Source: Klenkia taihuensis (GTDB lineage: Bacteria; Actinomycetota; Actinomycetes; Mycobacteriales; Geodermatophilaceae). Taken from it: a stretch of 64,000 nt of DNA. Of the stretch, positions 1-64,000 are shown one piece after another (the stretch's first letter is position 1; each line of letters starts with the position of its first letter). A model generated the notes under the pieces. That model ran no database searches and had not been told where the DNA came from. It was given only the letters and a program-made list of their open reading frames with translations. The position numbers and the translations under genes were made by a program. Location: contig NZ_FOMD01000002.1 in NCBI RefSeq assembly GCF_900112525.1, positions 682,001 to 746,000 on the forward strand, in the 5' to 3' direction.

Positions 1-383
1 GCCTCGGCGAGGGGCTCGCCCAGCGAGCGGACCGGCGCCTCCCACACGTTGCGCTCGACGGTGAGGTGGGAGAACAGGTTGAAGGACTGGAAGACCATGC
101 CCATCCGGCGGCGCTGCGGCGCCGTCGCGCGGGCCGGCATCCGGCGCAGGACGCCGCGCCGGTCGACCCGCAGGCCCAGCAGCTCGCCGTCCAGCTCGAC
201 CGAGCCGGCGTCGATCTCCTCGAGCAGGTCGATGCAGCGCACCAGGGTCGACTTGCCCGAGCCCGAGGGCCCGATCACGACGACGACCTCGCCCTCGGCC
301 ACGTCGAGGTCGACGTCGGCCAGTGCGGTGACGTCGCCGAACCGCTTGCCCAGGCCGCGGACCCGCAGGACGGGGGTGGTCAT
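1..383 (-). CDS. Polar amino acid ABC transporter, ATP-binding subunit (partial)
   Basis: Cytoplasmic ATPase that energises import through the permease and binding protein encoded just upstream on the same strand. Translating from the ATG at 383 gives a Walker A (GPSGSGKS, about residues 34-41) and a Q-loop (MVFQSFNLFSHLTV), the latter typical of the GlnQ/HisP/ArtP subfamily. Only about 127 residues are present; the signature motif, Walker B and H-loop lie beyond the left edge. It starts 10 nt after the permease stop and is the last visible gene of the operon. The family is clear; the substrate cannot be read from this part. Confidence 0.93.
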   Translation of the reverse strand, partial: MTTPVLRVRGLGKRFGDVTALADVDLDVAEGEVVVVIGPSGSGKSTLVRCIDLLEEIDAGSVELDGELLGLRVDRRGVLRRMPARATAPQRRRMGMVFQSFNLFSHLTVERNVWEAPVRSLGEPLAE

Positions 384-393
384 CGGGGTGGGC

Positions 394-1257
394 TCAGTAG
401 CCACGGGAGAACCGCCGTTCCAACCAGGACTGCCCTGCGGTGAGGACGGCCACGAGGACGATGTACCAGACGATCGCGACGATCAGCAGCGGCACGACCT
501 CGAAGGTCCGGGTGTAGACCTCCCGGGCCGCGCCGAGCAGGTCGGTCATCGCGATGACGCTGACCAGCGAGGTCCCCTTGAGCAGCGAGATCACCTGGCT
601 GCCCATCGGCGGCAGGATGATCCGGGTCGCCTGGGGCAGCCGGATGCGGAAGAAGGTGTCCCGCGCGGGCAGGCCGAGCGAGCTGGCCGCCTCCAGCTGC
701 CCCCGCGGGACGGCGGACAGCCCGGACCGGATGATCTCGGCGCTGTAGGGGCTGTTGTAGAGCGACAGGCCGATCACCGCGGCGGTCCAGGGCGTGATGA
801 CGTCGTTGGCGCTCCACTCCCCGACGCTGGGGCCGAACGGGATGCCGATCGACAGCACCGGCACCAGGTAGGCCAGGTTGAACCAGAACAGCAACTGCAC
901 CAGCGGGGGCACGCTGCGGAACACCGCGATCCACGCCGCGGCCAGGTAGCGCAGCGGGGCCAGCGAGCTCAGCCGGGCCAGGCAGACCAGCGCGCCCAGC
1001 ACCGTCGCGATGGCGGTCAGCGAGATCGTGGTGACCAGCCCGTCGAGGACCGGCGCGGCGAACAGGTACTCCCCGACGACCGGCAGCTCGAGCCGGTCGC
1101 TGCGCAGCACGAACGCGATGACCTGGGCCGCGAGCAGGGCGAGCACGACCCACGCCACCCACAGCCAGGGCCGCCGCTCGGGCCGGCTGTCCCGGGCGTC
1201 GGGGGCCTGCGTGGTCGGAGCGGGGTCCACCACCGCTCCTGCAGCCGGCCGGCTCAC
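394..1257 (-). CDS. Polar amino acid ABC transporter permease (HisM/GlnP type)
   Basis: Integral membrane subunit, 287 aa. A hydrophilic Pro/Arg-rich N-terminus precedes several transmembrane segments. The EAA loop that docks the ATPase is visible late in the protein (AASSLGLPARDTFFRIRLPQ), as is the family SVPPLVQLLFW stretch. The GTG at 1257 is chosen because it overlaps the stop of the binding-protein gene as GTGA; an in-frame reading continues much further upstream but is antisense to nothing recognisable. The somewhat long cytoplasmic N-terminus is unremarkable. It forms an operon with the binding protein and the ATPase. Confidence 0.93.
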   Translation of the reverse strand: MSRPAAGAVVDPAPTTQAPDARDSRPERRPWLWVAWVVLALLAAQVIAFVLRSDRLELPVVGEYLFAAPVLDGLVTTISLTAIATVLGALVCLARLSSLAPLRYLAAAWIAVFRSVPPLVQLLFWFNLAYLVPVLSIGIPFGPSVGEWSANDVITPWTAAVIGLSLYNSPYSAEIIRSGLSAVPRGQLEAASSLGLPARDTFFRIRLPQATRIILPPMGSQVISLLKGTSLVSVIAMTDLLGAAREVYTRTFEVVPLLIVAIVWYIVLVAVLTAGQSWLERRFSRGY

Positions 1258-2138
1258 GACGCCGGGTTGAGGACGGGCTCGTCGACCGCGTTGTCGCCGA
1301 GGTTCCAGCGGTCCATGAGGTCCTGGTAGACGCCCTGGTCGATGAGCGCCTGGAAGGCGGCGGTCATCGCCTCGCCGAGCCCGCTGCCCTTCAGCGACAT
1401 GCCGGCGGTGAGGTCGGAGGTGCCGGTGTCCTCGACGACCACCTCGTAGCGGCCCTCGCGCTGGAGCTGGATGTAGCGGGCGTCGGACTCGTTGGCCGCG
1501 TAGGCGTCGGCCCGGCCCGAGTCGACGGCCAGCCGGGACCCGTCGGCGGTCAGCGGCAGCGGGGTCAGGGTGTCGTCGCCGCACTCCTCGGCCAGCGCCT
1601 CGACGAAGGACTGCATCGAGCTGCCCTCCTCGTAGGAGACGGTCAGCCCGCACAGGTCCTCGGGCGTGCTGATCTCGTCGGCCCGGTCGGCCGCGATGAG
1701 GTAGGAGGGCCCGACGGTCAGCCAGGCCACCAGGTCGAAGTCCTGCTGCCGCTCGGGCGTGGCCCGCACGCCGCCGACGAAGAAGTCGGCCCGGCCCGAC
1801 TGCAGGGACAGCAGCACCGAGTTCAGGCCGTCGGTGGGCTGGAACTCGATCTCGACCCCGAGGACCTGCTCCATGGCGGTCTGCAGGTCCGGGCCCAGGC
1901 CGGTGAACCCGTCCTCGCCGTCGATGTAGAAGGGCGGCTTGGGCGCGCCGGTCCAGGTCATCGTGCCGCTGTCCTGGATGGACTGGGGCAGCAGGTCGGC
2001 GGCCTCCTGGGAGAACTCGGCCGTGACGGCGTCCCCGCCGCCGGTGGCGGCCGCCTCGTCGGTCGTGTCGTCGGAGGCGCCGCAGGCGGAGAGGGCCAGC
2101 AGAGCTGCGGCGGTCGCCGCGGTGACGAGTCTCTTCAT
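1254..2138 (-). CDS. Amino acid ABC transporter substrate-binding lipoprotein (SBP_bac_3)
   Basis: 294-aa extracytoplasmic solute-binding protein. The N-terminus is a lipoprotein signal peptide with lipobox LSAC (Cys19), so it is probably anchored in the outer leaflet of the membrane. The mature part has SBP family 3 features: a GTMTWTGAPKPPFYI opening strand, GPDLQTAMEQVLGVEIEF, a GGVRATPERQQ segment and a late ADAYAANESDARY segment. First gene of the operon, behind a good sigma-70-like promoter at 2198-2226. The family normally takes up polar amino acids; the specific ligand is unknown. Confidence 0.93.
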   Translation of the reverse strand: MKRLVTAATAAALLALSACGASDDTTDEAAATGGGDAVTAEFSQEAADLLPQSIQDSGTMTWTGAPKPPFYIDGEDGFTGLGPDLQTAMEQVLGVEIEFQPTDGLNSVLLSLQSGRADFFVGGVRATPERQQDFDLVAWLTVGPSYLIAADRADEISTPEDLCGLTVSYEEGSSMQSFVEALAEECGDDTLTPLPLTADGSRLAVDSGRADAYAANESDARYIQLQREGRYEVVVEDTGTSDLTAGMSLKGSGLGEAMTAAFQALIDQGVYQDLMDRWNLGDNAVDEPVLNPAS

Positions 2139-2197
2139 GGGGAACTCCAGTCCTCGGGACGGTCACGTCGATGTGATCCAGCGCTCACTGGGTGCGA

Positions 2198-2226
2198 AAG
2201 CTAGTCCGATCGGTGACGGTCGTCAA
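2198..2226 (-). promoter_or_regulatory. Promoter of the amino acid ABC operon
   Basis: On the minus strand a TTGACG -35 box (2226-2221) is followed by a 17-nt spacer and a TAGCTT -10 box (2203-2198). Immediately upstream lies an imperfect palindromic segment at 2227-2244 with outer arms GGAA/TTCC. The same -35/-10 pair with the same spacer, again abutted by a GGAACCT element, precedes the liv operon at 14664-14708. Confidence 0.7.
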
Positions 2227-2279
2227 GGAAGTGCCTCAGGTTCCTGTCGACACGTCGACCCTGGCCGGAAAGGTGCAGG

Positions 2280-2792
2280 TCAGGGCTGGCGGCGCAGCGC
2301 GGCGGCGGCGCGCTCGGCGTCCGCGTCGCCGAAGAACCCGCCCGAGAGCACGCCGGCGGCGTGGGTCAGGACGGGCAGCAGGACGTCGCGCTCGGCCGCG
2401 GGCAGGCCGGCCAGCAGCCGTTCCTCCACCGCCACGACGTCGGCCAGGCAGGCGGCCAGCACGTCGGCACCGGCCGGGGTGAGCCGCAGCAGCCGGATCC
2501 GCCGGTTGCCCGGGTGGTCGCCCCGCTCGACCAGGCCGCGCTCGACCAGCTCGGTCAGCACCAGGTGGGTGGCCTGCGCGGTCACGAAGGCCAGCCGGGC
2601 CAGCTCGGCGTTCGAGCGCGGCACCTGGTCGCTGAGCAGCAGCAGCACCCGGTAGCCGGGGACGGAGACCCCGTGCCGGGCGACGACGGCCTCGGTGGAC
2701 CGGCCGAGGGCGCGGGCCAGCCGCTGGACGACGTACTCCACCCGAGCGGCGGCGGCGCGGGGCAGGCGCTGCGGGTCGAGCGGGTCGGTCAC
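2280..2792 (-). CDS. MarR-family transcriptional regulator
   Basis: 170-aa winged-helix regulator. The core includes a helix-turn-helix region (NAELARLAFVTAQATHLVLTEL region) and the wing motif RGDHPGNRRIRLLRLTPAG typical of MarR. Start GTG 2792 is chosen; an in-frame ATG at 2837 would place the palindrome inside the gene. It is divergent from the secreted hydrolase gene at 2899, with a perfect inverted repeat between them, so it probably represses itself and that hydrolase. The ligand is unknown. Confidence 0.85.
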   Translation of the reverse strand: MTDPLDPQRLPRAAAARVEYVVQRLARALGRSTEAVVARHGVSVPGYRVLLLLSDQVPRSNAELARLAFVTAQATHLVLTELVERGLVERGDHPGNRRIRLLRLTPAGADVLAACLADVVAVEERLLAGLPAAERDVLLPVLTHAAGVLSGGFFGDADAERAAAALRRQP

Positions 2793-2821
2793 GGGTCGAG
2801 TCTCCTGCACCAGCGCTTTTA

Positions 2822-2834
2822 TCAAGCTGCTTGA
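2822..2834. promoter_or_regulatory. Probable MarR operator between divergent genes
   Basis: Perfect inverted repeat TCAAGC-T-GCTTGA. It overlaps a TTGACA -35 box on the plus strand (2831-2836) that would drive the hydrolase gene. Binding here would block that promoter and lies 30 nt upstream of the MarR GTG. The same half-sites recur in the operator of the other MarR gene at 27187-27200. Confidence 0.65.
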
Positions 2835-2898
2835 CATCCGTCGCGGGACGACGACAGGCTCCCCCGCACCGGAGCAACACCTCACCGTGGAGGCCGCC

Positions 2899-4296
2899 GT
2901 GCCCGACCGACCCTCGTCCGCACCCCTGCGCCGGCTCGCCGTCGTCGCCGGCGCACTCGCCCTCGTGCTGGGCGGCGCCGCCGTCCCGGCGTCCGCGGCG
3001 CCCCCGGGCGGCGTCCCCTGCCTGCCGGACTCGCCGTCCGACCCCACCTGCCTGACCGGCACCCTGGACGACGGCACGCCGTTCGGGTTCGTGGTCCCCG
3101 CGGACTGGGACGGCACCGTCGTCGTCGCGCTGGACTTCGTCGGGTCCGGCCCCACCGATGCGCTCACCCAGCGGCTGCTGGCCGACGGCGTCGCCCGCGG
3201 CGGCACCACGCGCGGGGTCACCGGCTGGGACATCGGGTCGGCCGTGGACAACCAGGCCGAGGCCCTCGCCCGCTTCGAGGCCGCCTACGGCCCGGCCCGG
3301 CACGCCATCGCCTCGGGCACCTCGATGGGCGGGTTCGTCTCCGCCGGCGCCGCGCAGGAGCACCCCGACGCCTTCGACGGCGCCGTGCCGATGTGCGGCG
3401 GCCTCGGCGGGTCGGTGGCGCAGTGGAACCAGAAGCTGGACACCGTCTTCGTCCTCGAGCAGCTGGTCGCGCCGGGCCTGCCGGTGCTCGAGGTGACCGA
3501 CGTGCCGGCCGCGCAGCGGGCCTGGATCCAGGCGCTCACCGCCGCGCAGCAGACCCCGGAGGGCCGGGCGCGCATCGCGCTGGCCGCCACGATCGGCCAG
3601 CTGCCGGCCTGGGGTGTCCGCCCCGACGGCACCCAGCCCCCGCCGCCGGCCCGCCAGGACCTGGCCGCGCAGCAGGAGGGCGCCTTCCTGGCCCTGGCCG
3701 GCGGGCCGCTGCCCTACATCGGGCAGGCGATGAGCAGCCGGCCGGCGCTGACCGCCGTCGTCGGCGGCAACCCGTCCTGGAACACCGGCGTCGACTACGC
3801 CCGGCAGCTGCAGGCCGCCGACCCCGAGGCCCGGCGCGTGGTCCGCGAGGCCTACGCCGCGGCCGGGCTGGACCTGGAGGCCGACCTGGGCGTGCTGGCC
3901 GGCGCGCCCCGCATCGCCGCCGACCCCGGCGCGGTGGAGCGCTTCGCCGAGGGCCTGGTGTTCACCGGCGAGCTCGACGTCCCGGTGCTGACCATGTCCC
4001 CGGTCGGCGACCAGATCTCCACCGTGGCCCAGCAGCAGTACTACGAGCAGCTGGTCCGCCGGGCCGGTGACGCCTCGCTGCTGCGGCAGACCTACACGCA
4101 GACCGTCGGGCACTGCACCTTCTCCGCCGCCGAGCAGGAGGCGGCGATCGCCACGATGGTGCAGCGGCTGGACACCGGGCACTGGCCGGCCACCTCGGCG
4201 CCGGCGATGAACGCCCGGGCCGCCGCCGCCGGGGCCGACCCGGCGCCCCGGTTCGTGGCCTTCACCCCGCCGCGCTTCAACCGGCCGCTGGCCTGA
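2899..4296 (+). CDS. Secreted alpha/beta-hydrolase-fold serine hydrolase
   Basis: 465-aa exported hydrolase. A Sec-type signal peptide (basic start, hydrophobic run, cleavage near ASAA at about residue 33) is followed by a hydrolase domain with the nucleophile elbow GTSMGG. A late TVGHCTF may carry the catalytic His, and SPVGDQIS a candidate Asp. Start GTG 2899 has GGAG at 2889-2892; an in-frame GTG at 2887 is the alternative. Polyester, ester or peptide substrates are all possible; I do not recognise a characterised family. It is divergent from a MarR gene that likely controls it. Confidence 0.75.
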   Translation: MPDRPSSAPLRRLAVVAGALALVLGGAAVPASAAPPGGVPCLPDSPSDPTCLTGTLDDGTPFGFVVPADWDGTVVVALDFVGSGPTDALTQRLLADGVARGGTTRGVTGWDIGSAVDNQAEALARFEAAYGPARHAIASGTSMGGFVSAGAAQEHPDAFDGAVPMCGGLGGSVAQWNQKLDTVFVLEQLVAPGLPVLEVTDVPAAQRAWIQALTAAQQTPEGRARIALAATIGQLPAWGVRPDGTQPPPPARQDLAAQQEGAFLALAGGPLPYIGQAMSSRPALTAVVGGNPSWNTGVDYARQLQAADPEARRVVREAYAAAGLDLEADLGVLAGAPRIAADPGAVERFAEGLVFTGELDVPVLTMSPVGDQISTVAQQQYYEQLVRRAGDASLLRQTYTQTVGHCTFSAAEQEAAIATMVQRLDTGHWPATSAPAMNARAAAAGADPAPRFVAFTPPRFNRPLA

Positions 4297-4334
4297 CCGG
4301 TCGCGCCGGCGGTGCGTCGGCGACACTGGGCCGG

Positions 4335-5213
4335 ATGGACGACGTCGAGCAGCAGGCGCGCCCGGGCCAGCGGGACGGCGGGGACCCCGTGGGCCCCTCC
4401 GACGAGGTCGCGCTGCGCCCGGAGAGCCTGCTGCTGACGTTCTGCGGCGCGCACGTGCTCGACCGCGGCCTGCTCGTGGCCACCCCCAGCCTGGTCGAGG
4501 TGATGGGCCGGCTGGGGGCCACCGAGCACGCCACCCGGTCGGCCATCACCCGGATGGTCCGCCGCGGCCGGCTGGTCGGGCACAAGCGCGGCCGGCAGGT
4601 CTACCTGGGGCTCACCGACTACTCGGTGAGCGCGCTGCGGGCGGGCTGGAGCCGGATCTGGCGGGCCGACGCCACCGCCGAGCGGCACTGGGACGGCAGC
4701 TGGACCCTGCTCTCGTTCCACCTGCCCGACACCTGGCAGCGGCAGCGCCACGAGCTGCGCACCTCGCTGCAGGCCGCCGGGTTCGGCCTGCTGCAGGGCG
4801 GGCTGTGGGCGGCGCCGGGCGCGGTGGACACCGCCGCCGCGGTCGGTGACCTGGAGGCCGCCGCGCACGTCAAGGTGTTCACCGCCCGCCCGGCCGCCGG
4901 CCTGGACCCCGCGGTCATGCTGGGCGAGCTGTGGGACGTCCCCGCCGTCGCCGAGGTGTTCGACGCCTTCACCCGACGCTGGGACGGCGGCGGCGCCGAC
5001 CAGCGCTGGACCGACCCGCTGGCCCGGCAGGTCGCGCTGCAGGAGGAGTGGCGGCTGGCCCTGCGCGACACCCCCCGGCTGCCGCTGGAGCTGCTGCCCT
5101 CGCCGTGGCCGGGCCTGGCCGCGCAGGAGCTCTTCGTCCGGGAGCACGCCCGCGTGGAGCCCGCCGCCCGCGCCGCCGCCGCCGAGCTCCTGGACACCAT
5201 CCCCGAGCCCTGA
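4335..5213 (+). CDS. PaaX-like transcriptional regulator
   Basis: 292-aa DNA-binding regulator. The N-terminal winged helix (SLLLTFCGAHVLDRG, then ATRSAITRMVRRGRLVG) and the central domain (TLLSFHLPDTWQRQRHELR, LQAAGFGLLQGGLWAAPG) match the PaaX family, whose founding member represses phenylacetate degradation by sensing phenylacetyl-CoA. It is convergent with the CYP199A-like P450 gene. A second PaaX-like gene lies at 14757, so the pair brackets the P450/liv block. By family analogy an aryl-CoA effector is likely. Confidence 0.87.
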   Translation: MDDVEQQARPGQRDGGDPVGPSDEVALRPESLLLTFCGAHVLDRGLLVATPSLVEVMGRLGATEHATRSAITRMVRRGRLVGHKRGRQVYLGLTDYSVSALRAGWSRIWRADATAERHWDGSWTLLSFHLPDTWQRQRHELRTSLQAAGFGLLQGGLWAAPGAVDTAAAVGDLEAAAHVKVFTARPAAGLDPAVMLGELWDVPAVAEVFDAFTRRWDGGGADQRWTDPLARQVALQEEWRLALRDTPRLPLELLPSPWPGLAAQELFVREHARVEPAARAAAAELLDTIPEP

Positions 5214-5225
5214 CCCGCCGGTCGG

Positions 5226-5293
5226 CCCCGCTCGATGTGACATCCAGCGGCGTCCCATGGCCCGGACACCGCGACGAGTCACATCCAGCGGGG
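5226..5293. repeat. Long palindrome between convergent genes (type C)
   Basis: Arms CCCCGCTCGATGTGAC (5226-5241) and GTCACATCCAGCGGGG (5278-5293) are inverted with one mismatch in 16, around a 36-nt loop. It lies between the stops of the PaaX-like gene and the P450 gene, so it could act as a two-way terminator. It resembles in design, not in sequence, the other dispersed palindromes of the window. Confidence 0.7.
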
Positions 5294-5296
5294 GCC

Positions 5297-6493
5297 TCAG
5301 CAGACCAGACGCACCGGCAGGGACTCCCAGGAGCGGAGGGTGTTGTTCAGGTGCCGCACCGGGTCGCCGGCGAGCTCCAGCGACGTCACCCGGGCCAGCA
5401 GGGCGGTGAGCAGGGACTCCGCCTCCAGCCGGGCGACGTGCTGCCCCACGCACTGGTGGATGCCCATGCCGAAGCCGACGTGGCCCGACGGGTCGCGGGT
5501 CAGGTCGAAGGCGTCCGGGTCGGCCCAGCGCCGGGGGTCGCGGTTGGCCGCGGCGAAGACGACCAGCACCTTCTCCCCCGCCGGGACGACCGCGTCGCCC
5601 ACCGGCACGTCGCGGACCGTCGTCCGGAAGAAGGCCTGCACCGGGGACTCCCAGCGCACCGCCTCGTCGAAGGCGACCCGCACCAGCTCGGGCCGCTCGC
5701 GCAGCAGCTGCCAGGCGCCGGGGGTGACGGCGAGGGCGTGCAGCACCGCGCCGATGCCGTGCACGGTGGTGTCCACCCCGGCGGTGAGCAGCGAGCGCAC
5801 CACCAGCGGGGCCTGGGCGTGGGTGAGCTCGCCGCGGTCGGCGGCGGCCCAGATGTCGGCGCCGAACCCGGCCGGCGCCAGGACCTCCCGCTCGCACTGC
5901 CGCGCCACCCACCCGGCGTGCTCGGGCATCGACGCGTTGCCGGCCAGCACCAGCGCGTTGTCGGTGGGCCCGAAGGCGTTGAACGCGTGGTCGCCGTAGG
6001 GCAGCAGGTGCTCCCGCCCCTCGCGCGCCAGGCCCACCGCGTCGGGGAACACCCGCAGCGGGAAGGCCGCGGCCAGCGCGGGGACGGCGTCCAGCTCGAC
6101 CGTGCCGCCGGGGAGCACCTCGTCGACCAGCGCCTCGGCGTCGGCCAGCCAGTCGGCCCGGAGCTTCCGCAGCGCCCGCGGGCCCAGCACCTTCGCGAGC
6201 ACGGCGCGGGGTGCGTCGTGGTGCGGCGGGTCGGCCTCCAGCAGCAGCGACGGCGGCCGCCACGGCGTCCCGGTGCGGAAGTTCGTCAGCCCCACCCCGG
6301 CCGAGGACTCGAAGGACTGCCAGTCGGTGAGCGCGGCGTGCACCTCGGCGTACCGGGCGATCGCCCAGGTGTCGTACCGCGGCAGCCGCACCAGCGGGCC
6401 GGCGTCGCGCAGCGCGGCCTGCGCGGGCAGCGGGTCGCGCAGCACCTCGGGGTCGAAGGGGTCGAGGTCCAGGGTCGGCAGCACGGCGGTCAC
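5297..6493 (-). CDS. Cytochrome P450, CYP199A-like (4-alkoxybenzoate O-demethylase type)
   Basis: 398-aa soluble P450. I-helix AGVDTT (238-243), K-helix ExxR (E277, R280) and heme loop FGMGIHQC with the thiolate Cys348 are all intact. The segments EGREHLLPY, FNAFGP, NNTLR and ESLPVRL closely resemble CYP199A2/A4, which oxidise para-substituted benzoates and demethylate 4-methoxybenzoate to 4-hydroxybenzoate; this identification is from memory of those sequences. GTG 6493 has GAGGGGA upstream. It follows its probable electron donor (reductase, 6505) by 11 nt. The likely substrate is a p-alkoxybenzoate. Confidence 0.85.
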   Translation of the reverse strand: MTAVLPTLDLDPFDPEVLRDPLPAQAALRDAGPLVRLPRYDTWAIARYAEVHAALTDWQSFESSAGVGLTNFRTGTPWRPPSLLLEADPPHHDAPRAVLAKVLGPRALRKLRADWLADAEALVDEVLPGGTVELDAVPALAAAFPLRVFPDAVGLAREGREHLLPYGDHAFNAFGPTDNALVLAGNASMPEHAGWVARQCEREVLAPAGFGADIWAAADRGELTHAQAPLVVRSLLTAGVDTTVHGIGAVLHALAVTPGAWQLLRERPELVRVAFDEAVRWESPVQAFFRTTVRDVPVGDAVVPAGEKVLVVFAAANRDPRRWADPDAFDLTRDPSGHVGFGMGIHQCVGQHVARLEAESLLTALLARVTSLELAGDPVRHLNNTLRSWESLPVRLVC

Positions 6494-6504
6494 GGTCGGT
6501 CCCC

Positions 6505-7440
6505 TCACAGGTCGAGCACCAGGCGGTCGCCGCGGGAGCGGGACACGCAGACGAGCAGGCAGTCCCCGGCGGCCCGTTCGGCCTCGTCGAGGACGGAGTC
6601 GCGGTGGTCGGGGTCGCCGGCCAGCACGGTGGTCTCGCAGGTGCCGCAGGTGCCCTGCCGGCACGAGGACAGGACGTCGGCCCCGGCGGCGCGCACGGCC
6701 TCCAGCACGCTGACCTCCGGCGTCACCACGACCTCGGCGCCGGTGCGGTCCAGCACCACCGTGAACGGCTCGTCCCGCACGGGGGCACCCTGCTCGCGGG
6801 CCACGAACCGCTCGGTGCGCAGCAGCCCCGGCGGGCAGACGGCCTCCACCGCGTCCAGCAACGGGGCGGGGCCGCAGCAGTACACCCGCGTGCCGTCGTC
6901 CAGGCCGGTGAGCAGGTCGCCCAGCGGGAGCAGCCCGAGCTCGTCCTGCGGCCAGACGGTCACCCGGGGGTCGTCCAGCTCGTCCAGGAAGGCCATCGAC
7001 GCCCGGCTGCGGCCGCCGTGGACCAGCCGCCAGTCCGCGCCGAGCCGGCGGGCGGCGTCGACCATCGGCAGCAGCGGGGTGATGCCGATGCCGCCGGCGA
7101 GGAAGAGGTAGCGCGGCGCCGGGACCAGGCGGAACTGGTTGCGCGGCCCGCCCAGCCCCACCAGGTCGCCGACGGCGAGCTCGTCGTGCACCCACGCCGA
7201 GCCGCCGCGGCCGGCGGGCTCCCGCAGTACGGCGACCCGGTAGGCGAAGGCGTCCCACCGGTCGCCGCACAGCGAGTACTGGCGGGTGTCGCCGGTGGGC
7301 AGCACCAGGTCGACGTGGGAGCCCGGCGTCCAGTCGGGCAGCCGGGCGCCGTCCGGGTCGACCAGGGTCAGCGCGACGACGCCGTCGGCGACCCGCTCCT
7401 TGGCGGCGACGCGGACCGTGGAGCGGGCGGCGGTGGTCAT
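6505..7440 (-). CDS. Phthalate dioxygenase reductase-type FMN/2Fe-2S oxidoreductase
   Basis: 311-aa NAD(P)H-dependent electron donor. Domain order is a flavin barrel (RQYSLCGD, flavin-binding), a nucleotide-binding domain (GGIGITPLLPM) and a C-terminal plant-type 2Fe-2S ferredoxin with C260, C265, C268 and C298. This VanB/PDR arrangement carries electrons from NAD(P)H through flavin to iron-sulfur and then to an oxygenase. Placed directly upstream of the P450 in the same operon, it presumably serves that P450 as a one-protein redox partner. Confidence 0.9.
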   Translation of the reverse strand: MTTAARSTVRVAAKERVADGVVALTLVDPDGARLPDWTPGSHVDLVLPTGDTRQYSLCGDRWDAFAYRVAVLREPAGRGGSAWVHDELAVGDLVGLGGPRNQFRLVPAPRYLFLAGGIGITPLLPMVDAARRLGADWRLVHGGRSRASMAFLDELDDPRVTVWPQDELGLLPLGDLLTGLDDGTRVYCCGPAPLLDAVEAVCPPGLLRTERFVAREQGAPVRDEPFTVVLDRTGAEVVVTPEVSVLEAVRAAGADVLSSCRQGTCGTCETTVLAGDPDHRDSVLDEAERAAGDCLLVCVSRSRGDRLVLDL

Positions 7441-7512
7441 GCCGGGGATCGTGACGGCCGCGGAGTGACGCGGGCCATGCCGTTCTCACCCAGCGAGAAA
7501 GGGGCCGGCGTC

Positions 7513-7579
7513 GATCATGCAGAACGGCAACGGCGGCGCGCCGCGCACCGGCGTGGCGGCGGTGCGGTTCTGCATGGTC
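7513..7579. repeat. Dispersed palindrome, type A copy 1
   Basis: Inverted arms at 7513-7534 and 7558-7579, with core ATGCAGAAC / GTTCTGCAT and further imperfect pairing. A related copy occurs at 54146-54214. The right edge contains the TGA stop of the IclR gene. Possible roles are transcription terminator or REP-like mobile palindrome. Confidence 0.75.
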
Positions 7580-8306
7580 AACGCAGCTGGCGGCCGATCC
7601 CGCGCGCCGCGGCCCGCAGCGCGGGCACCTGCGCACGCGCGTCGGCGTCGTTGGGCACGATCACCGCCAGCGCGGCCACCACGGCGCCGGCCGGGTCGCG
7701 CACCGGGACCGCGATCCCGCAGGCGTCGGGGTGGATGTGCCCCGGGCAGAACGCCACGCCCTCGCGGCGCACCTGGTCCAGCGCCGACCGCAGCCGGGCC
7801 GGCGTCCCGATCGTCGCCGCGGTGAAGGTGCGCAGCGGGCCGGCGATCGTGCGCTCCTGCAGGTCACGGGAGGCGTGCGCGAGCAGCACCAGGCCCGAGG
7901 ACGACGCGTGCAGCGGGAGCCGGCCGGCGATCCGGGTGTAGTTGACGACCGCCCCGGGTGCCGACAGCCGCTCGAGGAACAGCACCTCGTCGCCGTCGAG
8001 CACGCCGAGCTGGGTGTGCTGGCCGACGACGGCGTGCAGGTCCTCCATCAGCGGCATCGCGACCTCGCGCAGCGACAGCGCCGGCGAGGCCCGGGCGCCC
8101 AGCTCCCACAGCCGCAGGCCCAGGCCCACCCGCCGGTCGGTCTCGCGGCGCAGCAGGCCCAGGTCCACCAGCTCGGCGACCAGCCGGGACGCCGTCGCCA
8201 CGTGCAGTCCCGACCGCCGGGCGATCTCGGAGACCCCGAGCACGGTCTCCCCCGGCCGGAACGCCTCCACCACCGACACCGCCCGGGCGACGGTGGAGCG
8301 GGTCAC
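7578..8306 (-). CDS. IclR-family transcriptional regulator
   Basis: 242-aa regulator. The N-terminal winged helix (VSEIARRSGLHVATASRLVAEL, about residues 25-46) is followed by an effector domain with HASSSGLVLLAH and a late FCPGHIHPDACGIAVPV segment, both characteristic of IclR/PobR/PcaR-type sensors of aromatic acids. GTG 8306 overlaps the stop of the CoA ligase gene as GTGA, so it is the last gene of the liv operon and may control it in response to the transported aromatic acid. Its stop codon falls within a dispersed palindrome. Confidence 0.9.
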   Translation of the reverse strand: MTRSTVARAVSVVEAFRPGETVLGVSEIARRSGLHVATASRLVAELVDLGLLRRETDRRVGLGLRLWELGARASPALSLREVAMPLMEDLHAVVGQHTQLGVLDGDEVLFLERLSAPGAVVNYTRIAGRLPLHASSSGLVLLAHASRDLQERTIAGPLRTFTAATIGTPARLRSALDQVRREGVAFCPGHIHPDACGIAVPVRDPAGAVVAALAVIVPNDADARAQVPALRAAARGIGRQLR

Positions 8307-9802
8307 CGCTGCGCGGCGGTGGTGCGCAGCAGGGCGCGCTGCACCTTCCCGGACGCCGTCATGGGCAGATCGTCCACCAGGTGCCAGCGCCGCGGGACCT
8401 TGAACGGCGAGAGCCGCTCCCGGCACCAGGCCTCCAGCTCGGCAGGGTCGACGTCGGCGCCGACCGGGACGACGAAGGCCACCACCAGCTCGCCCCAGCG
8501 GTCGTCGGGCCGGCCGACGACGGCGGCGCGGGCCACCGCGGGGTGCGCGACCAGGGTCTCCTCGACCTCCACCGGCGACACGTTCTCGCCGCCGGTCTTC
8601 AGCATGTCCTTCAGCCGGCCGACCACCTGGCAGCCCCCGGCCGCCGACATCGTGGCCAGGTCGCCGGTGTGCAGCCAGCCCTCGGCGTCGATCGCCTCGG
8701 CGGTGGCCACCGGGTCGTCGAGGTACCCGTCGCTGATCCGCTCGCCCCGCACCCACAGCTCGCCGGCCTCCCCGACCGGCACCGGGGCGCCGTCCGGTGC
8801 GGCGATGCGGACCTCGGTGCCGGCCACCGGGCCGCCCACCGTGCCGCGGCGGACCTCGTCCGGGTCGTCCGGGCCGGCCATCAGGGCGCACCCGCAGGTC
8901 TCGGTCATCCCGAAGGTGGTGGCCAGCCGCGCGCCGAACGCGGCCTCCACGCGGTCGACGAACGCCGGCGTCACGGTCATCCCGCCGGTGAACAGCACGG
9001 CGAGGTCGGGCAGGTCGGGCACGCCTTCGGCTACCAGCAGGTCCAGCAGGGTGGGCGCGGCCGAGAGCATGGTGACCCGGGAGGCGGCCAGCACCCCGAG
9101 CACCGGGCCGGGCGCGAAGGGCAGCACCACGTGGTCGGCCCGGGCCCACAGCGCCCCCACCACGCCGAGCACGTTGCCGGCGGTGTGGAACAGCGGCATC
9201 GGGTTGCACCACACCCGCCCCGCCGAGGGCCCCAGCCGGTCGGCGAACGCCGCCCCGGTGGCGACCATCCCGGCGTGGGTGATCCGCACGCCCTTGGCCC
9301 GGCCGGTGGTGCCGGAGGTGAACTGCACCTGGGCCAGCGAGCCGGGGTCGACGACCGGCAGCTCGACGGGGTCGGCCAGCAGCGAGCGCCAGTCCTCGAC
9401 CACGGGCAGCCCGGCCATCGCCGTCCCGGGGTCCGCGACGGCCAGCGACGCCCCGGACAGCGCGACCGCGTGCTCGACCTCGGCCGGGCGGGACCGCGGG
9501 TTGACCGGCACCAGGGTCTGCCCGGCCAGCGCGACGCCGAGCTGCACCAGCACCGGCGCGGGCCCGTTGGCCAGGCAGGTGGCCACCCGCGCCCCCGGGC
9601 CGGCCGCGGCGAGCAGGCCCGCGGCCAGGGAGGTCGCGTCGGCGAGCAGCTGCGCCGCCGTCCAGCGCTCGCCGGTCGCCGGGGTGGACAGCAGGACGTC
9701 GTCCGGCCCCAGCTCGACGGCCCGGCGGAGGACGTCACCCAGGACGCCGTCCGCCGGGCCGGTCGCCGGCGCCCGCAGCTCGCTGGTCACGAGTGCGGGC
9801 AC
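8303..9802 (-). CDS. AMP-forming acyl/aryl-CoA ligase
   Basis: 499-aa adenylate-forming enzyme that probably activates a carboxylic acid to its CoA thioester in the cytoplasm. Visible motifs are the P-loop FTSGTTGRAKG, the A5 motif TTFGMTET, the GELWVRG strand, the hinge GRLKDMLKTGGENVSP and the C-terminal catalytic-Lys motif MTASGKVQRA. It starts 3 nt after the binding-protein stop, inside a Liv-type transport operon, so the substrate is likely the acid imported by that transporter. Its specificity cannot be read from sequence. Confidence 0.9.
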   Translation of the reverse strand: MPALVTSELRAPATGPADGVLGDVLRRAVELGPDDVLLSTPATGERWTAAQLLADATSLAAGLLAAAGPGARVATCLANGPAPVLVQLGVALAGQTLVPVNPRSRPAEVEHAVALSGASLAVADPGTAMAGLPVVEDWRSLLADPVELPVVDPGSLAQVQFTSGTTGRAKGVRITHAGMVATGAAFADRLGPSAGRVWCNPMPLFHTAGNVLGVVGALWARADHVVLPFAPGPVLGVLAASRVTMLSAAPTLLDLLVAEGVPDLPDLAVLFTGGMTVTPAFVDRVEAAFGARLATTFGMTETCGCALMAGPDDPDEVRRGTVGGPVAGTEVRIAAPDGAPVPVGEAGELWVRGERISDGYLDDPVATAEAIDAEGWLHTGDLATMSAAGGCQVVGRLKDMLKTGGENVSPVEVEETLVAHPAVARAAVVGRPDDRWGELVVAFVVPVGADVDPAELEAWCRERLSPFKVPRRWHLVDDLPMTASGKVQRALLRTTAAQR

Positions 9803-9805
9803 CGG

Positions 9806-11059
9806 TCAGCCCCCGTAGGAGAAGGACTCGGCGCTGGGCCCGCTGACCTGGTCCAGCAGCTCCAGGCCGGCCTCGGCGTCCGCGCTCACCTTGGAGACGA
9901 ACACCGTGGTGGTCGGCGACTGGCCGACCTGCGAGTAGTCCAGGCCGTCGGGCAGCACGCCCTCGGTGTCGACCTCGCCGCCGTCGCGGAAGGCCGCGAC
10001 GACGCCCTCCGGCGTCAGGTCACCGGACTCGCAGGCCCCCTCGAGCGCCTGGCGGAGCAGCTCGGCCTGCACGTAGGCCAGCGGCACCTCCCAGCCGGTC
10101 GCGCCGGCCGGGTCGGCCGAGGCGTAGAGCTCGTTGGCCTCCTGCACGCCGGGCGAGTCGGGGTTGTCGTAGGGCGAGACGCTGGTCATCGAGTAGGCGT
10201 TGGCCAGCAGCGCGTCCGCGGCCGGGGTGGTCAGCAGCGAGGGGTTGAAGGTCGGGTTCATGCCGATGATCGGCACGTCCGCGCCCTGGGAGGACAGCAC
10301 GCCGGCCAGCGAGGCGAGCTGGGTCGGGGCCGCGGCCAGCACGACGCCGGCGACGTCGGCCTGGGCCAGCGCGGAGGCCTGCGCGGACAGGTCGGTGGTC
10401 GCCGGGGTGATCTCCTGGGCCAGGATCTCCAGGCCGCGCTCCTCGGCGGCGTGCTCGGCGCCGGCCAGCGCGTCGCCGCCGTAGTCGCCGGTGAAGTAGA
10501 CGACGCCGACGGTCGAGCCCTCGGGGACGTCGAGCTCGTCGACCATGTAGTCGATGGCGTTGGCCGCCTGGATGGCGTTCGAGGCGCCGGGCAGCTGGTT
10601 GTTCTCGTAGGCCAGCGCCGACCCGGCCCAGCCCACGCCGCCGACGTAGACCGAGTCCTGCTCGGCCAGCGGCAGCACCGCGGCGCTGGTCGGGCCGCCG
10701 AGCACCTGCTGCAGCGCGATGACGTCGGGCGCCATCGAGCGGTAGAGGGTCACCGCGCGCTGCGGGTCGTAGCCGTGGTCCTGCACGTCGACGGTCACGT
10801 CGCGGTCGCAGATGCCGCCGTCGGCGTTGACCTGGTCCCAGTAGGCCTGGGTCTCGGTCACCTGCACCGCGGCGCCGGCGGCGAACGGGCCGGACAGGTC
10901 GGTGATCATCCCGATGGTGATGCCGTCGGCCGTCACCCCGTTGCCGGTCTCGACGTCGTCGCCGCCTCCTCCGCCGGAGGCGGTCGGGGCGGTGGTGCTG
11001 CAGGCCGCCAGCGCCAGGGCGGCGGCGGCGAGCGTGGCTGCGCGGACGCGGTGCTTCAT
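9806..11059 (-). CDS. Branched-chain-type ABC transporter substrate-binding lipoprotein
   Basis: 417-aa LivJ/K-like periplasmic-binding protein. The lipobox LAAC gives Cys20. The mature part starts with GITIGMITDLSGPFAAGAA, the hallmark of Peripla_BP_6, and later has GVVYFTGDYGG. In actinobacteria such proteins often bind aromatic acids rather than Leu/Ile/Val, and its linkage to a CoA ligase and a P450 suggests that here. The ATG overlaps the LivM stop by 4 nt (ATGA). Confidence 0.92.
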   Translation of the reverse strand: MKHRVRAATLAAAALALAACSTTAPTASGGGGGDDVETGNGVTADGITIGMITDLSGPFAAGAAVQVTETQAYWDQVNADGGICDRDVTVDVQDHGYDPQRAVTLYRSMAPDVIALQQVLGGPTSAAVLPLAEQDSVYVGGVGWAGSALAYENNQLPGASNAIQAANAIDYMVDELDVPEGSTVGVVYFTGDYGGDALAGAEHAAEERGLEILAQEITPATTDLSAQASALAQADVAGVVLAAAPTQLASLAGVLSSQGADVPIIGMNPTFNPSLLTTPAADALLANAYSMTSVSPYDNPDSPGVQEANELYASADPAGATGWEVPLAYVQAELLRQALEGACESGDLTPEGVVAAFRDGGEVDTEGVLPDGLDYSQVGQSPTTTVFVSKVSADAEAGLELLDQVSGPSAESFSYGG

Positions 11060-12177
11060 CGGGTGGTCTCCTTCGACCGGGAGGGCTCCTCGGCGACCGG
11101 GCGGTCGACGGGGGGAACAGGGGTGGATCCGGTGAGCCGCTCGCGGAGCCGCCGGGCGCCGCCCGCGAGCCCGCCGCGGAGGAACACGAGGACGGCGATG
11201 ATCGCCAGCCCGTAGACGATCCGGGACGCGGTGGAGGGGTCCAGGCCGCCCGAGCCGGGCGCGGCGAGGAAGGGCAGCGCCGAGCTGTACTGCGCCAGCA
11301 CCAGCGGCAGCGAGGTCACGAAGACCGCCCCGACGACGGCGCCGGCCACCGAGCCGAGCCCGCCGAGCACGATCATCACCAGGTAGTCCACCGACGCGGT
11401 CAGGCTGAACACGTCGGGGGCGACCCGGCCGTAGGCCAGCGCCAGCATCGCGCCGGCCACCCCGGCGTACGCCGAGGAGACGACGAACGCCGACCGCTTG
11501 GCCCCGGCGACGCCGACGCCCATCGCGGCCGCGGCGGTCTCGGAGTCGCGGACGTTGGCCCAGGCCCGGCCGGTGCGCCCGTTGCGCATGTTCGACGCCA
11601 GCCAGATGGCCACGACCGCGAGCAGCACGAACAGGTACCAGAGCCGGTGCAGGCCCTCGAACTCCACGCCGGCGACGGCGAGGTAGTCGGGGTCGCGGTT
11701 GGAGAAGCTGAACCCGGGGACGGCGAAGGGCTCCACCGAGCGGCCGACGAACCCGCCGGTCCACTGGTCGAGGTTGACCAGCAGGTGCCGGACGACGAAG
11801 ACCAGCCCCAGCGTCGCCAGGCCCAGGTAGATGCCGCGCAGCCGCCCGGCGATCGGCGAGAACGCCGCGCCCACCCCGGCGGCGACCAGCGCGGCCAGCA
11901 CCAGGCCCAGCAGCGGCGGCAGGCCCAGGCCCTCGACGGTCGTCGTCGACTCGCCGGTGGTGAAGGCGTAGACGTAGGCGCCGATCGCGGCGAAGGCGGC
12001 GTGGCCCAGCGACAGCTGCCCGGCGACGCCGACCAGCAGGGTCAGCCCGACCGCGCCGATGGCGGTGGCCATCACGAACAGGCCGGTCTGCAGCCAGAAG
12101 TCGGTGAGCACGAACGGCAGCGCGAGCGCGACCAGCAGCAGCACCAGGCCGACGAGCTTCCTCGGGGCGTCAGACAC
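11056..12177 (-). CDS. livM: Branched-chain-type ABC transporter permease LivM
   Basis: 373-aa inner-membrane permease. Many hydrophobic helices, the GVAGQLSLGHAAFAAIGAY motif and the late IVLGGLGSVAGAVVGAVFV loop are diagnostic of LivM. The C-terminal tail is extended, charged and Arg/Glu/Pro-rich, which is common in high-GC species. It overlaps LivH by 8 nt upstream and the binding-protein gene by 4 nt downstream. It pairs with LivH to form the transmembrane channel. Confidence 0.93.
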   Translation of the reverse strand: MSDAPRKLVGLVLLLVALALPFVLTDFWLQTGLFVMATAIGAVGLTLLVGVAGQLSLGHAAFAAIGAYVYAFTTGESTTTVEGLGLPPLLGLVLAALVAAGVGAAFSPIAGRLRGIYLGLATLGLVFVVRHLLVNLDQWTGGFVGRSVEPFAVPGFSFSNRDPDYLAVAGVEFEGLHRLWYLFVLLAVVAIWLASNMRNGRTGRAWANVRDSETAAAAMGVGVAGAKRSAFVVSSAYAGVAGAMLALAYGRVAPDVFSLTASVDYLVMIVLGGLGSVAGAVVGAVFVTSLPLVLAQYSSALPFLAAPGSGGLDPSTASRIVYGLAIIAVLVFLRGGLAGGARRLRERLTGSTPVPPVDRPVAEEPSRSKETTR

Positions 12178-13063
12178 GGACGGCCTCCTTGCTGCCCAGC
12201 AGGCCCGAGGGCCGCACGAGCAGGACGACGATCATCACGACGTAGGGCGCGACCTCGCCGAACCCGGCGCCCAGGAAGGGCTCCAGGTCGGCCTCGTAGC
12301 CGGTGACCAGGGCACTGGTCAGCCCGATGAGCAGGCCGCCGACCACCGCGCCGGGCACGGAGTCGAAGCCGCCCAGCACCCAGGCCGGGATGGCCGCGAA
12401 GGCGCTCAGCGCCACGGTGGGCGCGACGCCGGGGGCGGGGAAGGAGGTGAGGAAGATGCCGGCGACGGCGGCGAGGATGCCCGCCAGCGCCCAGCCGGTG
12501 GCCGCCGTCCGGGACAGCCGGATGCCCATGAGCGAGGCGGTGGGGCCGTCGGCGGCCGCCGCCCGCATGCCGACGCCCAGGTCGGTGCGGGAGAACAGGT
12601 ACCAGAGCGCGCCGAAGGCGACCAGGGTGACGGCGGCGGCGAGCACCCGGCCGGTGGGCAGCGTGACGTCGCCCAGCCGCACCACCGAGGCGCCCCACGG
12701 TGCGCCCAGGGTGAGCACCTGGTTGCCGATCCGGCGGGTGAGCTCGGTGAGCAGCACGATGTCCACGCCGAGCATGAGGATCGCCGCCGTCCCCGGGTTG
12801 GGGTCGGCGAGGTTGCGCACCAGCAGGGCGTTGATGGCCACGCCGACGACGGCGGCGCCGACCAGGCCGACGAGCACCGCGGGCCAGAAGCCGATGGTGT
12901 CGTGCAGGACGGCGACCAGGTAGGCGCCCAGCAGCACCACCGAGCCGTGCGCGAAGTTCAGCACGCCGGTGGAGGTGAAGACGATGGCGAAGCCGGCGGC
13001 GATGAGGCTGAGCACCAGGCCGTAGGACAGCCCGTTGAGGACCTGCTCGAGGAAGTAGCTCAT
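12170..13063 (-). CDS. livH: Branched-chain-type ABC transporter permease LivH
   Basis: 297-aa permease. The N-terminal QVLNGLSYGLVLSLIAAGFAI followed by STGVLNFAHG and the late ALVTGYEA/VVMIVVLLVRPSGLLG ending are LivH hallmarks. ATG 13063 overlaps the stop of the fused ATPase gene as ATGA, so translation is coupled. It acts with LivM in the membrane. Confidence 0.93.
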   Translation of the reverse strand: MSYFLEQVLNGLSYGLVLSLIAAGFAIVFTSTGVLNFAHGSVVLLGAYLVAVLHDTIGFWPAVLVGLVGAAVVGVAINALLVRNLADPNPGTAAILMLGVDIVLLTELTRRIGNQVLTLGAPWGASVVRLGDVTLPTGRVLAAAVTLVAFGALWYLFSRTDLGVGMRAAAADGPTASLMGIRLSRTAATGWALAGILAAVAGIFLTSFPAPGVAPTVALSAFAAIPAWVLGGFDSVPGAVVGGLLIGLTSALVTGYEADLEPFLGAGFGEVAPYVVMIVVLLVRPSGLLGSKEAVRV

Positions 13064-14622
13064 GCGGCGGCCGCTCCCAGGTAGGCGCGGAGCACCTCGG
13101 GGTCGCGCTGCACCTGCGCCGGCGTCCCCTCGGCGATCTTCTTGCCGAAGTCCAGGACCGTGACCTGCTCGGCCAGGCCCATGACGAAGGGCATGTCGTG
13201 CTCGACCAGCACGATCGAGAGGCCGAGGTCGCGGCGGACCTGGCGGATGGTCTCGGCCATGTCCTGGCTCTCCCCGTGGGTCATGCCGGCGACCGGCTCG
13301 TCGAGCAGCAGCAGCGAGGGCCGGGCGGCCAGCGCGCGGCCCATCTCGACCCGCTTGCGGTCGCCGTAGGCCAGCGTGTGCACCGGGGTGCGCAGCAGGT
13401 GGGCGATGCCCAGCAGCTCGGCGATGCCGGCGACGGTCTCGCGGTGCTCGCGCTCCTCGCGGCGGGCGCCGGACAGCTTCAGCGCGCCGGGCAGCAGGCC
13501 GCGGCGCATCAGCCGGTGCCGGCCGACCAGCAGGTTGTCCTCGACGGTGTCCTCGAGGGCCAGGGAGATGTTCTGGAAGGTGCGGGCCACGCCCAGGCCG
13601 GCCACCTTGTCCGCGCGCAGCGCGGTGAGCTCGGCGTCGCCGTAGTGCACGGCGCCCTCGGTGGCCCGGTAGGCCCCGCCCAGCACGTTGACCAGGGTGG
13701 ACTTGCCCGCGCCGTTGGGGCCGATGAGGGCGTGCACGGTGCCCGGCTCGACGGTGAAGGAGACCTCGGACAGCGCGGTGATGCCGCCGAACCGGACGGT
13801 CAGGCCCTCCACCCGCAGCTGCTGCGGCGGCTCGGCGGTGGGGACCTCGGGCTCGGCCGGGGCGACCTCGGTGGCCACGACCGGGACGGCGACGCCCAGG
13901 TACCGCTCCTGCACCTCGTCGCTGGCGGCCAGCGCGTCCGCCGTCCCCGAGGCGGTGACCCGGCCGGTCTCCAGCACGTAGGCGGCGTCGGCGACCCGCA
14001 GACCCATGACCGCGTTCTGCTCGATGAGCAGCACCGCGGTGCCCTGCTTGTTGATCTCGGTGACGATCTCGCCGATCTGGTCGACCAGCAGCGGCGCGAG
14101 GCCGAGGGAGGGCTCGTCGAGCAGCAGCAGCTGGGGGCTGACCATCAGCGCGCGGCCCATGGCGAGCATCTGCTGCTGGCCGCCCGAGAGCAGGCCGCCG
14201 GGCTGGTCGCGCCGCTCGGCCAGGATCGGGAAGAGGTCGAAGACCCGGTCGCGGGCCTCGGCGCGGGCCCGGGCGTCCTTCACGGTGTAGCCGCCGGCGC
14301 GGAGGTTCTCGGCGACGGTGAGGTCGCGGAAGATCCGCCGTCCCTCGGGCACCTGCACCAGGCCGCGGCGGACGACGTCGGCGGCGTCCCGGCCGGCCAG
14401 GTCCTCCCCGGCGAAGCGGACGGTGCCGCCGGTGACGGTGCCGCCGTAGGGCTGCAGGGAGCGGGAGACCGCCCGCAGCAGGGAGGTCTTGCCGGCGCCG
14501 TTGGAGCCCAGCACGGCCACGACCTGGCCGGGCTCGACGACGAGGGAGACGTCGGACAGCGCGGTGATCGTGCCGTCGTAGACGACGTCGAGGTGCTCGA
14601 CGGACAGCAGCGGTGGGGACAT
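13060..14622 (-). CDS. LivF-LivG fused ABC transporter ATPase
   Basis: 520-aa protein carrying two complete ATPase domains, normally two separate genes. The first domain is LivF-like: Walker A at 39-46, QVPEGRRIFRDLTVAENL, signature LSGGQQQ, LLLDEPSLGLAP and LLIEQNA. A Pro/Glu/Ala linker spans about residues 240-262. The second domain is LivG-like: Walker A at 301-308, GVARTFQNISLA, the variant signature LAYGDRKRVEMGRAL usual in LivG, and LVEHDMPFVMG. ATG 14622 is preferred to GTG 14625 because AAGGA sits at proper spacing. First gene of the operon, 42 nt from the promoter. No frameshift is needed; the fusion appears genuine. Confidence 0.92.
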   Translation of the reverse strand: MSPPLLSVEHLDVVYDGTITALSDVSLVVEPGQVVAVLGSNGAGKTSLLRAVSRSLQPYGGTVTGGTVRFAGEDLAGRDAADVVRRGLVQVPEGRRIFRDLTVAENLRAGGYTVKDARARAEARDRVFDLFPILAERRDQPGGLLSGGQQQMLAMGRALMVSPQLLLLDEPSLGLAPLLVDQIGEIVTEINKQGTAVLLIEQNAVMGLRVADAAYVLETGRVTASGTADALAASDEVQERYLGVAVPVVATEVAPAEPEVPTAEPPQQLRVEGLTVRFGGITALSEVSFTVEPGTVHALIGPNGAGKSTLVNVLGGAYRATEGAVHYGDAELTALRADKVAGLGVARTFQNISLALEDTVEDNLLVGRHRLMRRGLLPGALKLSGARREEREHRETVAGIAELLGIAHLLRTPVHTLAYGDRKRVEMGRALAARPSLLLLDEPVAGMTHGESQDMAETIRQVRRDLGLSIVLVEHDMPFVMGLAEQVTVLDFGKKIAEGTPAQVQRDPEVLRAYLGAAAA

Positions 14623-14663
14623 CACGGTCCTTCGTGATCGGACGGGTGGTCCAGGTCACGGGA

Positions 14664-14708
14664 AAGCTAGAGACGATGTGGACGTGCGTCAAGAACCTGT
14701 CTAGGTTC
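14664..14708 (-). promoter_or_regulatory. liv operon promoter with adjoining palindrome
   Basis: Minus-strand TTGACG -35 (14692-14687), 17-nt spacer, TAGCTT -10 (14669-14664). Abutting the -35 is a perfect inverted repeat GAACCT-N4-AGGTTC (14693-14708), a plausible operator between the liv operon and the divergent PaaX-like gene. The -35, spacer length and -10 are identical to the promoter at 2198-2226. Confidence 0.75.
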
Positions 14709-14756
14709 CCGATGCCAGTTCGTGATGTGCTGGGATGCACCGGGACGAGGAGGCAC

Positions 14757-15581
14757 ATGGACGGGCCCGAGGACGGCGCACCGGCGCACCGGCCGCAGAC
14801 GCTGCTGCTGAACTTCCTGGGCTCCCTGGTGCTCGACGAGGACCTGCCCCCGCTGCCGTCCTCGGTGCTGCTGGACCTGCTGGCCGACCTCGGGGTCGCC
14901 GAGGCCGCCGGCCGGGCGACGCTGCAGCGGATGACCCAGCGCGGCCTGCTCGAGCGCGGCCAGGTCGGCCGGACCGCCGAGTACTCCCTCACCCCCCGCA
15001 TCGACTCCGTGCTGCGCCGGGCCGACCAGCGGGTCAGCTCGCCCACGCCCTTCGAGCACCCCGCCGGGGAGTGGACGCTGCTGAGCTACTCGGTCCCCGA
15101 GAGCCGCCGCGACCTGCGGCACCGGGTGCGCGCGGCGCTGACCTGGGCCGGCTTCGGCGGGGTGCGCGACGGGCTGTGGCTGGCGCCGGGGACCGTCGAC
15201 GTCGCCGCCGTGCTGGCCCCGCTGACCGACGCCGCCGGGCTCGCCGACGCCTTCTCCGCCCGGCCGCTGCCCGGCACCGACGTCGCCGCCCTGGTGCACC
15301 GCGCGTGGGACGTGCCGGCGGTGCACGACGCGCACACCTGGTTCGTGCGCACCTGGCGCCGCCCGCCGCGGGTGGCCGGGTCGATGGCCCAGTTCACGCT
15401 GCTGGGCGCCGACTGGCTGCACCTGCTGCAGACCGACCCCGGCCTGCCCGGCGAGCACCTGGGCCCGGACTGGCCCGCCCCGGCGAGCACCGCGGTCTAC
15501 CGGCGCGCCCGCGAGGCCCTGGCCCCGGCCGCCCGCGCCGCGCTGGAGCGCTCGCTGCGCGCCGCCGGCCGCGTCGCCTGA
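14757..15581 (+). CDS. PaaX-like transcriptional regulator (second copy)
   Basis: 274-aa regulator of the PaaX family: HTH region (SVLLDLLADLGVAEAAGRATLQRMTQRGLLERG), then TLLSYSVPESRRDLRHRVRAAL and WAGFGGVRDGLWLAPG. ATG 14757 follows a strong GAGGAGG. It is divergent from the liv operon across 134 nt that holds the liv promoter and a palindrome, so it most likely regulates that operon and itself. Sequence similarity to the copy at 4335 is at family level; this is not a recent duplicate. The effector is probably a CoA thioester by analogy. Confidence 0.88.
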   Translation: MDGPEDGAPAHRPQTLLLNFLGSLVLDEDLPPLPSSVLLDLLADLGVAEAAGRATLQRMTQRGLLERGQVGRTAEYSLTPRIDSVLRRADQRVSSPTPFEHPAGEWTLLSYSVPESRRDLRHRVRAALTWAGFGGVRDGLWLAPGTVDVAAVLAPLTDAAGLADAFSARPLPGTDVAALVHRAWDVPAVHDAHTWFVRTWRRPPRVAGSMAQFTLLGADWLHLLQTDPGLPGEHLGPDWPAPASTAVYRRAREALAPAARAALERSLRAAGRVA

Positions 15582-15594
15582 CCCCCCTCCCGCT

Positions 15595-15688
15595 CAGCGT
15601 TGATCAGGGAGGTTGATCGAACTCCGTCCTGGTTCACCAGATCTCGTGCACCAGGACGGAGTTCGATCAACTCCCCTGATCATCGCTG
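15595..15688. repeat. Dispersed palindrome, type B copy 1
   Basis: Very long inverted repeat with 38-bp arms (15595-15632 and 15651-15688), 35 of 38 positions paired, and an 18-nt loop. It fills the gap between the convergent PaaX-like and CouR-like genes. A 35-nt stretch of its right arm recurs at 56075-56109 with one change. It probably works as a two-way terminator but is clearly a repeated element. Confidence 0.85.
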
Positions 15689-15697
15689 GGCCCGGCG

Positions 15698-16126
15698 TCA
15701 GCCGGCGGCGGTCCAGATGCGGGTGAGCACGTCGCGCAGCCGGTCGCGCTCGGCGTCGGCCAGCAGGCCCAGCGGCGCCTCCACCGCGGCGGTCGCGTCC
15801 CGCTCGGCCACGTCGCGCAGCGCCCGGCCGGCGTCGGTGGCCAGCACCAGCCGGGTGCGCCGGTCGGCCTCGGACGGACGGCGCTCCACCAGCCCGCGGC
15901 CGGCCAGCTCGTCGACCAGCAGCACGACCTGGGAGGGGTCCAGGCCCAGGACGTCGGCCAGCTCGCGCTGGGTGACGCCCTCGGCGGCGTCGCAGGCCAG
16001 CACCAGCACCGAGTACTGGCGCACCCGCAGCCCGTGCCCGGCGAGCGCGGTGTTGGTCGCGCGCACCACCGCGCCGCTGGCCCGGGAGAGCAGGAATCCC
16101 AGGTCGTCGGTCAGCGGGTGACCCAT
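15698..16126 (-). CDS. couR: MarR-family repressor, CouR-like
   Basis: 142-aa MarR regulator. DDLGFLLSRASG, LRVRQYSVLVLAC, the recognition-helix region LADVLGLDPSQVVLLVDEL and the wing RRPSEADRRTRLVL are visible. Start ATG 16126 is preferred because GGAGG ends 5 nt upstream; ATG 16138 and longer starts are possible. It is divergent from an SDR-amidohydrolase-ligase-MaoC operon with the gene content of the actinobacterial cou cluster. There CouR represses hydroxycinnamate genes and is released by p-coumaroyl-CoA. The symbol rests on that synteny as I recall it. Confidence 0.75.
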   Translation of the reverse strand: MGHPLTDDLGFLLSRASGAVVRATNTALAGHGLRVRQYSVLVLACDAAEGVTQRELADVLGLDPSQVVLLVDELAGRGLVERRPSEADRRTRLVLATDAGRALRDVAERDATAAVEAPLGLLADAERDRLRDVLTRIWTAAG

Positions 16127-16136
16127 GAGCACCTCC

Positions 16137-16170
16137 ATCGTTGACAACCTCCACGATACCGACCTACGGT
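16137..16170 (+). promoter_or_regulatory. Promoter and probable CouR operator of the cou operon
   Basis: TTGACA -35 (16141-16146), 18-nt spacer, TACGGT -10 (16165-16170). The -35 lies inside palindromic GTTGACAAC (16140-16148) and inside a wider ATCGT-N11-ACGAT repeat (16137-16157). A MarR dimer bound here would block the promoter and cover the region just upstream of the regulator's own start. Confidence 0.65.
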
Positions 16171-16202
16171 CCGGGCACCACCCCCTGTCACGAGGAGAAC
16201 CC

Positions 16203-17108
16203 GTGGACCTGACCGGCAAGGTCGCCGTCGTCACCGGATCGGGCCGAGGCCTCGGCCTGGCCTACGCCCAGGAGCTGGCCCGCCGCGGCGCCGCCGTCGT
16301 CGTCAACGACGTGGACGCCGACGTCGCGCAGGCCGCCGTCGAGAGCATCAGCGGCTCGGGCGGGACCGCGGTCGCGGAGGTCGTGCCCGTCGGCACCAGC
16401 GAGGCCGCCCAGGCCCTCGTCGACCGGGCGGTCGGCGAGTTCGGCCGCCTCGACGTGCTGGTCAACAACGCCGGCATCCTGCGCGACACGACGCTGTGGA
16501 AGATGACCGACGAGCAGTTCGACGCCGTCATCACCACCCACCTGCGCGGCACCTTCACCTGCACCCGCGCCGCCGCGATCCGCATGCGCGAGCAGGGCGA
16601 GGGCGGCCGGGTCATCGCGATCGGCTCCCCCACCGGGCAGGTCGGCAACTTCGGGCAGACCAACTACGCCGCGGCCAAGGCCGGCATCGTCGGCATGGTG
16701 CGCACCTGGGCGATGGAGCTGGCCCGCGCCCAGATCACCGTCAACGCCGTCGTCCCGGTCGCGGCCACCGCGATGACCGAGACCGTGCCCTTCCTCGAGC
16801 CCTACGTCACCGCGCTCAAGAACGGCGACCCGTTGCCGCCCTACGCCCGCAAGCAGCTGGGCTTCGGCTCGGCGCAGGACGTCGCCGGCCTCGTCGCCTT
16901 CCTCGCCTCCGACGAGGCCGCCGGCATCACCGGCCAGGCCATCGGCGTCGGCGGCGACAGGCTGGCGCTGTGGACCCACCCCACCGAGACCGTCGTCGAG
17001 TTCGCCGACGGCACCGGCTGGTCGGCCGAGGCCATCGCCGAGGTCTGGGGGCAGAGGTTCGAGGGCTCGAAGCAGACGGTCGGCCAGCAGTTCGAGCCGG
17101 AGAGCTGA
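16203..17108 (+). CDS. couN: SDR dehydrogenase, 3-hydroxyacyl-CoA type (CouN-like)
   Basis: 301-aa Rossmann-fold enzyme. TGSGRGLG (NAD(P) binding), VNNAG and the YAAAK active site are present. The family includes the SDR parts of 17-beta-HSD4/MaoC-linked 3-hydroxyacyl-CoA dehydrogenases, and it has a 40-residue C-terminal extension. GTG 16203 follows GAGGAG. In the inferred pathway it oxidises the beta-hydroxy-arylpropionyl-CoA formed by hydration of a cinnamoyl-CoA to the beta-keto form. First gene of the operon; the letter assignment is from recollection of the Rhodococcus cou genes. Confidence 0.78.
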   Translation: MDLTGKVAVVTGSGRGLGLAYAQELARRGAAVVVNDVDADVAQAAVESISGSGGTAVAEVVPVGTSEAAQALVDRAVGEFGRLDVLVNNAGILRDTTLWKMTDEQFDAVITTHLRGTFTCTRAAAIRMREQGEGGRVIAIGSPTGQVGNFGQTNYAAAKAGIVGMVRTWAMELARAQITVNAVVPVAATAMTETVPFLEPYVTALKNGDPLPPYARKQLGFGSAQDVAGLVAFLASDEAAGITGQAIGVGGDRLALWTHPTETVVEFADGTGWSAEAIAEVWGQRFEGSKQTVGQQFEPES

Positions 17109-17109
17109 C

Positions 17110-17985
17110 GTGGCGCTGCAGCTGGACCTGGAGAACCTGGTCGCCATCGACGTGCACACCCACGTGCACGCCGACACCCACGGCCACAAGGCGCTCGACG
17201 ACGAGCTCAACGAGGCCGCGTCGAAGTACTTCAAGGGCGACCCCTACGACCCCACCGTCCCCGACATCGCCGCGGACTACCGGGCCAGGAACATGGCCGC
17301 GGTCGTGTTCACCGTCGACATCGAGCACGCCACGGGCCACCCGGCGCTGTCTAACGAGGAGATCGCCGACCTCGCCGCACAGCACCCCGACGTGCTGATC
17401 CCGTTCGGCTCGGTCGACCCCGCCCGCGGCGCCAAGGGGATCGCGCTGGCCCGCAAGCTGGTCCAGGAGCACGACGTCCGCGGGTTCAAGTTCCACCCGT
17501 CGATCCAGGCCTTCGAGCCCAACGACCGGGCGGTCTACCCGCTCTACGAGGAGCTGCAGAGCCTCGGCGTCCCGGCGCTGTTCCACACCGGGCAGACCGG
17601 CATCGGCGCGGGCCTGCCGGGCGGGCGCGGCATCAAGCTGCGCTACTCCGACCCGATGCTGCTCGACGACGTCGCGGCCGACTTCCCGGACCTGACGATC
17701 ATCATGGCCCACCCCTCCGTGCCGTGGCAGGACCAGGCGATCTCCATCGCCACGCACAAGGCCAACGTCTACATCGACCTGTCGGGCTGGTCGCCGAAGT
17801 ACTTCCCGCCGCAGCTGGTCAAGGCGGCCAACGGCCTGCTCAAGCGCAAGGTGCTCTTCGGCTCGGACTACCCGCTGATCCGCCCCGACCGGTGGATGTC
17901 GGACTTCGAGACCCTGGAGATCAAGGCCGAGGTCAAGCCGCTCATCTTCAAGGAGAACGCGATCCGCGCCCTGGGGCTGCGGTGA
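17110..17985 (+). CDS. couO: Amidohydrolase-family enzyme (CouO-like)
   Basis: 291-aa TIM-barrel metal hydrolase of the amidohydrolase_2/ACMSD group. DVHTH near the N-terminus (about residues 14-18), a GFKFHPS strand, LFHTGQTG, IIMAHPS and the late FGSDYP Asp complete the metal-site set. In the cou pathway this type of enzyme is proposed to hydrolyse the aryl-beta-ketoacyl-CoA to the benzoate plus acetyl-CoA; other members decarboxylate aromatic acids. It starts 1 nt after the SDR stop and overlaps the ligase start by 4 nt. Confidence 0.78.
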   Translation: MALQLDLENLVAIDVHTHVHADTHGHKALDDELNEAASKYFKGDPYDPTVPDIAADYRARNMAAVVFTVDIEHATGHPALSNEEIADLAAQHPDVLIPFGSVDPARGAKGIALARKLVQEHDVRGFKFHPSIQAFEPNDRAVYPLYEELQSLGVPALFHTGQTGIGAGLPGGRGIKLRYSDPMLLDDVAADFPDLTIIMAHPSVPWQDQAISIATHKANVYIDLSGWSPKYFPPQLVKAANGLLKRKVLFGSDYPLIRPDRWMSDFETLEIKAEVKPLIFKENAIRALGLR

Positions 17986-19526
17986 GGAACCAGGGGATCG
18001 GGTCCTGGCCCGAGCGCCGGCTCCGCATCTCCCCCCACAGGCCGGCCCTCTGGTTCGAGGGGAGGACGGCGACGCACGGCGAGTTCGCCCTCGACGTCCG
18101 GCGGGCGGCGTCCGTGCTGCAGGAGCTGGGAGTGCAGAAGGGCGACCGGGTCGCCTGGTTCGGCGCCAACCACCCCGCCGCGCTGCACACCCTGTACGCC
18201 TGCGGCCAGCTGGGCGCGGTGTGGGTGCCGGTGAACGCCCGGCTGTCGGCCGCGGAGGCGCGCTACGTGCTCGAGCACTCGGGCACCACGCTCGTCGTCC
18301 ACGGCGCCGAGCACGCGGGGACGGCGGCGGCGCTGCGCGCCGAGCTGCCGCAGGTCCGTTCGTGGCTGTCCGCCGAGCCGGCGGAGGGGGCCGACGACTG
18401 GCAGGCCCGGGTCGCCGCGGCCGAGCCGGTGGCCCGCGACGAGGCCGTCACGCACGACGACCCCTGCCTGATCATGTACACGTCGGGCACCACCGGCCGG
18501 CCCAAGGGTGCGCTGCTGACCCACGGCAACATGACCTGGTCGTGCCTGAACCAGGTGCTGGGCTTCGACTTCACCCCCGACGAGCGCACCCTGGGCCTGG
18601 CGCCGCTGTTCCACATCGGCGGGCTCAACGGCACGCTCAACCCGACGCTGCTGCGCGGGGGCTGCGTCGTCCTGGTCCGCGGCTTCGACCCGGCCGGCAC
18701 GCTGCAGGTCATCGCCGAGCAGCGGGTGACGTCGTTCTTCGCCGTCGCCACCATGCTCGACGCGATGAGCAAGCAGCCCGGCTTCGCGACGCTGGACCTG
18801 TCGGCGCTGCGCACCATCGGCGCCGCCGGCGCCCCGCTGCCGCTGCCCGTGCTGCGCACCTGGCTCGACCGCGGCGTGACGGTGCAGCAGGCCTACGGCA
18901 TGACCGAGTCCGCACCGGCCGGCACCGTGCTGGACAGCGCCGACGCGGTGGCCAAGGTCGGCTCCGCGGGCAAGCAGCAGTTCTTCGTCGACGTCCGGGT
19001 CGTGCGGCCCGACGGCACCGAGTGCGACCCCGGCGAGGTCGGCGAGGTGGTGCTGTCGGGGGCCAACATCATGGCCGGCTACTGGGAGGCCCCCGAGGCG
19101 ACCGCCGAGGTCATCCGCGACGGCTGGTACCACTCCGGCGACGCCGGCTCGGTGGACGAGGACGGCTACCTCTACATCCGCGACCGCTACAAGGACATGA
19201 TCATCTCCGGCGGGGAGAACGTGTACCCGGCCGAGGTGGAGTCCGCGCTGCGCGAGCTCCCGCAGGTGGGCGAGGCCGCCGTCATCGGCGTCCCGCACGA
19301 GCACTGGGGCGAGGTCGGCCTGGCCGTCCTCGTGCCCGCCCCGGGCTTCGACCCGGCCACCGACCCCGACGGCGAGGGCGTGCGCACCGCGCTGCGGGAT
19401 CGCCTCGCCGGGTTCAAGGTGCCCAAGGAGGTGCGGTGGGCGGCCGAGCTGCCCAAGACCGCGACCGGCAAGATCCGCAAGCCCGACCTACGGCACGCGT
19501 ACGTGCTCACCGAGGAGGACGCATGA
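17982..19526 (+). CDS. couL: AMP-forming CoA ligase, hydroxycinnamoyl-CoA ligase type (CouL-like)
   Basis: 514-aa adenylate-forming ligase. P-loop MYTSGTTGRPKGALLTH, AYGMTES, GYWEAPEATAEVIRDGWYHSGD, hinge DRYKDMIISGGENVYP and C-terminal PKTATGKIRK are all intact. Expected reaction: hydroxycinnamate + ATP + CoA to the CoA thioester, the entry step of the operon's pathway. GTG 17982 overlaps the amidohydrolase stop (GTGA). The generic annotation would be fatty-acid-CoA ligase; the operon context favours an aromatic substrate. Confidence 0.78.
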   Translation: MRNQGIGSWPERRLRISPHRPALWFEGRTATHGEFALDVRRAASVLQELGVQKGDRVAWFGANHPAALHTLYACGQLGAVWVPVNARLSAAEARYVLEHSGTTLVVHGAEHAGTAAALRAELPQVRSWLSAEPAEGADDWQARVAAAEPVARDEAVTHDDPCLIMYTSGTTGRPKGALLTHGNMTWSCLNQVLGFDFTPDERTLGLAPLFHIGGLNGTLNPTLLRGGCVVLVRGFDPAGTLQVIAEQRVTSFFAVATMLDAMSKQPGFATLDLSALRTIGAAGAPLPLPVLRTWLDRGVTVQQAYGMTESAPAGTVLDSADAVAKVGSAGKQQFFVDVRVVRPDGTECDPGEVGEVVLSGANIMAGYWEAPEATAEVIRDGWYHSGDAGSVDEDGYLYIRDRYKDMIISGGENVYPAEVESALRELPQVGEAAVIGVPHEHWGEVGLAVLVPAPGFDPATDPDGEGVRTALRDRLAGFKVPKEVRWAAELPKTATGKIRKPDLRHAYVLTEEDA

Positions 19527-19990
19527 CCACCACCGCCACCATCGCCGAGATGCCCGGCCTCAAGGGCACCGAGCTCGGCACCAGCGACTGGTACGACATC
19601 ACCCAGGAGGCGGTGAACCAGTTCGCCGAGGCCACCGGTGACGACCAGTGGATCCACGTCGACGTCGAGCGCGCCAAGGCCGAGAGCCCCTTCGGCGGGC
19701 CGATCGCGCACGGCTTCATGACCCTGTCGCTGCTGGTGCCGCTGGCCACCGCCACCTACACGATCAGCGACGCGGTGATGGGCGTGAACTACGGCCTGAA
19801 CAAGGTGCGCTTCCCGGCGCCGGTCCCGGTCGGCTCCCGGGTGCGCGCCACCACCACCCTCAAGGACGTCGAGGAGGTCCCCGGCGGCGTGCAGAACACC
19901 ATCGCCGTGGTGGTCGAGCGCGAGGGCGGCGACAAGCCCGTCTGCATCGCCGAGTGGGTCACCCGCGCCTACGGCAAGCCCGCCTCCTGA
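19523..19990 (+). CDS. couM: MaoC-like enoyl-CoA hydratase (CouM-like)
   Basis: 155-aa single hot-dog-fold hydratase. The R-hydratase motif is visible (FAEATGDDQWIHVD then GPIAHGFMTLSL), with the catalytic Asp/His pair in ATGDDQWIH. Expected to hydrate the double bond of the hydroxycinnamoyl-CoA before the SDR step. ATG 19523 overlaps the ligase stop by 4 nt. Last gene of the operon, followed within 6 nt by a strong hairpin. Confidence 0.78.
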   Translation: MTTTATIAEMPGLKGTELGTSDWYDITQEAVNQFAEATGDDQWIHVDVERAKAESPFGGPIAHGFMTLSLLVPLATATYTISDAVMGVNYGLNKVRFPAPVPVGSRVRATTTLKDVEEVPGGVQNTIAVVVEREGGDKPVCIAEWVTRAYGKPAS

Positions 19991-19995
19991 CCGCT

Positions 19996-20039
19996 CCCCG
20001 GCCCGCCCCCGGTGCGACGCAGCCGGGGGCGGGCCGGGG
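19996..20039 (+). terminator. Strong hairpin terminator after the cou-like operon
   Basis: Perfect 17-bp GC stem (19996-20012 with 20023-20039) and a 10-nt loop, 5 nt after the MaoC stop. It has no T-tract, as is usual for actinobacterial terminators. Confidence 0.85.
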
Positions 20040-20055
20040 TGGCAACCTCACCGGC

Positions 20056-20619
20056 ATGCGCATCGCCGTGTTCACCGGGTCGCAGGCCGGCCCGCCCCCG
20101 CACCAGCACGCCGCGGCCACCTTCGCCGAGTCCCTGGCCCGCGCCGGCGTCGGCATCGTCTACGGCGGCGGGCACGTCGGGCTGATGGGCACCGTCGCCG
20201 ACGCCGCGCTGGCCGCCGGCGGCGAGGTGGTCGGCGTCATCCCGCAGCACCTGGTGGACGACGAGCTGGCCCACCCCGGCCTGTCCGACCTGCGCGTCGT
20301 GGCGACCATGCACGAGCGCAAGGCCGCGATGGCCGACCTCGCCGACGCCTTCGTCGCCCTGCCCGGTGCCGCCGGCACCCTCGAGGAGCTCTTCGAGGCC
20401 TGGACCTGGGGCATGCTCGGCCTGCACGCCAAGCCCACCCTGCTGCTCGACGTCGACGGCTTCTGGCAGCCGCTGCTCACGCAGCTGCACCGGATGGTCG
20501 ACGACGGCTACCTCGACGGCCGCCGGCTCGACGCCCTCGGCGTGGTGCACACCGCCGACGCGCTGCTGGAGTTCGTCGCCGCCTACCGCCACCCCGAGCG
20601 CAAGTGGACGCGCAGCTGA
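20056..20619 (+). CDS. LOG-family protein (putative cytokinin riboside phosphoribohydrolase)
   Basis: 187-aa Rossmann-like protein. VFTGSQAG, YGGGHVGLMGTVADAAL and the LPGAAGTLEELFE active-site loop identify the LOG family, which cleaves N6-modified AMP to base plus ribose-5-phosphate. The usual PGGxGTxxE is here PGAAGTLEE: Gly to Ala, but the key Glu is kept. ATG 20056 comes 17 nt after the terminator. Its end overlaps the next gene by 16 nt. Cytosolic; role in this organism unknown. Confidence 0.88.
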   Translation: MRIAVFTGSQAGPPPHQHAAATFAESLARAGVGIVYGGGHVGLMGTVADAALAAGGEVVGVIPQHLVDDELAHPGLSDLRVVATMHERKAAMADLADAFVALPGAAGTLEELFEAWTWGMLGLHAKPTLLLDVDGFWQPLLTQLHRMVDDGYLDGRRLDALGVVHTADALLEFVAAYRHPERKWTRS

Positions 20620-21746
20620 CCCGCTGGGACGTCGTCGTGGTCGGCGGCGGGCCGGCCGGCGCCGCCGCCGCGCTGGCCGCCCGCCGGCACGGCGCCTCCG
20701 TGCTGGTGCTCGACCGGGCGGACTTCCCCCGCGACAAGGTCTGCGGGGACGGCGTCGCCCCGGAGGCCCTGGACGTGCTGGGCGCGCTCGGCGCCGACGT
20801 CGACGCGGTCACCGACGGGTTCCCCGCCGTCCCCCGGCTGCGGCTGACCTCGCCGTCCGGGCGGACCGTCGAGCGGACCATGCACCGGCCGGCCGTCGTC
20901 GTCCCCCGGGCCGTGCTGGACGCCCGGGTGCTGGACGCCGCGCTCGCCGCGGGCGCCGCGTTCGGCCGGCACACCGTGCGCCGGCTGACGCCGGGCCCCG
21001 ACGGGGTCGACGTCGACGGCGAGCTCACCGCCGGCGTCGTGGTGGGTGCGGACGGCGCCGAGTCCGTCGTCCGGCGGGCGCTGGGGATCGGCGCGAACCG
21101 CCCGGACCGGCTGGCCGTGGCCATCCGCGGCTACGCGCCCGCCGCCGAGGAGGGCGTGCAGGTCATCACCACCACCGACCAGCGCTGGCCGGCCTACGCC
21201 TGGTCGTTCCCGGTCGGCGACGGCCGGGCCAACGTCGGCTACGGCGAGCTGGTCAGCGGCGGCGCCACCCGGGCCGGGCTGCTGGAGGGCCTGCACCGGC
21301 TGCTGCCCGGGGTGGCGCCCGAGGGCCTGCGGGCGCACCGGCTGCCGCTGTCCACCGGGCGGCCGCGCCAACCCGACGGCCGGGTGGTGCTGGCCGGGGA
21401 CGCGGCGTCGCTGATCAACCCGATGACCGGCGAGGGCATCTTCTACGCGGTGCTCTCCGGCGCGCTGGCCGGTGCCGCGGCGGCGCACGGGGCCGGTGCG
21501 GGGGCGGTGCTGCGGGCCGCGCTGGCCGACCGGCTGGGCACCCACCTGCGGCACACGTCGGCGGCCTCGCGGCTGAGCAGCCGGCCGTGGCTGATGGACG
21601 CCGCCTTCGGCGCGGCGGCGGCGGACCAGCGGGTGTTCGACGACGTCGTCGCCCTCGGTCTGGCCGACGGGCGGCTCACCGCCCGCACCCTGATTGGTGC
21701 GGTCAGCGCGCTGCGACCGCGAACCCGTCCCGGCCGGCCCGCTTGA
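20604..21746 (+). CDS. FAD-dependent oxidoreductase, geranylgeranyl reductase family
   Basis: 380-aa flavoprotein. Dinucleotide-binding VVVGGGPAGAAAALAARR at the N-terminus, DKVCGDGVAPEAL, and the second FAD motif VLAGDAASLINPMTGEGIFYA are typical of GGR-type reductases that saturate isoprenoid chains of lipids or menaquinone. GTG 20604 lies within the LOG gene (16-nt overlap). Its 3' end overlaps the convergent GGDEF gene by 44 nt. The substrate is unknown. Confidence 0.87.
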   Translation: MDAQLTRWDVVVVGGGPAGAAAALAARRHGASVLVLDRADFPRDKVCGDGVAPEALDVLGALGADVDAVTDGFPAVPRLRLTSPSGRTVERTMHRPAVVVPRAVLDARVLDAALAAGAAFGRHTVRRLTPGPDGVDVDGELTAGVVVGADGAESVVRRALGIGANRPDRLAVAIRGYAPAAEEGVQVITTTDQRWPAYAWSFPVGDGRANVGYGELVSGGATRAGLLEGLHRLLPGVAPEGLRAHRLPLSTGRPRQPDGRVVLAGDAASLINPMTGEGIFYAVLSGALAGAAAAHGAGAGAVLRAALADRLGTHLRHTSAASRLSSRPWLMDAAFGAAAADQRVFDDVVALGLADGRLTARTLIGAVSALRPRTRPGRPA

Positions 21747-22767
21747 CCTCGTAGAGCGCGGCGTCGGCGGCGCCGTAGAGGCCGGTGAGGTCGGCGGCGT
21801 CGGTGGGCGCGTGCGCGGCCCCGACGCTGACGGTCAGGCCCAGCACGCCGTCGGGCAGCGCGAGCGGTGAGCGGCGGACGGCGTCCACCAGCTCGGCGGC
21901 CCGCTCGGCGAGGACCTCGCGGTTGCAGCCGGGCAGCACCATGACCAGCTCGTCGCCGCCGAGCCGGCCGACGACGCAGTCCTCGCGGCGGACCTGTCCG
22001 CGCAGCACGGTGGCCAGGTGGACCAGGGCCTGGTCGCCGGCCAGGTGGCCGTGCACGTCGTTGATCTGCTTGAACCCGTCGACGTCGACCATGAGCACGC
22101 CGACCTGGCCGCGGTCCAGCGCGGCCCCCAGGGCACCGTCCACGGCGCGGCGGCGCAGCAGGCCGGTGAGGCCGTCGGCGGTGGCCTGCTCGTGCAGCGC
22201 GTCGAAGGCGCGCTCGCGGGAGTCGGCGGCACGGACCAGCACGGCGGTGACGGCGAGCATGGCCGCGCCCACCACCACCGCGTCGGTGACGCCCTGCGCG
22301 GAGGGGTCCAGGAGGACCGTGGCACCCCCGGTGGCCAGGACGGCCACGCCGTTGGCCAGCCAGGCACCGGCGCGGCGCAGCTGCATCGCGGCCAGCAGCA
22401 CCGGGACGACGACGAAGACCTGGCCGGCGGCCGACGTGTCGCCGGTGAGCCAGTTGGAGGTGCCGACCACCACGGAGCCGACGGCCGGGACGAGGAAGGA
22501 CGCCCCGGCCCGGTCCAGCCGTCCGGCGTCCCCGCGGACCAGCAGCGCGGCCACCGCGAGCAGCACGACCGCGACGACGACGCAGGCAGCCATGGTGGGG
22601 GTGTCCAGCCGCGGCGGCAGGAACAGCGCCCAGGGCAGCAGCACCAGCCCGCTGAACGCGGTGAGCGTCGCGCCGGCGCGGGCGGCGGACGCGGCGTCGC
22701 GGGCACGCAGACCAGGGGGCATGCCTCCCCATCGGCGCGGGGCGGCACCGGCCGGAGCGGCGCTCAC
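21703..22767 (-). CDS. Membrane GGDEF-domain protein (putative diguanylate cyclase)
   Basis: 354 aa: about six transmembrane helices in the N-terminal 190 residues, then a GGDEF domain (ATADGLTGLLRRRA, VDGFKQINDVHGHLAGDQAL, active-site loop RLGGDELVMVL, LTVSVGAAH). The signature is GGDEL rather than GGDEF, and the Asp of a canonical RxxD inhibitory site is not at the usual spacing. The GTG 22767 overlaps the upstream GGDEF gene's stop as GTGA, so I prefer it; ATG 22722 is the alternative. Cyclase activity with c-di-GMP as product is likely but not certain. Confidence 0.88.
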   Translation of the reverse strand: MSAAPAGAAPRRWGGMPPGLRARDAASAARAGATLTAFSGLVLLPWALFLPPRLDTPTMAACVVVAVVLLAVAALLVRGDAGRLDRAGASFLVPAVGSVVVGTSNWLTGDTSAAGQVFVVVPVLLAAMQLRRAGAWLANGVAVLATGGATVLLDPSAQGVTDAVVVGAAMLAVTAVLVRAADSRERAFDALHEQATADGLTGLLRRRAVDGALGAALDRGQVGVLMVDVDGFKQINDVHGHLAGDQALVHLATVLRGQVRREDCVVGRLGGDELVMVLPGCNREVLAERAAELVDAVRRSPLALPDGVLGLTVSVGAAHAPTDAADLTGLYGAADAALYEVKRAGRDGFAVAAR

Positions 22768-23948
22768 CCCTGCGGGGCAGGGACGCGGGCGGTCCGCGGC
22801 GGGGGCGGCAGCGGCCGGGTGCGGGGCAGCACGACGTCGGCCAGCGGGGGCCGGGAGCCCAGCGCCAGCCGGGCAGGCCGGGCGCCGGCGGCGACGGCGC
22901 ACCCGTCCCGCCCGGCCCGCTTGACCACGTAGAGCGCGGAGTCGGCCGCCGAGTAGAGGGTGCGGACGTCGCGGGCGTGCTCGGGGGCGTGCGCGACGCC
23001 GACGCTGACGGTCAGCCGCAGCTCGGTGCCGTCGGGCAGCACCAGGGGCGCGGCCCGGACGGCGGCGACCAGGTCGGCGGCGCGGGAGCCGGCGACGCCC
23101 ACCGGGCAGCCGGGCAGCAGCACGGCCAGCTCGTCGCCGCCGAGCCGGCCCACCACGGCGTCGGTGCTGCGCACGGCGGCGGTGAGGACGGCGCCGACGT
23201 GCCGCAGCGCGGCGTCGCCGACGGGGTGGCCGTGCTGGTCGTTGACGGACTTGAAGTGGTCGAGGTCGACCAGCACCAGGGCGGTGCCGGTGCGCGGGTA
23301 GCGGGTCAGCGAGTCGGCCATGCTGTCGTCGAGCACCCGCCGGGTGGCCAGGCCGGTGAGCCCGTCGACGGTGGCGACCCGCTCCAGCTCGGCGACCAGC
23401 CGCCGCGAGGCCTCCACGTGGTGGGTCATCGCCGCGGCCAGCATGAGCAGCGAGGCGCAGACCAGTGCGGCGTCCAGCGCCCGCGGCCCGCTCCACGGCC
23501 CGACCAGGGCGAGGACGGCGACCGACGCGCCGCAGCTGAGCAGCGTGACGACGACGGCGGCGGCCCGCTGCAGCTGGCTGACCGCGAAGACCACCGGCAG
23601 GCCCATGAGCGACACCCCGGCGTCCAGTTGGCCGATCAGCAGACCCCACATCGAGGAGCAGGCGAGCACGGCGACCAGCGCCGCGAGCGGCACGGACAGG
23701 TCGCTGGCCGCGCTCCCCCGCGGGGCCAGCACGCAGAGCGCGCCGTTGAGCACGAAGAGGGCGAGCACCACCCACCCGAAGGCCGGTGCGGGCACGCCGA
23801 GGTGGGGCAGCGCCAGCATCATCCCGAGCAGCAGCACGAACGCCGTCCCGAGCAGGACCGCGGCCACCACGGGCCCGACCTTGGGCAGCCGCGGGCGCAG
23901 CCAGGCGGGGGCCTGGCGGTCCGCTCGCGGCGGTCGGTGACGGGTCAC
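22764..23948 (-). CDS. Membrane GGDEF-domain protein (putative diguanylate cyclase), second of pair
   Basis: 394 aa with the same plan as its neighbour: membrane-spanning N-terminal half without a recognisable sensor, then TVDGLTGLATRRVL, VDLDHFKSVNDQHGHPVGD, RLGGDELAVLLPG and LTVSVGVAHAPEH. Again GGDEL. A 45-residue Pro/Arg-rich C-terminal tail is extra. It is coupled to the downstream copy by a GTGA overlap; the two probably arose by tandem duplication and then diverged. Divergent from the helicase gene at 24069. Confidence 0.88.
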   Translation of the reverse strand: MTRHRPPRADRQAPAWLRPRLPKVGPVVAAVLLGTAFVLLLGMMLALPHLGVPAPAFGWVVLALFVLNGALCVLAPRGSAASDLSVPLAALVAVLACSSMWGLLIGQLDAGVSLMGLPVVFAVSQLQRAAAVVVTLLSCGASVAVLALVGPWSGPRALDAALVCASLLMLAAAMTHHVEASRRLVAELERVATVDGLTGLATRRVLDDSMADSLTRYPRTGTALVLVDLDHFKSVNDQHGHPVGDAALRHVGAVLTAAVRSTDAVVGRLGGDELAVLLPGCPVGVAGSRAADLVAAVRAAPLVLPDGTELRLTVSVGVAHAPEHARDVRTLYSAADSALYVVKRAGRDGCAVAAGARPARLALGSRPPLADVVLPRTRPLPPPPRTARVPAPQG

Positions 23949-24068
23949 GTGCTGGTGATCGGCCGGGCGGGCACGGCACTCCTGCCGCAGGGCGGACCGC
24001 TCACCCGGAAGGATGGGACCGGTCGCCGGTGTTGCACCGGGCAGCGATCCCCCGACCCGAAGGACACC

Positions 24069-25952
24069 GTGTCGTCCCCCTCCCCCACCGCCCGCCGCCG
24101 GGTGCGCACCCCCGGCGCACCCCTCAGCCGCGAGGAGCAGCGCGCCCAGCAGACCTGGGTGGACGGCGCCGAGCCGGAGCTGCCGGTGCGGTCCACCCCG
24201 CCGCAGCGGGTGGTGTTCCACCTGGGCCCCACCAACTCCGGCAAGACCTACGAGTCGCTGCAGGCGCTGGCCGAGGTCGGCTCGGGCGTCTACGCCGCGC
24301 CGCTGCGCCAGCTGGCGCACGAGGCCTACGCCAAGCTCTCCGCCGTCCTGCCCGCGGGCACCGTGGGCCTGTCGACCGGCGAGGAGGAGATCGACCCGGG
24401 CGCGCCCATCGTGTGCTGCACGGTGGAGAAGGCGCCGCCGGCCGGTGAGCTGCTGGTGCTCGACGAGTCGCACTGGGTCGCCGACCCCGACCGCGGCCAC
24501 CACTGGGCGCGCCTGCTGCTGACCGGCGAGTACCGCGAGATGCACCTGATCTCGGCGGCCGAGGCGTTGCTGCTGCTCAAGCCGCTGGTCGCCGACGCGG
24601 TCGAGACCGAGGTCGTCAACCACAAGCGGCTGTCGCGGCTGGACGTGCTGCCGGCCCCGGTCAAGCCCCAGCAGGTGCGCCCGCAGACGCTGGTCGTGGC
24701 GTTCTCCCGCAAGACCGTCTACGCCGTCGCCGCGCAGCTCGACCGGCACCGCACCGGCAAGGTCGGCGTCCTCTACGGGGCGCTGCCGCCGGCCACCCGG
24801 CGCGACGTCATCGCCCGGTTCACCCGCGGCGAGCTGGAGGTGCTGGTCACCACCGACGTCATCGGCCACGGCATCAACGTCCCGGCCACCACGGTGCTCT
24901 TCGCCGAGACGCAGAAGTTCGACGGCACCGAGCTGCGCCCGCTGCGCACCTGGGAGGCCGCGCAGATCGCCGGCCGCGCCGGCCGCTACGGGCTCACCGG
25001 CCACGGGTCGGTCGGCGTCCTCGGCGGGGTCCCGGGGCTCCGGCCGGTCGCGTCGCTGGTCACCGCCGGCGCCTCGGTGGCCCGCGGCGACACCATGAGC
25101 GACCTGCCCAACCGGCTGCCGCGGCTGCGCCCGGAGCTCGACGACCTCGGTGCCTTCGAGCCGGTCGACCTGCCCGAGGCGCTGATGCGCTGGTCGGTGT
25201 GGGCGCGCACGGCCACCCGCGCCCAGGCGATGACGCCGGACGACGTCAGCGGCCTGGTGCTGCGGGTGCACGCGCTGCTGCCGATGATGCGCGGGCCGCT
25301 GGCCGCCGACCTGTTCACCGTCTGGCGGCTGGTCAACCTGGCCATCGACCACGACCCGCCGCGCAAGGTGCGCTGGCTGGCGCTGGCCCGGGCGGCGCTG
25401 CGGCACCGCGCCGGTCTGGACGTGCCCGGCGAGCTGGTCCTGCCGCCGGTGCCGCGCGGCACCACGGTGCAGGAGTACGAGCTGGTCGCCGCGCAGGCGC
25501 GGGAGGCGCAGACCCTGCTGCGCTCGTTCCCGGGCGTGGGCGGGCTGGTCGCCGAGGACGCCGCGCGGGTGGAGGAGCGCTGCGCCGCCCGGATCACCGA
25601 GCTGCTGCCCGAGGCGATCGGGCTGTCCTCGGCGTCCCGGTGCGTCTCCTGCGGGGTCGGCATCGCGCCGTGGTTCACCACCTGCCGCGACTGCGGGACC
25701 CGTGCGCCGTCCCGCTCGTCCGACCGCCGTCCGGGCCGCTCGTCCGGTGGCGGCTCCCCGGCCGGGCGGGGGGCCGGGGGGCGGTCGCCCCGCCGGTCGG
25801 ACGTCGGGGCCGGCGGCCGGTCCGACCCGCAGGCGCACGACCGCTCCGCCCGTGGCCGGGGCTCGGACGGCGGCCCGCCGCGCACCGACTCCGCCCGCCC
25901 CAAGCACCGCCGGCGCGGGCGGTCGGGGGGCGGGCCGGCCGGGGCCCGCTGA
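24069..25952 (+). CDS. Suv3-like superfamily 2 RNA helicase with C-terminal zinc ribbon
   Basis: 627 aa. Walker A GPTNSGKT (53-60), DESH box (132-135), motif V region TTDVIGHGIN and motif VI QIAGRAGRYG follow the order and wording of the SUV3 family, known from mitochondrial RNA turnover. A CxxC...CxxC zinc ribbon (about 525-545) precedes an 80-residue Ser/Gly/Arg-rich tail that may bind RNA. GTG 24069 follows AAGGA. It stands alone between divergent and convergent neighbours. Likely a cytosolic RNA-unwinding enzyme; bacterial members are little studied. Confidence 0.87.
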   Translation: MSSPSPTARRRVRTPGAPLSREEQRAQQTWVDGAEPELPVRSTPPQRVVFHLGPTNSGKTYESLQALAEVGSGVYAAPLRQLAHEAYAKLSAVLPAGTVGLSTGEEEIDPGAPIVCCTVEKAPPAGELLVLDESHWVADPDRGHHWARLLLTGEYREMHLISAAEALLLLKPLVADAVETEVVNHKRLSRLDVLPAPVKPQQVRPQTLVVAFSRKTVYAVAAQLDRHRTGKVGVLYGALPPATRRDVIARFTRGELEVLVTTDVIGHGINVPATTVLFAETQKFDGTELRPLRTWEAAQIAGRAGRYGLTGHGSVGVLGGVPGLRPVASLVTAGASVARGDTMSDLPNRLPRLRPELDDLGAFEPVDLPEALMRWSVWARTATRAQAMTPDDVSGLVLRVHALLPMMRGPLAADLFTVWRLVNLAIDHDPPRKVRWLALARAALRHRAGLDVPGELVLPPVPRGTTVQEYELVAAQAREAQTLLRSFPGVGGLVAEDAARVEERCAARITELLPEAIGLSSASRCVSCGVGIAPWFTTCRDCGTRAPSRSSDRRPGRSSGGGSPAGRGAGGRSPRRSDVGAGGRSDPQAHDRSARGRGSDGGPPRTDSARPKHRRRGRSGGGPAGAR

Positions 25953-25954
25953 GC

Positions 25955-26695
25955 TCAGTCCCGGTCGGTCGCCCGCAGGTGGGTGTCGAAGAAGGCGAGG
26001 ATGCGCCGCTTGGCGTCGGCCGCGGCGCCGTGGTCGTAGCCGACGCCGGCGACCTTCATCAGGGGCACGAGCGGGGACGCGGCGGCCAGCCGGTTGAGGA
26101 AGCCGTGCCGGGCCTGCGGGTACTCGTGGACGTCGGCGGTGACCCCGGCCGCGTCGGCGGCGGCCTGCACCTTCGCCGCGGCGCCGGGCAGGCTGGTGTC
26201 CTTCCCGCCGAAGCTGGCCACCACGGGGCAGGCGCCGGACAGCACGTCGGCGACGTCGTCGGGGACCTGGCCGTAGTTGACGCCGGCGGCCGACCACCCC
26301 GGCCGGCCGGCGAGCAGCAGGGCGAACCCGCCACCCATGCAGTAGCCGATGACGCCGACGCGCCCGGTGCACCGCGGGTCGGCGGCCAGCGCCGTGCGGG
26401 CGGCCTCGAGCTGGTCGAACGCCGGGCCGTGCCGCTGGGAGAGCTGCGCGAACGTGCCCTTGAGGCACCGGACCGCCGAGCGGCCGCGGTACAGGTCGGG
26501 CATGAGCACGACGTAGCCGGCGGCGGCGAGCCAGTCGGCCTGCTCGTGCATGTCGTCCCCGGGGCCGAACGCGTCGTGCACCAGGACCACGCCCGGCCAC
26601 GGCCCGGGCCGGTCGGAGGTCGGCACGGGGACGGCGAGGTAGCCGTCGAGGGATGTGGTCACCAGCGGCCCGTGCCCCGGCAGCCGCCGTCCCAT
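25955..26695 (-). CDS. Dienelactone hydrolase family protein
   Basis: 246-aa alpha/beta hydrolase. The catalytic triad is readable: Cys in GYCMGGG, Asp in GGKDTSLPG and His in ARHGF. The N-terminal TTSLDGYLAVPV is usual for the family, which hydrolyses carboxymethylenebutenolide in ortho-cleavage pathways, though many members are generic esterases. ATG 26695 lies 4 nt after the MarR stop; GTG 26662 is a shorter alternative. No other ortho-pathway gene is adjacent, so the substrate is open. Confidence 0.87.
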   Translation of the reverse strand: MGRRLPGHGPLVTTSLDGYLAVPVPTSDRPGPWPGVVLVHDAFGPGDDMHEQADWLAAAGYVVLMPDLYRGRSAVRCLKGTFAQLSQRHGPAFDQLEAARTALAADPRCTGRVGVIGYCMGGGFALLLAGRPGWSAAGVNYGQVPDDVADVLSGACPVVASFGGKDTSLPGAAAKVQAAADAAGVTADVHEYPQARHGFLNRLAAASPLVPLMKVAGVGYDHGAAADAKRRILAFFDTHLRATDRD

Positions 26696-26699
26696 GCGG

Positions 26700-27152
26700 T
26701 CAGTGAGCCCCGAGCTTGCCGGCGATCGCGGTCAGCGCGGCCAGGTCGGCGGGGTCGAGGTGGTCCAGCACGCGGGCCCGGACCGAGCGCAGGTGCGGCG
26801 GGGCGGCGACGACGACGAGGTCCCAGCCGGGGTCGGTGAGCTCGACGACGGTGCGGCGGCCGTCGTCCGGGTCGGGGTAGCGGCGCAGCAGGCCGCGGCC
26901 CTCCAGCCGCTTGACCACGTTGGACAGCCGGGACGGCGACCCGCTGGCCAGGTAGGCGAGCTCGCCCATGCGCAGTCTCCGGTCGGGGGCCTCGGAGACG
27001 TGGCTGAGGGTGAGGTACTCGAACAGCGTCACCCCGGCGGCGCGCTGCAGGTCGGACTCCAGCCGGCCGGGCAGCAGCAGGACCAGGGAGACCAGGCCGG
27101 TCCAGGCCGCGTCCTCCTCGGCCGTCAGCCACCGGACGTCGTCCTCCGCCAC
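26700..27152 (-). CDS. MarR-family transcriptional regulator
   Basis: 150-aa regulator. AGVTLFEYLTLSHVSEAPDRRLRMGELAYLASGSPSRLSNVVKRLEGRGLLRR covers the DNA-binding helices, and DPDDGRRTVVELT is the wing. GTG 27152 is the start. It is divergent from an NAD(P)H quinone reductase-like gene across 71 nt that contain a perfect palindrome. Such MarR/reductase pairs usually respond to quinones or electrophiles. It likely also leads a two-gene operon with the dienelactone hydrolase-like gene. Confidence 0.88.
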   Translation of the reverse strand: MAEDDVRWLTAEEDAAWTGLVSLVLLLPGRLESDLQRAAGVTLFEYLTLSHVSEAPDRRLRMGELAYLASGSPSRLSNVVKRLEGRGLLRRYPDPDDGRRTVVELTDPGWDLVVVAAPPHLRSVRARVLDHLDPADLAALTAIAGKLGAH

Positions 27153-27186
27153 GCCGGCGACCCTAACGCGGCCATCTTTGTTTCAC

Positions 27187-27200
27187 GCTTGAAGTCAAGC
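27187..27200. promoter_or_regulatory. Probable MarR operator
   Basis: Perfect inverted repeat GCTTGA-AG-TCAAGC between the divergent MarR and quinone-reductase genes, 24 nt before the reductase ATG. Half-sites equal those at 2822-2834 with the spacer changed and the order of arms swapped. Confidence 0.7.
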
Positions 27201-27223
27201 ATGAGCTGGTGCACGCTGGGGTC

Positions 27224-27835
27224 ATGGCCGTCCCGCGCACGCTCGTCGTCACCGCCCACCCCGACCCCGACTCCCTCACCCACCGGGCCGCCGCCGAGCT
27301 CGTCGCCCGGCTCGGCCCGGGGACGGCGACGGCGCACCTCGCCCAGGAGGGGTTCGACCCGGCGTTCGGGCTCGCCGACCACCTCACCTACCGGGGGCTG
27401 GAGCCGGCGCCGGCCGAGGTGCGCGCCGAGCAGCGGCGGATCGACGCCGCCGACCACGTCGTGCTGGTGTTCCCGGTGCACTGGTGGTCCTTCCCGGCAC
27501 TGCTGAAGGGCTGGGTCGACCGCGTCCTCATCACCGGGTGGGCCTTCGACGCCGCCGCCGACGGGCGGGTCGTGGGGTGCCTGCAGGACCGCACGCTCCA
27601 CCTGCTGCCGATCGCCGGGGCCACCGCCGGCGCCTGGGCCGGGCGCGGCTACGACCGGGCCTTCGCCACCCAGGTCGAGGTCGGCATCGCCGGCTTCTGC
27701 GGCATGCCGATGGGCGTGACGGCCTTCGTGCACGACTCCGACGGCGGCGACCCGGACCTGCTCGCCGCCGCCGTCCAGGACGCCGCAGCGGCGATCGCGT
27801 CGGCGATCCACGGGAGCGGGGCGCGAGGGACCTGA
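27224..27835 (+). CDS. NAD(P)H dehydrogenase (quinone), flavodoxin-fold (MdaB/KefF-like)
   Basis: 203 aa. TLVVTAHPDPDSLTHRA at the N-terminus, VFPVHWWSFPALLKGWVDRVL and the GATAGAWAGRGYDRAF segment are typical of two-electron quinone reductases with bound FAD or FMN. ATG 27224 is preferred over GTG 27209, which lies too close to the operator. Likely role: detoxify quinones or electrophiles under control of the divergent MarR. Confidence 0.85.
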   Translation: MAVPRTLVVTAHPDPDSLTHRAAAELVARLGPGTATAHLAQEGFDPAFGLADHLTYRGLEPAPAEVRAEQRRIDAADHVVLVFPVHWWSFPALLKGWVDRVLITGWAFDAAADGRVVGCLQDRTLHLLPIAGATAGAWAGRGYDRAFATQVEVGIAGFCGMPMGVTAFVHDSDGGDPDLLAAAVQDAAAAIASAIHGSGARGT

Positions 27836-27876
27836 CGTGCGGTCCGGCCGCCCCCGGGCCCTGCCGGAAGCGGTCG

Positions 27877-29472
27877 TCAGCCGGCCCGGGCCGGTCCGCC
27901 GGTGAGCACGACGGCGTCGAGCCGCGCGCTGACCAGGGCGGCCGCGGCGTCGTCCGCCAGGTCCGCCGGCACGGACGCGAGGGTCGGCAGACCCGTCGCG
28001 GAGCGCACCCGCTCGGCGACGTCGAGCCGGTCGAGCACGGCCGGGCGGTCGTCGGAGCCCTGGAGCAGGAGACCGGCGACCGACGCGGCTGCGGCGGTCC
28101 GGGCGCTCCGCACGACCTCGTCGCCGGCCGCGGACCACGCGTCGCCGGACGGGCAGACGAGGGTCGCGAGGTCGCCGGCCCCGGCGTCGCGCACGTCGAC
28201 GGCCTCCGGCAACTGGCCGGGGTCCGGGCGCCGGGTGGGGAGCTCGAGGCCTCCGGTCTCCACGGGCCGGTCCAGCACCCAGTCGACCACCTGGTCGGGC
28301 CCCGCCGGGACGTCGACGGGATCCGTCCCGGCGTAGTCCGCCAGCGCCTGGTGCACGACGTCGGGGCTGGTCGCGGCGAACCGGGCCAGGGGGACGTTCC
28401 CGGCCCGTGACATGTAGGCCACCATCAACCGGTCGACCGGGACGTCGAGCCGGTCCGGGAAGCTCTCCCACCACAGCTGGCTGCGGCGGGCCACCTCCTG
28501 CAGGCGCGCGACGGCGGGTCGACGGACCCGCTCGTAGGCCTCGAGCGCCTCGGGCAGCCCGGTGGCGCCCTGGAGGGAGGCGACCAGCTCGATGGCGTCC
28601 TCCATCGCCAGCTTGGTGCCCGAGCCGATGGAGTAGTGCGCGGTGTGCGCCGCGTCCCCGAGCAGCACGGTGCGCCCGACGTGCCACCGGTCGGCGTGGA
28701 CGGTGCGGAAGCGCATCCACCGCGTGCGGTTCCCGATGAGCCGGTGCCCCTGCAGGGCATCGGCGAAGACGCCCTCCAGGTGACGCAGGCTCGCCTCGTC
28801 GTCGGCGTCCCACGGCAGGTCGTCGGGCGGGGTGAGGCCGGCACGGTCGAGGGTGTCCGCGTCGGTCTCGACGAGGAACGTGCTGCGGTCGTCCCGGTAG
28901 GGGTAGGCGTGCGTGACGAAGGTGCCGGCCTCGGTCTCCACGGGCTCGAACAGCGCGTGCGGCAGGGCGAAGTCCGTGCCGGCCCAGAGGTAGAGGCCCG
29001 CCCCGGTGGTCACGCGGGCGCCGAACGCCTCGGCGTGCCGGTCGCGGGTGGGGCTGCTGACGCCGTCGGCGGCGACGACGAGGTCGGCGTCGAGGTCGTC
29101 GCCGGACACCCGCTCCCCGAAGCGCAGCTGCACCCCGGCCCGCCGGGCGTGGTCCTGCAGGACCAGCAGCAGCTCGGTGCGGGCCACCCCGATGAGCGCG
29201 TCGTTGCGCACGGAGCTGACCTGCCCGCGCACGCGCATCTGCATGTCGTGCCGGTACCCGGCCGCCACGATGTCCCGGAGGCTGTCCGGGTCGGCCGCCA
29301 GCAGGTTGCGCTGGGTGCCGGCGGCGAGGCCGACGCCGAAGCCGAACGTGGTGTCCGGGGTGCCCTGCTCGTGGACGACGACCTCGCAGCCGGGCTGGGC
29401 GATCTTGAGCAGCCGCGCCGCGTACAGCCCGCCGGGGCCGCCGCCGACGACCGAGACCCTGCGCAGCTGCAT
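27877..29472 (-). CDS. Flavin monooxygenase of the salicylyl-CoA/anthraniloyl-CoA hydroxylase type
   Basis: 531 aa. FAD-binding VVGGGPGGLYAARLLK, the TFGFGVGLA segment characteristic of aryl-CoA hydroxylases such as salicylyl-CoA 5-hydroxylase, a GVSSPTRD strand and VLLGDAAHTAHYSIGSGTKLAMEDAIEL. The hydroxylase part ends near residue 370. The remaining 160 residues end in a piece (RVRSATGLPTLASV...ALVSARLDAVVLTG) that resembles the last strands of the old-yellow-enzyme barrel found in bifunctional homologues, here shortened and degenerate. ATG 29472 follows GAGGAGGG. Expected to hydroxylate an aromatic ring, maybe as CoA ester. Confidence 0.82.
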   Translation of the reverse strand: MQLRRVSVVGGGPGGLYAARLLKIAQPGCEVVVHEQGTPDTTFGFGVGLAAGTQRNLLAADPDSLRDIVAAGYRHDMQMRVRGQVSSVRNDALIGVARTELLLVLQDHARRAGVQLRFGERVSGDDLDADLVVAADGVSSPTRDRHAEAFGARVTTGAGLYLWAGTDFALPHALFEPVETEAGTFVTHAYPYRDDRSTFLVETDADTLDRAGLTPPDDLPWDADDEASLRHLEGVFADALQGHRLIGNRTRWMRFRTVHADRWHVGRTVLLGDAAHTAHYSIGSGTKLAMEDAIELVASLQGATGLPEALEAYERVRRPAVARLQEVARRSQLWWESFPDRLDVPVDRLMVAYMSRAGNVPLARFAATSPDVVHQALADYAGTDPVDVPAGPDQVVDWVLDRPVETGGLELPTRRPDPGQLPEAVDVRDAGAGDLATLVCPSGDAWSAAGDEVVRSARTAAAASVAGLLLQGSDDRPAVLDRLDVAERVRSATGLPTLASVPADLADDAAAALVSARLDAVVLTGGPARAG

Positions 29473-29509
29473 GGACCGCTCCCTCCTCGCGACACCGTTC
29501 GACACCTGA

Positions 29510-29589
29510 GTCGAATCTTCGACGCAAGTGACGGACGTGTCAACGGGTCGGCCGCCCCTTGACAGATCAGCGCGAGCGTCGAATATTCG
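29510..29589. promoter_or_regulatory. Divergent promoters, each with a TTCGAC-type operator on the -10
   Basis: Minus strand: TTGACA -35 (29543-29538), 17 nt, GAAGAT -10 (29520-29515), covered by the perfect palindrome GTCGAATCTTCGAC (29510-29523). Plus strand: TTGACA -35 (29559-29564), 17 nt, AATATT -10 (29582-29587), covered by palindrome CGAATATTCG (29580-29589). Both promoters, for the monooxygenase and for the isomerase operon, thus carry the same kind of operator at the same place. Confidence 0.78.
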
Positions 29590-29620
29590 TCGTCGTCGTC
29601 AACCGAGGAGGACCCAGGTC

Positions 29621-30376
29621 GTGGCTGCCCACCGCATCGGGCTCATCGTGCCCAGCTCGAACGTGACCGTGGAGACGGAGATGCCCGCCCTCCTCCGGCG
29701 CCACCCGACGGAGGAGTTCTCCTTCCACTCCAGCCGGATGCGCATGACGGCGGTGTCCCCGGCGCAGCTGCGCGCGATGAACGCCCAGCGCGAGCGGTGC
29801 GTGCTCGAGCTCGGCGACGCCTCACCCGACGTCATCCTCTACGCCTGCCTGGTGGCGCTGATGGCCGGCGGCCCCGGGGAGCACCAGCGCGTGGAGGGCG
29901 CCGTCGCCGAGCAGCTGGCGACCGGGGGCTCGGAGAGCCTCGTCCGGTCGAGCGCCGGCGCCCTGGTCGAGGGGTTGCGGGCCCTGGGCGCGCGGCGGGT
30001 GGCCCTGGTGACCCCCTACATGCGGCCGCTGGCCGAGCAGGTCGTCGTGTACCTGGAGGCCGAGGGCTTCGAGGTCGCCGACTTCCGGGCACTGGAGGTG
30101 GCGGACAACGCCGAGGTGGGCTGCATCCCCGGCGAGCGGGTCATGGAGGCGGCCCGGTCGATGTCGCTGGACGGCGTCGACGCCCTGGTGCTGTCCTGCT
30201 GCGTGCAGATGCCCTCCCTGTCCCTCATCGACGCGGCGGAGGCGGAGTTCGGCCTGCCCGTGCTGTCCGCGGCGACCGCCGGCGCCTACAGCCTCCTGCG
30301 CGCCGTGGGCCTGCCGGTGGACCTCCCCGGCGCCGGCAGCCTGCTGCGCGCCGACGCCGCCGTCCCCGCGGCCTGA
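29621..30376 (+). CDS. Maleate cis-trans isomerase (Asp/Glu racemase superfamily)
   Basis: 251 aa. With GTG 29621 as start, the residues fall at Asn14, Cys76 (LYACLVA), Tyr133 (TPYM), Asn163 and Cys194 (LSCCVQM), the numbering I recall for the active site of Nocardia maleate isomerase. Reaction: maleate to fumarate through a succinyl-Cys intermediate. GAGGAG precedes the GTG. Arylmalonate decarboxylase and racemase relatives share one or both Cys, but the full set favours maleate isomerase. It implies a ring-cleavage route that yields maleate. Confidence 0.85.
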   Translation: MAAHRIGLIVPSSNVTVETEMPALLRRHPTEEFSFHSSRMRMTAVSPAQLRAMNAQRERCVLELGDASPDVILYACLVALMAGGPGEHQRVEGAVAEQLATGGSESLVRSSAGALVEGLRALGARRVALVTPYMRPLAEQVVVYLEAEGFEVADFRALEVADNAEVGCIPGERVMEAARSMSLDGVDALVLSCCVQMPSLSLIDAAEAEFGLPVLSAATAGAYSLLRAVGLPVDLPGAGSLLRADAAVPAA

Positions 30377-30401
30377 CCACCCCCACCCCCTGGAGGAACC
30401 C

Positions 30402-31058
30402 GTGACCGAGCTGCAGCACCGGGTCCGCGGCGTGGACCACGTCGCCTACCCCACCTTCGACCCCAAGGGGACCGTCCGCTTCTACCGCGACGTCCTCGGC
30501 TTCCCCGTCGTGCACTCCATCTGCGCGGCCGGCTGGGGCCCGGAGAAGCACCCGGACTTCATCCACTTCTTCTTCGACATCGGCAACGACGACCGGCTGG
30601 CCTTCTTCTACTACTTCGGGCTCGAGCCGTTCGAGGGCGGACCGCAGGGCGACAGCTACTCGCGCTTCGCCGCGGACGTGCCGGTCTACTTCATCCGCTC
30701 CCGGCACCTGGCGATCCACGTGGACAGCGAGGAGGACCTGCTGGAGTACCGCCGCCGGCTGGACCTCAGCGAGTGGCCCGTGGAGATGCAGATCCAGCAC
30801 GAGACCATCGAGTCGATCTACACCCACGACCCCAACGGCTACATGATCGAGATCACCCGGGCACTGCGGCCGGTCACCCCGCAGGAGGACCTGGACGCCG
30901 AGCTGACCATCGACGCGCTGCTGGACGTCGTGGACGGCCCCGACCCCAGCCTGGGGGCGCTGCTGGCCCGCAAGGCCGAGCTGATCGTGGAGCGGGCGGC
31001 GGCCTGGGAGGCCGACCAGCAGGCGACCCCCGCCCCGGCCGGGAGCGGCGGGGCGTGA
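30402..31058 (+). CDS. VOC-superfamily protein, possible ring-cleavage dioxygenase or lyase
   Basis: 218 aa. Opening VRGVDHVAYPTFDPKGTVRFYRDVLGFPVV is a vicinal-oxygen-chelate module; the metal set could be His in DHVAY, His in LAIHVD and Glu in YMIEITRAL. The single module with a long insert (HPDFIHFFFDIGNDDRLAFFYYFG) is not a standard extradiol dioxygenase. A helical tail of about 45 residues follows. Second gene of the isomerase operon, overlapped by the next gene (GTGA). Function unassigned; ring cleavage is the context-based guess. Confidence 0.75.
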   Translation: MTELQHRVRGVDHVAYPTFDPKGTVRFYRDVLGFPVVHSICAAGWGPEKHPDFIHFFFDIGNDDRLAFFYYFGLEPFEGGPQGDSYSRFAADVPVYFIRSRHLAIHVDSEEDLLEYRRRLDLSEWPVEMQIQHETIESIYTHDPNGYMIEITRALRPVTPQEDLDAELTIDALLDVVDGPDPSLGALLARKAELIVERAAAWEADQQATPAPAGSGGA

Positions 31059-31300
31059 CCGCGCTGTACGTCCTCGACGTCCCCGAGAACGCCGGCGTCG
31101 CCGAGGTGGCCGGTCGCGACCCCGCCGTCACCGTGGTCCGCATCGGGCCCTACTTCGAGATCACGGCGGAGGGCCCGATCGTCATCGACCGCCGGGCGAC
31201 CGGCTGCCGGCACGCCGTCTGGTACTCCAGCGTCGCGGGTCTGGGCCGGTCCCGGATCACCCAGCACGACAAGGACGCCCTGCGGGTGGAACCCGCATGA
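31055..31300 (+). CDS. Small conserved-looking protein of unknown function
   Basis: 81 aa, starting with GTG 31055 overlapping the VOC stop and ending in ATGA overlap with the hydrolase gene, so it is firmly embedded in the operon. No family recognised. It is predicted to be a mixed alpha/beta globular chain (VTALYVLDVPE, VTVVRIGPYFEI, IVIDRRATGCRHAVWYSSVAG) with one Cys and one adjacent His. Possibly a small subunit or accessory protein of one of the neighbouring enzymes. Coding support is the two overlaps and the lack of an alternative frame. Confidence 0.75.
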   Translation: MTALYVLDVPENAGVAEVAGRDPAVTVVRIGPYFEITAEGPIVIDRRATGCRHAVWYSSVAGLGRSRITQHDKDALRVEPA

Positions 31301-32541
31301 CCGCCCCCGCCCGCCTGGGGGCGGGCCGGTGGATCGAGGCGGCGGCCGAACCGGCCCGCACCACCACGACGGCGCACGAGCTGACCACCGCCGACGGCGC
31401 CCGCGTCACCGGGCTGCTGCGCACCGTCCCCGGCGCCCGGACCGTCGTCTGCATCATGCACCCGCGCCAGGACGTCTCCCACCACGTCCTGGTCCCCGAG
31501 CTGCTCGCGCGCGGCTACGCGGTGTGGACCCAGGGGTCCCGGTCGGTCAACAACGACCTGTCCCTCGTGCACGAGCAGACCCTGCTCGACGTCGCCGCCG
31601 GCCAGGTGCACCTGCGCGAGCAGGGCTTCCAGCACGTGGTCACCCTCGGCCACTCCGGCGGCGGCACCCTGTTCGCCTACTACCACGAGCAGGCCGGGCT
31701 GGACGACGACCAGCGGGTGTCCTCGACCCCCGCCGGGCGACCGGTCGACCTGACCGGGGCCATGCCCCTGCCGGACGCGGCCGTGTTCATGGCCCCGCAC
31801 CCCGGCCAGGGCGTGCTGCTGTCCCGCCTCGTCGACCCCTCGGTCACCGACGAGTCCGACCCGCTCTCGGTGGACCCCGACCTGGACCCGTGGTCGCCGG
31901 CGAACGGGTTCGCCGCACCCGGCACGAGCGCCTCCTACGACCCCGCCTTCGTCGAGCGCTACCGGGCAGCCCAGCTGGCCCGGGTGGCCAGGATCGACGA
32001 GCACGCCGCGGCCCTCGTGCAGGAGGCGACCACCGCCCGCGCCCGGGCCGCCGACGGCGGCGACCCCCGCGACCGCCGCGCGTCCCTGGCCCCCCGGGTG
32101 CTGACCGTGTTCCGCACCGACGCCGACCTCCGCTCGGTGGACCTGTCGCTGGACCCCAACGAACGGCCCTACGGGTCGCTGTTCGGCCGCCGCCCCGACC
32201 TCACCGACTACGGCCTGGTGGGCTTCGGCCGCTTCAGCACCGCCGACGCCTGGATGTCGACCTGGTCGGTGACGACCTCGCGCGCGGACTTCCTGCGCTG
32301 CGCCCCGTCGGTCACGGTCCCCACGCTGCTGGTCGAGCTGTCCGGCGACCAGGCCTGCTTCCCCTCCGACGTCGCAGCCATGACCGCGCGGCTGGGGGCG
32401 GCCGACCTCACCACCCGGCGGGTGCGCGGGACGCACTTCGGGGGCCCCATCGGCACGGGCGAACCCACCGGCGCCAGCCTCGCCGCGGCCGAGATCGGCG
32501 GCTGGCTGGCCGACCGCTTCCCTGCCGGCCAGCCGGGCTGA
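31297..32541 (+). CDS. Alpha/beta hydrolase
   Basis: 414 aa. Nucleophile elbow LGHSGGGT (about residues 117-124), probable Asp in LVELSGDQACF and His in RGTHFGG near the C-terminus. It is larger than a typical 280-aa esterase, with a charged insert between the nucleophile and the acid. Coupled by ATGA overlap to the small protein upstream. In a pathway that makes maleate it could split a C-C or thioester bond of the ring-cleavage product; this is inference. Confidence 0.82.
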   Translation: MTAPARLGAGRWIEAAAEPARTTTTAHELTTADGARVTGLLRTVPGARTVVCIMHPRQDVSHHVLVPELLARGYAVWTQGSRSVNNDLSLVHEQTLLDVAAGQVHLREQGFQHVVTLGHSGGGTLFAYYHEQAGLDDDQRVSSTPAGRPVDLTGAMPLPDAAVFMAPHPGQGVLLSRLVDPSVTDESDPLSVDPDLDPWSPANGFAAPGTSASYDPAFVERYRAAQLARVARIDEHAAALVQEATTARARAADGGDPRDRRASLAPRVLTVFRTDADLRSVDLSLDPNERPYGSLFGRRPDLTDYGLVGFGRFSTADAWMSTWSVTTSRADFLRCAPSVTVPTLLVELSGDQACFPSDVAAMTARLGAADLTTRRVRGTHFGGPIGTGEPTGASLAAAEIGGWLADRFPAGQPG

Positions 32542-32584
32542 CCCGGCCCCCACCACCCCACCCACCCCCAGCGGAGGACCTGCC

Positions 32585-34297
32585 GTGCTCGACGCCCCGC
32601 CCCTCGCCGACGCACCCGCCGACGGCGGACCGGCCCGCCACCGGCCCGGGGTCGTCCCGTTCCCGGAGGAGGACGTCGCCCGGTACCGCGCGGCCGGGCT
32701 GTGGGGCACCGCCACCCTGGCGCAGGAGTTCCGGGCCGTGGCCGACGCGCACCCCGACCGGCCGGCGCTGGTCACCGCGACGGGCACGCTGACCTTCGCC
32801 GACCTCGACGAGCAGACCGACCGCATCGCCCACGGGCTCGGCCGGCTGGGGCTGCGCCCGGGCGACCCGGTGGTGTTCCAGGTGACCAACCGGGTCGAGA
32901 CCGTCCTGGCCTGGTACGCCGTCCTCAAGGCCGGGGCCGTCCCGGTGTGCTCGCTGGCCTTCCACCGCGGCCACGAGATCTCCCAGATCACCCGCCAGGT
33001 GGGCGCCGTGGCCCACCTGGTCGAGGCGGGCACCGGGTCGTTCGACCTGGTCGCCTTCGGGCGCGAGCAGGCCGCCGGACACCCCACACTGCGCATCCTG
33101 CTCACGACCGGTGCGCCCGGGGGCGAGCCGGGCGGTCCCGGGGAACCGGTGGCGGTCGAGACGCTCGGCGCCGGCACCGACCCGGCCCTCGCCCGCGCCT
33201 GGGTGGAGGAGGTGCAGGCCGGCATCGACCCCGACGACGTCGCGGTCTTCCAGCTCTCCGGCGGCACCACCGGCGTCCCCAAGGTGATCCCCCGGTTGCA
33301 CGCCGAGTACTGGTACAACGCGCGGGCCTACGCCGCCGAGTGGCGGTGGGACACCTCCAGCCGGGTGGCGCACCTGATCCCGATCATCCACAACGCCGGC
33401 GTCGTGTGCGGCCTGCACGCCCCGCACAGCGTGGGGGCCTGCCTGGTCCTCACCACCGCCGACCTCGACCAGGCCCTGCCGCTGATGGCCGCCGCCGGGG
33501 CGACCGACGTCCTGTTCGGCCACGGCCACTTCGGCGCGGTCGACCACCCCGCCTTCCCGGCCGCGTCGGCCGCGCTGCGCACCGTCGTGCTCAGCGGCAC
33601 CAAGGTCCCGACCGCGCTGTTCGAGACCTTCGAGCGCGCCGGGCTGTGGACCGGGCAGCTGTTCGGCATGGGCGAGGGCATGTTCCTCACGACCTCGCCC
33701 GGGACGTCGCGCCGGGTCCGCAACCACACCGTCGGGACGCCGCTGTCCCCCCTGGACGAGGTCCGCATCCTGCAGCCCACCAGCGAGGAGCCCGTCCCGG
33801 CCGGCGCGGTGGGCGAGCTGGCCACCCGGGGGCCGTACACGATCCGCGGCTACTTCCGGGCAGCCGAGCACAACGCCCGCGCCTTCACCGGCGACGGCTT
33901 CTACCGGACCGGCGACCTGGCCTCGGTCACCGAGCTGGACGGGGTGCCGGCGGTGAGCATCGAGGGCCGCATCAAGGACGTGATCAACCGCGGCGGGGAG
34001 AAGGTCAACGCCGAGGAGGTCGAGCTCCTGCTGCTGCAGCACCCCGCCGTCGCGGCGGCCGCCGTCGTCGCCATGCCCGACCCGCGGCTGGGTGAGCGCG
34101 CGTGCGCCTACCTGGTGGCGACCGGCGCGCCGATCGGCCTGGAGGACGTGCGCCGGCACCTGGACGGGCTGGGGGTCGCCAAGTTCAAGTGGCCCGAGCG
34201 CCTGGAGTGGGTGCCCGAGCTGCCCAAGACCCTGGTCGGGAAGCTGGACAAGAAGCGGCTGCGGGAGGACATCACCGCCCGGCTGCGGGCCGAGTAG
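32585..34297 (+). CDS. Aryl-acid AMP ligase / CoA ligase (EntE/DhbE-like)
   Basis: 570 aa. N-terminal PFPEEDVARYRAAGLWGTATL mirrors 2,3-dihydroxybenzoate/salicylate-AMP ligases. P-loop QLSGGTTGVPKVIPR, LFGMGEGMFLTT, GRIKDVINRGGEKVNAEEVE and PKTLVGKLDKK follow. Such enzymes activate salicylate-like acids, and in the Streptomyces salicylate (sdg) pathway an EntE-like enzyme works with an aryl-CoA hydroxylase, as this gene might with the monooxygenase at 27877. GTG 32585 has GGAGG upstream. Last gene of the operon, ending 3 nt from a convergent TetR gene. Confidence 0.87.
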   Translation: MLDAPPLADAPADGGPARHRPGVVPFPEEDVARYRAAGLWGTATLAQEFRAVADAHPDRPALVTATGTLTFADLDEQTDRIAHGLGRLGLRPGDPVVFQVTNRVETVLAWYAVLKAGAVPVCSLAFHRGHEISQITRQVGAVAHLVEAGTGSFDLVAFGREQAAGHPTLRILLTTGAPGGEPGGPGEPVAVETLGAGTDPALARAWVEEVQAGIDPDDVAVFQLSGGTTGVPKVIPRLHAEYWYNARAYAAEWRWDTSSRVAHLIPIIHNAGVVCGLHAPHSVGACLVLTTADLDQALPLMAAAGATDVLFGHGHFGAVDHPAFPAASAALRTVVLSGTKVPTALFETFERAGLWTGQLFGMGEGMFLTTSPGTSRRVRNHTVGTPLSPLDEVRILQPTSEEPVPAGAVGELATRGPYTIRGYFRAAEHNARAFTGDGFYRTGDLASVTELDGVPAVSIEGRIKDVINRGGEKVNAEEVELLLLQHPAVAAAAVVAMPDPRLGERACAYLVATGAPIGLEDVRRHLDGLGVAKFKWPERLEWVPELPKTLVGKLDKKRLREDITARLRAE

Positions 34298-34300
34298 CGC

Positions 34301-34993
34301 TCAGCGGTCCAGCTCGCGCTCCAGGTAGTCCAGGTCCTGCCGCAGCAGCGCCAGCGCCCGCTGCGGCCCGGTGCCGGTGACCTGCCGGTCGCCGGCCTCG
34401 GCCAGCGACGCGGCCGCCATGTCGGCGAGCTGGCCGGCGACCGCGTCGTCGCCGTGGCCGGGACGGTGCCACCAGGCGACCCAGTTGCACATGCCGATGA
34501 TGCCCAGCGCGGCGACCCGGGCGTCGGTCGGGCGCAGCTGACCGGCCTGCACGCCCTGCTCGATCACCTCGGTGAACTCGCGCAGGACCCGGCGCCGGCC
34601 GCGGCGGTACACGTCGGCGAGCTCGGCGGGCAGCTCGGCCTCGGACCGGATCAGCAGCCGGAACCGTTCCGGGTTGCGCGTCTGGTTGCGCGCCACCGCG
34701 AAGGCCATGTCGCGCAGCCGGCGCAGCGGGGGGACGGAGGTGTCGGCGTTGATGCGGCCGAGCTCGTCGGCCGGGCCCTCGGTGAGCTCCTCGACCAGGC
34801 GGGAGAGCAGGTCGTCCTTGCTGCGGACGTAGTGGTAGAGCGCGGGCCGGGTCAGGCCGGCGGCCTCGGCGATGTCCTGCAGGCTGGTGGCGGCGAACCC
34901 GCGCTCGGCGAACAGCCGGGTCGCGTGCTCGAGGATCTGCGCCTCGACCAGGTCCCGGCGTGCGCTGGGCCTGGGGGTCGAGCTCGTGGTCAT
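34301..34993 (-). CDS. TetR-family transcriptional regulator
   Basis: 230 aa. Canonical N-terminal HTH (LVEAQILEHATRLFAERGFAATSLQDIAEAAGLTRPALYHYVRSKDDLL) and an all-helical ligand domain. It sits in the middle of the catabolic cluster, convergent with the isomerase operon and downstream of hyuAB but separated from it by a strong terminator. It is a candidate for the regulator that binds the shared GTCGAA/TTCGAC operators, although no such site is seen in front of its own gene. Confidence 0.9.
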   Translation of the reverse strand: MTTSSTPRPSARRDLVEAQILEHATRLFAERGFAATSLQDIAEAAGLTRPALYHYVRSKDDLLSRLVEELTEGPADELGRINADTSVPPLRRLRDMAFAVARNQTRNPERFRLLIRSEAELPAELADVYRRGRRRVLREFTEVIEQGVQAGQLRPTDARVAALGIIGMCNWVAWWHRPGHGDDAVAGQLADMAAASLAEAGDRQVTGTGPQRALALLRQDLDYLERELDR

Positions 34994-35048
34994 CGGGGCC
35001 TTCCGCCGGTGGCTGGTCACGGACTCTAGTCCCGGGCCGGACGGCGCA

Positions 35049-35088
35049 CCGCCGCGCAGGGACCGGGTGGACGGTCCCTGCGCGGCGG
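35049..35088 (-). terminator. Terminator of the hyuAB-like operon
   Basis: Perfect 16-bp stem (35049-35064 with 35073-35088) and an 8-nt loop, 12 nt after the HyuB stop on the minus strand. No T-tract. Confidence 0.85.
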
Positions 35089-35100
35089 CGTCCGTGCTGC

Positions 35101-37425
35101 TCAGGCCCCGGTCGGGGCCGCCGCCAGCAGCCGGTGCAGTGCGAGCGCGTGGTCCTCGTGCGCCGCGGGGACCACGCCGGAGTAGATCGCGGTGGCGCAG
35201 CCCGGGCAGCTGAGCTGCCGGAACACCACCTCGTCGTCGACGTAGAGCGCCGGGTCGGAGGTGACCTGGGGCCCCGCGGCGGACGAGGGGCCGTCGAAGT
35301 GCGCCAGCGACAGCCGCGAGTCCGCCCGCGCGTCGCCGAGCACCCGGCCGCAGTGCCCGCAGCCCACGACGGGGGCCCCGTCGTGCTGGCCCTCCACGAG
35401 GTTGTCGTCGAGCCGGCGTGCCGTGGTCAGGTCGATCGACGGGGCGTCGCCGACCGACGAGCTCCGGTCGCGGCGCTCCTGCCGCATGCGGTCCCGCAGC
35501 TGGTCGGTGGCCGCGTCGTCCACCTGGCCGTCACGGAGGACGACGCCGTAGACCCGCCGGGCGCCGTCCTCGGTCACCTTGAACTCGGCCAGGTCCCGGG
35601 CGACGGCCGCCGGGTCGCGCAGGAGCGGGTCGCCGTAGCCCCCGCCGCCCTGCCAGTGCATGTAGAAGACGTCCCCGGGCGCGAGGTAGGACTCGGCGTA
35701 GCAGGCGCCGAACTCCTGCTCCCCGCCCACCTGCTCCAGGTCCCCGGGCAGCTCGCCCCGCTCCAGCCGGGCCGCCATGTCCGCTCCCCGGGCGAGCACC
35801 TCGACACCGGTGTTGCCCGGGTACCCGCCGGCGAGGCCGTTGTTCTGGGCCACGGACTTGCCGGCCGAGGCGAGCACCAGGCCCATCGGCACGCTCGTGC
35901 CGTACGGCGTGACGGCCAGCGAGGCGCTGACGCCTCCGCGGTGCCGACCGGGGCCGCCGGAGTCGGGCTCCTCCCGGCGCCACAGCGTCAGGAGGGGGTA
36001 CAGGTACTCGGTCATCTCGGTGTCGGGGATGCGGCCCATCGGGATGCAGAACAGGCCCCCGGTGTCCATGCCGTCCGCCGCCGGACGCGCACCGTACCCA
36101 CCCGCCATCGGCTCCATGAGCAGGTTGAGGAAGGGCACGGGCTGGGCGCCGCGCTCGTCGAGCCCGGCGATGACGGCCGTGTCCCAGGTGCCGCAGCAGG
36201 TGGCCTGCACGCTGCGCTCCTGGTCCACCGAGCGGTCCAGCATCTGGGACAGGCACTCGGCCACCAGCGAGCCGGTCAACCAGGCCGGGCCGATCGGCCC
36301 CCGGCTGACCGCGGCCGGGAAGGTGGCGTTGTTGATGGTCCCCTCCTCGGCCACCAGGTCGAAGCACCGCATGAGCCCGCCGGCCGACCACGGGATGTTG
36401 CCCGCCAAGATCGGCAGGACCGCGGAGATGACGCCGCCGCGCATCCCGGCGTAGGTGCAGTTGATGACGCCCGACTGCGGGTCGGTGCCGGTGAAGTCGA
36501 AGGTCAGGTGGTCGTCCTGCTTGCTCATGGCCACCGTGATCTTGTGCAGCGCCCGGTCGCCGGAGTGCGACTGGTCCTGGTAGCCGGTGGCCTTCCAGGT
36601 GCCGTCGGGCAGTGCCCGCAGCTTGTCCCGCAGCCGCGACTCGGCGTCGGCCATCATCCGCTTCATCACGGCCTTGACCGTGTCGGCGCCGTACTGCTCG
36701 ATGACGCTGAGCAGCCGCTGCCGACCGATGCTGTTGGCCCCGATCTTGGCGCGCAGGTCCAGCCCGACGAGCATCGGCACGCGCGAGCGGCGGACCCACA
36801 GGTCGGCCACGTCGTCCTGCAGCTCGAAGCCGCGGACCACCTTGACCGGCGGGGTGGGCAGCGCCTCGGAGAACACGTCGGTCGCGCCCGGGGAGAAGGA
36901 GCCCAGGCCCACGCCGCCGAGGTCGGGCTCGTGGGCGATGGCGCTGGTCCAGGCGAAGAGCTCGCCCTCGACGAAGACCGGCTGGAACACGATGACGTCG
37001 TTCTGGTGCAGACCGCCCCCGACCCAGGGGTCGTTGCACAGGAACATGTCGCCCTCGGCGATGCCCGGGTTGGTCGACCGGTGCTTCAGCGTCCAGTAGA
37101 CGGCCAGGTCCACGGCACCGACCAGCATGGTGTTGTACAGCCCGACCTGGACCTCCTGCCCCAGCTCGTCGCTGATGGCGAAGTCGAAGTCGTTGGCGTC
37201 GGTGACGATGGGCGAGCCCGACATCCGCTTGAGCGCCTCGCCCATCTCGTCGGTGACGGACCACAGACGGTGCCGGATGACCTCGTAGGTCAGCGGGTCC
37301 AGCCCGTCGATCTGCTCCTGGGTGACCGTGTGCACCGGCAGGGTGCCCGGCAGCGAGGCGGCGAGCTCGGCGGGGTCGACCGGCCGGCTGCTGAACCGCT
37401 CCGACCCGGGGATGGGCATGCTCAT
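35101..37425 (-). CDS. HyuB/AcxB-type subunit of an ATP-dependent hydantoinase/ketone carboxylase, with zinc-binding tail
   Basis: 774 aa. The main part is the hydantoinase B/oxoprolinase fold (DPLTYEVIRHRLWSVTDEM, GDMFLCNDPWVGGGLHQNDV, GGGGYGDPL). The last 90 residues hold two CxxC pairs (C689/C692 and C740/C743), reminiscent of the separate zinc gamma subunit of acetone carboxylase. Members of this superfamily hydrolyse hydantoins or 5-oxoproline, or carboxylate acetone and acetophenone using ATP. The tail and the linked thiolase and CoA ligases favour a ketone carboxylase. ATG 37425 overlaps the HyuA stop (ATGA); in-frame ATG 37419 is possible. Confidence 0.85.
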   Translation of the reverse strand: MSMPIPGSERFSSRPVDPAELAASLPGTLPVHTVTQEQIDGLDPLTYEVIRHRLWSVTDEMGEALKRMSGSPIVTDANDFDFAISDELGQEVQVGLYNTMLVGAVDLAVYWTLKHRSTNPGIAEGDMFLCNDPWVGGGLHQNDVIVFQPVFVEGELFAWTSAIAHEPDLGGVGLGSFSPGATDVFSEALPTPPVKVVRGFELQDDVADLWVRRSRVPMLVGLDLRAKIGANSIGRQRLLSVIEQYGADTVKAVMKRMMADAESRLRDKLRALPDGTWKATGYQDQSHSGDRALHKITVAMSKQDDHLTFDFTGTDPQSGVINCTYAGMRGGVISAVLPILAGNIPWSAGGLMRCFDLVAEEGTINNATFPAAVSRGPIGPAWLTGSLVAECLSQMLDRSVDQERSVQATCCGTWDTAVIAGLDERGAQPVPFLNLLMEPMAGGYGARPAADGMDTGGLFCIPMGRIPDTEMTEYLYPLLTLWRREEPDSGGPGRHRGGVSASLAVTPYGTSVPMGLVLASAGKSVAQNNGLAGGYPGNTGVEVLARGADMAARLERGELPGDLEQVGGEQEFGACYAESYLAPGDVFYMHWQGGGGYGDPLLRDPAAVARDLAEFKVTEDGARRVYGVVLRDGQVDDAATDQLRDRMRQERRDRSSSVGDAPSIDLTTARRLDDNLVEGQHDGAPVVGCGHCGRVLGDARADSRLSLAHFDGPSSAAGPQVTSDPALYVDDEVVFRQLSCPGCATAIYSGVVPAAHEDHALALHRLLAAAPTGA

Positions 37426-39533
37426 CGGGAGGTCTCCTTGCGGGGGGTGATGGTCAGGTTGCCGAGCTGGTCGACGGTGCCGGTGGTCGAGGCGGGGACG
37501 ACGACGGTCGTCGTGGGGACCTCGACGACGGCCGGCCCCTGGAGGACGTGGCCGGCCCGCAGCGTGCGGTAGTCGTAGACGGGGGTGTCGACGAAGCCGG
37601 CACCGTCGGCCAGGTTGACCGGCCGGTGGGCGATCGGCGAGGGCCCGTCGTCCTCGGCCGCGGCGAGCTCGGGCAGCCGCGGGGAGAAGGGCAGGACGCC
37701 GGTGCCCCGGACCCGGTAGGTGATGGCCTGGATGCCGGCGGCGGCGAACCCGGTACCGGCGCCGAACAGGTCGGCGTAGCGCTGCTCGAACGCAGCGCCG
37801 GTGGCGGCGACGACGCCCTCGTCGACCGGGCCGGCCGGCACGGGCACGGCCAGCTCGGCCAGCTGCATGGAGAAGCGCATGTCGATCTCGCGCTCGGTGT
37901 CCACCGAGGTGTACTGCACGCCCTGGCGCTCCAGCGACTCGCGCACCCGGGTCTCCAGCTCGGCGAAGTTCTTCTCCACCTGGACCGGGTCCAGCGGCAT
38001 CGCGGCCGGGTCTGAGAGCTCCGCGGCCACCACGATGTCGGAGGACGCGAGGCCGTAGGCGGAGAACGCGGAGGCGACCTGCCCCAGGGGGACGACGACC
38101 TCGCCGACGCCGACCTCGGCGGCGTAGGCACCGCAGTGGGCGGGGCCGGCACCGCCGAAGGCGTAGAGCACGAAGTCGCGGGGGTCGTGGCCGGCCTCGA
38201 CGACGGTCTTGCGCAGCAGGTCGCCGGTCTGGGCGTTCTGCACCGCGTAGATGGCTGCCGCGGCGTCCTCGACGCTCAGACCCAGCGGGTCGGCGATGCG
38301 GGTGCGGATCGCCTCCCGGGCCTTGTCCAGCGACAGGGGCTTGCGCCCACCCAGCAGGCCGCGCTCGGGCAGGATGCCCAGCACCAGGTTGGCGTCGGTG
38401 TTGGTGGGCTCGGTGCCGCCCTGGTCGTAGCAGGCCGGGCCGGGGACGGCCTGGGCGCTGTGCGGGCCGATCTGCAGGTTGCCGCCGGCGTCGAGCCAGG
38501 CGATCGCGCCGCCGCCGGAGCCGATGGCGTGCACCTTGAGGGTGGGCACGTTGACCGGGTGGTGGTTGATGACCGTGGTGGTCTCGCGCACCGGTTCGCC
38601 GTCCACGATCAGCCCCACGAGGAACGTGGTGCCGCCGACGTCGGTGGAGATGATGTTGCGGTGGCCGAGCTGCTCGCCCAGGGCCACCGAGCCGATGACC
38701 CCACCGGTGAGCACCGACCCCACAGTGCTGATGGCGGTGGCCGGGGCCTGCCGGGCCGCCACGGCGCCGCCGTTGCTCTGCATCACCAGCAGCGGGCCGG
38801 TCAGGCCCCGGCTGCGCAGGCCGTCCTCCAGGGTGCCCAGGTAGTCGCGCAGGCCCGGGCCGATCTGGGTGCTCATGATGGTGGTGGCGTTCCGGGCGAA
38901 CTCGCGGATCCGCGGGCTGACCTCGCTGGACAGCGACACGAAGACGTCGGGGTCGATCTCGTGCACCAGCTCGCGCAGCCGCTGCTCGTGGACGGGGTTG
39001 CGGAAGGACCACAGCAGCGAGACCGCGATGGCGCGCAGCCCGTCGTCCAGCAGGGTCCGGATGGCCTGGCGGGCGTGCTCCTCGTCCAGGGGGACGACGA
39101 CGGTGCCGTCGCGGTCGATCCGCTCCCGCACCTCCAGGGCGTGCCGCTTGGGCAGCAGGCCGTGGGTCTTGGTCTGGCCCAGCACGTGCTGCAGCTCGTG
39201 CGGCGAGCTGCCCAGGTACCGGCCCTCGACGTTCATGATGTAGATCGAGTCGCGGTGCCCGACCGTGGTGAGGAAGCCGACCGGCGGGACGTTCCCCATG
39301 ACCAGGGCGTTGAGCGACGAGGTCGTGCCGTGCGCGATGTGGTGGGTGTCGGCGAGGACGTCCTCCAGGGGCCGGCCCAGCTGGTCGGCCAGCAGACCGA
39401 GGACGTCGAGGACGCCGCGGGAGTAGTCCGGAGGGGTGGACGGCGTCTTGGCCGCGAGGATCGTCCCCGCGTCGTCGTCGAGAACCGCGTCGGTGAACGT
39501 CCCTCCGACGTCCACCCCGATCACGTACGCCAC
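37422..39533 (-). CDS. HyuA/AcxA-type ATP-binding subunit of hydantoinase/ketone carboxylase
   Basis: 703 aa. N-terminal VIGVDVGGTFTDAV phosphate-binding strand of the ASKHA fold, HGTTSSLNAL, STDVGGTT, GPACYDQGGTEPTNTDANLVLG and YAFGGAGPAHC are hallmark HyuA segments. It would use ATP to activate the carbonyl substrate or bicarbonate for the partner subunit. GTG 39533 is chosen because GAAGGAG lies 6 nt upstream; a longer in-frame start at 39593 would overlap the promoter. First gene of the operon, under a promoter carrying the shared operator. Confidence 0.88.
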   Translation of the reverse strand: MAYVIGVDVGGTFTDAVLDDDAGTILAAKTPSTPPDYSRGVLDVLGLLADQLGRPLEDVLADTHHIAHGTTSSLNALVMGNVPPVGFLTTVGHRDSIYIMNVEGRYLGSSPHELQHVLGQTKTHGLLPKRHALEVRERIDRDGTVVVPLDEEHARQAIRTLLDDGLRAIAVSLLWSFRNPVHEQRLRELVHEIDPDVFVSLSSEVSPRIREFARNATTIMSTQIGPGLRDYLGTLEDGLRSRGLTGPLLVMQSNGGAVAARQAPATAISTVGSVLTGGVIGSVALGEQLGHRNIISTDVGGTTFLVGLIVDGEPVRETTTVINHHPVNVPTLKVHAIGSGGGAIAWLDAGGNLQIGPHSAQAVPGPACYDQGGTEPTNTDANLVLGILPERGLLGGRKPLSLDKAREAIRTRIADPLGLSVEDAAAAIYAVQNAQTGDLLRKTVVEAGHDPRDFVLYAFGGAGPAHCGAYAAEVGVGEVVVPLGQVASAFSAYGLASSDIVVAAELSDPAAMPLDPVQVEKNFAELETRVRESLERQGVQYTSVDTEREIDMRFSMQLAELAVPVPAGPVDEGVVAATGAAFEQRYADLFGAGTGFAAAGIQAITYRVRGTGVLPFSPRLPELAAAEDDGPSPIAHRPVNLADGAGFVDTPVYDYRTLRAGHVLQGPAVVEVPTTTVVVPASTTGTVDQLGNLTITPRKETSR

Positions 39534-39593
39534 GGTGCGCTCCTTCGCGTCGATGCCCGTCCGGCCTTCGCTGGCCGATCCGTTGACATGCAC

Positions 39594-39626
39594 GTAGATT
39601 TTTCGACGTTGCCTTCGTCACGTCAA
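39594..39626 (-). promoter_or_regulatory. hyuA promoter with shared-type operator
   Basis: Minus-strand TTGACG -35 (39626-39621), 17 nt, AAAAAT -10 (39603-39598). The -10 is covered by GTAGATTTTTCGAC (39594-39607, plus strand), which matches 11 of 14 positions of the palindrome at 29510-29523. The divergent hydrolase gene starts 12 nt from the -35, so both could be controlled. Confidence 0.65.
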
Positions 39627-39637
39627 GGGGGTGCCGC

Positions 39638-40528
39638 ATGACCGTCCCGACCGACGACGCCGGTCCCGAGCACAGCCACCTGGCCGCCGCGGCGGCGGCC
39701 TTCGGGGTGCCTGTCGAACGGTTCGAGCTCGCCCGCCTGCAGGCACGGAACGGGCTCTCCGCCCTGCGCTACGGCACCGGCCGACCCGCCGTGGCCCTCC
39801 TGCACGGGGGCGGCCAGAACGCCCACACCTGGGACGTCACCATGGCCGCCGCGGGCCTGGCCGGCGTGGCGGTGGACCTGCCCGGGCACGGCCGCTCGCC
39901 GTGGACGACCGACCACGACCACTCGCCCCGGCGCCTGACACCCGCCGTGCGCGGCGCGCTGGCCGAGCTGGTGCCGGACTGCCGCGTCCTCGTCGGGATG
40001 TCCCTGGGGGGCATGGTCGCCGTCGACCTCGCCGCGTCGCTGCCCGACCTGCAGGCGCTGGTCCTGGTGGACGTGGCCCCGGGCTCGGCGGTCCCGCCCG
40101 GCAGCACGGTCGGTGCAGCCCAGCGCTTGGCCCGGGCGCCGCTCGACGTCCTCGTCGAGCAGGTGCACCGCCTGTCCCCCGAGCGGGACCCGGCTCCGCT
40201 CCGACACGGCATCTGGCACGCGACCCGCGACGCCGGCGACGGCGACCGGGCGTGGCGGGCCGACCCGGACGCCCGGGTGGGCTCGTTCGTGGACCTGTGG
40301 CCGCAGACCGAGGCGCTCGCCCCGCGACTGCACCTCGTGCTGGCCGAGCACGGGTCGTTCGTCCCACCCGCCGACCTCACCCGGCTCGGCCGGGTGGTGC
40401 GGCCGGGCCGGGTGCACCGGCTCGCCGGGGCGACGCACTCGGTGCAGAGCACGCGACCCCGGGCCCTGGCCGACGTCCTGGTGCAGGTCGCCGCCGAGGC
40501 CGGCGCCCGGCCGGGGACGCCGGCCTGA
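39638..40528 (+). CDS. Alpha/beta hydrolase
   Basis: 296 aa, typical length. LLHGGGQNAHTWD oxyanion loop, VDLPGHGRS, nucleophile elbow GMSLGGM and a C-terminal GATHSVQ His are visible. ATG 39638 follows AAGGGGG. Divergent from hyuA with 104 nt between start codons and probably co-regulated. It may hydrolyse an intermediate of the same pathway (lactone, thioester or beta-keto acid); N-formylmaleamate deformylase NicD is one family relative that would fit maleate formation, but evidence is thin. Confidence 0.83.
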   Translation: MTVPTDDAGPEHSHLAAAAAAFGVPVERFELARLQARNGLSALRYGTGRPAVALLHGGGQNAHTWDVTMAAAGLAGVAVDLPGHGRSPWTTDHDHSPRRLTPAVRGALAELVPDCRVLVGMSLGGMVAVDLAASLPDLQALVLVDVAPGSAVPPGSTVGAAQRLARAPLDVLVEQVHRLSPERDPAPLRHGIWHATRDAGDGDRAWRADPDARVGSFVDLWPQTEALAPRLHLVLAEHGSFVPPADLTRLGRVVRPGRVHRLAGATHSVQSTRPRALADVLVQVAAEAGARPGTPA

Positions 40529-40539
40529 TCCGACCTCGG

Positions 40540-40701
40540 TCAGGCCTCGTTCTGCACGCTGGCGCGGTCGATGACCGCCTCGGTCAGCGCCACGTCGAAG
40601 CGCTGGGCGATCGCCTGGAGCTCGTCGGCGGACGACCCGTCGCCGGACCTGGCCTCGACGAAGTCGGCGATGAGCTCCAGCAGGTCCCGGGACGTCGTCA
40701 T
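40540..40701 (-). CDS. Small predicted protein
   Basis: 53 aa from ATG 40701, reading TTSRDLLELIADFVEARS then DELQAIAQRFDVALTEAVID: an acidic, mainly helical chain with no Cys. No clear ribosome site. It is convergent with the hydrolase gene, and a GTCG...TTCGAC operator-like site stands 43 nt upstream, which is the best argument that it is expressed. No family recognised; it might be a small partner protein of the HyuAB-type enzyme. Confidence 0.5.
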   Translation of the reverse strand: MTTSRDLLELIADFVEARSGDGSSADELQAIAQRFDVALTEAVIDRASVQNEA

Positions 40702-40743
40702 GCCAGCACTGTCACCCACCCGCGCGCCGCTGTCCACACCTGT

Positions 40744-40757
40744 GTCGGGAATTCGAC
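40744..40757. promoter_or_regulatory. Operator-like site, shared type
   Basis: GTCGGGAATTCGAC, matching 10 of 14 positions of the palindrome at 29510-29523 with the outer GTCG/CGAC arms intact. A further GTCGAA half-site lies close by on the other strand. Located between the small ORF at 40540 and the SDR gene end. The core promoter here is not clear. Confidence 0.5.
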
Positions 40758-40770
40758 AGACCCTTCGACA

Positions 40771-41520
40771 TCACATCGACAGCCCGCCGTCGACCGGGAG
40801 CACGACGCCGGTGATGTACCCGGCCTCGGCGGAGGCGAGGAACGCGACGGCGGCGGCCATCTCGTCCGGCCGGCCGAAGCGGCCCACCGGGATGGCCTCC
40901 TCGGTCCGGGCCCGCACCTCCTCGGGGATCGACGCGACCATCCGGGTGTCGGCGTTCGGGGAGATCGCGTTGACCGTCACCCCGAACCCGGCCAGCTCCT
41001 TGGCCACGGTCTTGGTGAAGCCGATGACCCCGGCCTTGGCCGCGGCGTAGTTGGCCTGGCCGACGTTGCCGTGCAGCCCGGTGTAGGAGGTGACGTTGAC
41101 GATCCGCCCGTACTGCTGCGCGCGGAAGGCCGGGATGCAGGCCTGCACCAGGTGGAAGGTGCCCGTGAGGTGCACGGCGAGCACGGTGTCCCAGTCCTCG
41201 ACGGACAGCTTCCACACCCGGCGGTCGCGCAGCACCCCGGCGTTGTTGACCAGGACGTCGACGCGGCCGGTGCGCTCGAGCGCCGCCGCCACCACCCGGT
41301 CCACCTGCGCGCGGTCGGAGATGTCCGCGGCGACCGGGACCGCGCCGATCTCGGCGGCGGCGTGGTGGAGCACGTCCGCGTCGAGGTCGACGGCGACGAC
41401 GGTGGCGCCGGACGCGACGAACAGCGCGGCGGTGCTCAGGCCCACCCCGCGGCCCGCACCGGTGACGACGACGGTCTGGCCGGTGAAGTCGAAGGTGAGG
41501 TTGGCGTCGGGGGCGGTCAC
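40771..41520 (-). CDS. SDR oxidoreductase (FabG-like)
   Basis: 249 aa classical [13 protein letters not shown] cofactor loop, VNNAG, catalytic YAAAK and the terminal [15 protein letters not shown] 41520 overlaps the thiolase stop (GTGA), so the two act in one operon. Likely a 3-hydroxyacyl-CoA/3-ketoacyl-CoA oxidoreductase that feeds the thiolase, or an alcohol dehydrogenase making the ketone for the HyuAB-like enzyme. Confidence 0.87.
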
Positions 41521-42722
41521 GACGCCACCTCGAACAGGCCGGCGGCACCCATGCCGCCGCCGACGCACATGGACACCACGACCCACCGCACGCCGCGTCG
41601 ACGGCCCTCGACCAGCGCGTGCCCGACCAGGCGGGCACCGGTCATGCCGTAGGGGTGACCGAGGGCGATCGCACCGCCGTCGACGTTCATCCGCTCCGGG
41701 TCGATGCCCAGGACGTCGCGGCAGTGCACGGCCTGGGAGGCGAAGGCCTCGTTCAGCTCCCACAGGCCGATGTCGTCCACCGACAGCCCGTGCCGGCGCA
41801 GCAGCAGCGGGATCGCGGTGACCGGGCCGATGCCCATCTCCTCCGGGGCGCAGCCGGTGACGGCCATGCCCCGGTAGAAGCCCAGCGGGGCGATCCCGCG
41901 GCGGCCGGCGACACCGGCCTCCATCAGCACGGCCGCGGCGGCGCCGTCGGAGAGCTGGGAGGCGTTGCCCGCGGTCACGCTCGGCACCTCGCTGGCGTCG
42001 CCGGGCGCGAGGACGGGTCGCAGACCGGCCAGGGACTCCGCCGTCGTGGCCCGGATGCCCTCGTCGTGCGCCACCGTCACCTCGCGCGCGCCGACCTCGC
42101 CGGTGCCGCGGTCGGTCACCTGCATCGTGACCGTGATGGGCGCGATCTCCTCGTCGAACCGGCCGGCGTCGCGGGCGGCCGCGGCCCGCGTCTGGGACTG
42201 CAGGCCCATGAGGTCCTGCGCCTCCCGGGTGACCCCGTACCGCTCGGCGACCAGCTCGGCGGTGCGCAGCATCGGCCAGTAGACCCCGGGCACCCGCTCG
42301 GCGAGCCAGGGGTCGGCTGTGCGGTGGGTGTTGCGGTGGGCCTCCTGCACCAGCGAGATGGACTCCACGCCGCCACCGACGACGACGTCCATGCCCTCGT
42401 GCACGACCTGCCGGGCGGCGGCGGCGATGGCCATGAGGCCCGAGGCGCACTGCCGGTCGACCGTCGACCCGGGCACCGTCACGGGCAGGCCGGCCCGCAG
42501 TGCGGCCTGCCGCGCGACGTTGAAGCCGGTGGTGCCCTCCTGCATGGCGCAGCCGAGCAGGACGTCCTCGACCTCGGCCGGGTCGATGCCGGCCCGGCGG
42601 ACGGCGTGCTCGACGGCGTGCCCGGCCAGCTGCTGGCCGGTGGTGTCGTTGAAGGCACCCCGGTAGGCCTTGCCGACGGGGGTGCGGGCGACGGCGACGA
42701 CGGCCGCCTCACGGGTGCTCAT
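41517..42722 (-). CDS. Thiolase (acetyl-CoA C-acyltransferase)
   Basis: 401 aa. Acyl-binding Cys92 (DRQCASG), His356 ([11 protein letters not shown]) and Cys386 (CVGGGMG) complete the thiolase site. Cleaves a 3-ketoacyl-CoA with CoA to acetyl-CoA plus the shortened acyl- or aroyl-CoA. The start ATG lies 8 nt from a palindrome shared with the divergent TetR gene. With a carboxylase and CoA ligase nearby it could finish an acetophenone-like route; ordinary beta-oxidation is the simpler reading. Confidence 0.92.
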
Positions 42723-42730
42723 GCGGCGGC

Positions 42731-42744
42731 ATACTACGGAGTAT
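42731..42744. promoter_or_regulatory. Probable TetR operator between thiolase and tetR genes
   Basis: Inverted repeat ATACT-N4-AGTAT, 8 nt upstream of the thiolase ATG and 66 nt before the divergent TetR ATG. AT-rich against its surroundings. Confidence 0.65.
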
Positions 42745-42809
42745 CACGCCCAGCGGAAGGGGTCCGGCTCACTAGCCTGGGTCTCCCTGTCGACCGACCC
42801 CGAGGACGC

Positions 42810-43454
42810 ATGGACCACGCACAGCCGCCCACCGCTGACCGCCTGCACCTGCCGGCCGGCCAGCTGCGCATCGTCGACGCGGCCGCCGAGGCCTTCATGG
42901 AGCGCGGGTACGACGCCACGAGCATCGACGAGGTCGCGACCCGCATCGGGGCGACGAAGGGTGCGGTCTACTACAGCTACCGCTCCAAGCTCGACCTGTT
43001 CCTGGCCGTCTACGAGCGCGGCATGCTGCTGCTGGCCGACCGCGTCGAGCAGGCACTGACCGCAACCGGTGGGGCCTCCGCGGCCGAGCGGCTGCGCGCC
43101 GTCAGCGTCGCCCACGCCCGCAACATCCTCGACGCGTTCACCTACCACGTGGTGATCCAGAACGGGGTCGAGCACCGGCGGCAGATGGCCCTCAAGGACG
43201 CCGACCGCCGGCGCCTGGCCGAGCTGGACGAGCTGCGCGCGGCGCACGAGGAGCTCGTGCACGCCCTCGTGGTCGCCGGTCAGCAGGACGGTTCCCTGCG
43301 CCCCCTCCCCACCCGGCTGGCCACCCGCACGCTCATCGGCGGCGTCGTCGGGGTCGCGATCTGGTACCGGCCGCGCCCCGACCAGGACGACGCTGCCCGC
43401 GCCGAGCTGGCCGAGCAGGTCGTCGCGGTCCTCCTCGGCGGCCTGCTGCCCTGA
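42810..43454 (+). CDS. TetR-family transcriptional regulator
   Basis: 214 aa. HTH: LRIVDAAAEAFMERGYDATSIDEVATRIGATKGAVYYSYRSKLDLF. The C-terminal domain is helical with YHVVIQNGVEHRRQMALK. Divergent from the thiolase-SDR operon with an ATACT/AGTAT palindrome between, so it most likely represses that operon and itself. It ends 47 nt before a different palindrome that faces the next operon. Ligand probably an acyl-CoA by context. Confidence 0.9.
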   Translation: MDHAQPPTADRLHLPAGQLRIVDAAAEAFMERGYDATSIDEVATRIGATKGAVYYSYRSKLDLFLAVYERGMLLLADRVEQALTATGGASAAERLRAVSVAHARNILDAFTYHVVIQNGVEHRRQMALKDADRRRLAELDELRAAHEELVHALVVAGQQDGSLRPLPTRLATRTLIGGVVGVAIWYRPRPDQDDAARAELAEQVVAVLLGGLLP

Positions 43455-43460
43455 CCGCCG

Positions 43461-43490
43461 CCGGGGGTGCTTGACGGCGCTCGCCCCCGG
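43461..43490 (+). terminator. Hairpin after the TetR gene
   Basis: Seven-bp stem CCGGGGG/CCCCCGG (43461-43467 with 43484-43490) around a 16-nt loop, just after the TetR stop. A modest terminator candidate. Confidence 0.5.
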
Positions 43491-43500
43491 GAGCCATGCT

Positions 43501-43516
43501 TTGACCCAGCGGTCAA
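43501..43516. promoter_or_regulatory. Operator of the PaaK-like operon
   Basis: Perfect palindrome TTGACC-N4-GGTCAA, 35 nt upstream of the ATG at 43551. The left arm may double as a -35 box. Its form is that of a TetR-family operator; the TetR gene at the end of this same operon (46204) is the natural candidate. Confidence 0.7.
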
Positions 43517-43550
43517 AAAATCAACCGCATGACTTGCATGGAGCCCGTCG

Positions 43551-44963
43551 ATGTCGCCGAAGCCCATCCCCTACTACTGGTCCAGCGTCGACTGGCCACG
43601 GTTCGTGGCCGACTACCCGCCGCCACCGCTGTTCGACCAGCAGATGGCCCGCACCTCCGACGACGAGCTGCGCGAGCTGCAGGAGACCCGCTTCCTGCAG
43701 CGGATGACCGAGGCGTGGGCGGTGCCCTTCTACCGCGACCGGTGGACCGCGGCGGGGATGGAGCCCGGCGACGTCCGGGGCCTGGACGACCTGGCGTCGA
43801 TCCCCACCTTCACCAGCGAGGACCTCAAGCGCAGCGCGGAGGCCCTGCCGCCGTTCGGCACCCACCAGACCTTCGCCCTGGACGCCATGGCCACCCCGCT
43901 GAAGATCCAGTCCAGCGGCGGCACGTCGGGCCTCCCCCGGCCTACCCTCTTCGACCCGGTCGCCTGGGAGGTCCAGGCAGTCCAGTTCGCCCGCGCCTTC
44001 GTCGCCCAGGGCGGCGAGGTGGGCGACGTCCTGCAGATCACGCTCACCAACAGCCTGGCCAACACGGCCTGGTGCGCCTCGACCGCGGCGATGCACTGGA
44101 GCGGGATGGTGCCGCTGACCACGGGGTCGGGTGCGGTCACCAGCTCGGTGCGCCAGCTCGAGCTGGCCCGCGAGTGGGGCACCGCGGGTTGGGTGGCCTT
44201 CGGCGAGTACCTCAAGATCCTGGCCGAGACCGCGGAGAGCAACGGCGTCGACCTGCGCCGGGACCTGCGCACCCGGTTCATCCACACCTACCTCGGGGTG
44301 GACACCGACGGCCACCTGCGCCGGCTGCTGGAGGACGCCTGGGGCGTCCCCGTCTACGACAACTACGGGACGCACGAGGTGGGGCTGATCGGCTACGAGT
44401 GCCGCGCCCAGGACGGCCTGCACGTCAACGACGACACCGCCGTCCTGCAGATCGTGGACCGCGAGGACGGCCGACCGCTGGACGACGGCCAGGCCGGCAA
44501 CATCGTGGTGACGAGCCTGCACCGGTCGGTGCCCCCGATCATCCGGTACGACCTCAAGGACCTGATGCACCGCTCGTCCCGCGCGGGGTGCAGCTGCGGG
44601 GCCCGCACCACCAAGCTGTCGGGGTTCCTCGGCCGCAGCGACGAGATGGTCAAGCTGCGGGCCACCAGCGTCTACCCCCGCGCCGCGCAGGACACCGTGC
44701 AGGGCGACCCCCGCTCGACCGGCGAGTTCCTCTGCGTGGTCGACCAGGTCGGCGAGGGCATGGCCGCCCGCGAGCGGATGACCGTGCGGGTCGAGGCCAA
44801 GCCCGGCACCGACGGGGCCGCCCTGCACGGGGACATGGTCAGGCAGCTCAAGGTGCTGTTCGGGGTGGCGGTCGACGTCGAGGTCGTGCCCTCGGGCGCC
44901 CTCGCCCCGCTCACCGGCCTCGGCGGCGAGGGCAAGGTCAAGCGCCTGCTGGACCTCCGGTGA
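43551..44963 (+). CDS. Phenylacetate-CoA ligase-like adenylating enzyme (PaaK family)
   Basis: 470 aa. The PaaK-type P-loop SSGGTSGLPRP, DNYGTHEVG, DLMHRSSRAGCSCGARTTKLSGFLGRSDEMVKLRATSVYP and the ending LGGEGKVKRL fit PaaK-like ligases, which make aryl-CoA thioesters. It has the longer N-terminal part usual for benzoate/phenylacetate members. ATG 43551 has GGAG 7 nt upstream. First gene of an operon with SDR, VOC and TetR genes. This is a second, unrelated CoA ligase in the cluster, so another acid substrate is probable. Confidence 0.87.
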   Translation: MSPKPIPYYWSSVDWPRFVADYPPPPLFDQQMARTSDDELRELQETRFLQRMTEAWAVPFYRDRWTAAGMEPGDVRGLDDLASIPTFTSEDLKRSAEALPPFGTHQTFALDAMATPLKIQSSGGTSGLPRPTLFDPVAWEVQAVQFARAFVAQGGEVGDVLQITLTNSLANTAWCASTAAMHWSGMVPLTTGSGAVTSSVRQLELAREWGTAGWVAFGEYLKILAETAESNGVDLRRDLRTRFIHTYLGVDTDGHLRRLLEDAWGVPVYDNYGTHEVGLIGYECRAQDGLHVNDDTAVLQIVDREDGRPLDDGQAGNIVVTSLHRSVPPIIRYDLKDLMHRSSRAGCSCGARTTKLSGFLGRSDEMVKLRATSVYPRAAQDTVQGDPRSTGEFLCVVDQVGEGMAARERMTVRVEAKPGTDGAALHGDMVRQLKVLFGVAVDVEVVPSGALAPLTGLGGEGKVKRLLDLR

Positions 44964-45730
44964 CCTTCGACCTCGCCGGCTGGTTCTCCCTCGAGGACCG
45001 GGTCACCGTGGTCACGGGCGCCTCGGCCGGCCTCGGCGTCGCGTTCGCCGAGACGTTCGCCCGCGCCGGCTCCGACGTGGTCGTCGCCGCGCGCCGGGGT
45101 GACCGCCTGGGGGCCACCGCCGACGCGGTGCGGTCGCGTGGCCGCCGGGCCCTCGCCGTCCCGACCGACGTGTCCCGTCCCGAGGACTGCCAGCGCCTGG
45201 TCGACGCCGCGGTGGCCGAGTTCGGGCGGGTCGACGTGCTGGTCAACAACGCCGGCACCGCCTCCGCCGTGCCCGCCACCCGGGAGACCCCCGAGCAGTT
45301 CCGCTCCGTCGTCGACGTCAACCTGCACGGCTCGTACTGGACGGCGCAGGCCTGCGCGCGGGTGATGGCACCCGGCAGCGCGGTCATCAACATCTCCAGC
45401 GTGCTGGCCTACACGACCGCCGGGCTCCCGCAGGCCGCCTACTCCGCGAGCAAGGCCGCCCTCGTCGGGCTCACCCGCGACCTCGCCCAGCAGTGGGGAC
45501 GCCGCCGGGGCATCCGGGTGAACGCCCTGGCCCCGGGCTTCTTCGCCAGCGAGATGACGGAGACCTACACCCCGGAGTACGTCGACGGCGTGCTGCGCCC
45601 CCGCATCCTGCTCGACCGCCCCGGCGCGGCGGAGGAGCTCGCGACCACCGCCGTCTGGCTCGCCTCGCCCGCCGCCGGCTACGTCACCGGCCAGACCCTG
45701 CTGGTCGACGGCGGCCTGTCCGCCACCTGA
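44960..45730 (+). CDS. SDR oxidoreductase
   Basis: 256 aa classical SDR: VVTGASAGLGVAFAE, VNNAGTASAV, YSASKAALVGLTRDLAQQW and the terminal GYVTGQTLLVDGG. GTG 44960 overlaps the ligase stop by GTGA. The reading suggests a dehydrogenase acting on a hydroxyacyl-CoA or aryl alcohol next to the PaaK-like ligase. Confidence 0.88.
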   Translation: MTFDLAGWFSLEDRVTVVTGASAGLGVAFAETFARAGSDVVVAARRGDRLGATADAVRSRGRRALAVPTDVSRPEDCQRLVDAAVAEFGRVDVLVNNAGTASAVPATRETPEQFRSVVDVNLHGSYWTAQACARVMAPGSAVINISSVLAYTTAGLPQAAYSASKAALVGLTRDLAQQWGRRRGIRVNALAPGFFASEMTETYTPEYVDGVLRPRILLDRPGAAEELATTAVWLASPAAGYVTGQTLLVDGGLSAT

Positions 45731-45765
45731 TCGCGCCCGACCACCCACCACCGAGGAGACCCGCC

Positions 45766-46191
45766 ATGCCCCTGGACCACGTCAACGGCATCAACATCGC
45801 CGTCCGCGACCTGCCCCGCTGGACCCGCCGCTACGAGCAGGTGCTCGGCGTCGACAGCACCCCCGTGGACGCCGACGGGTTCGCCTTCCCCGGGATGGAG
45901 GGCTCCTCCTTCGACCTCGGCGGGTTCTTCCTCAACCTGATCACCAGCGCCGACCCGACCACGTCCGTCGGCCGCTTCCTCGAGCGCAACGGCGACGGCT
46001 TCTTCCTGCTCTCCCTCGGGGTGGACGACGTGGACGCCGCCGGCCGGCGCCTGACCGACCAGGGCCTGAAGCCGTTGCTCGAGACCGCCAAGGAGGGCCC
46101 CGGCCACCCGCCGGTCAACTTCCTGCACCCGAAGGAGATGGCCGGGATCCAGATCGAGCTGATCCAGGTCGAGCGGCAGCCCGCGGGGTAG
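45766..46191 (+). CDS. VOC-family protein (methylmalonyl-CoA epimerase/glyoxalase-like)
   Basis: 141 aa, one VOC double module. LDHVNGINIAVRDLPRWTRRYEQVLGV starts the fold and FLHPKEMAGIQIELIQ ends it, the latter resembling methylmalonyl-CoA epimerase. Possible metal ligands are His in DHVNG and Glu in IQIELIQ. ATG 45766 follows GAGGAG. It might act on a CoA-bound intermediate made by the two genes upstream. Confidence 0.78.
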   Translation: MPLDHVNGINIAVRDLPRWTRRYEQVLGVDSTPVDADGFAFPGMEGSSFDLGGFFLNLITSADPTTSVGRFLERNGDGFFLLSLGVDDVDAAGRRLTDQGLKPLLETAKEGPGHPPVNFLHPKEMAGIQIELIQVERQPAG

Positions 46192-46203
46192 GGTCCGACC
46201 CCG

Positions 46204-46920
46204 ATGGCCAGAGGCGCGATGGTGCGGGACGAGGTCGTCCGCTCCGCCACCAGGCTGTTCAAGGAGCGCGGCATCCGCGGGGTGTCCCTGCAGGACATCG
46301 CCGACGAGGTCGGGCTCACCAAGGGTGCGCTCTACCACTACTTCAGCAACCGCGACGACCTGCTGCGGCAGGTGTTCGGCGACTGGATCACCCAGGAGTT
46401 CGAGAGCCTGCGCGCGCACACCTCGGGGTCGGGTGGCCCGACGGCCCAATTGCGCGACTACGTGCGGTACCACGTCACGTCGGTCACCCAGAACATCGAC
46501 CTGTACCACCTGTCCTTCTCCTCCGAGGCCGAGCTGCCCCCCGACGTGCGGGCCGAGTTCCGCCAGCTGAAGCGGCGCAGCGACTCGGTGCTCAAGGCCA
46601 TCCTGCGCGCGGGGGTGGCCGCCGGGGACTTCGAGCCGCGCGACGAGAAGGTGATGGCCTTCGCCATCGACGGCATGTGCAACTGGCTGAGCCAGTGGTA
46701 CGCCGCGGACGGCCCGAAGTCGCCCGCCCAGATCGCCGACGACTTCGTCGAGCTGCTGCTGCGCGGCCTGGTGCGGCAGGACGACGGCCCCACCGACTCC
46801 GGCCCCGCCCACGGGGCGGTCGCGACGGCCGAGTACCACGCCCGCGCCATCCGGTTCCACAGCGAGCGCCTCGAGCAGCTGCTGCCCACCCTCGGCGGCC
46901 CGGGCGGCACCGGGGCCTGA
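46204..46920 (+). CDS. TetR-family transcriptional regulator (KstR2-like layout)
   Basis: 238 aa. HTH: VVRSATRLFKERGIRGVSLQDIADEVGLTKGALYHYFSNRDDLLRQVF, followed by a helical domain with YHLSFSSEAELPPDVRAEFR and WLSQWYAADGPKSPAQIADDFVELLLRGL, an arrangement common in regulators that sense acyl-CoA. It closes the PaaK-like operon, 12 nt after the VOC stop, and is the best candidate to bind TTGACC-N4-GGTCAA at 43501. Convergent with the acyl-CoA dehydrogenase gene. Confidence 0.9.
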   Translation: MARGAMVRDEVVRSATRLFKERGIRGVSLQDIADEVGLTKGALYHYFSNRDDLLRQVFGDWITQEFESLRAHTSGSGGPTAQLRDYVRYHVTSVTQNIDLYHLSFSSEAELPPDVRAEFRQLKRRSDSVLKAILRAGVAAGDFEPRDEKVMAFAIDGMCNWLSQWYAADGPKSPAQIADDFVELLLRGLVRQDDGPTDSGPAHGAVATAEYHARAIRFHSERLEQLLPTLGGPGGTGA

Positions 46921-46930
46921 TCGGCCCGGG

Positions 46931-48727
46931 TCAGAGCAGCGCGGCGTCCAGGTCCCGGCAGAGCACCTCGCCGCCGGCGACCGGTGCCAGCCAGGCGGCG
47001 ACGCGGGGCAGCTCGTAGGCGAAGAAGTAGGCCGCCGCCGCCGTCCGGCCCGCCGCCTCGGGGTGGGCGGAGCCGGCCGCGGTCACCGCGAGGTCCAGGT
47101 GCACCCAGGCCAGCACGACGTGGCCGAACGCCTGCAGGTAGGGCGTGGCGTTGGCCAGCGCGGCCGAGGCGTCGCCGTCCCGCCAGGCCGCGTCGGTCGC
47201 CGCGAGGACGTCGGCCCAGCCCTGCTCCAGGTCCGCCGCCCAGCCGCCCAGGCCCGCGGCGCGCGCCCGGGTCGCCGTGCTCGACAGCACCGCACCGAGC
47301 TCCCGCAGGCAGGCACCGTCGCGCAGCCGCACCTTGCGGCCGAGCAGGTCCACCGCCTGGATGCCGTGCGTGCCCTCGTGGATCATGTTCAGCCGCTGGT
47401 CCCGCCAGAACTGCTCGACGGGGAAGTCCCGGGTGTAGCCGGCGCCGCCGAGCACCTGGATCGCCAGGCTGTTGCCCTCCAGGCACCACTCGCTCGGCCA
47501 GCTCTTCAGCACGGGGGTCAGCACCTCCAGCAGGGTGGCTGCCCGGGTGCGCGCCCCGTCGTCCCCGGTGCGCTGGTCGTCGAGCAGCCGGCCGACGTAC
47601 AGGGCCAGCGCCAGGGCGCCCTCGGCGTAGGACTTCTGCGCCAGGAGCATGCGCTTGACGTCGGTGTGCGCCACGAGCGGCACCTGCTCGCCGTCCCGGA
47701 CCCCGCGCGGGCGGCCCTGGCGCCGGGTGCGGGCGTAGTCCAGGGAGACCGCGAACCCGGCGTAGCCCAGCGCAGCGGCGAGCAGGCCGACCTCGGCGCG
47801 CGCGGCGTTCATCATGTGGAACATCTGGTCCAGCCCCTGGCCCGGTGCGCCGACCAGGTGGCCGACCGCCCGGTCGAAGGACAGCGCGGTGTTGGGGATG
47901 CCGCGCATGCCCAGCTTGTGGTTGAGCCCGACGAGGGAGACCCCGTTGCGCTCCCCCGGCTCGCCGTCCGGCCCGACCCGCACCTTGGGGACGACGAACA
48001 GCGACAGCGCCCCGGTGCCGGTCCGCACCGCACCGTCGTCGTCGGCGATCTTGGCGAGCACGAGGTGGACGATGTTGTCCGTCAGCGGGTGCTCGGCGCC
48101 GCTGATCCACATCTTGTCGCCGGTGACCCGGTACCGCGGGCCCAGCGGGTCCCCGGCCGAGTCCGGCCCGTCGGGGACGGCGCGGGTGGTGACGTCGGCC
48201 AGCGACGACCCGGCCTGGGACTCCGACAGCGCCATGGTCCCGGTCCAGCGGCCCTCGACCTGGGGGACGGCGAAGGCCCGGCGCTGGGCCGGCGAGCCGT
48301 GCTCGGCCAGCAGCGCCGCGTTGCCCTCGGTCAGCAGCATCGGCACCAGGTTCGGGCCGGCCGCCGAGAACACCGCGCGCACCGCCATGTCCACCGTGCG
48401 GGGCAGCTGCAGCCCGCCGTCCGCGTGGTCGTGGCCGGCGCCGGCGACCCCCGCCGACCGGTAGGCCTCCCAGGCGCGGTGGGTGGCGGCGGGGAGCACG
48501 ACCCCGCCGTCGGGGCCGACGCGCGGTTCCTCGACGTCGCTGACCCGGTCGGCCGGCTCGAAGACCTCCTCGGCGATCTGCGAGGCCATGGCGAGCAGGT
48601 CCGTGCAGGTGTCCACCGAGTGGTCGGCGAAGCGGGGCCGCCGCAGCAGCGACCCCAGCTCCAGCCACTCGACCAGCAGGAAGTCCAGCGTCCGCAGCAG
48701 CCCGCGCTGCACCACCGAGCCGCTCAC
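46931..48727 (-). CDS. Acyl-CoA dehydrogenase, ~600-aa class (DmdC/FadE type)
   Basis: 598 aa flavoprotein. ALSESQAGSSLADVTTRA, KMWISGAEHPLTDN, LNHKLGMRGIPNTAL and catalytic region MIHEGTHGIQAVDLLGRK (Glu as base) are visible, plus the extra C-terminal helical domain of the long class, which includes 3-methylmercaptopropionyl-CoA dehydrogenase. GTG 48727 overlaps the MBL stop (GTGA). Introduces a double bond in an acyl-CoA. Third gene of the operon led by the OYE-type reductase. Confidence 0.88.
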   Translation of the reverse strand: MSGSVVQRGLLRTLDFLLVEWLELGSLLRRPRFADHSVDTCTDLLAMASQIAEEVFEPADRVSDVEEPRVGPDGGVVLPAATHRAWEAYRSAGVAGAGHDHADGGLQLPRTVDMAVRAVFSAAGPNLVPMLLTEGNAALLAEHGSPAQRRAFAVPQVEGRWTGTMALSESQAGSSLADVTTRAVPDGPDSAGDPLGPRYRVTGDKMWISGAEHPLTDNIVHLVLAKIADDDGAVRTGTGALSLFVVPKVRVGPDGEPGERNGVSLVGLNHKLGMRGIPNTALSFDRAVGHLVGAPGQGLDQMFHMMNAARAEVGLLAAALGYAGFAVSLDYARTRRQGRPRGVRDGEQVPLVAHTDVKRMLLAQKSYAEGALALALYVGRLLDDQRTGDDGARTRAATLLEVLTPVLKSWPSEWCLEGNSLAIQVLGGAGYTRDFPVEQFWRDQRLNMIHEGTHGIQAVDLLGRKVRLRDGACLRELGAVLSSTATRARAAGLGGWAADLEQGWADVLAATDAAWRDGDASAALANATPYLQAFGHVVLAWVHLDLAVTAAGSAHPEAAGRTAAAAYFFAYELPRVAAWLAPVAGGEVLCRDLDAALL

Positions 48728-49647
48728 GCCGGTGCGAAGCGGTAGCCCCCGCCGTCGCGGACGACCCGGCCGGCGCTGGTCCCGGCGAAGTGCGTGCCCA
48801 GGACCAGCAGGTCGGTGTCGGCGGCGGACTCGACGAACTCCACCCGGCGGGCGGCGCTCTGGGCCCGGTCGAAGTCGCCGTGGCTGCTCCAGGTCGGCTC
48901 GGCGATCTGCACCGGGTGGTGGATGAAGTCGCCCGTGATGAACGCCCGCTCCCCCTTCGACTCGACCACGACGCTGTGGTGGGACTTGGTGTGCCCCGGG
49001 GTGGAGACGTACCGGACGCCCTCGGTCACGACGTGGTCGGCCGGGACCAGGTCCAGCAGCCCGGCGTCGACGACGGGCTGGATGGACTCCGCGAACACCA
49101 GCCGCGTCTGGTTGTGGATGTCGGGGTTGGCCCCCTCGTAGACGACGGCGCCGGCGAGGTCGTCGGAGATGTCGGCCTCCTCGGCGATGCCCTGGTGGTA
49201 GGCGAACTCGTCGGCGACGTAGACGTAGCGGGCGTTCGGGAACGTGGGGACCCAGCGACCGCCGTCGTCGACGGTGTTCCACCCGACGTGGTCGAGGTGC
49301 ATGTGCGTGCACAGGACGACGTCGACCTGCTCACGGGTGTACCCGGCCTCGGCCAGCCGCTCCAGGAAGGGGTTGTCGAGCTTTCCCCAGGCCGGGATGA
49401 GCGGGGCGGACTTGCCGTTGCCGCAGCCGGTGTCGACCACCACGACGGCGGAGCCGGTGTCCACCACGTAGGAGTGCAGGCTCCAGATGGTCTGGCCGCC
49501 GGCGGTGGCGTAGTCCGGGTGCAGCCAGCCGATGCCCTGGACGACCTCCGGGGTGGCCTCGGCGATCAGCCCGTCCAGGACCCCGACCTCCACCGGCATC
49601 TCCAGCACCTGGGTGATCCGGATGTCGCCGACCGTCCAGCTGCGCAT
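48724..49647 (-). CDS. Metallo-beta-lactamase-fold hydrolase
   Basis: 307 aa. Zinc ligand motif THMHLDHVGWN, the PGHTKSHHS His, GDFIHHP Asp and late THFAG His are all in place. The N-terminus WTVGDIRITQVLEM is usual for MBL hydrolases linked to aromatic or N-heterocycle pathways. ATG 49647 has AGGGG at 6 nt; the longer GTG 49689 would overlap the upstream gene. Probably a lactonase or thioesterase; substrate unknown. Confidence 0.85.
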   Translation of the reverse strand: MRSWTVGDIRITQVLEMPVEVGVLDGLIAEATPEVVQGIGWLHPDYATAGGQTIWSLHSYVVDTGSAVVVVDTGCGNGKSAPLIPAWGKLDNPFLERLAEAGYTREQVDVVLCTHMHLDHVGWNTVDDGGRWVPTFPNARYVYVADEFAYHQGIAEEADISDDLAGAVVYEGANPDIHNQTRLVFAESIQPVVDAGLLDLVPADHVVTEGVRYVSTPGHTKSHHSVVVESKGERAFITGDFIHHPVQIAEPTWSSHGDFDRAQSAARRVEFVESAADTDLLVLGTHFAGTSAGRVVRDGGGYRFAPA

Positions 49648-49678
49648 CGTCGTCCCCTGCTCCTCGGTCGTCGCGGTG

Positions 49679-51670
49679 TCAGACGGCACGGCCGGCCATC
49701 TCGCCCTCGTAGATCGCCTGGTCCACCTGGCGGGGAGCCGAGCAGTCGCCGATCTGGCTGACCTCGAAGTGCTCGCGCAGGCCGGCGGCCAGGGAGGTCT
49801 CGGGGTCGCGCAGCATGACCGTGACGACCGAGTCGACGGGCAGGACCCGGTTCTGGAAGTCCCACACCCGGGTGAGCACGGCGCCCTCCTCGGTGACCGC
49901 CCCGACGATGTGCTGCGGGGTGAGGGTGACGCCCAGGGCGTGCAGCCGGGGGTAGAGGTGGCCGACGTCCAGGGTGAGCAGGATCTTCTCGCCCAGGTAC
50001 ATGCCCGCGGTGATGACCTCGACGGTCTTGCCGGCCTGCGCCAGGGTCTCGGCCAGGCCGAGCGCGGTGTACTCGCCGGTGTCGTCGACCACCAGCACCC
50101 GCTCCCCGCACAGCTCGGGGTTCGCCAGGGCCTGGATCGGGTCGAGCACCCGCACGTGCTCCAGGCCGGGGATGCCCGGGCGGAAGGCGGTCTTGGCGCT
50201 GAACCCGTCGGTGCGCCAGGTCGACCCGGTCGCGAGCACCACGTGGTCGGGCGCCAGTGCGCGGACGTCGTCCACGGTGGCGTCGGTCCCGAGCCGCACG
50301 TCGACGCCGTGCAGGGCGAGCTGGCGCTCCATGTCCTTGACCATCACGTTCCAGCGGCCGCGGGTGGCGATCTGCGCGGCGTAGCGGATCTGCCCGCCGA
50401 GCCGGTCGTCGCGCTCGAGCAGCACCACCTCGTGCCCGCGGGAGGCCGCGACCTCCGCGGCCCGCATGCCGGCCGGGCCGCCGCCGACCACGACGACCTT
50501 CTTCGGCGTGGAGGTGCGGCTGAAGGTGTCGATGCCGAGCAGCTCCTCGCGGCCGGCGGCCGGGTTCTGGGTGCAGGTCAGCGACCAGCCCTGGGCCATC
50601 CGGTTGATGCAGCCCTGGTTGGCGCTGACGCAGTGCCGGATCTCCTGCTCGCGGCCGGACCGGGCCTTGCTGACCAGGTGCGGGTCGGCGATGTGCGCAC
50701 GGGTCATGGCGACCATGTCGGCGTGGCCCTGCTCGACGATGTCGGCGGCGATGGAGAGGTCGGTGATGCCGTTCGCGGTGAGCACCGGCAGACCGTTGAC
50801 CACCTTCTTGGCGCGGGCGGCGAGGTCGACCAGGCGGGCGCCCGGCATGCTCATCGGGGAGACGACCTGGTCGAAGGTCGAGGCGTTCCCCGCGCTGATG
50901 GAGAAGTAGTCGAAGAGGCCGGAGTCGGCCAGGTACCGGGCGATCCGCTCGCCCTCCTCGGCGTCGATGCCACCGGGCACGCCCTCGACCAGGGAGAGCC
51001 GGACCCCGACGGGGAAGTCGGGACCGCACTCGTCGCGGACGGCCTGCGCGCACTCCAGCACGATGCGGCAGCGGTTCTCGGTGTTGCCGCCGTACTCGTC
51101 GGTGCGCAGGTTGGTCAGCGGGGACAGGAAGCTGCACAGCAGGTAGCCGTGGGCCGCGTGCACCTCGGCGCCGTCCAGGCCGGCGGTCTTGGCGTTGCGG
51201 GCGCTGCGGGCGAACCCGGAGGCGAGCTCGGCGATGTCCTCGCGGGTCATCGGCTTGCCGATCTCGTTGTAGGTGAACGAGGGGACGCCGGAGGCGCTCC
51301 AGAGGGCACGCCAGTTGTCCAGGAACATCGAGCTGTGGTCCTCGACGCCGAAGTGGGACAGGTCGACGAACACCTTGGCGCCGTGCCGGTGGACCGCCTC
51401 GGCGAGCCGCCGGTAGACGGGGATGACCGCCGGGTCCCAGCCCTGGTGGGTGCGGGGCGCGAGGCCGCGGCTGTTGGGCAGGACGGCCTGCGCCTCGGTG
51501 AGGATGAGGCCGGCGCCGCCCTTGGCCCGCTCCTCGTAGTAGTCGACGCTCTGCTGGGTCATCAGGTTGTCGACCGCGTACTGCAGGGCGTGCGCGGTGA
51601 CCACGACGCGGTTCTTCAGCGTCACGGAGCCCACCTGCAGCGGCTCCCACAACGGCGCGTACTTCTCCAT
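49679..51670 (-). CDS. Old-yellow-enzyme-type NADH:flavin oxidoreductase with FAD domain (FadH/TMADH-like)
   Basis: 663 aa. Residues 1-370 form the FMN barrel (LKNRVVVTAH, HFGVEDH, GAEVHAAHGYLLCSFLSP); the rest carries a FAD/NAD domain (VVVVGGGPAGMRAAEVAASRGHEVVLLE). Between them the iron-sulfur segment reads C-V-S-A-N-Q-G-C then C after 11 residues: the second of the four expected Cys is Ala, so a standard 4Fe-4S cluster is doubtful. Family reactions are 2,4-dienoyl-CoA reduction or amine demethylation. ATG 51670 follows GGAGG. First gene of the operon. Confidence 0.87.
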   Translation of the reverse strand: MEKYAPLWEPLQVGSVTLKNRVVVTAHALQYAVDNLMTQQSVDYYEERAKGGAGLILTEAQAVLPNSRGLAPRTHQGWDPAVIPVYRRLAEAVHRHGAKVFVDLSHFGVEDHSSMFLDNWRALWSASGVPSFTYNEIGKPMTREDIAELASGFARSARNAKTAGLDGAEVHAAHGYLLCSFLSPLTNLRTDEYGGNTENRCRIVLECAQAVRDECGPDFPVGVRLSLVEGVPGGIDAEEGERIARYLADSGLFDYFSISAGNASTFDQVVSPMSMPGARLVDLAARAKKVVNGLPVLTANGITDLSIAADIVEQGHADMVAMTRAHIADPHLVSKARSGREQEIRHCVSANQGCINRMAQGWSLTCTQNPAAGREELLGIDTFSRTSTPKKVVVVGGGPAGMRAAEVAASRGHEVVLLERDDRLGGQIRYAAQIATRGRWNVMVKDMERQLALHGVDVRLGTDATVDDVRALAPDHVVLATGSTWRTDGFSAKTAFRPGIPGLEHVRVLDPIQALANPELCGERVLVVDDTGEYTALGLAETLAQAGKTVEVITAGMYLGEKILLTLDVGHLYPRLHALGVTLTPQHIVGAVTEEGAVLTRVWDFQNRVLPVDSVVTVMLRDPETSLAAGLREHFEVSQIGDCSAPRQVDQAIYEGEMAGRAV

Positions 51671-51730
51671 GTCCGACCTCCGCGGGCCAGTCGGCAGCTC
51701 CGTCGCTGATCCGACTTGTAGTTCAAGAAA

Positions 51731-51746
51731 CCGACCACCCGGTCGG
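51731..51746. promoter_or_regulatory. Operator of the OYE-type operon
   Basis: Perfect palindrome CCGACC-N4-GGTCGG, 60 nt upstream of the ATG at 51670. Same 6-4-6 geometry as the site at 43501-43516 (outer bases differ), so a related TetR protein may bind. The surrounding 210-bp gap (51671-51880) shows no gene. Confidence 0.65.
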
Positions 51747-51880
51747 ATGCCGTCACTGTTGTGGGCCCGCACACACTTGTCAAGGACCTCGTGCAGCGCA
51801 CACGGGCGCGACGACGGCACCGTGCCGGTGTCGATCGGCACGCAGGAACGGCAGGACGGCGGGGCGGCGGTCCCCGCCGG

Positions 51881-52486
51881 TCAGGCCTGTTCTGCCGGTC
51901 CGTCCCTGCCCAGGACGAGGCAGGTGGCGTCGTCGGGCAGCCCCGTCGATGCCTCGCGGCGCCGCACCTCCTCGAGCAGGGCCCGCGGGACGTCCTGGGT
52001 GGTGGCGGCGGAGGCGATCAGTCGGGTGATGTCGGCGCCCGTGATGCCCCGCCCCGTGTGCACACCGGCGGCCATGACGCCGTCGCTGAGGGCCACCACC
52101 GCAGCGCCGGGTGCCAGGTCGACGGTGTGCACCGTGCGCACCCCGTGGTTGCCCAGCAACGGGCCGGGCGGGAGGTGCACCCGTTCGACGGGGGCGGCCG
52201 TACCACCGGAGGTCCACAGCCGCGGCGCCCCGGCCACGACCACGTCGACCTCGGTCGTCCTGCAGCTGGACAGCAGGAAGACCGCTCGCAGGTGGTCGAC
52301 GGCGCCGGCCCGGGCCAGGACGTCGTCCACGCAGGCGACCTGGTCGAGCAGGCCGAGACCCGTCCGGCGGGCCTGCCGGACCGCAGCGATGGCCAGGGAG
52401 GTGTCGGTGGCCGGCACGTCGGCACCGGCGCACTCCACCAGGCAGGCCCACAACTGGTCACCGTCGACCGACCAGTCGAACAGGTC
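51881..52486 (-). pseudogene. Truncated PP2C/SpoIIE-type phosphatase
   Basis: The minus-strand reading from 52486 has DLFDWSVDGDQLWACLVE, VVALSDGVMAAG and GLPDDATCLVLGR, matching the middle and end of a PPM/SpoIIE phosphatase. The N-terminal part with the first metal-binding Asp/Gly motif and any start codon is missing: sense coding stops exactly where the plus-strand transporter remnant begins. The frame stays open upstream only as antisense. About 200 residues remain, with an intact stop. Probably not functional. Confidence 0.72.
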
Positions 52487-52681
52487 GTGCTGGACACCCT
52501 CGTCGTCTTCGCCGCCCTGCACGCCGGGGCCCCGTTCGGCTACGCCCACTGGCTGGCCTGGCTCTGGTACACGGTCCTGGCCAACATGGCCGGCGGCCTC
52601 CTCGTCGTCACCCTCCTCCGGCTGGTCCGCAGCAAGGACCTGATCGTCGAGGAACGAGCCGACGTGGCCGCTGGGGACTGA
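52487..52681 (+). pseudogene. C-terminal remnant of a formate/nitrite-type membrane transporter
   Basis: 64 codons reading VVFAALHAGAPFGYAHWLA then a hydrophobic helix ANMAGGLLVVTLLRLVRSK and an acidic tail ending at a normal TGA. This resembles the last helix and tail of FNT-family channels, normally 250-300 aa. The upstream 200+ residues are absent; the sequence runs instead into the antisense of the phosphatase remnant. The family call is moderately sure, the truncation is clear. Confidence 0.6.
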
Positions 52682-52838
52682 TCCCCGACGACCGGCCTCG
52701 CGTGCAGGGGTGCCGCCCAGGAATCGACACCTGGATGGCACCGGTCCCGGACCACGTCACGGCACCGCGGGACCGTGCACGGAGGTCGGCGGTCACCCAG
52801 CCGCGGGCACACGCGGAACCCGTACGGGCACGTCGGAG

Positions 52839-52925
52839 CGGAGGGCGAGGGATTCGAACCCTCGAGGAGCGTGAACCCCTAGCAGTTTTCAAGACTGCCG
52901 CCATCGGCCACTAGGCGAGCCCTCC
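52839..52925 (-). tRNA. tRNA-Ser (anticodon TGA)
   Basis: 87 nt on the minus strand. The acceptor stem GGAGGGC (5' end at 52925) pairs perfectly with GCCCTCC; the anticodon loop reads CTTGAAA, giving TGA; a long variable arm and the T-loop GGTTCGAATCC follow. Discriminator base G; CCA is not encoded. Class II structure confirms Ser. It lies 158 nt from the truncated transporter and marks the right side of the catabolic region. Confidence 0.95.
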
Positions 52926-53017
52926 TGGCCGGTCGAGCCTAGCCCGCCGCCTGACCTGCACCCGACCGTCGTCGCGGTGTCGACCGCCCGTCACCCGCGG
53001 CCGCTGTCCTGGGCAGC

Positions 53018-54148
53018 ATGCGCGTGGCCCTGGTCTCGGAGACGTTCACCCCTGCGGTCAACGGCGTCGTCACCTCGGTGCTGCGCGCCGCCGACCACCT
53101 GGCCCTGCGCGGGCACGAACCGGTCGTCGTGGCGCCGTCCGGCGCGGACTACGAGACCCGCTGCGGGGCGGTGGTCCCGGTGCACGCGGTGCGGTCGGTC
53201 CGGCTGCCGCGGTACCGGGAGCTTCCACTGGCCGCGCCCACCGGCGAGGTCGGCGAGCTGCTGGACGAGCTGCGCCCGGACGTCGTCCACCTCGCCTCCC
53301 CCGCCGTCCTCGGGTCGACCGCGGCGCGGGCGGCGCAGCAGCGCGGCATCCCTGCCGTCGCGGTGTTCCAGACCGACCTGGCCGCCTACGCGGGGCGCTA
53401 CCGGCTGCCCGGCGGGTCGGCGACGACGTGGCGGTGGCTGCGTGCGCTGCACGACCGGACGGCGCTGACCCTGGTGCCCTCGACCCCCACGATGGCCCAG
53501 CTGCGCCGGCACGGCATCGGGCCGCTGGCGCTGTGGGCGCGGGGCGTGGACCTGGAGCAGTTCTCCCCCACCCGCCGGTCGGACGCCGTCCGCACGGCCC
53601 TGGCCCCGGACGGGGAACTGCTGGTCGGCACGGTCGCCCGGCTCGCCGTGGAGAAGCGGCTGCACCTGCTGGGGCCGCTGTCCGAGCTGCCGGGGGTGCG
53701 GCTGGTGGTGGTCGGGGACGGTCCGCAGCGGCGGGCCCTGCAGCGGGTGCTGTCGCGGGCGGTGTTCACCGGCCGGGTGGTCGGCGAGGAGCTCGGCGAC
53801 CTGGTGTCCTCGCTGGACCTGCTGGTGCACCCCGGCGCGGACGAGACGTTCTGCCAAGCGGTGCAGGAGGCCCTCGCGGCGGGGGTGCCGGCGCTGGTCG
53901 CGGCGTCGGGCGGCCCGCTGGACCTGGTCCGGCACGGGGAGAACGGGTGGCTGTGGGCCGGTGACGACCCGTGGGTGCTGGCCGCGCAGGTCGAGGGCCT
54001 GCGGGACGACCGGCTGGCCCTGCGCGCGGCGGCGGGGCGGGCGCGGGCCTCGGTGGCGCACCGCACCTGGGGCCGGCTGGGCGACGAGCTGGTCGGCCAC
54101 TACGAGCAGGTACTCGGCGGGGGGACGGTGCACCGGCTCGCGTCGTGA
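53018..54148 (+). CDS. GT4-family glycosyltransferase (MgtA/PimB-like mannosyltransferase)
   Basis: 376 aa. MRVALVSETFTPAVNGVVTSVLRAADHL is the start typical of GDP-mannose-dependent alpha-mannosyltransferases acting on membrane glycolipids in actinobacteria. The C-terminal domain has GTVARLAVEKRLHLL and the EX7E motif (ETFCQAVQE). ATG 53018 is the only sensible start. Likely acts at the cytoplasmic membrane face on an acceptor lipid. Its TGA lies inside a dispersed palindrome. Stands alone after tRNA-Ser. Confidence 0.88.
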   Translation: MRVALVSETFTPAVNGVVTSVLRAADHLALRGHEPVVVAPSGADYETRCGAVVPVHAVRSVRLPRYRELPLAAPTGEVGELLDELRPDVVHLASPAVLGSTAARAAQQRGIPAVAVFQTDLAAYAGRYRLPGGSATTWRWLRALHDRTALTLVPSTPTMAQLRRHGIGPLALWARGVDLEQFSPTRRSDAVRTALAPDGELLVGTVARLAVEKRLHLLGPLSELPGVRLVVVGDGPQRRALQRVLSRAVFTGRVVGEELGDLVSSLDLLVHPGADETFCQAVQEALAAGVPALVAASGGPLDLVRHGENGWLWAGDDPWVLAAQVEGLRDDRLALRAAAGRARASVAHRTWGRLGDELVGHYEQVLGGGTVHRLAS

Positions 54149-54214
54149 TCTTGCAGAACGGCAACGCCGCCACGCCGGTGCTCGGCGCGGCGGCGTTGCG
54201 GAACTGCAAGATCA
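54146..54214. repeat. Dispersed palindrome, type A copy 2
   Basis: 26-bp arms (54146-54171 and 54189-54214): 11 paired, 4 unpaired, 11 paired, with a 17-nt loop. The left arm begins with the TGA stop of the glycosyltransferase. The GCAGAACGGCAACG core is shared with the copy at 7513-7579, which also includes a gene's stop codon at its edge. Confidence 0.82.
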
Positions 54215-54216
54215 AC

Positions 54217-54247
54217 GGCCCCGCCCCCCGGGATGGGGGACGGGGCC
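54217..54247 (-). terminator. Terminator of the surface-protein gene
   Basis: GC hairpin: GGCCCCG (54217-54223) with CGGGGCC (54241-54247), one C/A mismatch, then CCCCC with GGGGG, 5-nt loop. It lies 19 nt past the stop of the minus-strand surface-protein gene and next to the type A palindrome. Confidence 0.75.
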
Positions 54248-54265
54248 GCTGTCAGGCCGTACGGG

Positions 54266-55882
54266 TCAGGCGTCGCTGCGGCGGCGAGCCCCGACGAGCA
54301 GACCGGCACCGGTCAGCAGCACCAGGCCACCACCGACCGCGACCGGGACGGCGTCGAAGCCGGTGGTCGCGAGGGTGGCGACGCCGCCGGAGACGGTCAC
54401 CGTGATGACCAGGTTCCGGACGTTGCCGTTGGCGTCCACACCGGTCGCGACCAGGTGGTGGGTGCCGTTGGCCAGGTTCGCCGGGACGGTCACCTCGACC
54501 GAGAAGGAACCGTTCTCGTCCGTGACGACGGTGCCCAGGCTGACCGGGGAGGAGAAGACCAGCAGCTCGACCGTCGAGTTCGGGGCGTAGCCCGAGCCCT
54601 GCAGGGTCAGGGTCTGGCCGGCGGTGATCTTCGAGATCGGGCCGGACGGGCCGACGATGTCACCGTTGTCCTGGGTCGGGACGGCGGTCGGCTTCACCGG
54701 GCCGGGCACGGTGACGCCCGGCCGGGTGGCGGACAGGCCCGGGCGGTCCTGCATGTCGATGGCCCGGACACCCACGGTGTAGTCGGACCCGGCGGGGGCG
54801 AAGAAGGTGCAGGTCGTCACCGACGGGTCGGTGATGGCGCACCCCTGGTCGCCGGACTGGCCGTAGCTGACACCGACGTCGTAGCCCTTGACCTGACCCG
54901 CGGGGGCGGTCCACGTGACGGTGATCCGCGACGTCGTCGTGGTGACGGAGACGTTGGTCGGGGCCGGGAGCGGCACGTAGGGGGTGACCGACTGGCTCTG
55001 GCTCGCGGCGCCCTTGAGCTCGTTGTTCGTACCACCGACCGCGCGGACGGCGACCGTGTAGGTCGTCTCGTTGGTCAGGCCGGTGATCGTGCCGGAGGTG
55101 CCGTTCTCATCGGTGACGACGGTCAGCGGCGCCCAACTGCTGCCGTTGTTCGTGGTGACTTCGTACCCGGTGATCGCAATCCCGTTGTCCGACTGGGGGG
55201 CGACGAAGCCGACCGTCGCCGAACCGTTGCCGGCGGTGACGTAGTTCAGGTAGGGCGCATCCGCGACGCAGGCCACGCCGGTGCCGCTGATGCTGGGCGC
55301 ACTGGTGCTGGTCGCGGTCTGGGAGTAGGTGCCGTCGTCGGCAGAGGCGTAGTTCTGGAACCCGCTCCCGAAGCCACCGCCGTCCCCGCCGCCGTCGCCG
55401 CCGAAGGCCTCGGCGATGGAGTAGTCGCCGTACTCGTCGTCCACGACGACGATGCCCGTCATGGAGCCGCCGCCACCACCGAAGACGCCGTTGCCGTCGT
55501 CCTCACCCGCGCTGCCCGCGAAGTCGGCGTAGGTGCTCGCGCCACCGGTGCCGCCCGCGGTACCGCCGGCGCCGCCGGCCGCGCCCACGTACAGCTCCAG
55601 CACGTCACCGGGCTGGACGTCGACGTCCTCCACCTCCAGGCGGCCACCCGGGTCGCCGGGCGAGCCGTCGCTGGCGGCACCGCCGGCGCCGCCGATCGCC
55701 ACGACGTCGATGGCGCAGATGCCGTCCGGGACGGTGACCGTGCCCTGAGAACCGTTGAAGGTCCAGGTCGGGGTCGGCGCCGCGGAGGCGATGCCGGTGA
55801 CGCCCAGCAGGGCGGTGGACATCCCGATCGTGCTGGCGGCCGCGAGGCCCAGCGCGCGACGGGACGGGGACGTGAAGCGCAT
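54266..55882 (-). CDS. Sortase-anchored surface protein with FN3 domains (LAxTG)
   Basis: 538 aa. Signal peptide with cleavage near ASA-AP; a Gly/Asp-rich region (about 40-190) that reads like a glycine-rich beta-structured lectin-like domain (VVAIGGAGGAASDG... VGAAGGAGGTAGG); two fibronectin-III repeats (about 210-400); an Ig-like carbohydrate-facing domain; then LATTG (504-508), a hydrophobic helix and RRR, the sorting signal of class E sortases. No sortase gene is in the window. ATG 55882 is chosen with GGGGGAG upstream. Likely wall-anchored adhesin; ligand unknown. Confidence 0.85.
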   Translation of the reverse strand: MRFTSPSRRALGLAAASTIGMSTALLGVTGIASAAPTPTWTFNGSQGTVTVPDGICAIDVVAIGGAGGAASDGSPGDPGGRLEVEDVDVQPGDVLELYVGAAGGAGGTAGGTGGASTYADFAGSAGEDDGNGVFGGGGGSMTGIVVVDDEYGDYSIAEAFGGDGGGDGGGFGSGFQNYASADDGTYSQTATSTSAPSISGTGVACVADAPYLNYVTAGNGSATVGFVAPQSDNGIAITGYEVTTNNGSSWAPLTVVTDENGTSGTITGLTNETTYTVAVRAVGGTNNELKGAASQSQSVTPYVPLPAPTNVSVTTTTSRITVTWTAPAGQVKGYDVGVSYGQSGDQGCAITDPSVTTCTFFAPAGSDYTVGVRAIDMQDRPGLSATRPGVTVPGPVKPTAVPTQDNGDIVGPSGPISKITAGQTLTLQGSGYAPNSTVELLVFSSPVSLGTVVTDENGSFSVEVTVPANLANGTHHLVATGVDANGNVRNLVITVTVSGGVATLATTGFDAVPVAVGGGLVLLTGAGLLVGARRRSDA

Positions 55883-55995
55883 GTGCGGGGCTCCCCCGGG
55901 ACTGCCCGGAGCGCCGGGCACGTGCGCGGATGTCCCGCGCACCGCCCTCATCGGCTGCCTGTCAGCTCACTGTGAACAGTCGAGTCGACCTCATA

Positions 55996-56009
55996 CCGAA
56001 ATATTTCGG
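55996..56009. promoter_or_regulatory. AT-rich perfect palindrome upstream of the surface-protein gene
   Basis: CCGAAATATTTCGG, fully self-complementary over 14 bp, 114 nt before the ATG at 55882, within the most AT-rich stretch of the area. A plausible regulator site for the surface protein. The rest of the 240-bp gap holds the type B palindrome and no gene. Confidence 0.55.
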
Positions 56010-56041
56010 CTCGTATTATCAGGAGCATCTTCCTGCACCGG

Positions 56042-56109
56042 AGTCCGTCCTCCTGCAGCAGCTCTGGTGCAGGAGGACGGACTTCGATCAACTCCCCTGA
56101 TCATCGCTG
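56042..56109. repeat. Dispersed palindrome, type B copy 2 (left arm degraded)
   Basis: Perfect 16-bp arms (56042-56057 with 56068-56083) and a 10-nt loop. The right side continues through 56109 with sequence equal to the type B copy at 15595-15688 (one change in 35 nt), but the matching left part has diverged. Located just after the stop of the MaoC-like gene on the minus strand. Confidence 0.8.
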
Positions 56110-56122
56110 ACCAGGCGGAGGG

Positions 56123-56977
56123 CTAGAGGGGGCGGACGGTGGCCAGGACGTGGTCGGTGCCGGCCTTGGCGTTGCGGACGGCGAGGTCCCAGCCCCCCTC
56201 GCGCTGACCCGTGGCCAGGGTGACCGTCGACGGCAGGAACAGCGGCTTGCGGAACGCGACGTCGACGGAGAACGCCGAGGGCAGCCGGCCCGACAGCGCC
56301 GCCAGGGCCCGCGCCTTGACCCACATGCCGTGCGCGATGGCCCGCTTGAAGCCGAACGCCTTGGCGGTCAGGCCCGACAGGTGGATCGGGTTCACGTCGC
56401 CGGAGACCTTGGCGTAGCGGCGCCCGGCGTCGTCGGGCACCCGCCAGAGGGCGGCCTGCGCGACGTCCCCGATCTCCAGGTCCGGAACGTCGGGCACCGA
56501 GGCCACCGGCGCGGAGGCCCCCCGCGCCAGGTAGGTCGACCGGCCCCGCCACACCTCGTCCCCGCGCGAGCGCACCGACGCGACCAGGTCGACGGTCGCA
56601 CCGCTGCGGTGCGGGGCGAACCGGTCGGCCCAGACCTCGAGGTCCAGCTTCTCGGTCACCGAGATCGGCCGGACGACGTCCACCCGGTTGCGCACGTGCA
56701 CCAGACCGGGCAGGGCCAGCGGGAAGGACCGGTCGGCCATCAGCGCGACCTGCAGCGGGAAGGTCAGCCCGTGCGGGAACGTGGCGGGGAGGGTGTCGCC
56801 GAAGCGGAACCGGCAGACCTCCGCGTAGTCGGCCACCTGCGCCGGGTCGACCGCCACGGCCACCCGGGTCAGGTGGGTGTCGGGCAGCGCCCCGCCGCGG
56901 CCGCGCGCGGTCAGCGCGGCCTTGGCGAACAGCTGCCCCATCGACGGGGCCGAGGACAGGACGACGGGCGTGCCCAT
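56123..56977 (-). CDS. MaoC-like 3-hydroxyacyl-thioester dehydratase (HtdX-like)
   Basis: 284 aa double hot-dog protein. The active half carries RRYAKVSGDVNPIHLS followed by AIAHGMWVKARAL, the R-hydratase motif with Asp and His; the N-terminal half is a non-catalytic hot-dog. The order dehydratase, FabG4-like SDR and FadA2-like thiolase matches the mycobacterial Rv0241c-Rv0243 region as I recall it, where HtdX acts. ATG 56977 overlaps the SDR stop by one base. Hydrates or dehydrates acyl-CoA/ACP in fatty-acid metabolism. Confidence 0.87.
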   Translation of the reverse strand: MGTPVVLSSAPSMGQLFAKAALTARGRGGALPDTHLTRVAVAVDPAQVADYAEVCRFRFGDTLPATFPHGLTFPLQVALMADRSFPLALPGLVHVRNRVDVVRPISVTEKLDLEVWADRFAPHRSGATVDLVASVRSRGDEVWRGRSTYLARGASAPVASVPDVPDLEIGDVAQAALWRVPDDAGRRYAKVSGDVNPIHLSGLTAKAFGFKRAIAHGMWVKARALAALSGRLPSAFSVDVAFRKPLFLPSTVTLATGQREGGWDLAVRNAKAGTDHVLATVRPL

Positions 56978-58329
56978 CAGGCCCCCAGCAGGTTCTGGCC
57001 GCACACCCGCAGCACCTGGCCGTTGACCCCGGCGCTGGCCGGCTGGGCCAGCCAGGCGATGGCCTCGGCGACGTCCACCGGCAGACCACCCTGCTGCAGC
57101 GAGTTCAGCCGGGCACCGACCTCGCGGGTGCCGAAGGGCATCTTGGCGGTCATCTCGGTGACGATGAACCCGGGCGCGACGGCGTTGATGGTCGCCCCGC
57201 GGGAGGCGAACTTCGCCGCCCACGAGCGCACCATGCCGATGACGCCGGCCTTGGACGCCGAGTAGTTGGTCTGCCCGCGGTTGCCGGCGATGCCCGACTG
57301 CGAGCTGACCGCGACCACCCGCGCGCCGTCCTTCAGCGCGCCAGGAGCGTCGAGCAGGGCCTGGGTCATGTCCAGCTGGGCCTGCAGGTTCACCGCGAGC
57401 ACCGAGTTCCAGCGCGCGGCGTCCATGTTGACCAGCAGCTTGTCCCGGGTGATGCCGGCGTTGTGCACCACCACGTCGACCCCGCCGTGCCGCTCCACCA
57501 CGTGCTCCACCAGCCGCGCCGCGGCGTCGGGGGCCGTGATGTCCAGCTGCAGCGCCGTCCCGCCGATGCGGTTGGCCACCTCGGCCAGCGCCTGGCCGGC
57601 GGCCGGGACGTCGACGGCGACCACGTGGGCGCCGTCCCGCCCGAGCACCTCGGCGATCGAGGCACCGATGCCCCGGGCCGCACCGGTGACGACGGCGACC
57701 TTGCCGGCCAGCGGGGTGGCCCCGCCGTCCGCGCTGGGCACGTCGGCGGCGCTGAGCGTGACCGTCTGGCCGTCGACGTAGGCCGACCGGCCGGACAGGA
57801 AGAACCGCAGCGGCCCCGGCACGGACGCCTCGGCGCCGCTCGGCACGTAGACCAGGTTGGCGGTCGCCCCGGCCCGCAGCTCCTTGGCCAGCGACCGGAC
57901 CAGCCCGTCCAGGGCCTGCCGGGCCGCGGCCAGCGCGGGCGAGGGCGCCTCGCCGGGCACCTCCCCGAGGACGACGACCCGGCCGTTGGTGCCCAGCCGC
58001 TTCACCGCGGGCGCGAGGAAGTCGTGCGCGGCGGCCAGGTCGGCCGGGGTGGTCACGCCGGTGGCGTCCAGGACGACGGCGGCCACCTTCGTGCCGCGCT
58101 CCCCGTCGGCGGTGACCGGGGACAGCACGGTGACGCCGTCCTCCTTGAGCACCGACTCGACCTCGGCGCGCAGCCGGCCGTCGCCGGCCGAGCCGACCAG
58201 GGCCGGGCCGTCGAGCAGCGGCTGCCCGGGGGTGTAGCGGCGCAGCCGCACCGGCCGGGGCAGGCCGAACTGCTTGGTGATGGTGGACCCGATGCCGGAG
58301 TTGGCGAAGTCGCGGTACCAGTCGCTCAT
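56977..58329 (-). CDS. fabG4: High-molecular-weight 3-oxoacyl reductase (FabG4-like)
   Basis: 450 aa, the two-domain HMW FabG plan: an N-terminal flavodoxin-like domain without cofactor motif (about 1-205), then a classical SDR domain with VVTGAARGIGASIAE, VHNAG, YSASK and terminal VNGQVLRVCGQ. FabG4 in mycobacteria is 454 aa and reduces 3-oxoacyl-CoA with NADH. ATG 58329 sits 14 nt from the thiolase stop. It links with HtdX-like and FadA2-like neighbours in one operon. Confidence 0.87.
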   Translation of the reverse strand: MSDWYRDFANSGIGSTITKQFGLPRPVRLRRYTPGQPLLDGPALVGSAGDGRLRAEVESVLKEDGVTVLSPVTADGERGTKVAAVVLDATGVTTPADLAAAHDFLAPAVKRLGTNGRVVVLGEVPGEAPSPALAAARQALDGLVRSLAKELRAGATANLVYVPSGAEASVPGPLRFFLSGRSAYVDGQTVTLSAADVPSADGGATPLAGKVAVVTGAARGIGASIAEVLGRDGAHVVAVDVPAAGQALAEVANRIGGTALQLDITAPDAAARLVEHVVERHGGVDVVVHNAGITRDKLLVNMDAARWNSVLAVNLQAQLDMTQALLDAPGALKDGARVVAVSSQSGIAGNRGQTNYSASKAGVIGMVRSWAAKFASRGATINAVAPGFIVTEMTAKMPFGTREVGARLNSLQQGGLPVDVAEAIAWLAQPASAGVNGQVLRVCGQNLLGA

Positions 58330-58343
58330 GGCGGTGTCCCTTC

Positions 58344-59618
58344 TCAGCTCTCGAGGATGGCGACGACGCCCTGGCCGCCGGCCGCGCAGATGGAGATCAG
58401 CCCGCGCTTCCCGGGCCCGGCCTCGTGCAGCATCTTGGCCAGCGAGGCGACGATCCGGCCGCCGGTCGCGGCGAACGGGTGCCCGGCGGCCAGCGACGAG
58501 CCGTTGACGTTGAGCTTGGACCGGTCGATGGGGCCCAGGGGGGCGTCCAGGCCCAGCTTCTCCTTGCAGAAGCCCGGGTCCTCCCACGCCTTCATCGTCG
58601 AGAGCACCGTGGAGGCGAAGGCCTCGTGGATCTCGTAGAGGTCGAAGTCCTGCAGGGTGAGCCCGTTGCGGGCCAGCATCACCGGCATCGCGTAGGCCGG
58701 GGCCATGAGCAGGCCCTCGCCCCCGTGCACGTAGTCCACGGCGGCGGTCTGCGCGTCGACCAGGTGCGCCCAGACCGGCAGCTTGTGCTCGGCCGCCCAC
58801 TCGTCGCTGGCCAGCAGGACGGCGGAGGCCCCGTCGGTGAGCGGGGTGGAGTTCGCCGCGGTCATCGTGGCGCCCTCGCCCTTGCCGAAGACCGGCTTCA
58901 GGGTGGAGAGCTTCTCGACGGTGGAGTCCGGGCGCAGGTTGTCGTCACGGGTCAGGCCGAGGAACGGGGTGACCAGGTCGTCGAAGAACCCGCGGTCGTA
59001 GGCGGCGGCCAGGTGGTGGTGGCTGGCCACGGCCAGCTCGTCCTGCGCCTCGCGGCTGATCTCCCACTCCTTCGCGGTGATCGCGGCGTGCTCGCCCATC
59101 GACAGGCCGGTGCGCGGCTCGACGTTGCGCGGCTGGTCGGGCACCAGCTGACCGGGGCGGATGCGCGAGAGCAGCTTGAGGCGGTCCGGCAGGGTCTTGG
59201 CGGCGTTGGCCGCGATGAGCACCTTGCGCAGGTCGTCGTTGACCGCGAGCGGGGCGTCGGAGGTGGTGTCGGTGCCGCCTGCGATGCCGGACTCGATCTG
59301 CCCGAGGGCGATCTTGTTGGCCACCAGGACGGCGGCCTCCAGGCCGGTGCCGCAGGCCTGCTGCACGTCGTAGGCCGGGGTGGCCGGGGACAGCTGGGAG
59401 CCCAGGACCGCCTCGCGGGTGAGGTTGAAGTCGCGGGCGTGCTTGAGGACCGCGCCGGCCACCACCTCGCCGACCTGCTCGCCGGCCAGGCCGTGCCGGG
59501 CCACCAGGCCGTCGATGGTCGCGGTGAGCATGTCCTGGTTGCTCGCGCGGGCGTACTTCTTGTTGGACCGGGCGAACGGGATGCGGTTCCCGCCGACGAT
59601 CGCAGCCTTGCGGGTCAT
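58344..59618 (-). CDS. Acetyl-CoA acetyltransferase (FadA2-like thiolase)
   Basis: 424 aa. Cys89 (QQACGTG), His380 (GHPFAATGGR) and Cys411 (CAAGGQG) give the full thiolase triad. The N-terminus AAIVGGNRIPFARSNKKY and length match FadI/FadA2-type enzymes. First gene of a three-gene fatty-acid operon; its ATG lies 40 nt from the TetR operator. Degrades or builds 3-ketoacyl-CoA with acetyl-CoA. Confidence 0.92.
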   Translation of the reverse strand: MTRKAAIVGGNRIPFARSNKKYARASNQDMLTATIDGLVARHGLAGEQVGEVVAGAVLKHARDFNLTREAVLGSQLSPATPAYDVQQACGTGLEAAVLVANKIALGQIESGIAGGTDTTSDAPLAVNDDLRKVLIAANAAKTLPDRLKLLSRIRPGQLVPDQPRNVEPRTGLSMGEHAAITAKEWEISREAQDELAVASHHHLAAAYDRGFFDDLVTPFLGLTRDDNLRPDSTVEKLSTLKPVFGKGEGATMTAANSTPLTDGASAVLLASDEWAAEHKLPVWAHLVDAQTAAVDYVHGGEGLLMAPAYAMPVMLARNGLTLQDFDLYEIHEAFASTVLSTMKAWEDPGFCKEKLGLDAPLGPIDRSKLNVNGSSLAAGHPFAATGGRIVASLAKMLHEAGPGKRGLISICAAGGQGVVAILES

Positions 59619-59657
59619 GGGGCCCTCCGGGTGTCACGAGGTCGCGTTGTCGGTACC

Positions 59658-59676
59658 GACGGTATCAGGTACCGTC
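59658..59676. promoter_or_regulatory. TetR operator between divergent fatty-acid operons
   Basis: Perfect inverted repeat GACGGTA-N5-TACCGTC, overlapping a second CGGTACCG palindrome at 59651-59658. It lies 6 nt before the TetR ATG and 40 nt before the thiolase ATG, so one dimer pair could silence both directions. Confidence 0.75.
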
Positions 59677-59682
59677 GTTCAC

Positions 59683-60387
59683 ATGAAATCGACGGCGGTG
59701 ACACCGCCCACTCCGGCCGGCACCGTCCCGCGGCGCCGCGACCGGCGCGACTCGAGGTGGGACGACCACCGGCGCGCCCGGCGCGAGCAGCTCGTCGCCG
59801 CCACCGTCGCCGCGGTCGGCGAGCACGGCCCGGGCGTCGGCATGGAGGACATCGCCGCCGCCGCCGGCACCAGCAAGACCGTGGTCTACCGGCACTTCGC
59901 CGACCGCGGGGAGCTGCACCTGGCGGTCTGCGCGCAGGTCGCCGAGCAGCTGCTGGACGCGCTGCGCCAGGCGATGACCAGCACCGACCGGCCCCGGCAC
60001 ATGGTCGCCGCGGCCATCGACACCTACCTGGCCTTCATCGAGGCCGACCCCGAGCTCTACCGGTTCGTGGTGCACCCGCCGGTCGACCGCGACCCGTCCG
60101 CCGACCCCATCGCCGGGCTGTCCGAGCTCGTCGGCGCCCAGGCCACCGCACTGGTGGCCCTGGCCCTGGAGCAGGCCGGCCGGCCCACCGCGGCCGCCGA
60201 GCCCTGGGGCCACGGCCTGGTCGGCCTGGTGCGCTCGGCCGCCGACCGGTGGCTGGGCTCGTCCGACCCCATGCCCCGCGCGGAGCTCACCGCGCACCTG
60301 ACCGACCTGGCCTGGGCCGGCCTGTCCGGCGTCGTCCAGCCACGCACCCCGCAGACCCCGCACGCCACCACGGAGGGACCCCGATGA
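59683..60387 (+). CDS. TetR-family transcriptional regulator
   Basis: 234 aa. A basic 30-residue leader precedes the HTH (QLVAATVAAVGEHGPGVGMEDIAAAAGTSKTVVYRHFADRGEL); the C-terminal domain has YLAFIEADPELYRFVVHP. Its stop overlaps the next start (ATGA), so it is co-expressed with the acyl-CoA oxidase-like gene and likely represses both that unit and the divergent thiolase operon. Probable ligand: a long-chain acyl-CoA. Confidence 0.9.
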   Translation: MKSTAVTPPTPAGTVPRRRDRRDSRWDDHRRARREQLVAATVAAVGEHGPGVGMEDIAAAAGTSKTVVYRHFADRGELHLAVCAQVAEQLLDALRQAMTSTDRPRHMVAAAIDTYLAFIEADPELYRFVVHPPVDRDPSADPIAGLSELVGAQATALVALALEQAGRPTAAAEPWGHGLVGLVRSAADRWLGSSDPMPRAELTAHLTDLAWAGLSGVVQPRTPQTPHATTEGPR

Positions 60388-62438
60388 CCAGCACGCAGCA
60401 GCACCTGACCCCGGTCGACCCGGCCCGCCTCACCGAGGTGCTCGACGGCCGCTGGGCGCACGTGCGCCGCGACGCCCGCGACCAGCTCGGCGAGCAGAAG
60501 TACGCCCCGGTGTACGGCGAGACCGGCGCCGAGGCCCGCGAGCGGATCACCGGCCTGCTCAAGGACCTCGCGGCCACCGGTCGCACCCGGCTGGGCTTCC
60601 CGAAGGCCTACGGCGGCGAGGACGACGCCGGCGCCTCGGTCACCTCGATCGAGATGCTCGCGTTCGGCGACCTGTCGCTGATGGTCAAGGCCGGCGTGCA
60701 GTGGGGCCTGTTCGGCGGCGCGGTGCAGCTGCTGGGCACCGAGCGGCACCACGAGGCCTACCTGCAGAAGATCATCGACGCCGACCTGCTCGGCTGCTTC
60801 GCGATGACCGAGACCGGCCACGGCTCGGACGTCCAGCAGCTGCGCACCACGTGCACCTACGACCCGGCGACGCAGACCTTCGACCTGCACACCCCGCACG
60901 AGTCGGCCCGCAAGGACTACATCGGCAACGCGGCCAAGGACGGCCGGATGGCCGTGGTGTTCGCGCAGCTGGTCACCCAGGGGCAGCGGCACGGTGTGCA
61001 CGCCTGGCTGGTGCCCATCCGCGACGAGGCGGGCAACCCGCTGCCGGGCGTCACCATCGGCGACGACGGCCCCAAGGCCGGCCTCAACGGCGTGGACAAC
61101 GGCCGGCTGTCCTTCGACCACGTGACCGTGCCCCACGACATGCTGCTGGACCGCTACGGCCAGGTCGCCGAGGACGGCGCCTACACCTCCTCCATCGAGA
61201 ACGAGACCCGCCGCTTCTTCACCATGCTCGGCACCCTGGTGCGCGGGCGGGTCAGCGTGGGCGGCTCGGCCGGCTCGGCCACCAAGCTGGCCCTGCAGAT
61301 CGCCACCCGCTACGGCGACCAGCGCCGCCAGTTCGCCGCCCCGGGCGAGGACCGCGAGATCGTGATCAACGACTACCTGGTGCACCAGCGCAAGCTGCTG
61401 CCGGCGCTGGCCAAGAGCTACGCGCTGCACTTCGCGCAGGAGGAGCTCACCTCCACCATGCACGACGTCCAGGGTGCCGACGACGTCGACGAGGCCGCGC
61501 AGCGCGAGCTCGAGTCCCGCGCCGCCGGGCTCAAGGCCGCCAACACCTGGCACGCCACGCAGACCATCCAGATGGCGCGCGAGGCCTGCGGCGGCGCGGG
61601 CTACCTGGCGGAGAACCGGCTGCCGGCCCTCAAGGCCGACACCGACGTGTTCACCACCTTCGAGGGCGACAACACCGTCCTGCTGCAGCTGGTCGCCAAG
61701 GGCCTGCTCACCGGGTACCAGGACTCCTTCGGGTCGCTGGACAGCTGGGGCAAGGCGCAGTTCGTCGCCGACCTGGTCAAGGAGACGGTGCTGGAGCGCA
61801 CCGCCGCCCGCGGCCTCATCGCCCGGCTGGTGGACGCCGTCCCCGGCCGCGACGAGGAGGTCTCCCTCCTGGACCGCGGCTGGCAGCTGAGGATGTTCGA
61901 GGACCGCGAGAAGCACACCCTCGAGGGCGCGGCGAACCGGCTGCGCAAGGGCGCCTCGAACAAGGACAACAAGCTCTTCGACGTGTTCAACGACGTGCAG
62001 GACCACGTGCTGCGGACGGCGACCACGCACATCGACCGCGTGGTGCTGGAGGCGTTCGTGGCCGCGGTGGACCGCACCGCCGACCCGGCCGCCAAGGCGC
62101 TGCTGGCCAAGCTCTGCGACCTGTACGCGCTGACCACCATCGAGGCCGACCGCGGCTGGTTCCTCGAGCACGGCCGGCTCACCCCGGCCCGCTCCAAGGC
62201 CGTGACCAGCGCGGTGAACGGGCTGCTCAAGGAGCTGCGCCCGTACATGTCCACGCTGGTCGACGGCTTCGCCATCCCCGACGCGTGGGTGCAGGCGCGG
62301 ATCGTGTCGGAGGAGGGCCCCCGACAGGAGGTCATGGCCGCCGAGGACGCCCGGGTGCGCGCCGCGCACGGGGAGGGGTCGGCCGTCGACACCCCCGACG
62401 CCACCGCCGTCGACCTGGAGATGGCACCGGCGCAGTGA
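60384..62438 (+). CDS. Acyl-CoA oxidase/dehydrogenase-like flavoprotein
   Basis: 684 aa, longer than ordinary acyl-CoA dehydrogenases. LLGCFAMTETGHGSDVQQLRTT, the QMAREACGGAGYLAENRLP segment and VFTTFEGDNTVLLQLVAKGLL match peroxisomal-type acyl-CoA oxidases, with Glu in FEGDN as the base; the C-terminal third is the ACOX-specific domain. Bacterial members may pass electrons to oxygen or to ETF; sequence does not decide. ATG 60384 overlaps the TetR stop. It would supply the first step for the divergent hydratase-reductase-thiolase set. Confidence 0.87.
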   Translation: MTSTQQHLTPVDPARLTEVLDGRWAHVRRDARDQLGEQKYAPVYGETGAEARERITGLLKDLAATGRTRLGFPKAYGGEDDAGASVTSIEMLAFGDLSLMVKAGVQWGLFGGAVQLLGTERHHEAYLQKIIDADLLGCFAMTETGHGSDVQQLRTTCTYDPATQTFDLHTPHESARKDYIGNAAKDGRMAVVFAQLVTQGQRHGVHAWLVPIRDEAGNPLPGVTIGDDGPKAGLNGVDNGRLSFDHVTVPHDMLLDRYGQVAEDGAYTSSIENETRRFFTMLGTLVRGRVSVGGSAGSATKLALQIATRYGDQRRQFAAPGEDREIVINDYLVHQRKLLPALAKSYALHFAQEELTSTMHDVQGADDVDEAAQRELESRAAGLKAANTWHATQTIQMAREACGGAGYLAENRLPALKADTDVFTTFEGDNTVLLQLVAKGLLTGYQDSFGSLDSWGKAQFVADLVKETVLERTAARGLIARLVDAVPGRDEEVSLLDRGWQLRMFEDREKHTLEGAANRLRKGASNKDNKLFDVFNDVQDHVLRTATTHIDRVVLEAFVAAVDRTADPAAKALLAKLCDLYALTTIEADRGWFLEHGRLTPARSKAVTSAVNGLLKELRPYMSTLVDGFAIPDAWVQARIVSEEGPRQEVMAAEDARVRAAHGEGSAVDTPDATAVDLEMAPAQ

Positions 62439-62463
62439 TCGCGGGCGCAGCGACAATGGCGGG

Positions 62464-63147
62464 GTGAGCGCCACCGCCGACGTCCTGCGCATCCCGGTGG
62501 CGGTGGACCTCGCCGCCGTCGTGGTCGGAGCCCTCACGGGCGGCCTGCTGGCCGCCCGTGAGGGCTTCGCGCTGTCCGGGGTGCTGCTGCTCGCGGTCAC
62601 CGGCGGCCTGGGGGGCGGGCTCATCCGCGACGCGTTGATGGGCGTGCCGGCGGTGGCCCTCACCAACCCGGCCTACCTGCCGACGGTGGGCATCGCCGCG
62701 ATGGTCACCTTCTTCTTCGCCGGCTGGCTCAACCGCACCACCGGCCTGCTCACCGGGCTGGACGCGCTGACCCTGGGCTTCTTCACCGTCATCGGCGCGC
62801 AGAAGGCGCAGACCGCCGGGCTGCCGGTGGCCAGCGTGGTCTTCCTGGGCGTGGCGACGGCGGTCGGCGGCGCGGTCATCCGGGACGTGCTGCTGGCCCA
62901 GCGCGCCGACATCGTGCAGCCGGGCCCCTACAACGCCGTCGCCGCGCTCATCGGCGCCTCGCTGCTGGCCGTGCTGTCCGGGCCGCTGGACCTGCCGCTG
63001 CTCCCGGTCGCCGCCGCCACCATCGCCCTGGTGGCCGGGCTGCGCCTGCTGTCGGTGCGGCGCGGCTGGTCGGCACCGGTGGCGATCGACCTGCCGTTGC
63101 GCGCCCGTTCCCGCTGGTCGGCCCGCCGACGTCGCCCGGAGGGGTGA
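62464..63147 (+). CDS. TRIC-type cation channel / UPF0126 membrane protein
   Basis: 227 aa with about seven transmembrane helices in two repeats. Each repeat has the GGGxxRD signature: GGLGGGLIRDALMG and GGAVIRDVLLA. Bacterial TRIC homologues form trimeric monovalent-cation channels. A basic cytoplasmic tail ends the protein. GTG 62464 is 25 nt after the previous stop; it may be read through from the oxidase operon. Confidence 0.9.
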   Translation: MSATADVLRIPVAVDLAAVVVGALTGGLLAAREGFALSGVLLLAVTGGLGGGLIRDALMGVPAVALTNPAYLPTVGIAAMVTFFFAGWLNRTTGLLTGLDALTLGFFTVIGAQKAQTAGLPVASVVFLGVATAVGGAVIRDVLLAQRADIVQPGPYNAVAALIGASLLAVLSGPLDLPLLPVAAATIALVAGLRLLSVRRGWSAPVAIDLPLRARSRWSARRRRPEG

Positions 63148-63211
63148 GCCGGGGTCAAGTCCGGCGGGGTGCTGCCGAACCATCCAGCACTGCCGACCCG
63201 GAGGGAGCGCC

Positions 63212-64000
63212 GTGCTGGACCCGCACGTCCCCGCGCCCCCGCGCGCCCGCTCCCGGCGGGGCCCCGGACCCCTCGCGCTCGCCCTCGTCCTCGCCGTGCT
63301 GCTCGGCTTCCAGGCCGCCTCCACCTTCGGCGACGCGGCCTTCGTCGACGTCTACGTCTCCAACCTGCTGCAGTTCGGCGCCGGGGTGACCGCGGCCGTG
63401 GCCTGCGCCGTCCGGGCCCGCACGCTCACCGGCCGGACCCGCTGGTCGTGGACCTGCCTGTCCGCCGGCACCGCCGCCTGGGCCGCCGGCCAGGGCTGGT
63501 GGTGCTGGGTGCAGGTCGTCGAGGGCGGCGAGGCACCCTTCCCCTCGGTCGCCGACGTCGGCTTCGTCGCCTTCCCGCTGCTGGCCGGCGCCGCGCTGCT
63601 GCTGACCCCCACCGGCGACGGCTCCACAGCCCGCTGGCGACGGGCGCTGGACGCCGCGATGACCTCCGCCGCGGTCGGCCTGGTCAGCTGGGAGACCACG
63701 CTGGGCACCGTCGTGGCGATGAACGCCGGCAACGACCCGCTGGTCGCCGGGCTGCTGGTGGGCTACCCCGTGCTCGACGTCCTGCTCATCGTGCTCGGCA
63801 CGCTGACCGTCGCCCGGGCCACGGTCGCCCGGTTCCCCCAGGTGCTGGTCACCCTCGGCCTGGTCTCCTTCGCCGTCTCCGACAGCGCGTTCGCCTACGT
63901 CGCCGCCGAGGGCGACTACGACGGCAACCTGCTCGACCTGGGCTGGATCGCCGGATTCCTGCTGGTGGCGCTGGCCGCGCTCTGCCCGCCCGGCGACGCC
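63212..64000 (+). CDS. Multi-pass membrane protein, N-terminal part (cut by window end)
   Basis: Open from GTG 63212 (GGAGGGAG just upstream) to the window edge: 263 codons without stop. A basic Pro/Arg-rich start, then at least seven hydrophobic segments with small charged loops; the stretch AAWAAGQGWWCWVQ and PFPSVADVGFVAFPLLAG recalls the membrane sensor module that precedes GGDEF/EAL domains in many actinobacterial proteins. The catalytic part, if any, lies outside. Recognised as real by codon bias and ribosome site; function unproven. Confidence 0.72.
   Translation, partial: MLDPHVPAPPRARSRRGPGPLALALVLAVLLGFQAASTFGDAAFVDVYVSNLLQFGAGVTAAVACAVRARTLTGRTRWSWTCLSAGTAAWAAGQGWWCWVQVVEGGEAPFPSVADVGFVAFPLLAGAALLLTPTGDGSTARWRRALDAAMTSAAVGLVSWETTLGTVVAMNAGNDPLVAGLLVGYPVLDVLLIVLGTLTVARATVARFPQVLVTLGLVSFAVSDSAFAYVAAEGDYDGNLLDLGWIAGFLLVALAALCPPGDA

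Follow-up and report, generated by a model that had tools for sequence, protein, structure and literature searches.

A head-to-head junction of two 5'-truncated genes beside a tRNA-Ser gene, and the variable region that adjoins it

AICEs and other actinobacterial tyrosine-integrase elements, as described in the available part of PMC3218068, have variable DNA at the 3' end of a tRNA gene, as does the locus analyzed here. A further likeness to AICE-type elements, an integrase near the tRNA together with a distant direct repeat of the tRNA 3' end, is featured by some relatives only. Unlike in the elements covered in that part of the source (PMC3218068), neither a tyrosine integrase nor a repeat was found at the site in the genome under study. 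Scars of illegitimate joining in Streptomyces ambofaciens provide a second term of comparison. In the accessible portion of PMC5869714, healed breaks of this species are marked by deletions and captured fragments, and 1-6 nt micro-homologies are present in half of the scars. The present locus resembles these scars in that deletion or fragment capture would have left little or no shared sequence. In S. ambofaciens, according to the same portion (PMC5869714), breaks were made on purpose and the products then sequenced, whereas here the event is read back from its outcome, and 0-1 nt are shared. The two genes joined at the locus are homologous to RsbU/SpoIIE-type PP2C phosphatases (PF07228) and to FNT transporters (PF01226), but neither retains its 5' part, and presumably neither functions. 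The scar is of an ordinary kind, and no general question turns on it. It is a worked example of how sequence beside a tRNA integration site is overwritten, in which both parents of the join are identifiable at least as families, and the analysis also places a 26.9-kb insertion and its left edge.

The window is a stretch of 64,000 nucleotides (G000:C7:682001-746000), residing in an 873-kb contig of a 4.32-Mb genome assembled in 10 contigs (G000, the own genome). Its G+C content is 71-79%, and 72-75% in the scar stretch; the G+C content of the window and its genes point to an actinobacterium. Relatives of the same genus are denoted G001-G008; G016 belongs to another genus. Genes were predicted by a home-made hexamer scorer with a cut-off of 15, and the phosphatase remnant, which scored 6.9, was not called. 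The features next to the tRNA are the following:

51881-52486, minus strand: 3' remnant of a PP2C phosphatase gene of the SpoIIE/RsbU type, with 201 codons and stop; PF07228 match; homologues extend upstream
52486-52487, no strand: junction of the two remnants, given by the FNT breakpoint fit; phosphatase homologues break at the same base
52487-52681, plus strand: 3' remnant of an FNT-family (formate/nitrite transporter) gene, 64 of about 271 codons and stop, assigned by identity to same-genus FNT genes
52838-52925, minus strand: tRNA-Ser (TGA anticodon), found by ARAGORN; its 3' half, about 52836-52898, is the likely attachment core

The head-to-head junction is read as a non-functional scar at a tRNA-Ser hotspot, with a probability of roughly 85%.

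The minus-strand remnant matches PF07228 (SpoIIE) with 46 bits against a cut-off of 25, over profile positions 2-191 of 192. In a protein search of 60 genomes, the own included, phosphatase relatives at E 1e-6 or better were found in 20 of 59 relatives, with identity not exceeding 36%, and each of the 27 non-self matches listed begins with residue 1 of the remnant, encoded by the codon directly left of the junction. Homologues were aligned as stop-to-stop frames of at least 401 codons. Of 29 loci entered, 25 gave rows (24 without the own), L097, L100, L106 and L109 giving none; the set includes 9/25 loci from another phosphatase locus set. The cut falls directly ahead of the D in a GG|D motif, and the residues found at this point in the 24 aligned homologues are GG|D (20), RG|D (3) and AG|D (1). 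The GGD motif has a metal-binding role. By alignment with the homologues, the complete motif and the part upstream of it are absent from the phosphatase gene of the window. Homologue frames run 191-383 codons further upstream (n=24), a figure counted from the previous stop and hence an upper bound on the loss. An altered second conserved motif, considered as a sign of decay, was dropped, as near homologues also vary there. The phage search gave no match for the phosphatase, and no relative was found in the viral contigs searched; four plasmid records match at 29-35% identity.

On the other side of the junction, 78-91 of the first 100 bases are identical to those of five same-genus FNT genes; of the 10 bases to the left, 2-3 match the same genes. 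A two-rate breakpoint fit, carried out on four of these five, falls at 52487 in each comparison. The FNT stop codon, at position 64, is at the same codon in 7/7 same-genus genes, and among the starts listed at least six of the seven have one 207 codons upstream of the junction. Both truncations and the exact junction are thus confirmed and are not due to chance. The original prediction, which had a minus-strand phosphatase without its 5' part abutting a similarly truncated plus-strand transporter at 52486/52487, both with normal 3' ends, was correct in these respects; it placed the tRNA-Ser 158 nt further, and the gap between the FNT stop (52681) and the tRNA (52838) measures 156 nt. No PF01226 match was obtained by Pfam profile search in G000, nor in the plus-strand remnant frame, and the single PF01226 match of G001 is a different FNT gene.

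With either parent family the join has 0-1 nt in common. On the FNT side, the last base before the junction differs in four of five intact genes and agrees in one. On the phosphatase side, where homology is judged from distant homologues, the first base agrees in 4/7 of these. Neither remnant has an internal stop, and the G+C content by codon position is still gene-like. dN/dS of the FNT tail is 0.08-0.35 (58 codons, compared with seven same-genus genes). The low ratio and the lack of stops suggest a recent break; retained function would fit too.

The junction was searched in 112 genomes of the family, the own included, with positions 51700-52560 as query, and the only match that crosses it is that of the window itself. 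Matches were found in 55 genomes, at 56 listed places. One is the own locus, the G001 match spans the left flank only (query 2-88), and the remaining 54 begin at query 787 or beyond (window 52486 or beyond), so that no listed non-self match covers the phosphatase. At most the four best candidates per genome were scored in this search, which missed the known FNT match of G007, and weak matches can escape it. The original prediction had singled out conservation of the junction in distant genera, with purifying selection on both reading frames, as the finding that would speak against a scar, and nothing of the kind was seen in the family. An assembly artefact joining two unrelated stretches is highly improbable, as the join lies inside the 873-kb contig and both flanks agree with G001.

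Open frames run through the junction on both strands, and measure 286 aa (minus) and 306 aa. Because open frames opposite predicted genes are common in the scar stretch, those at the junction are no evidence of a fusion gene. The fusion gene was rejected on this ground, and because no counterpart was found in the family genomes searched. The catalytic domain might still be made, as a shortened or chimeric phosphatase encoded by the 286-codon minus-strand frame, which starts in antisense FNT sequence: little of the Pfam domain is missing, and no stop interrupts the frame at the junction. This is very unlikely, as everything before the D of GG|D is gone, antisense open frames abound here, and the family genomes searched hold no counterpart. 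Even less credit is given to the junction making a new chimeric protein, in which minus-strand expression would yield a PP2C domain standing alone behind an N-terminus from antisense transporter sequence; this would be a gene born at an integration-site scar. Most likely neither the remnants nor the junction have a function, because both genes have lost their 5' parts and the searches yielded no counterpart of the junction.

The scar lies at one end of a DNA region that varies among relatives. The elements of this region are:

23949-25952, plus strand: helicase gene, conserved left backbone flank, with Suv3-type DEXQ helicase domain and Helicase_C
25953-52830, no strand: 26.9-kb extra region, which G016 lacks at its near-empty site, with catabolic-looking enzymes and regulators
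51788-52830, no strand: 1.04-kb patch, seen only in G000, which contains the scar and lies between the catabolic block and the tRNA flank

Window points 25760 and 52836 are only 277 bp apart in G016, which thus has a near-empty site in another genus, relative to which the window carries extra DNA at the tRNA 3' end. Matches to the helicase run through to the end of the gene in G001-G006 and as far as 25760 in G016; in G004 helicase and tRNA-Ser are on separate contigs. The left boundary of the variable region, which the original prediction had proposed to look for, is located at 25952/25953. Rightwards, sequence is conserved in G001-G007 from about 52831, and in G016 around the tRNA and again from 56130. 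Of 24 genes predicted in the region, 19 were scanned, and 16 have Pfam families (oxidoreductase, acyl-CoA, hydantoinase-type, hydrolase and other enzyme families, TetR/MarR regulators), while three have none. To judge from these families the region is probably catabolic. Mobility, replication or transfer domains were not found by Pfam in the 19 genes.

The interval 40773-51787 is common to the window and G001, at 94% identity. The shared catabolic block stops there, about 700 bases short of the junction, and the scar does not mark the end of the catabolic region, as had been supposed. The match to G001 ends at 51787 and resumes at 52834, and in G001 the space between is taken up by 1,073 unrelated bases (a 1.07-kb patch). 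This patch features (at L062 8718-9649) an HTH-like ORF of 119 aa and another that is HATPase-like, each under the Pfam cut-offs, and has no DNA counterpart in eight other same-genus genomes, the own included, beyond a 33-base match in G003. Two further readings were discarded. The idea that G000 and G001 each carry part of one regulatory module was rejected because the HATPase and HTH proteins of G001 are unmatched outside G001 at the loci examined, phosphatase loci included. A right flank acquired as a whole from another species was rejected because the sequence on either side is mostly 91-97% identical to that of G001, apart from dips at 22.5, 54 and 55.5 kb.

Other differences from G001 lie further left. 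In place of the interval 26698-40772, the middle of the region, G001 has about 11.5 kb of different DNA, 25962-26697 and 40773-51787 being shared. About 720 bp, absent from the window, are found in G001 (L078 3677-4396) exactly at the left edge (25954/25962). By sequence comparison, the 26.9-kb region appears to be a mosaic.

Partial copies of the 3' half of the tRNA-Ser, 55-67 bp long and 87-100% identical, were found in six of eight same-genus relatives (G002, G004-G008). They reside on the contig of the tRNA itself in G002 (about 10.6 kb away), G005 (about 15 kb) and G006 (about 42 kb), and on other contigs in G004, G007 and G008; the full tRNA-Ser of G008 is absent among the matches listed. 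Integrases adjoin this tRNA-Ser in three of nine genomes searched. Counted from stop to stop, the tyrosine integrase frames have 397 codons in G006 and 383 in G007; these two are 80% identical and end 54 nt from the tRNA, and that of G005 is frame-broken. No PF00589 match was found at the tRNA-Ser in G000-G004, and the six PF00589 matches of G000 are all outside the window. In the window, tblastn with the integrases of the relatives gave no significant match to an integrase relic, and no copy of the tRNA end was found, either at up to 3 mismatches over 26 nt or by word-7 blastn. Among the best 40 of 708 candidates, the own genome has the tRNA-Ser itself and one 73% match elsewhere. The stretch beside the tRNA-Ser is, on the well-supported testimony of the relatives, probably an integration hotspot whose contents turn over. 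Neither a tRNA-end copy nor a tyrosine integrase was found there in G000, so that integration at this very site is deduced from some relatives. The notion of a tRNA-linked island edge hence stands as to the integrases and tRNA copies of the relatives and the near-empty site of G016, but not as to a repeat or a tyrosine integrase in G000.

The FNT orthologue of the genus has its native locus elsewhere in the genome, and the gene is missing there in G000 and G001. In a comparison of the G005 native locus with five other genomes, a sequence of 940-942 bp in G005 is reduced to 12-14 bp in G000 and G001. The loss of the gene at this locus (L130 2345-2360, L131 5861-5874) is clean, and common to the two genomes. 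The closest relatives of the FNT tail are G005 and G008 (89-90%), vs 80% for G007; identity in the right-flank backbone is mostly 91-95% for G007 and mostly 80-87% for G005. A tree of 174 nt groups the window tail with G005, G008, G002 and G003 (95/97), the order within the set being not resolved. Because the identity pattern of the tail is at odds with that of the backbone, there are hints that the tail may have arrived by a horizontal route, for example from a G005-like donor; 174 nt are too short to settle the point.

The events may be viewed as follows. The contents beside the tRNA-Ser would turn over, and in the lineage of G000 a 1.04-kb patch would have been left between the acquired catabolic block and the tRNA. 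Within the patch two broken ends, one in a SpoIIE-type phosphatase gene, the other in an FNT gene, would have been united with no homology between them, Ku-type end joining being the most likely agent; a deletion or the capture of fragments would have come first. Both genes would have lost the 5' part, and presumably are decaying. We infer both this order of events and the lack of function.

The two routes to the join are about equally likely, and each is held tentatively. A simple deletion may have struck divergent intact phosphatase (minus) and FNT (plus) genes, removing both 5' parts and the DNA in between. The head-to-head geometry is what this route leads to expect, a single event is enough, and both 3' ends are retained. 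Against it, in the matches listed for 59 relatives (phosphatase at E 1e-6 or better) the nearest phosphatase and FNT genes on one contig are about 28 kb apart, and in this genus the FNT orthologue normally occupies another locus. No intact divergent phosphatase/FNT pair was seen; the original prediction had proposed looking for intact FNT and SpoIIE-type genes at this place in related strains. The deletion put forward in the original prediction is therefore one route only, though the broken state of both genes was rightly recognized. Alternatively, a break near the tRNA may have been sealed with fragments of two genes that came from different places and had not been neighbours before. Patchwork capture of this kind would fit a native FNT locus that lacks the gene in G000 and G001 while the tail is present here, phosphatase relatives (59 genomes) that reach 36% protein identity at best, and patches in G000 and G001 which, the 33-base match excepted, have no DNA counterpart in the genomes searched. 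The available text of PMC5869714 reports that breaks healed in S. ambofaciens had captured DNA fragments ranging from 30 bp to 18.8 kb. This route takes more events than a deletion, and the source of the phosphatase piece was not found.

Whichever the route, end joining is the likeliest agent, because the join shares 0-1 nt, Ku is encoded (PF02735, E 3.9e-55 in G000), and the S. ambofaciens scars are similar. Ku was found in all six same-genus genomes searched, G000 and five relatives, and so does not single out G000.

To the right of the tRNA, at 54147-54213, the window hosts a 67-bp near-perfect palindrome (folding z-score -9.7). Among the best 40 candidates per genome, copies are found at 8 places in G000, the palindrome itself included, 5 in G001, 11 in G007 and none in G005; these copies may be REP- or MITE-like. 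One, near 7510-7584, is missing at the same place in G001, and has an imperfect 8-base repeat at its edges.
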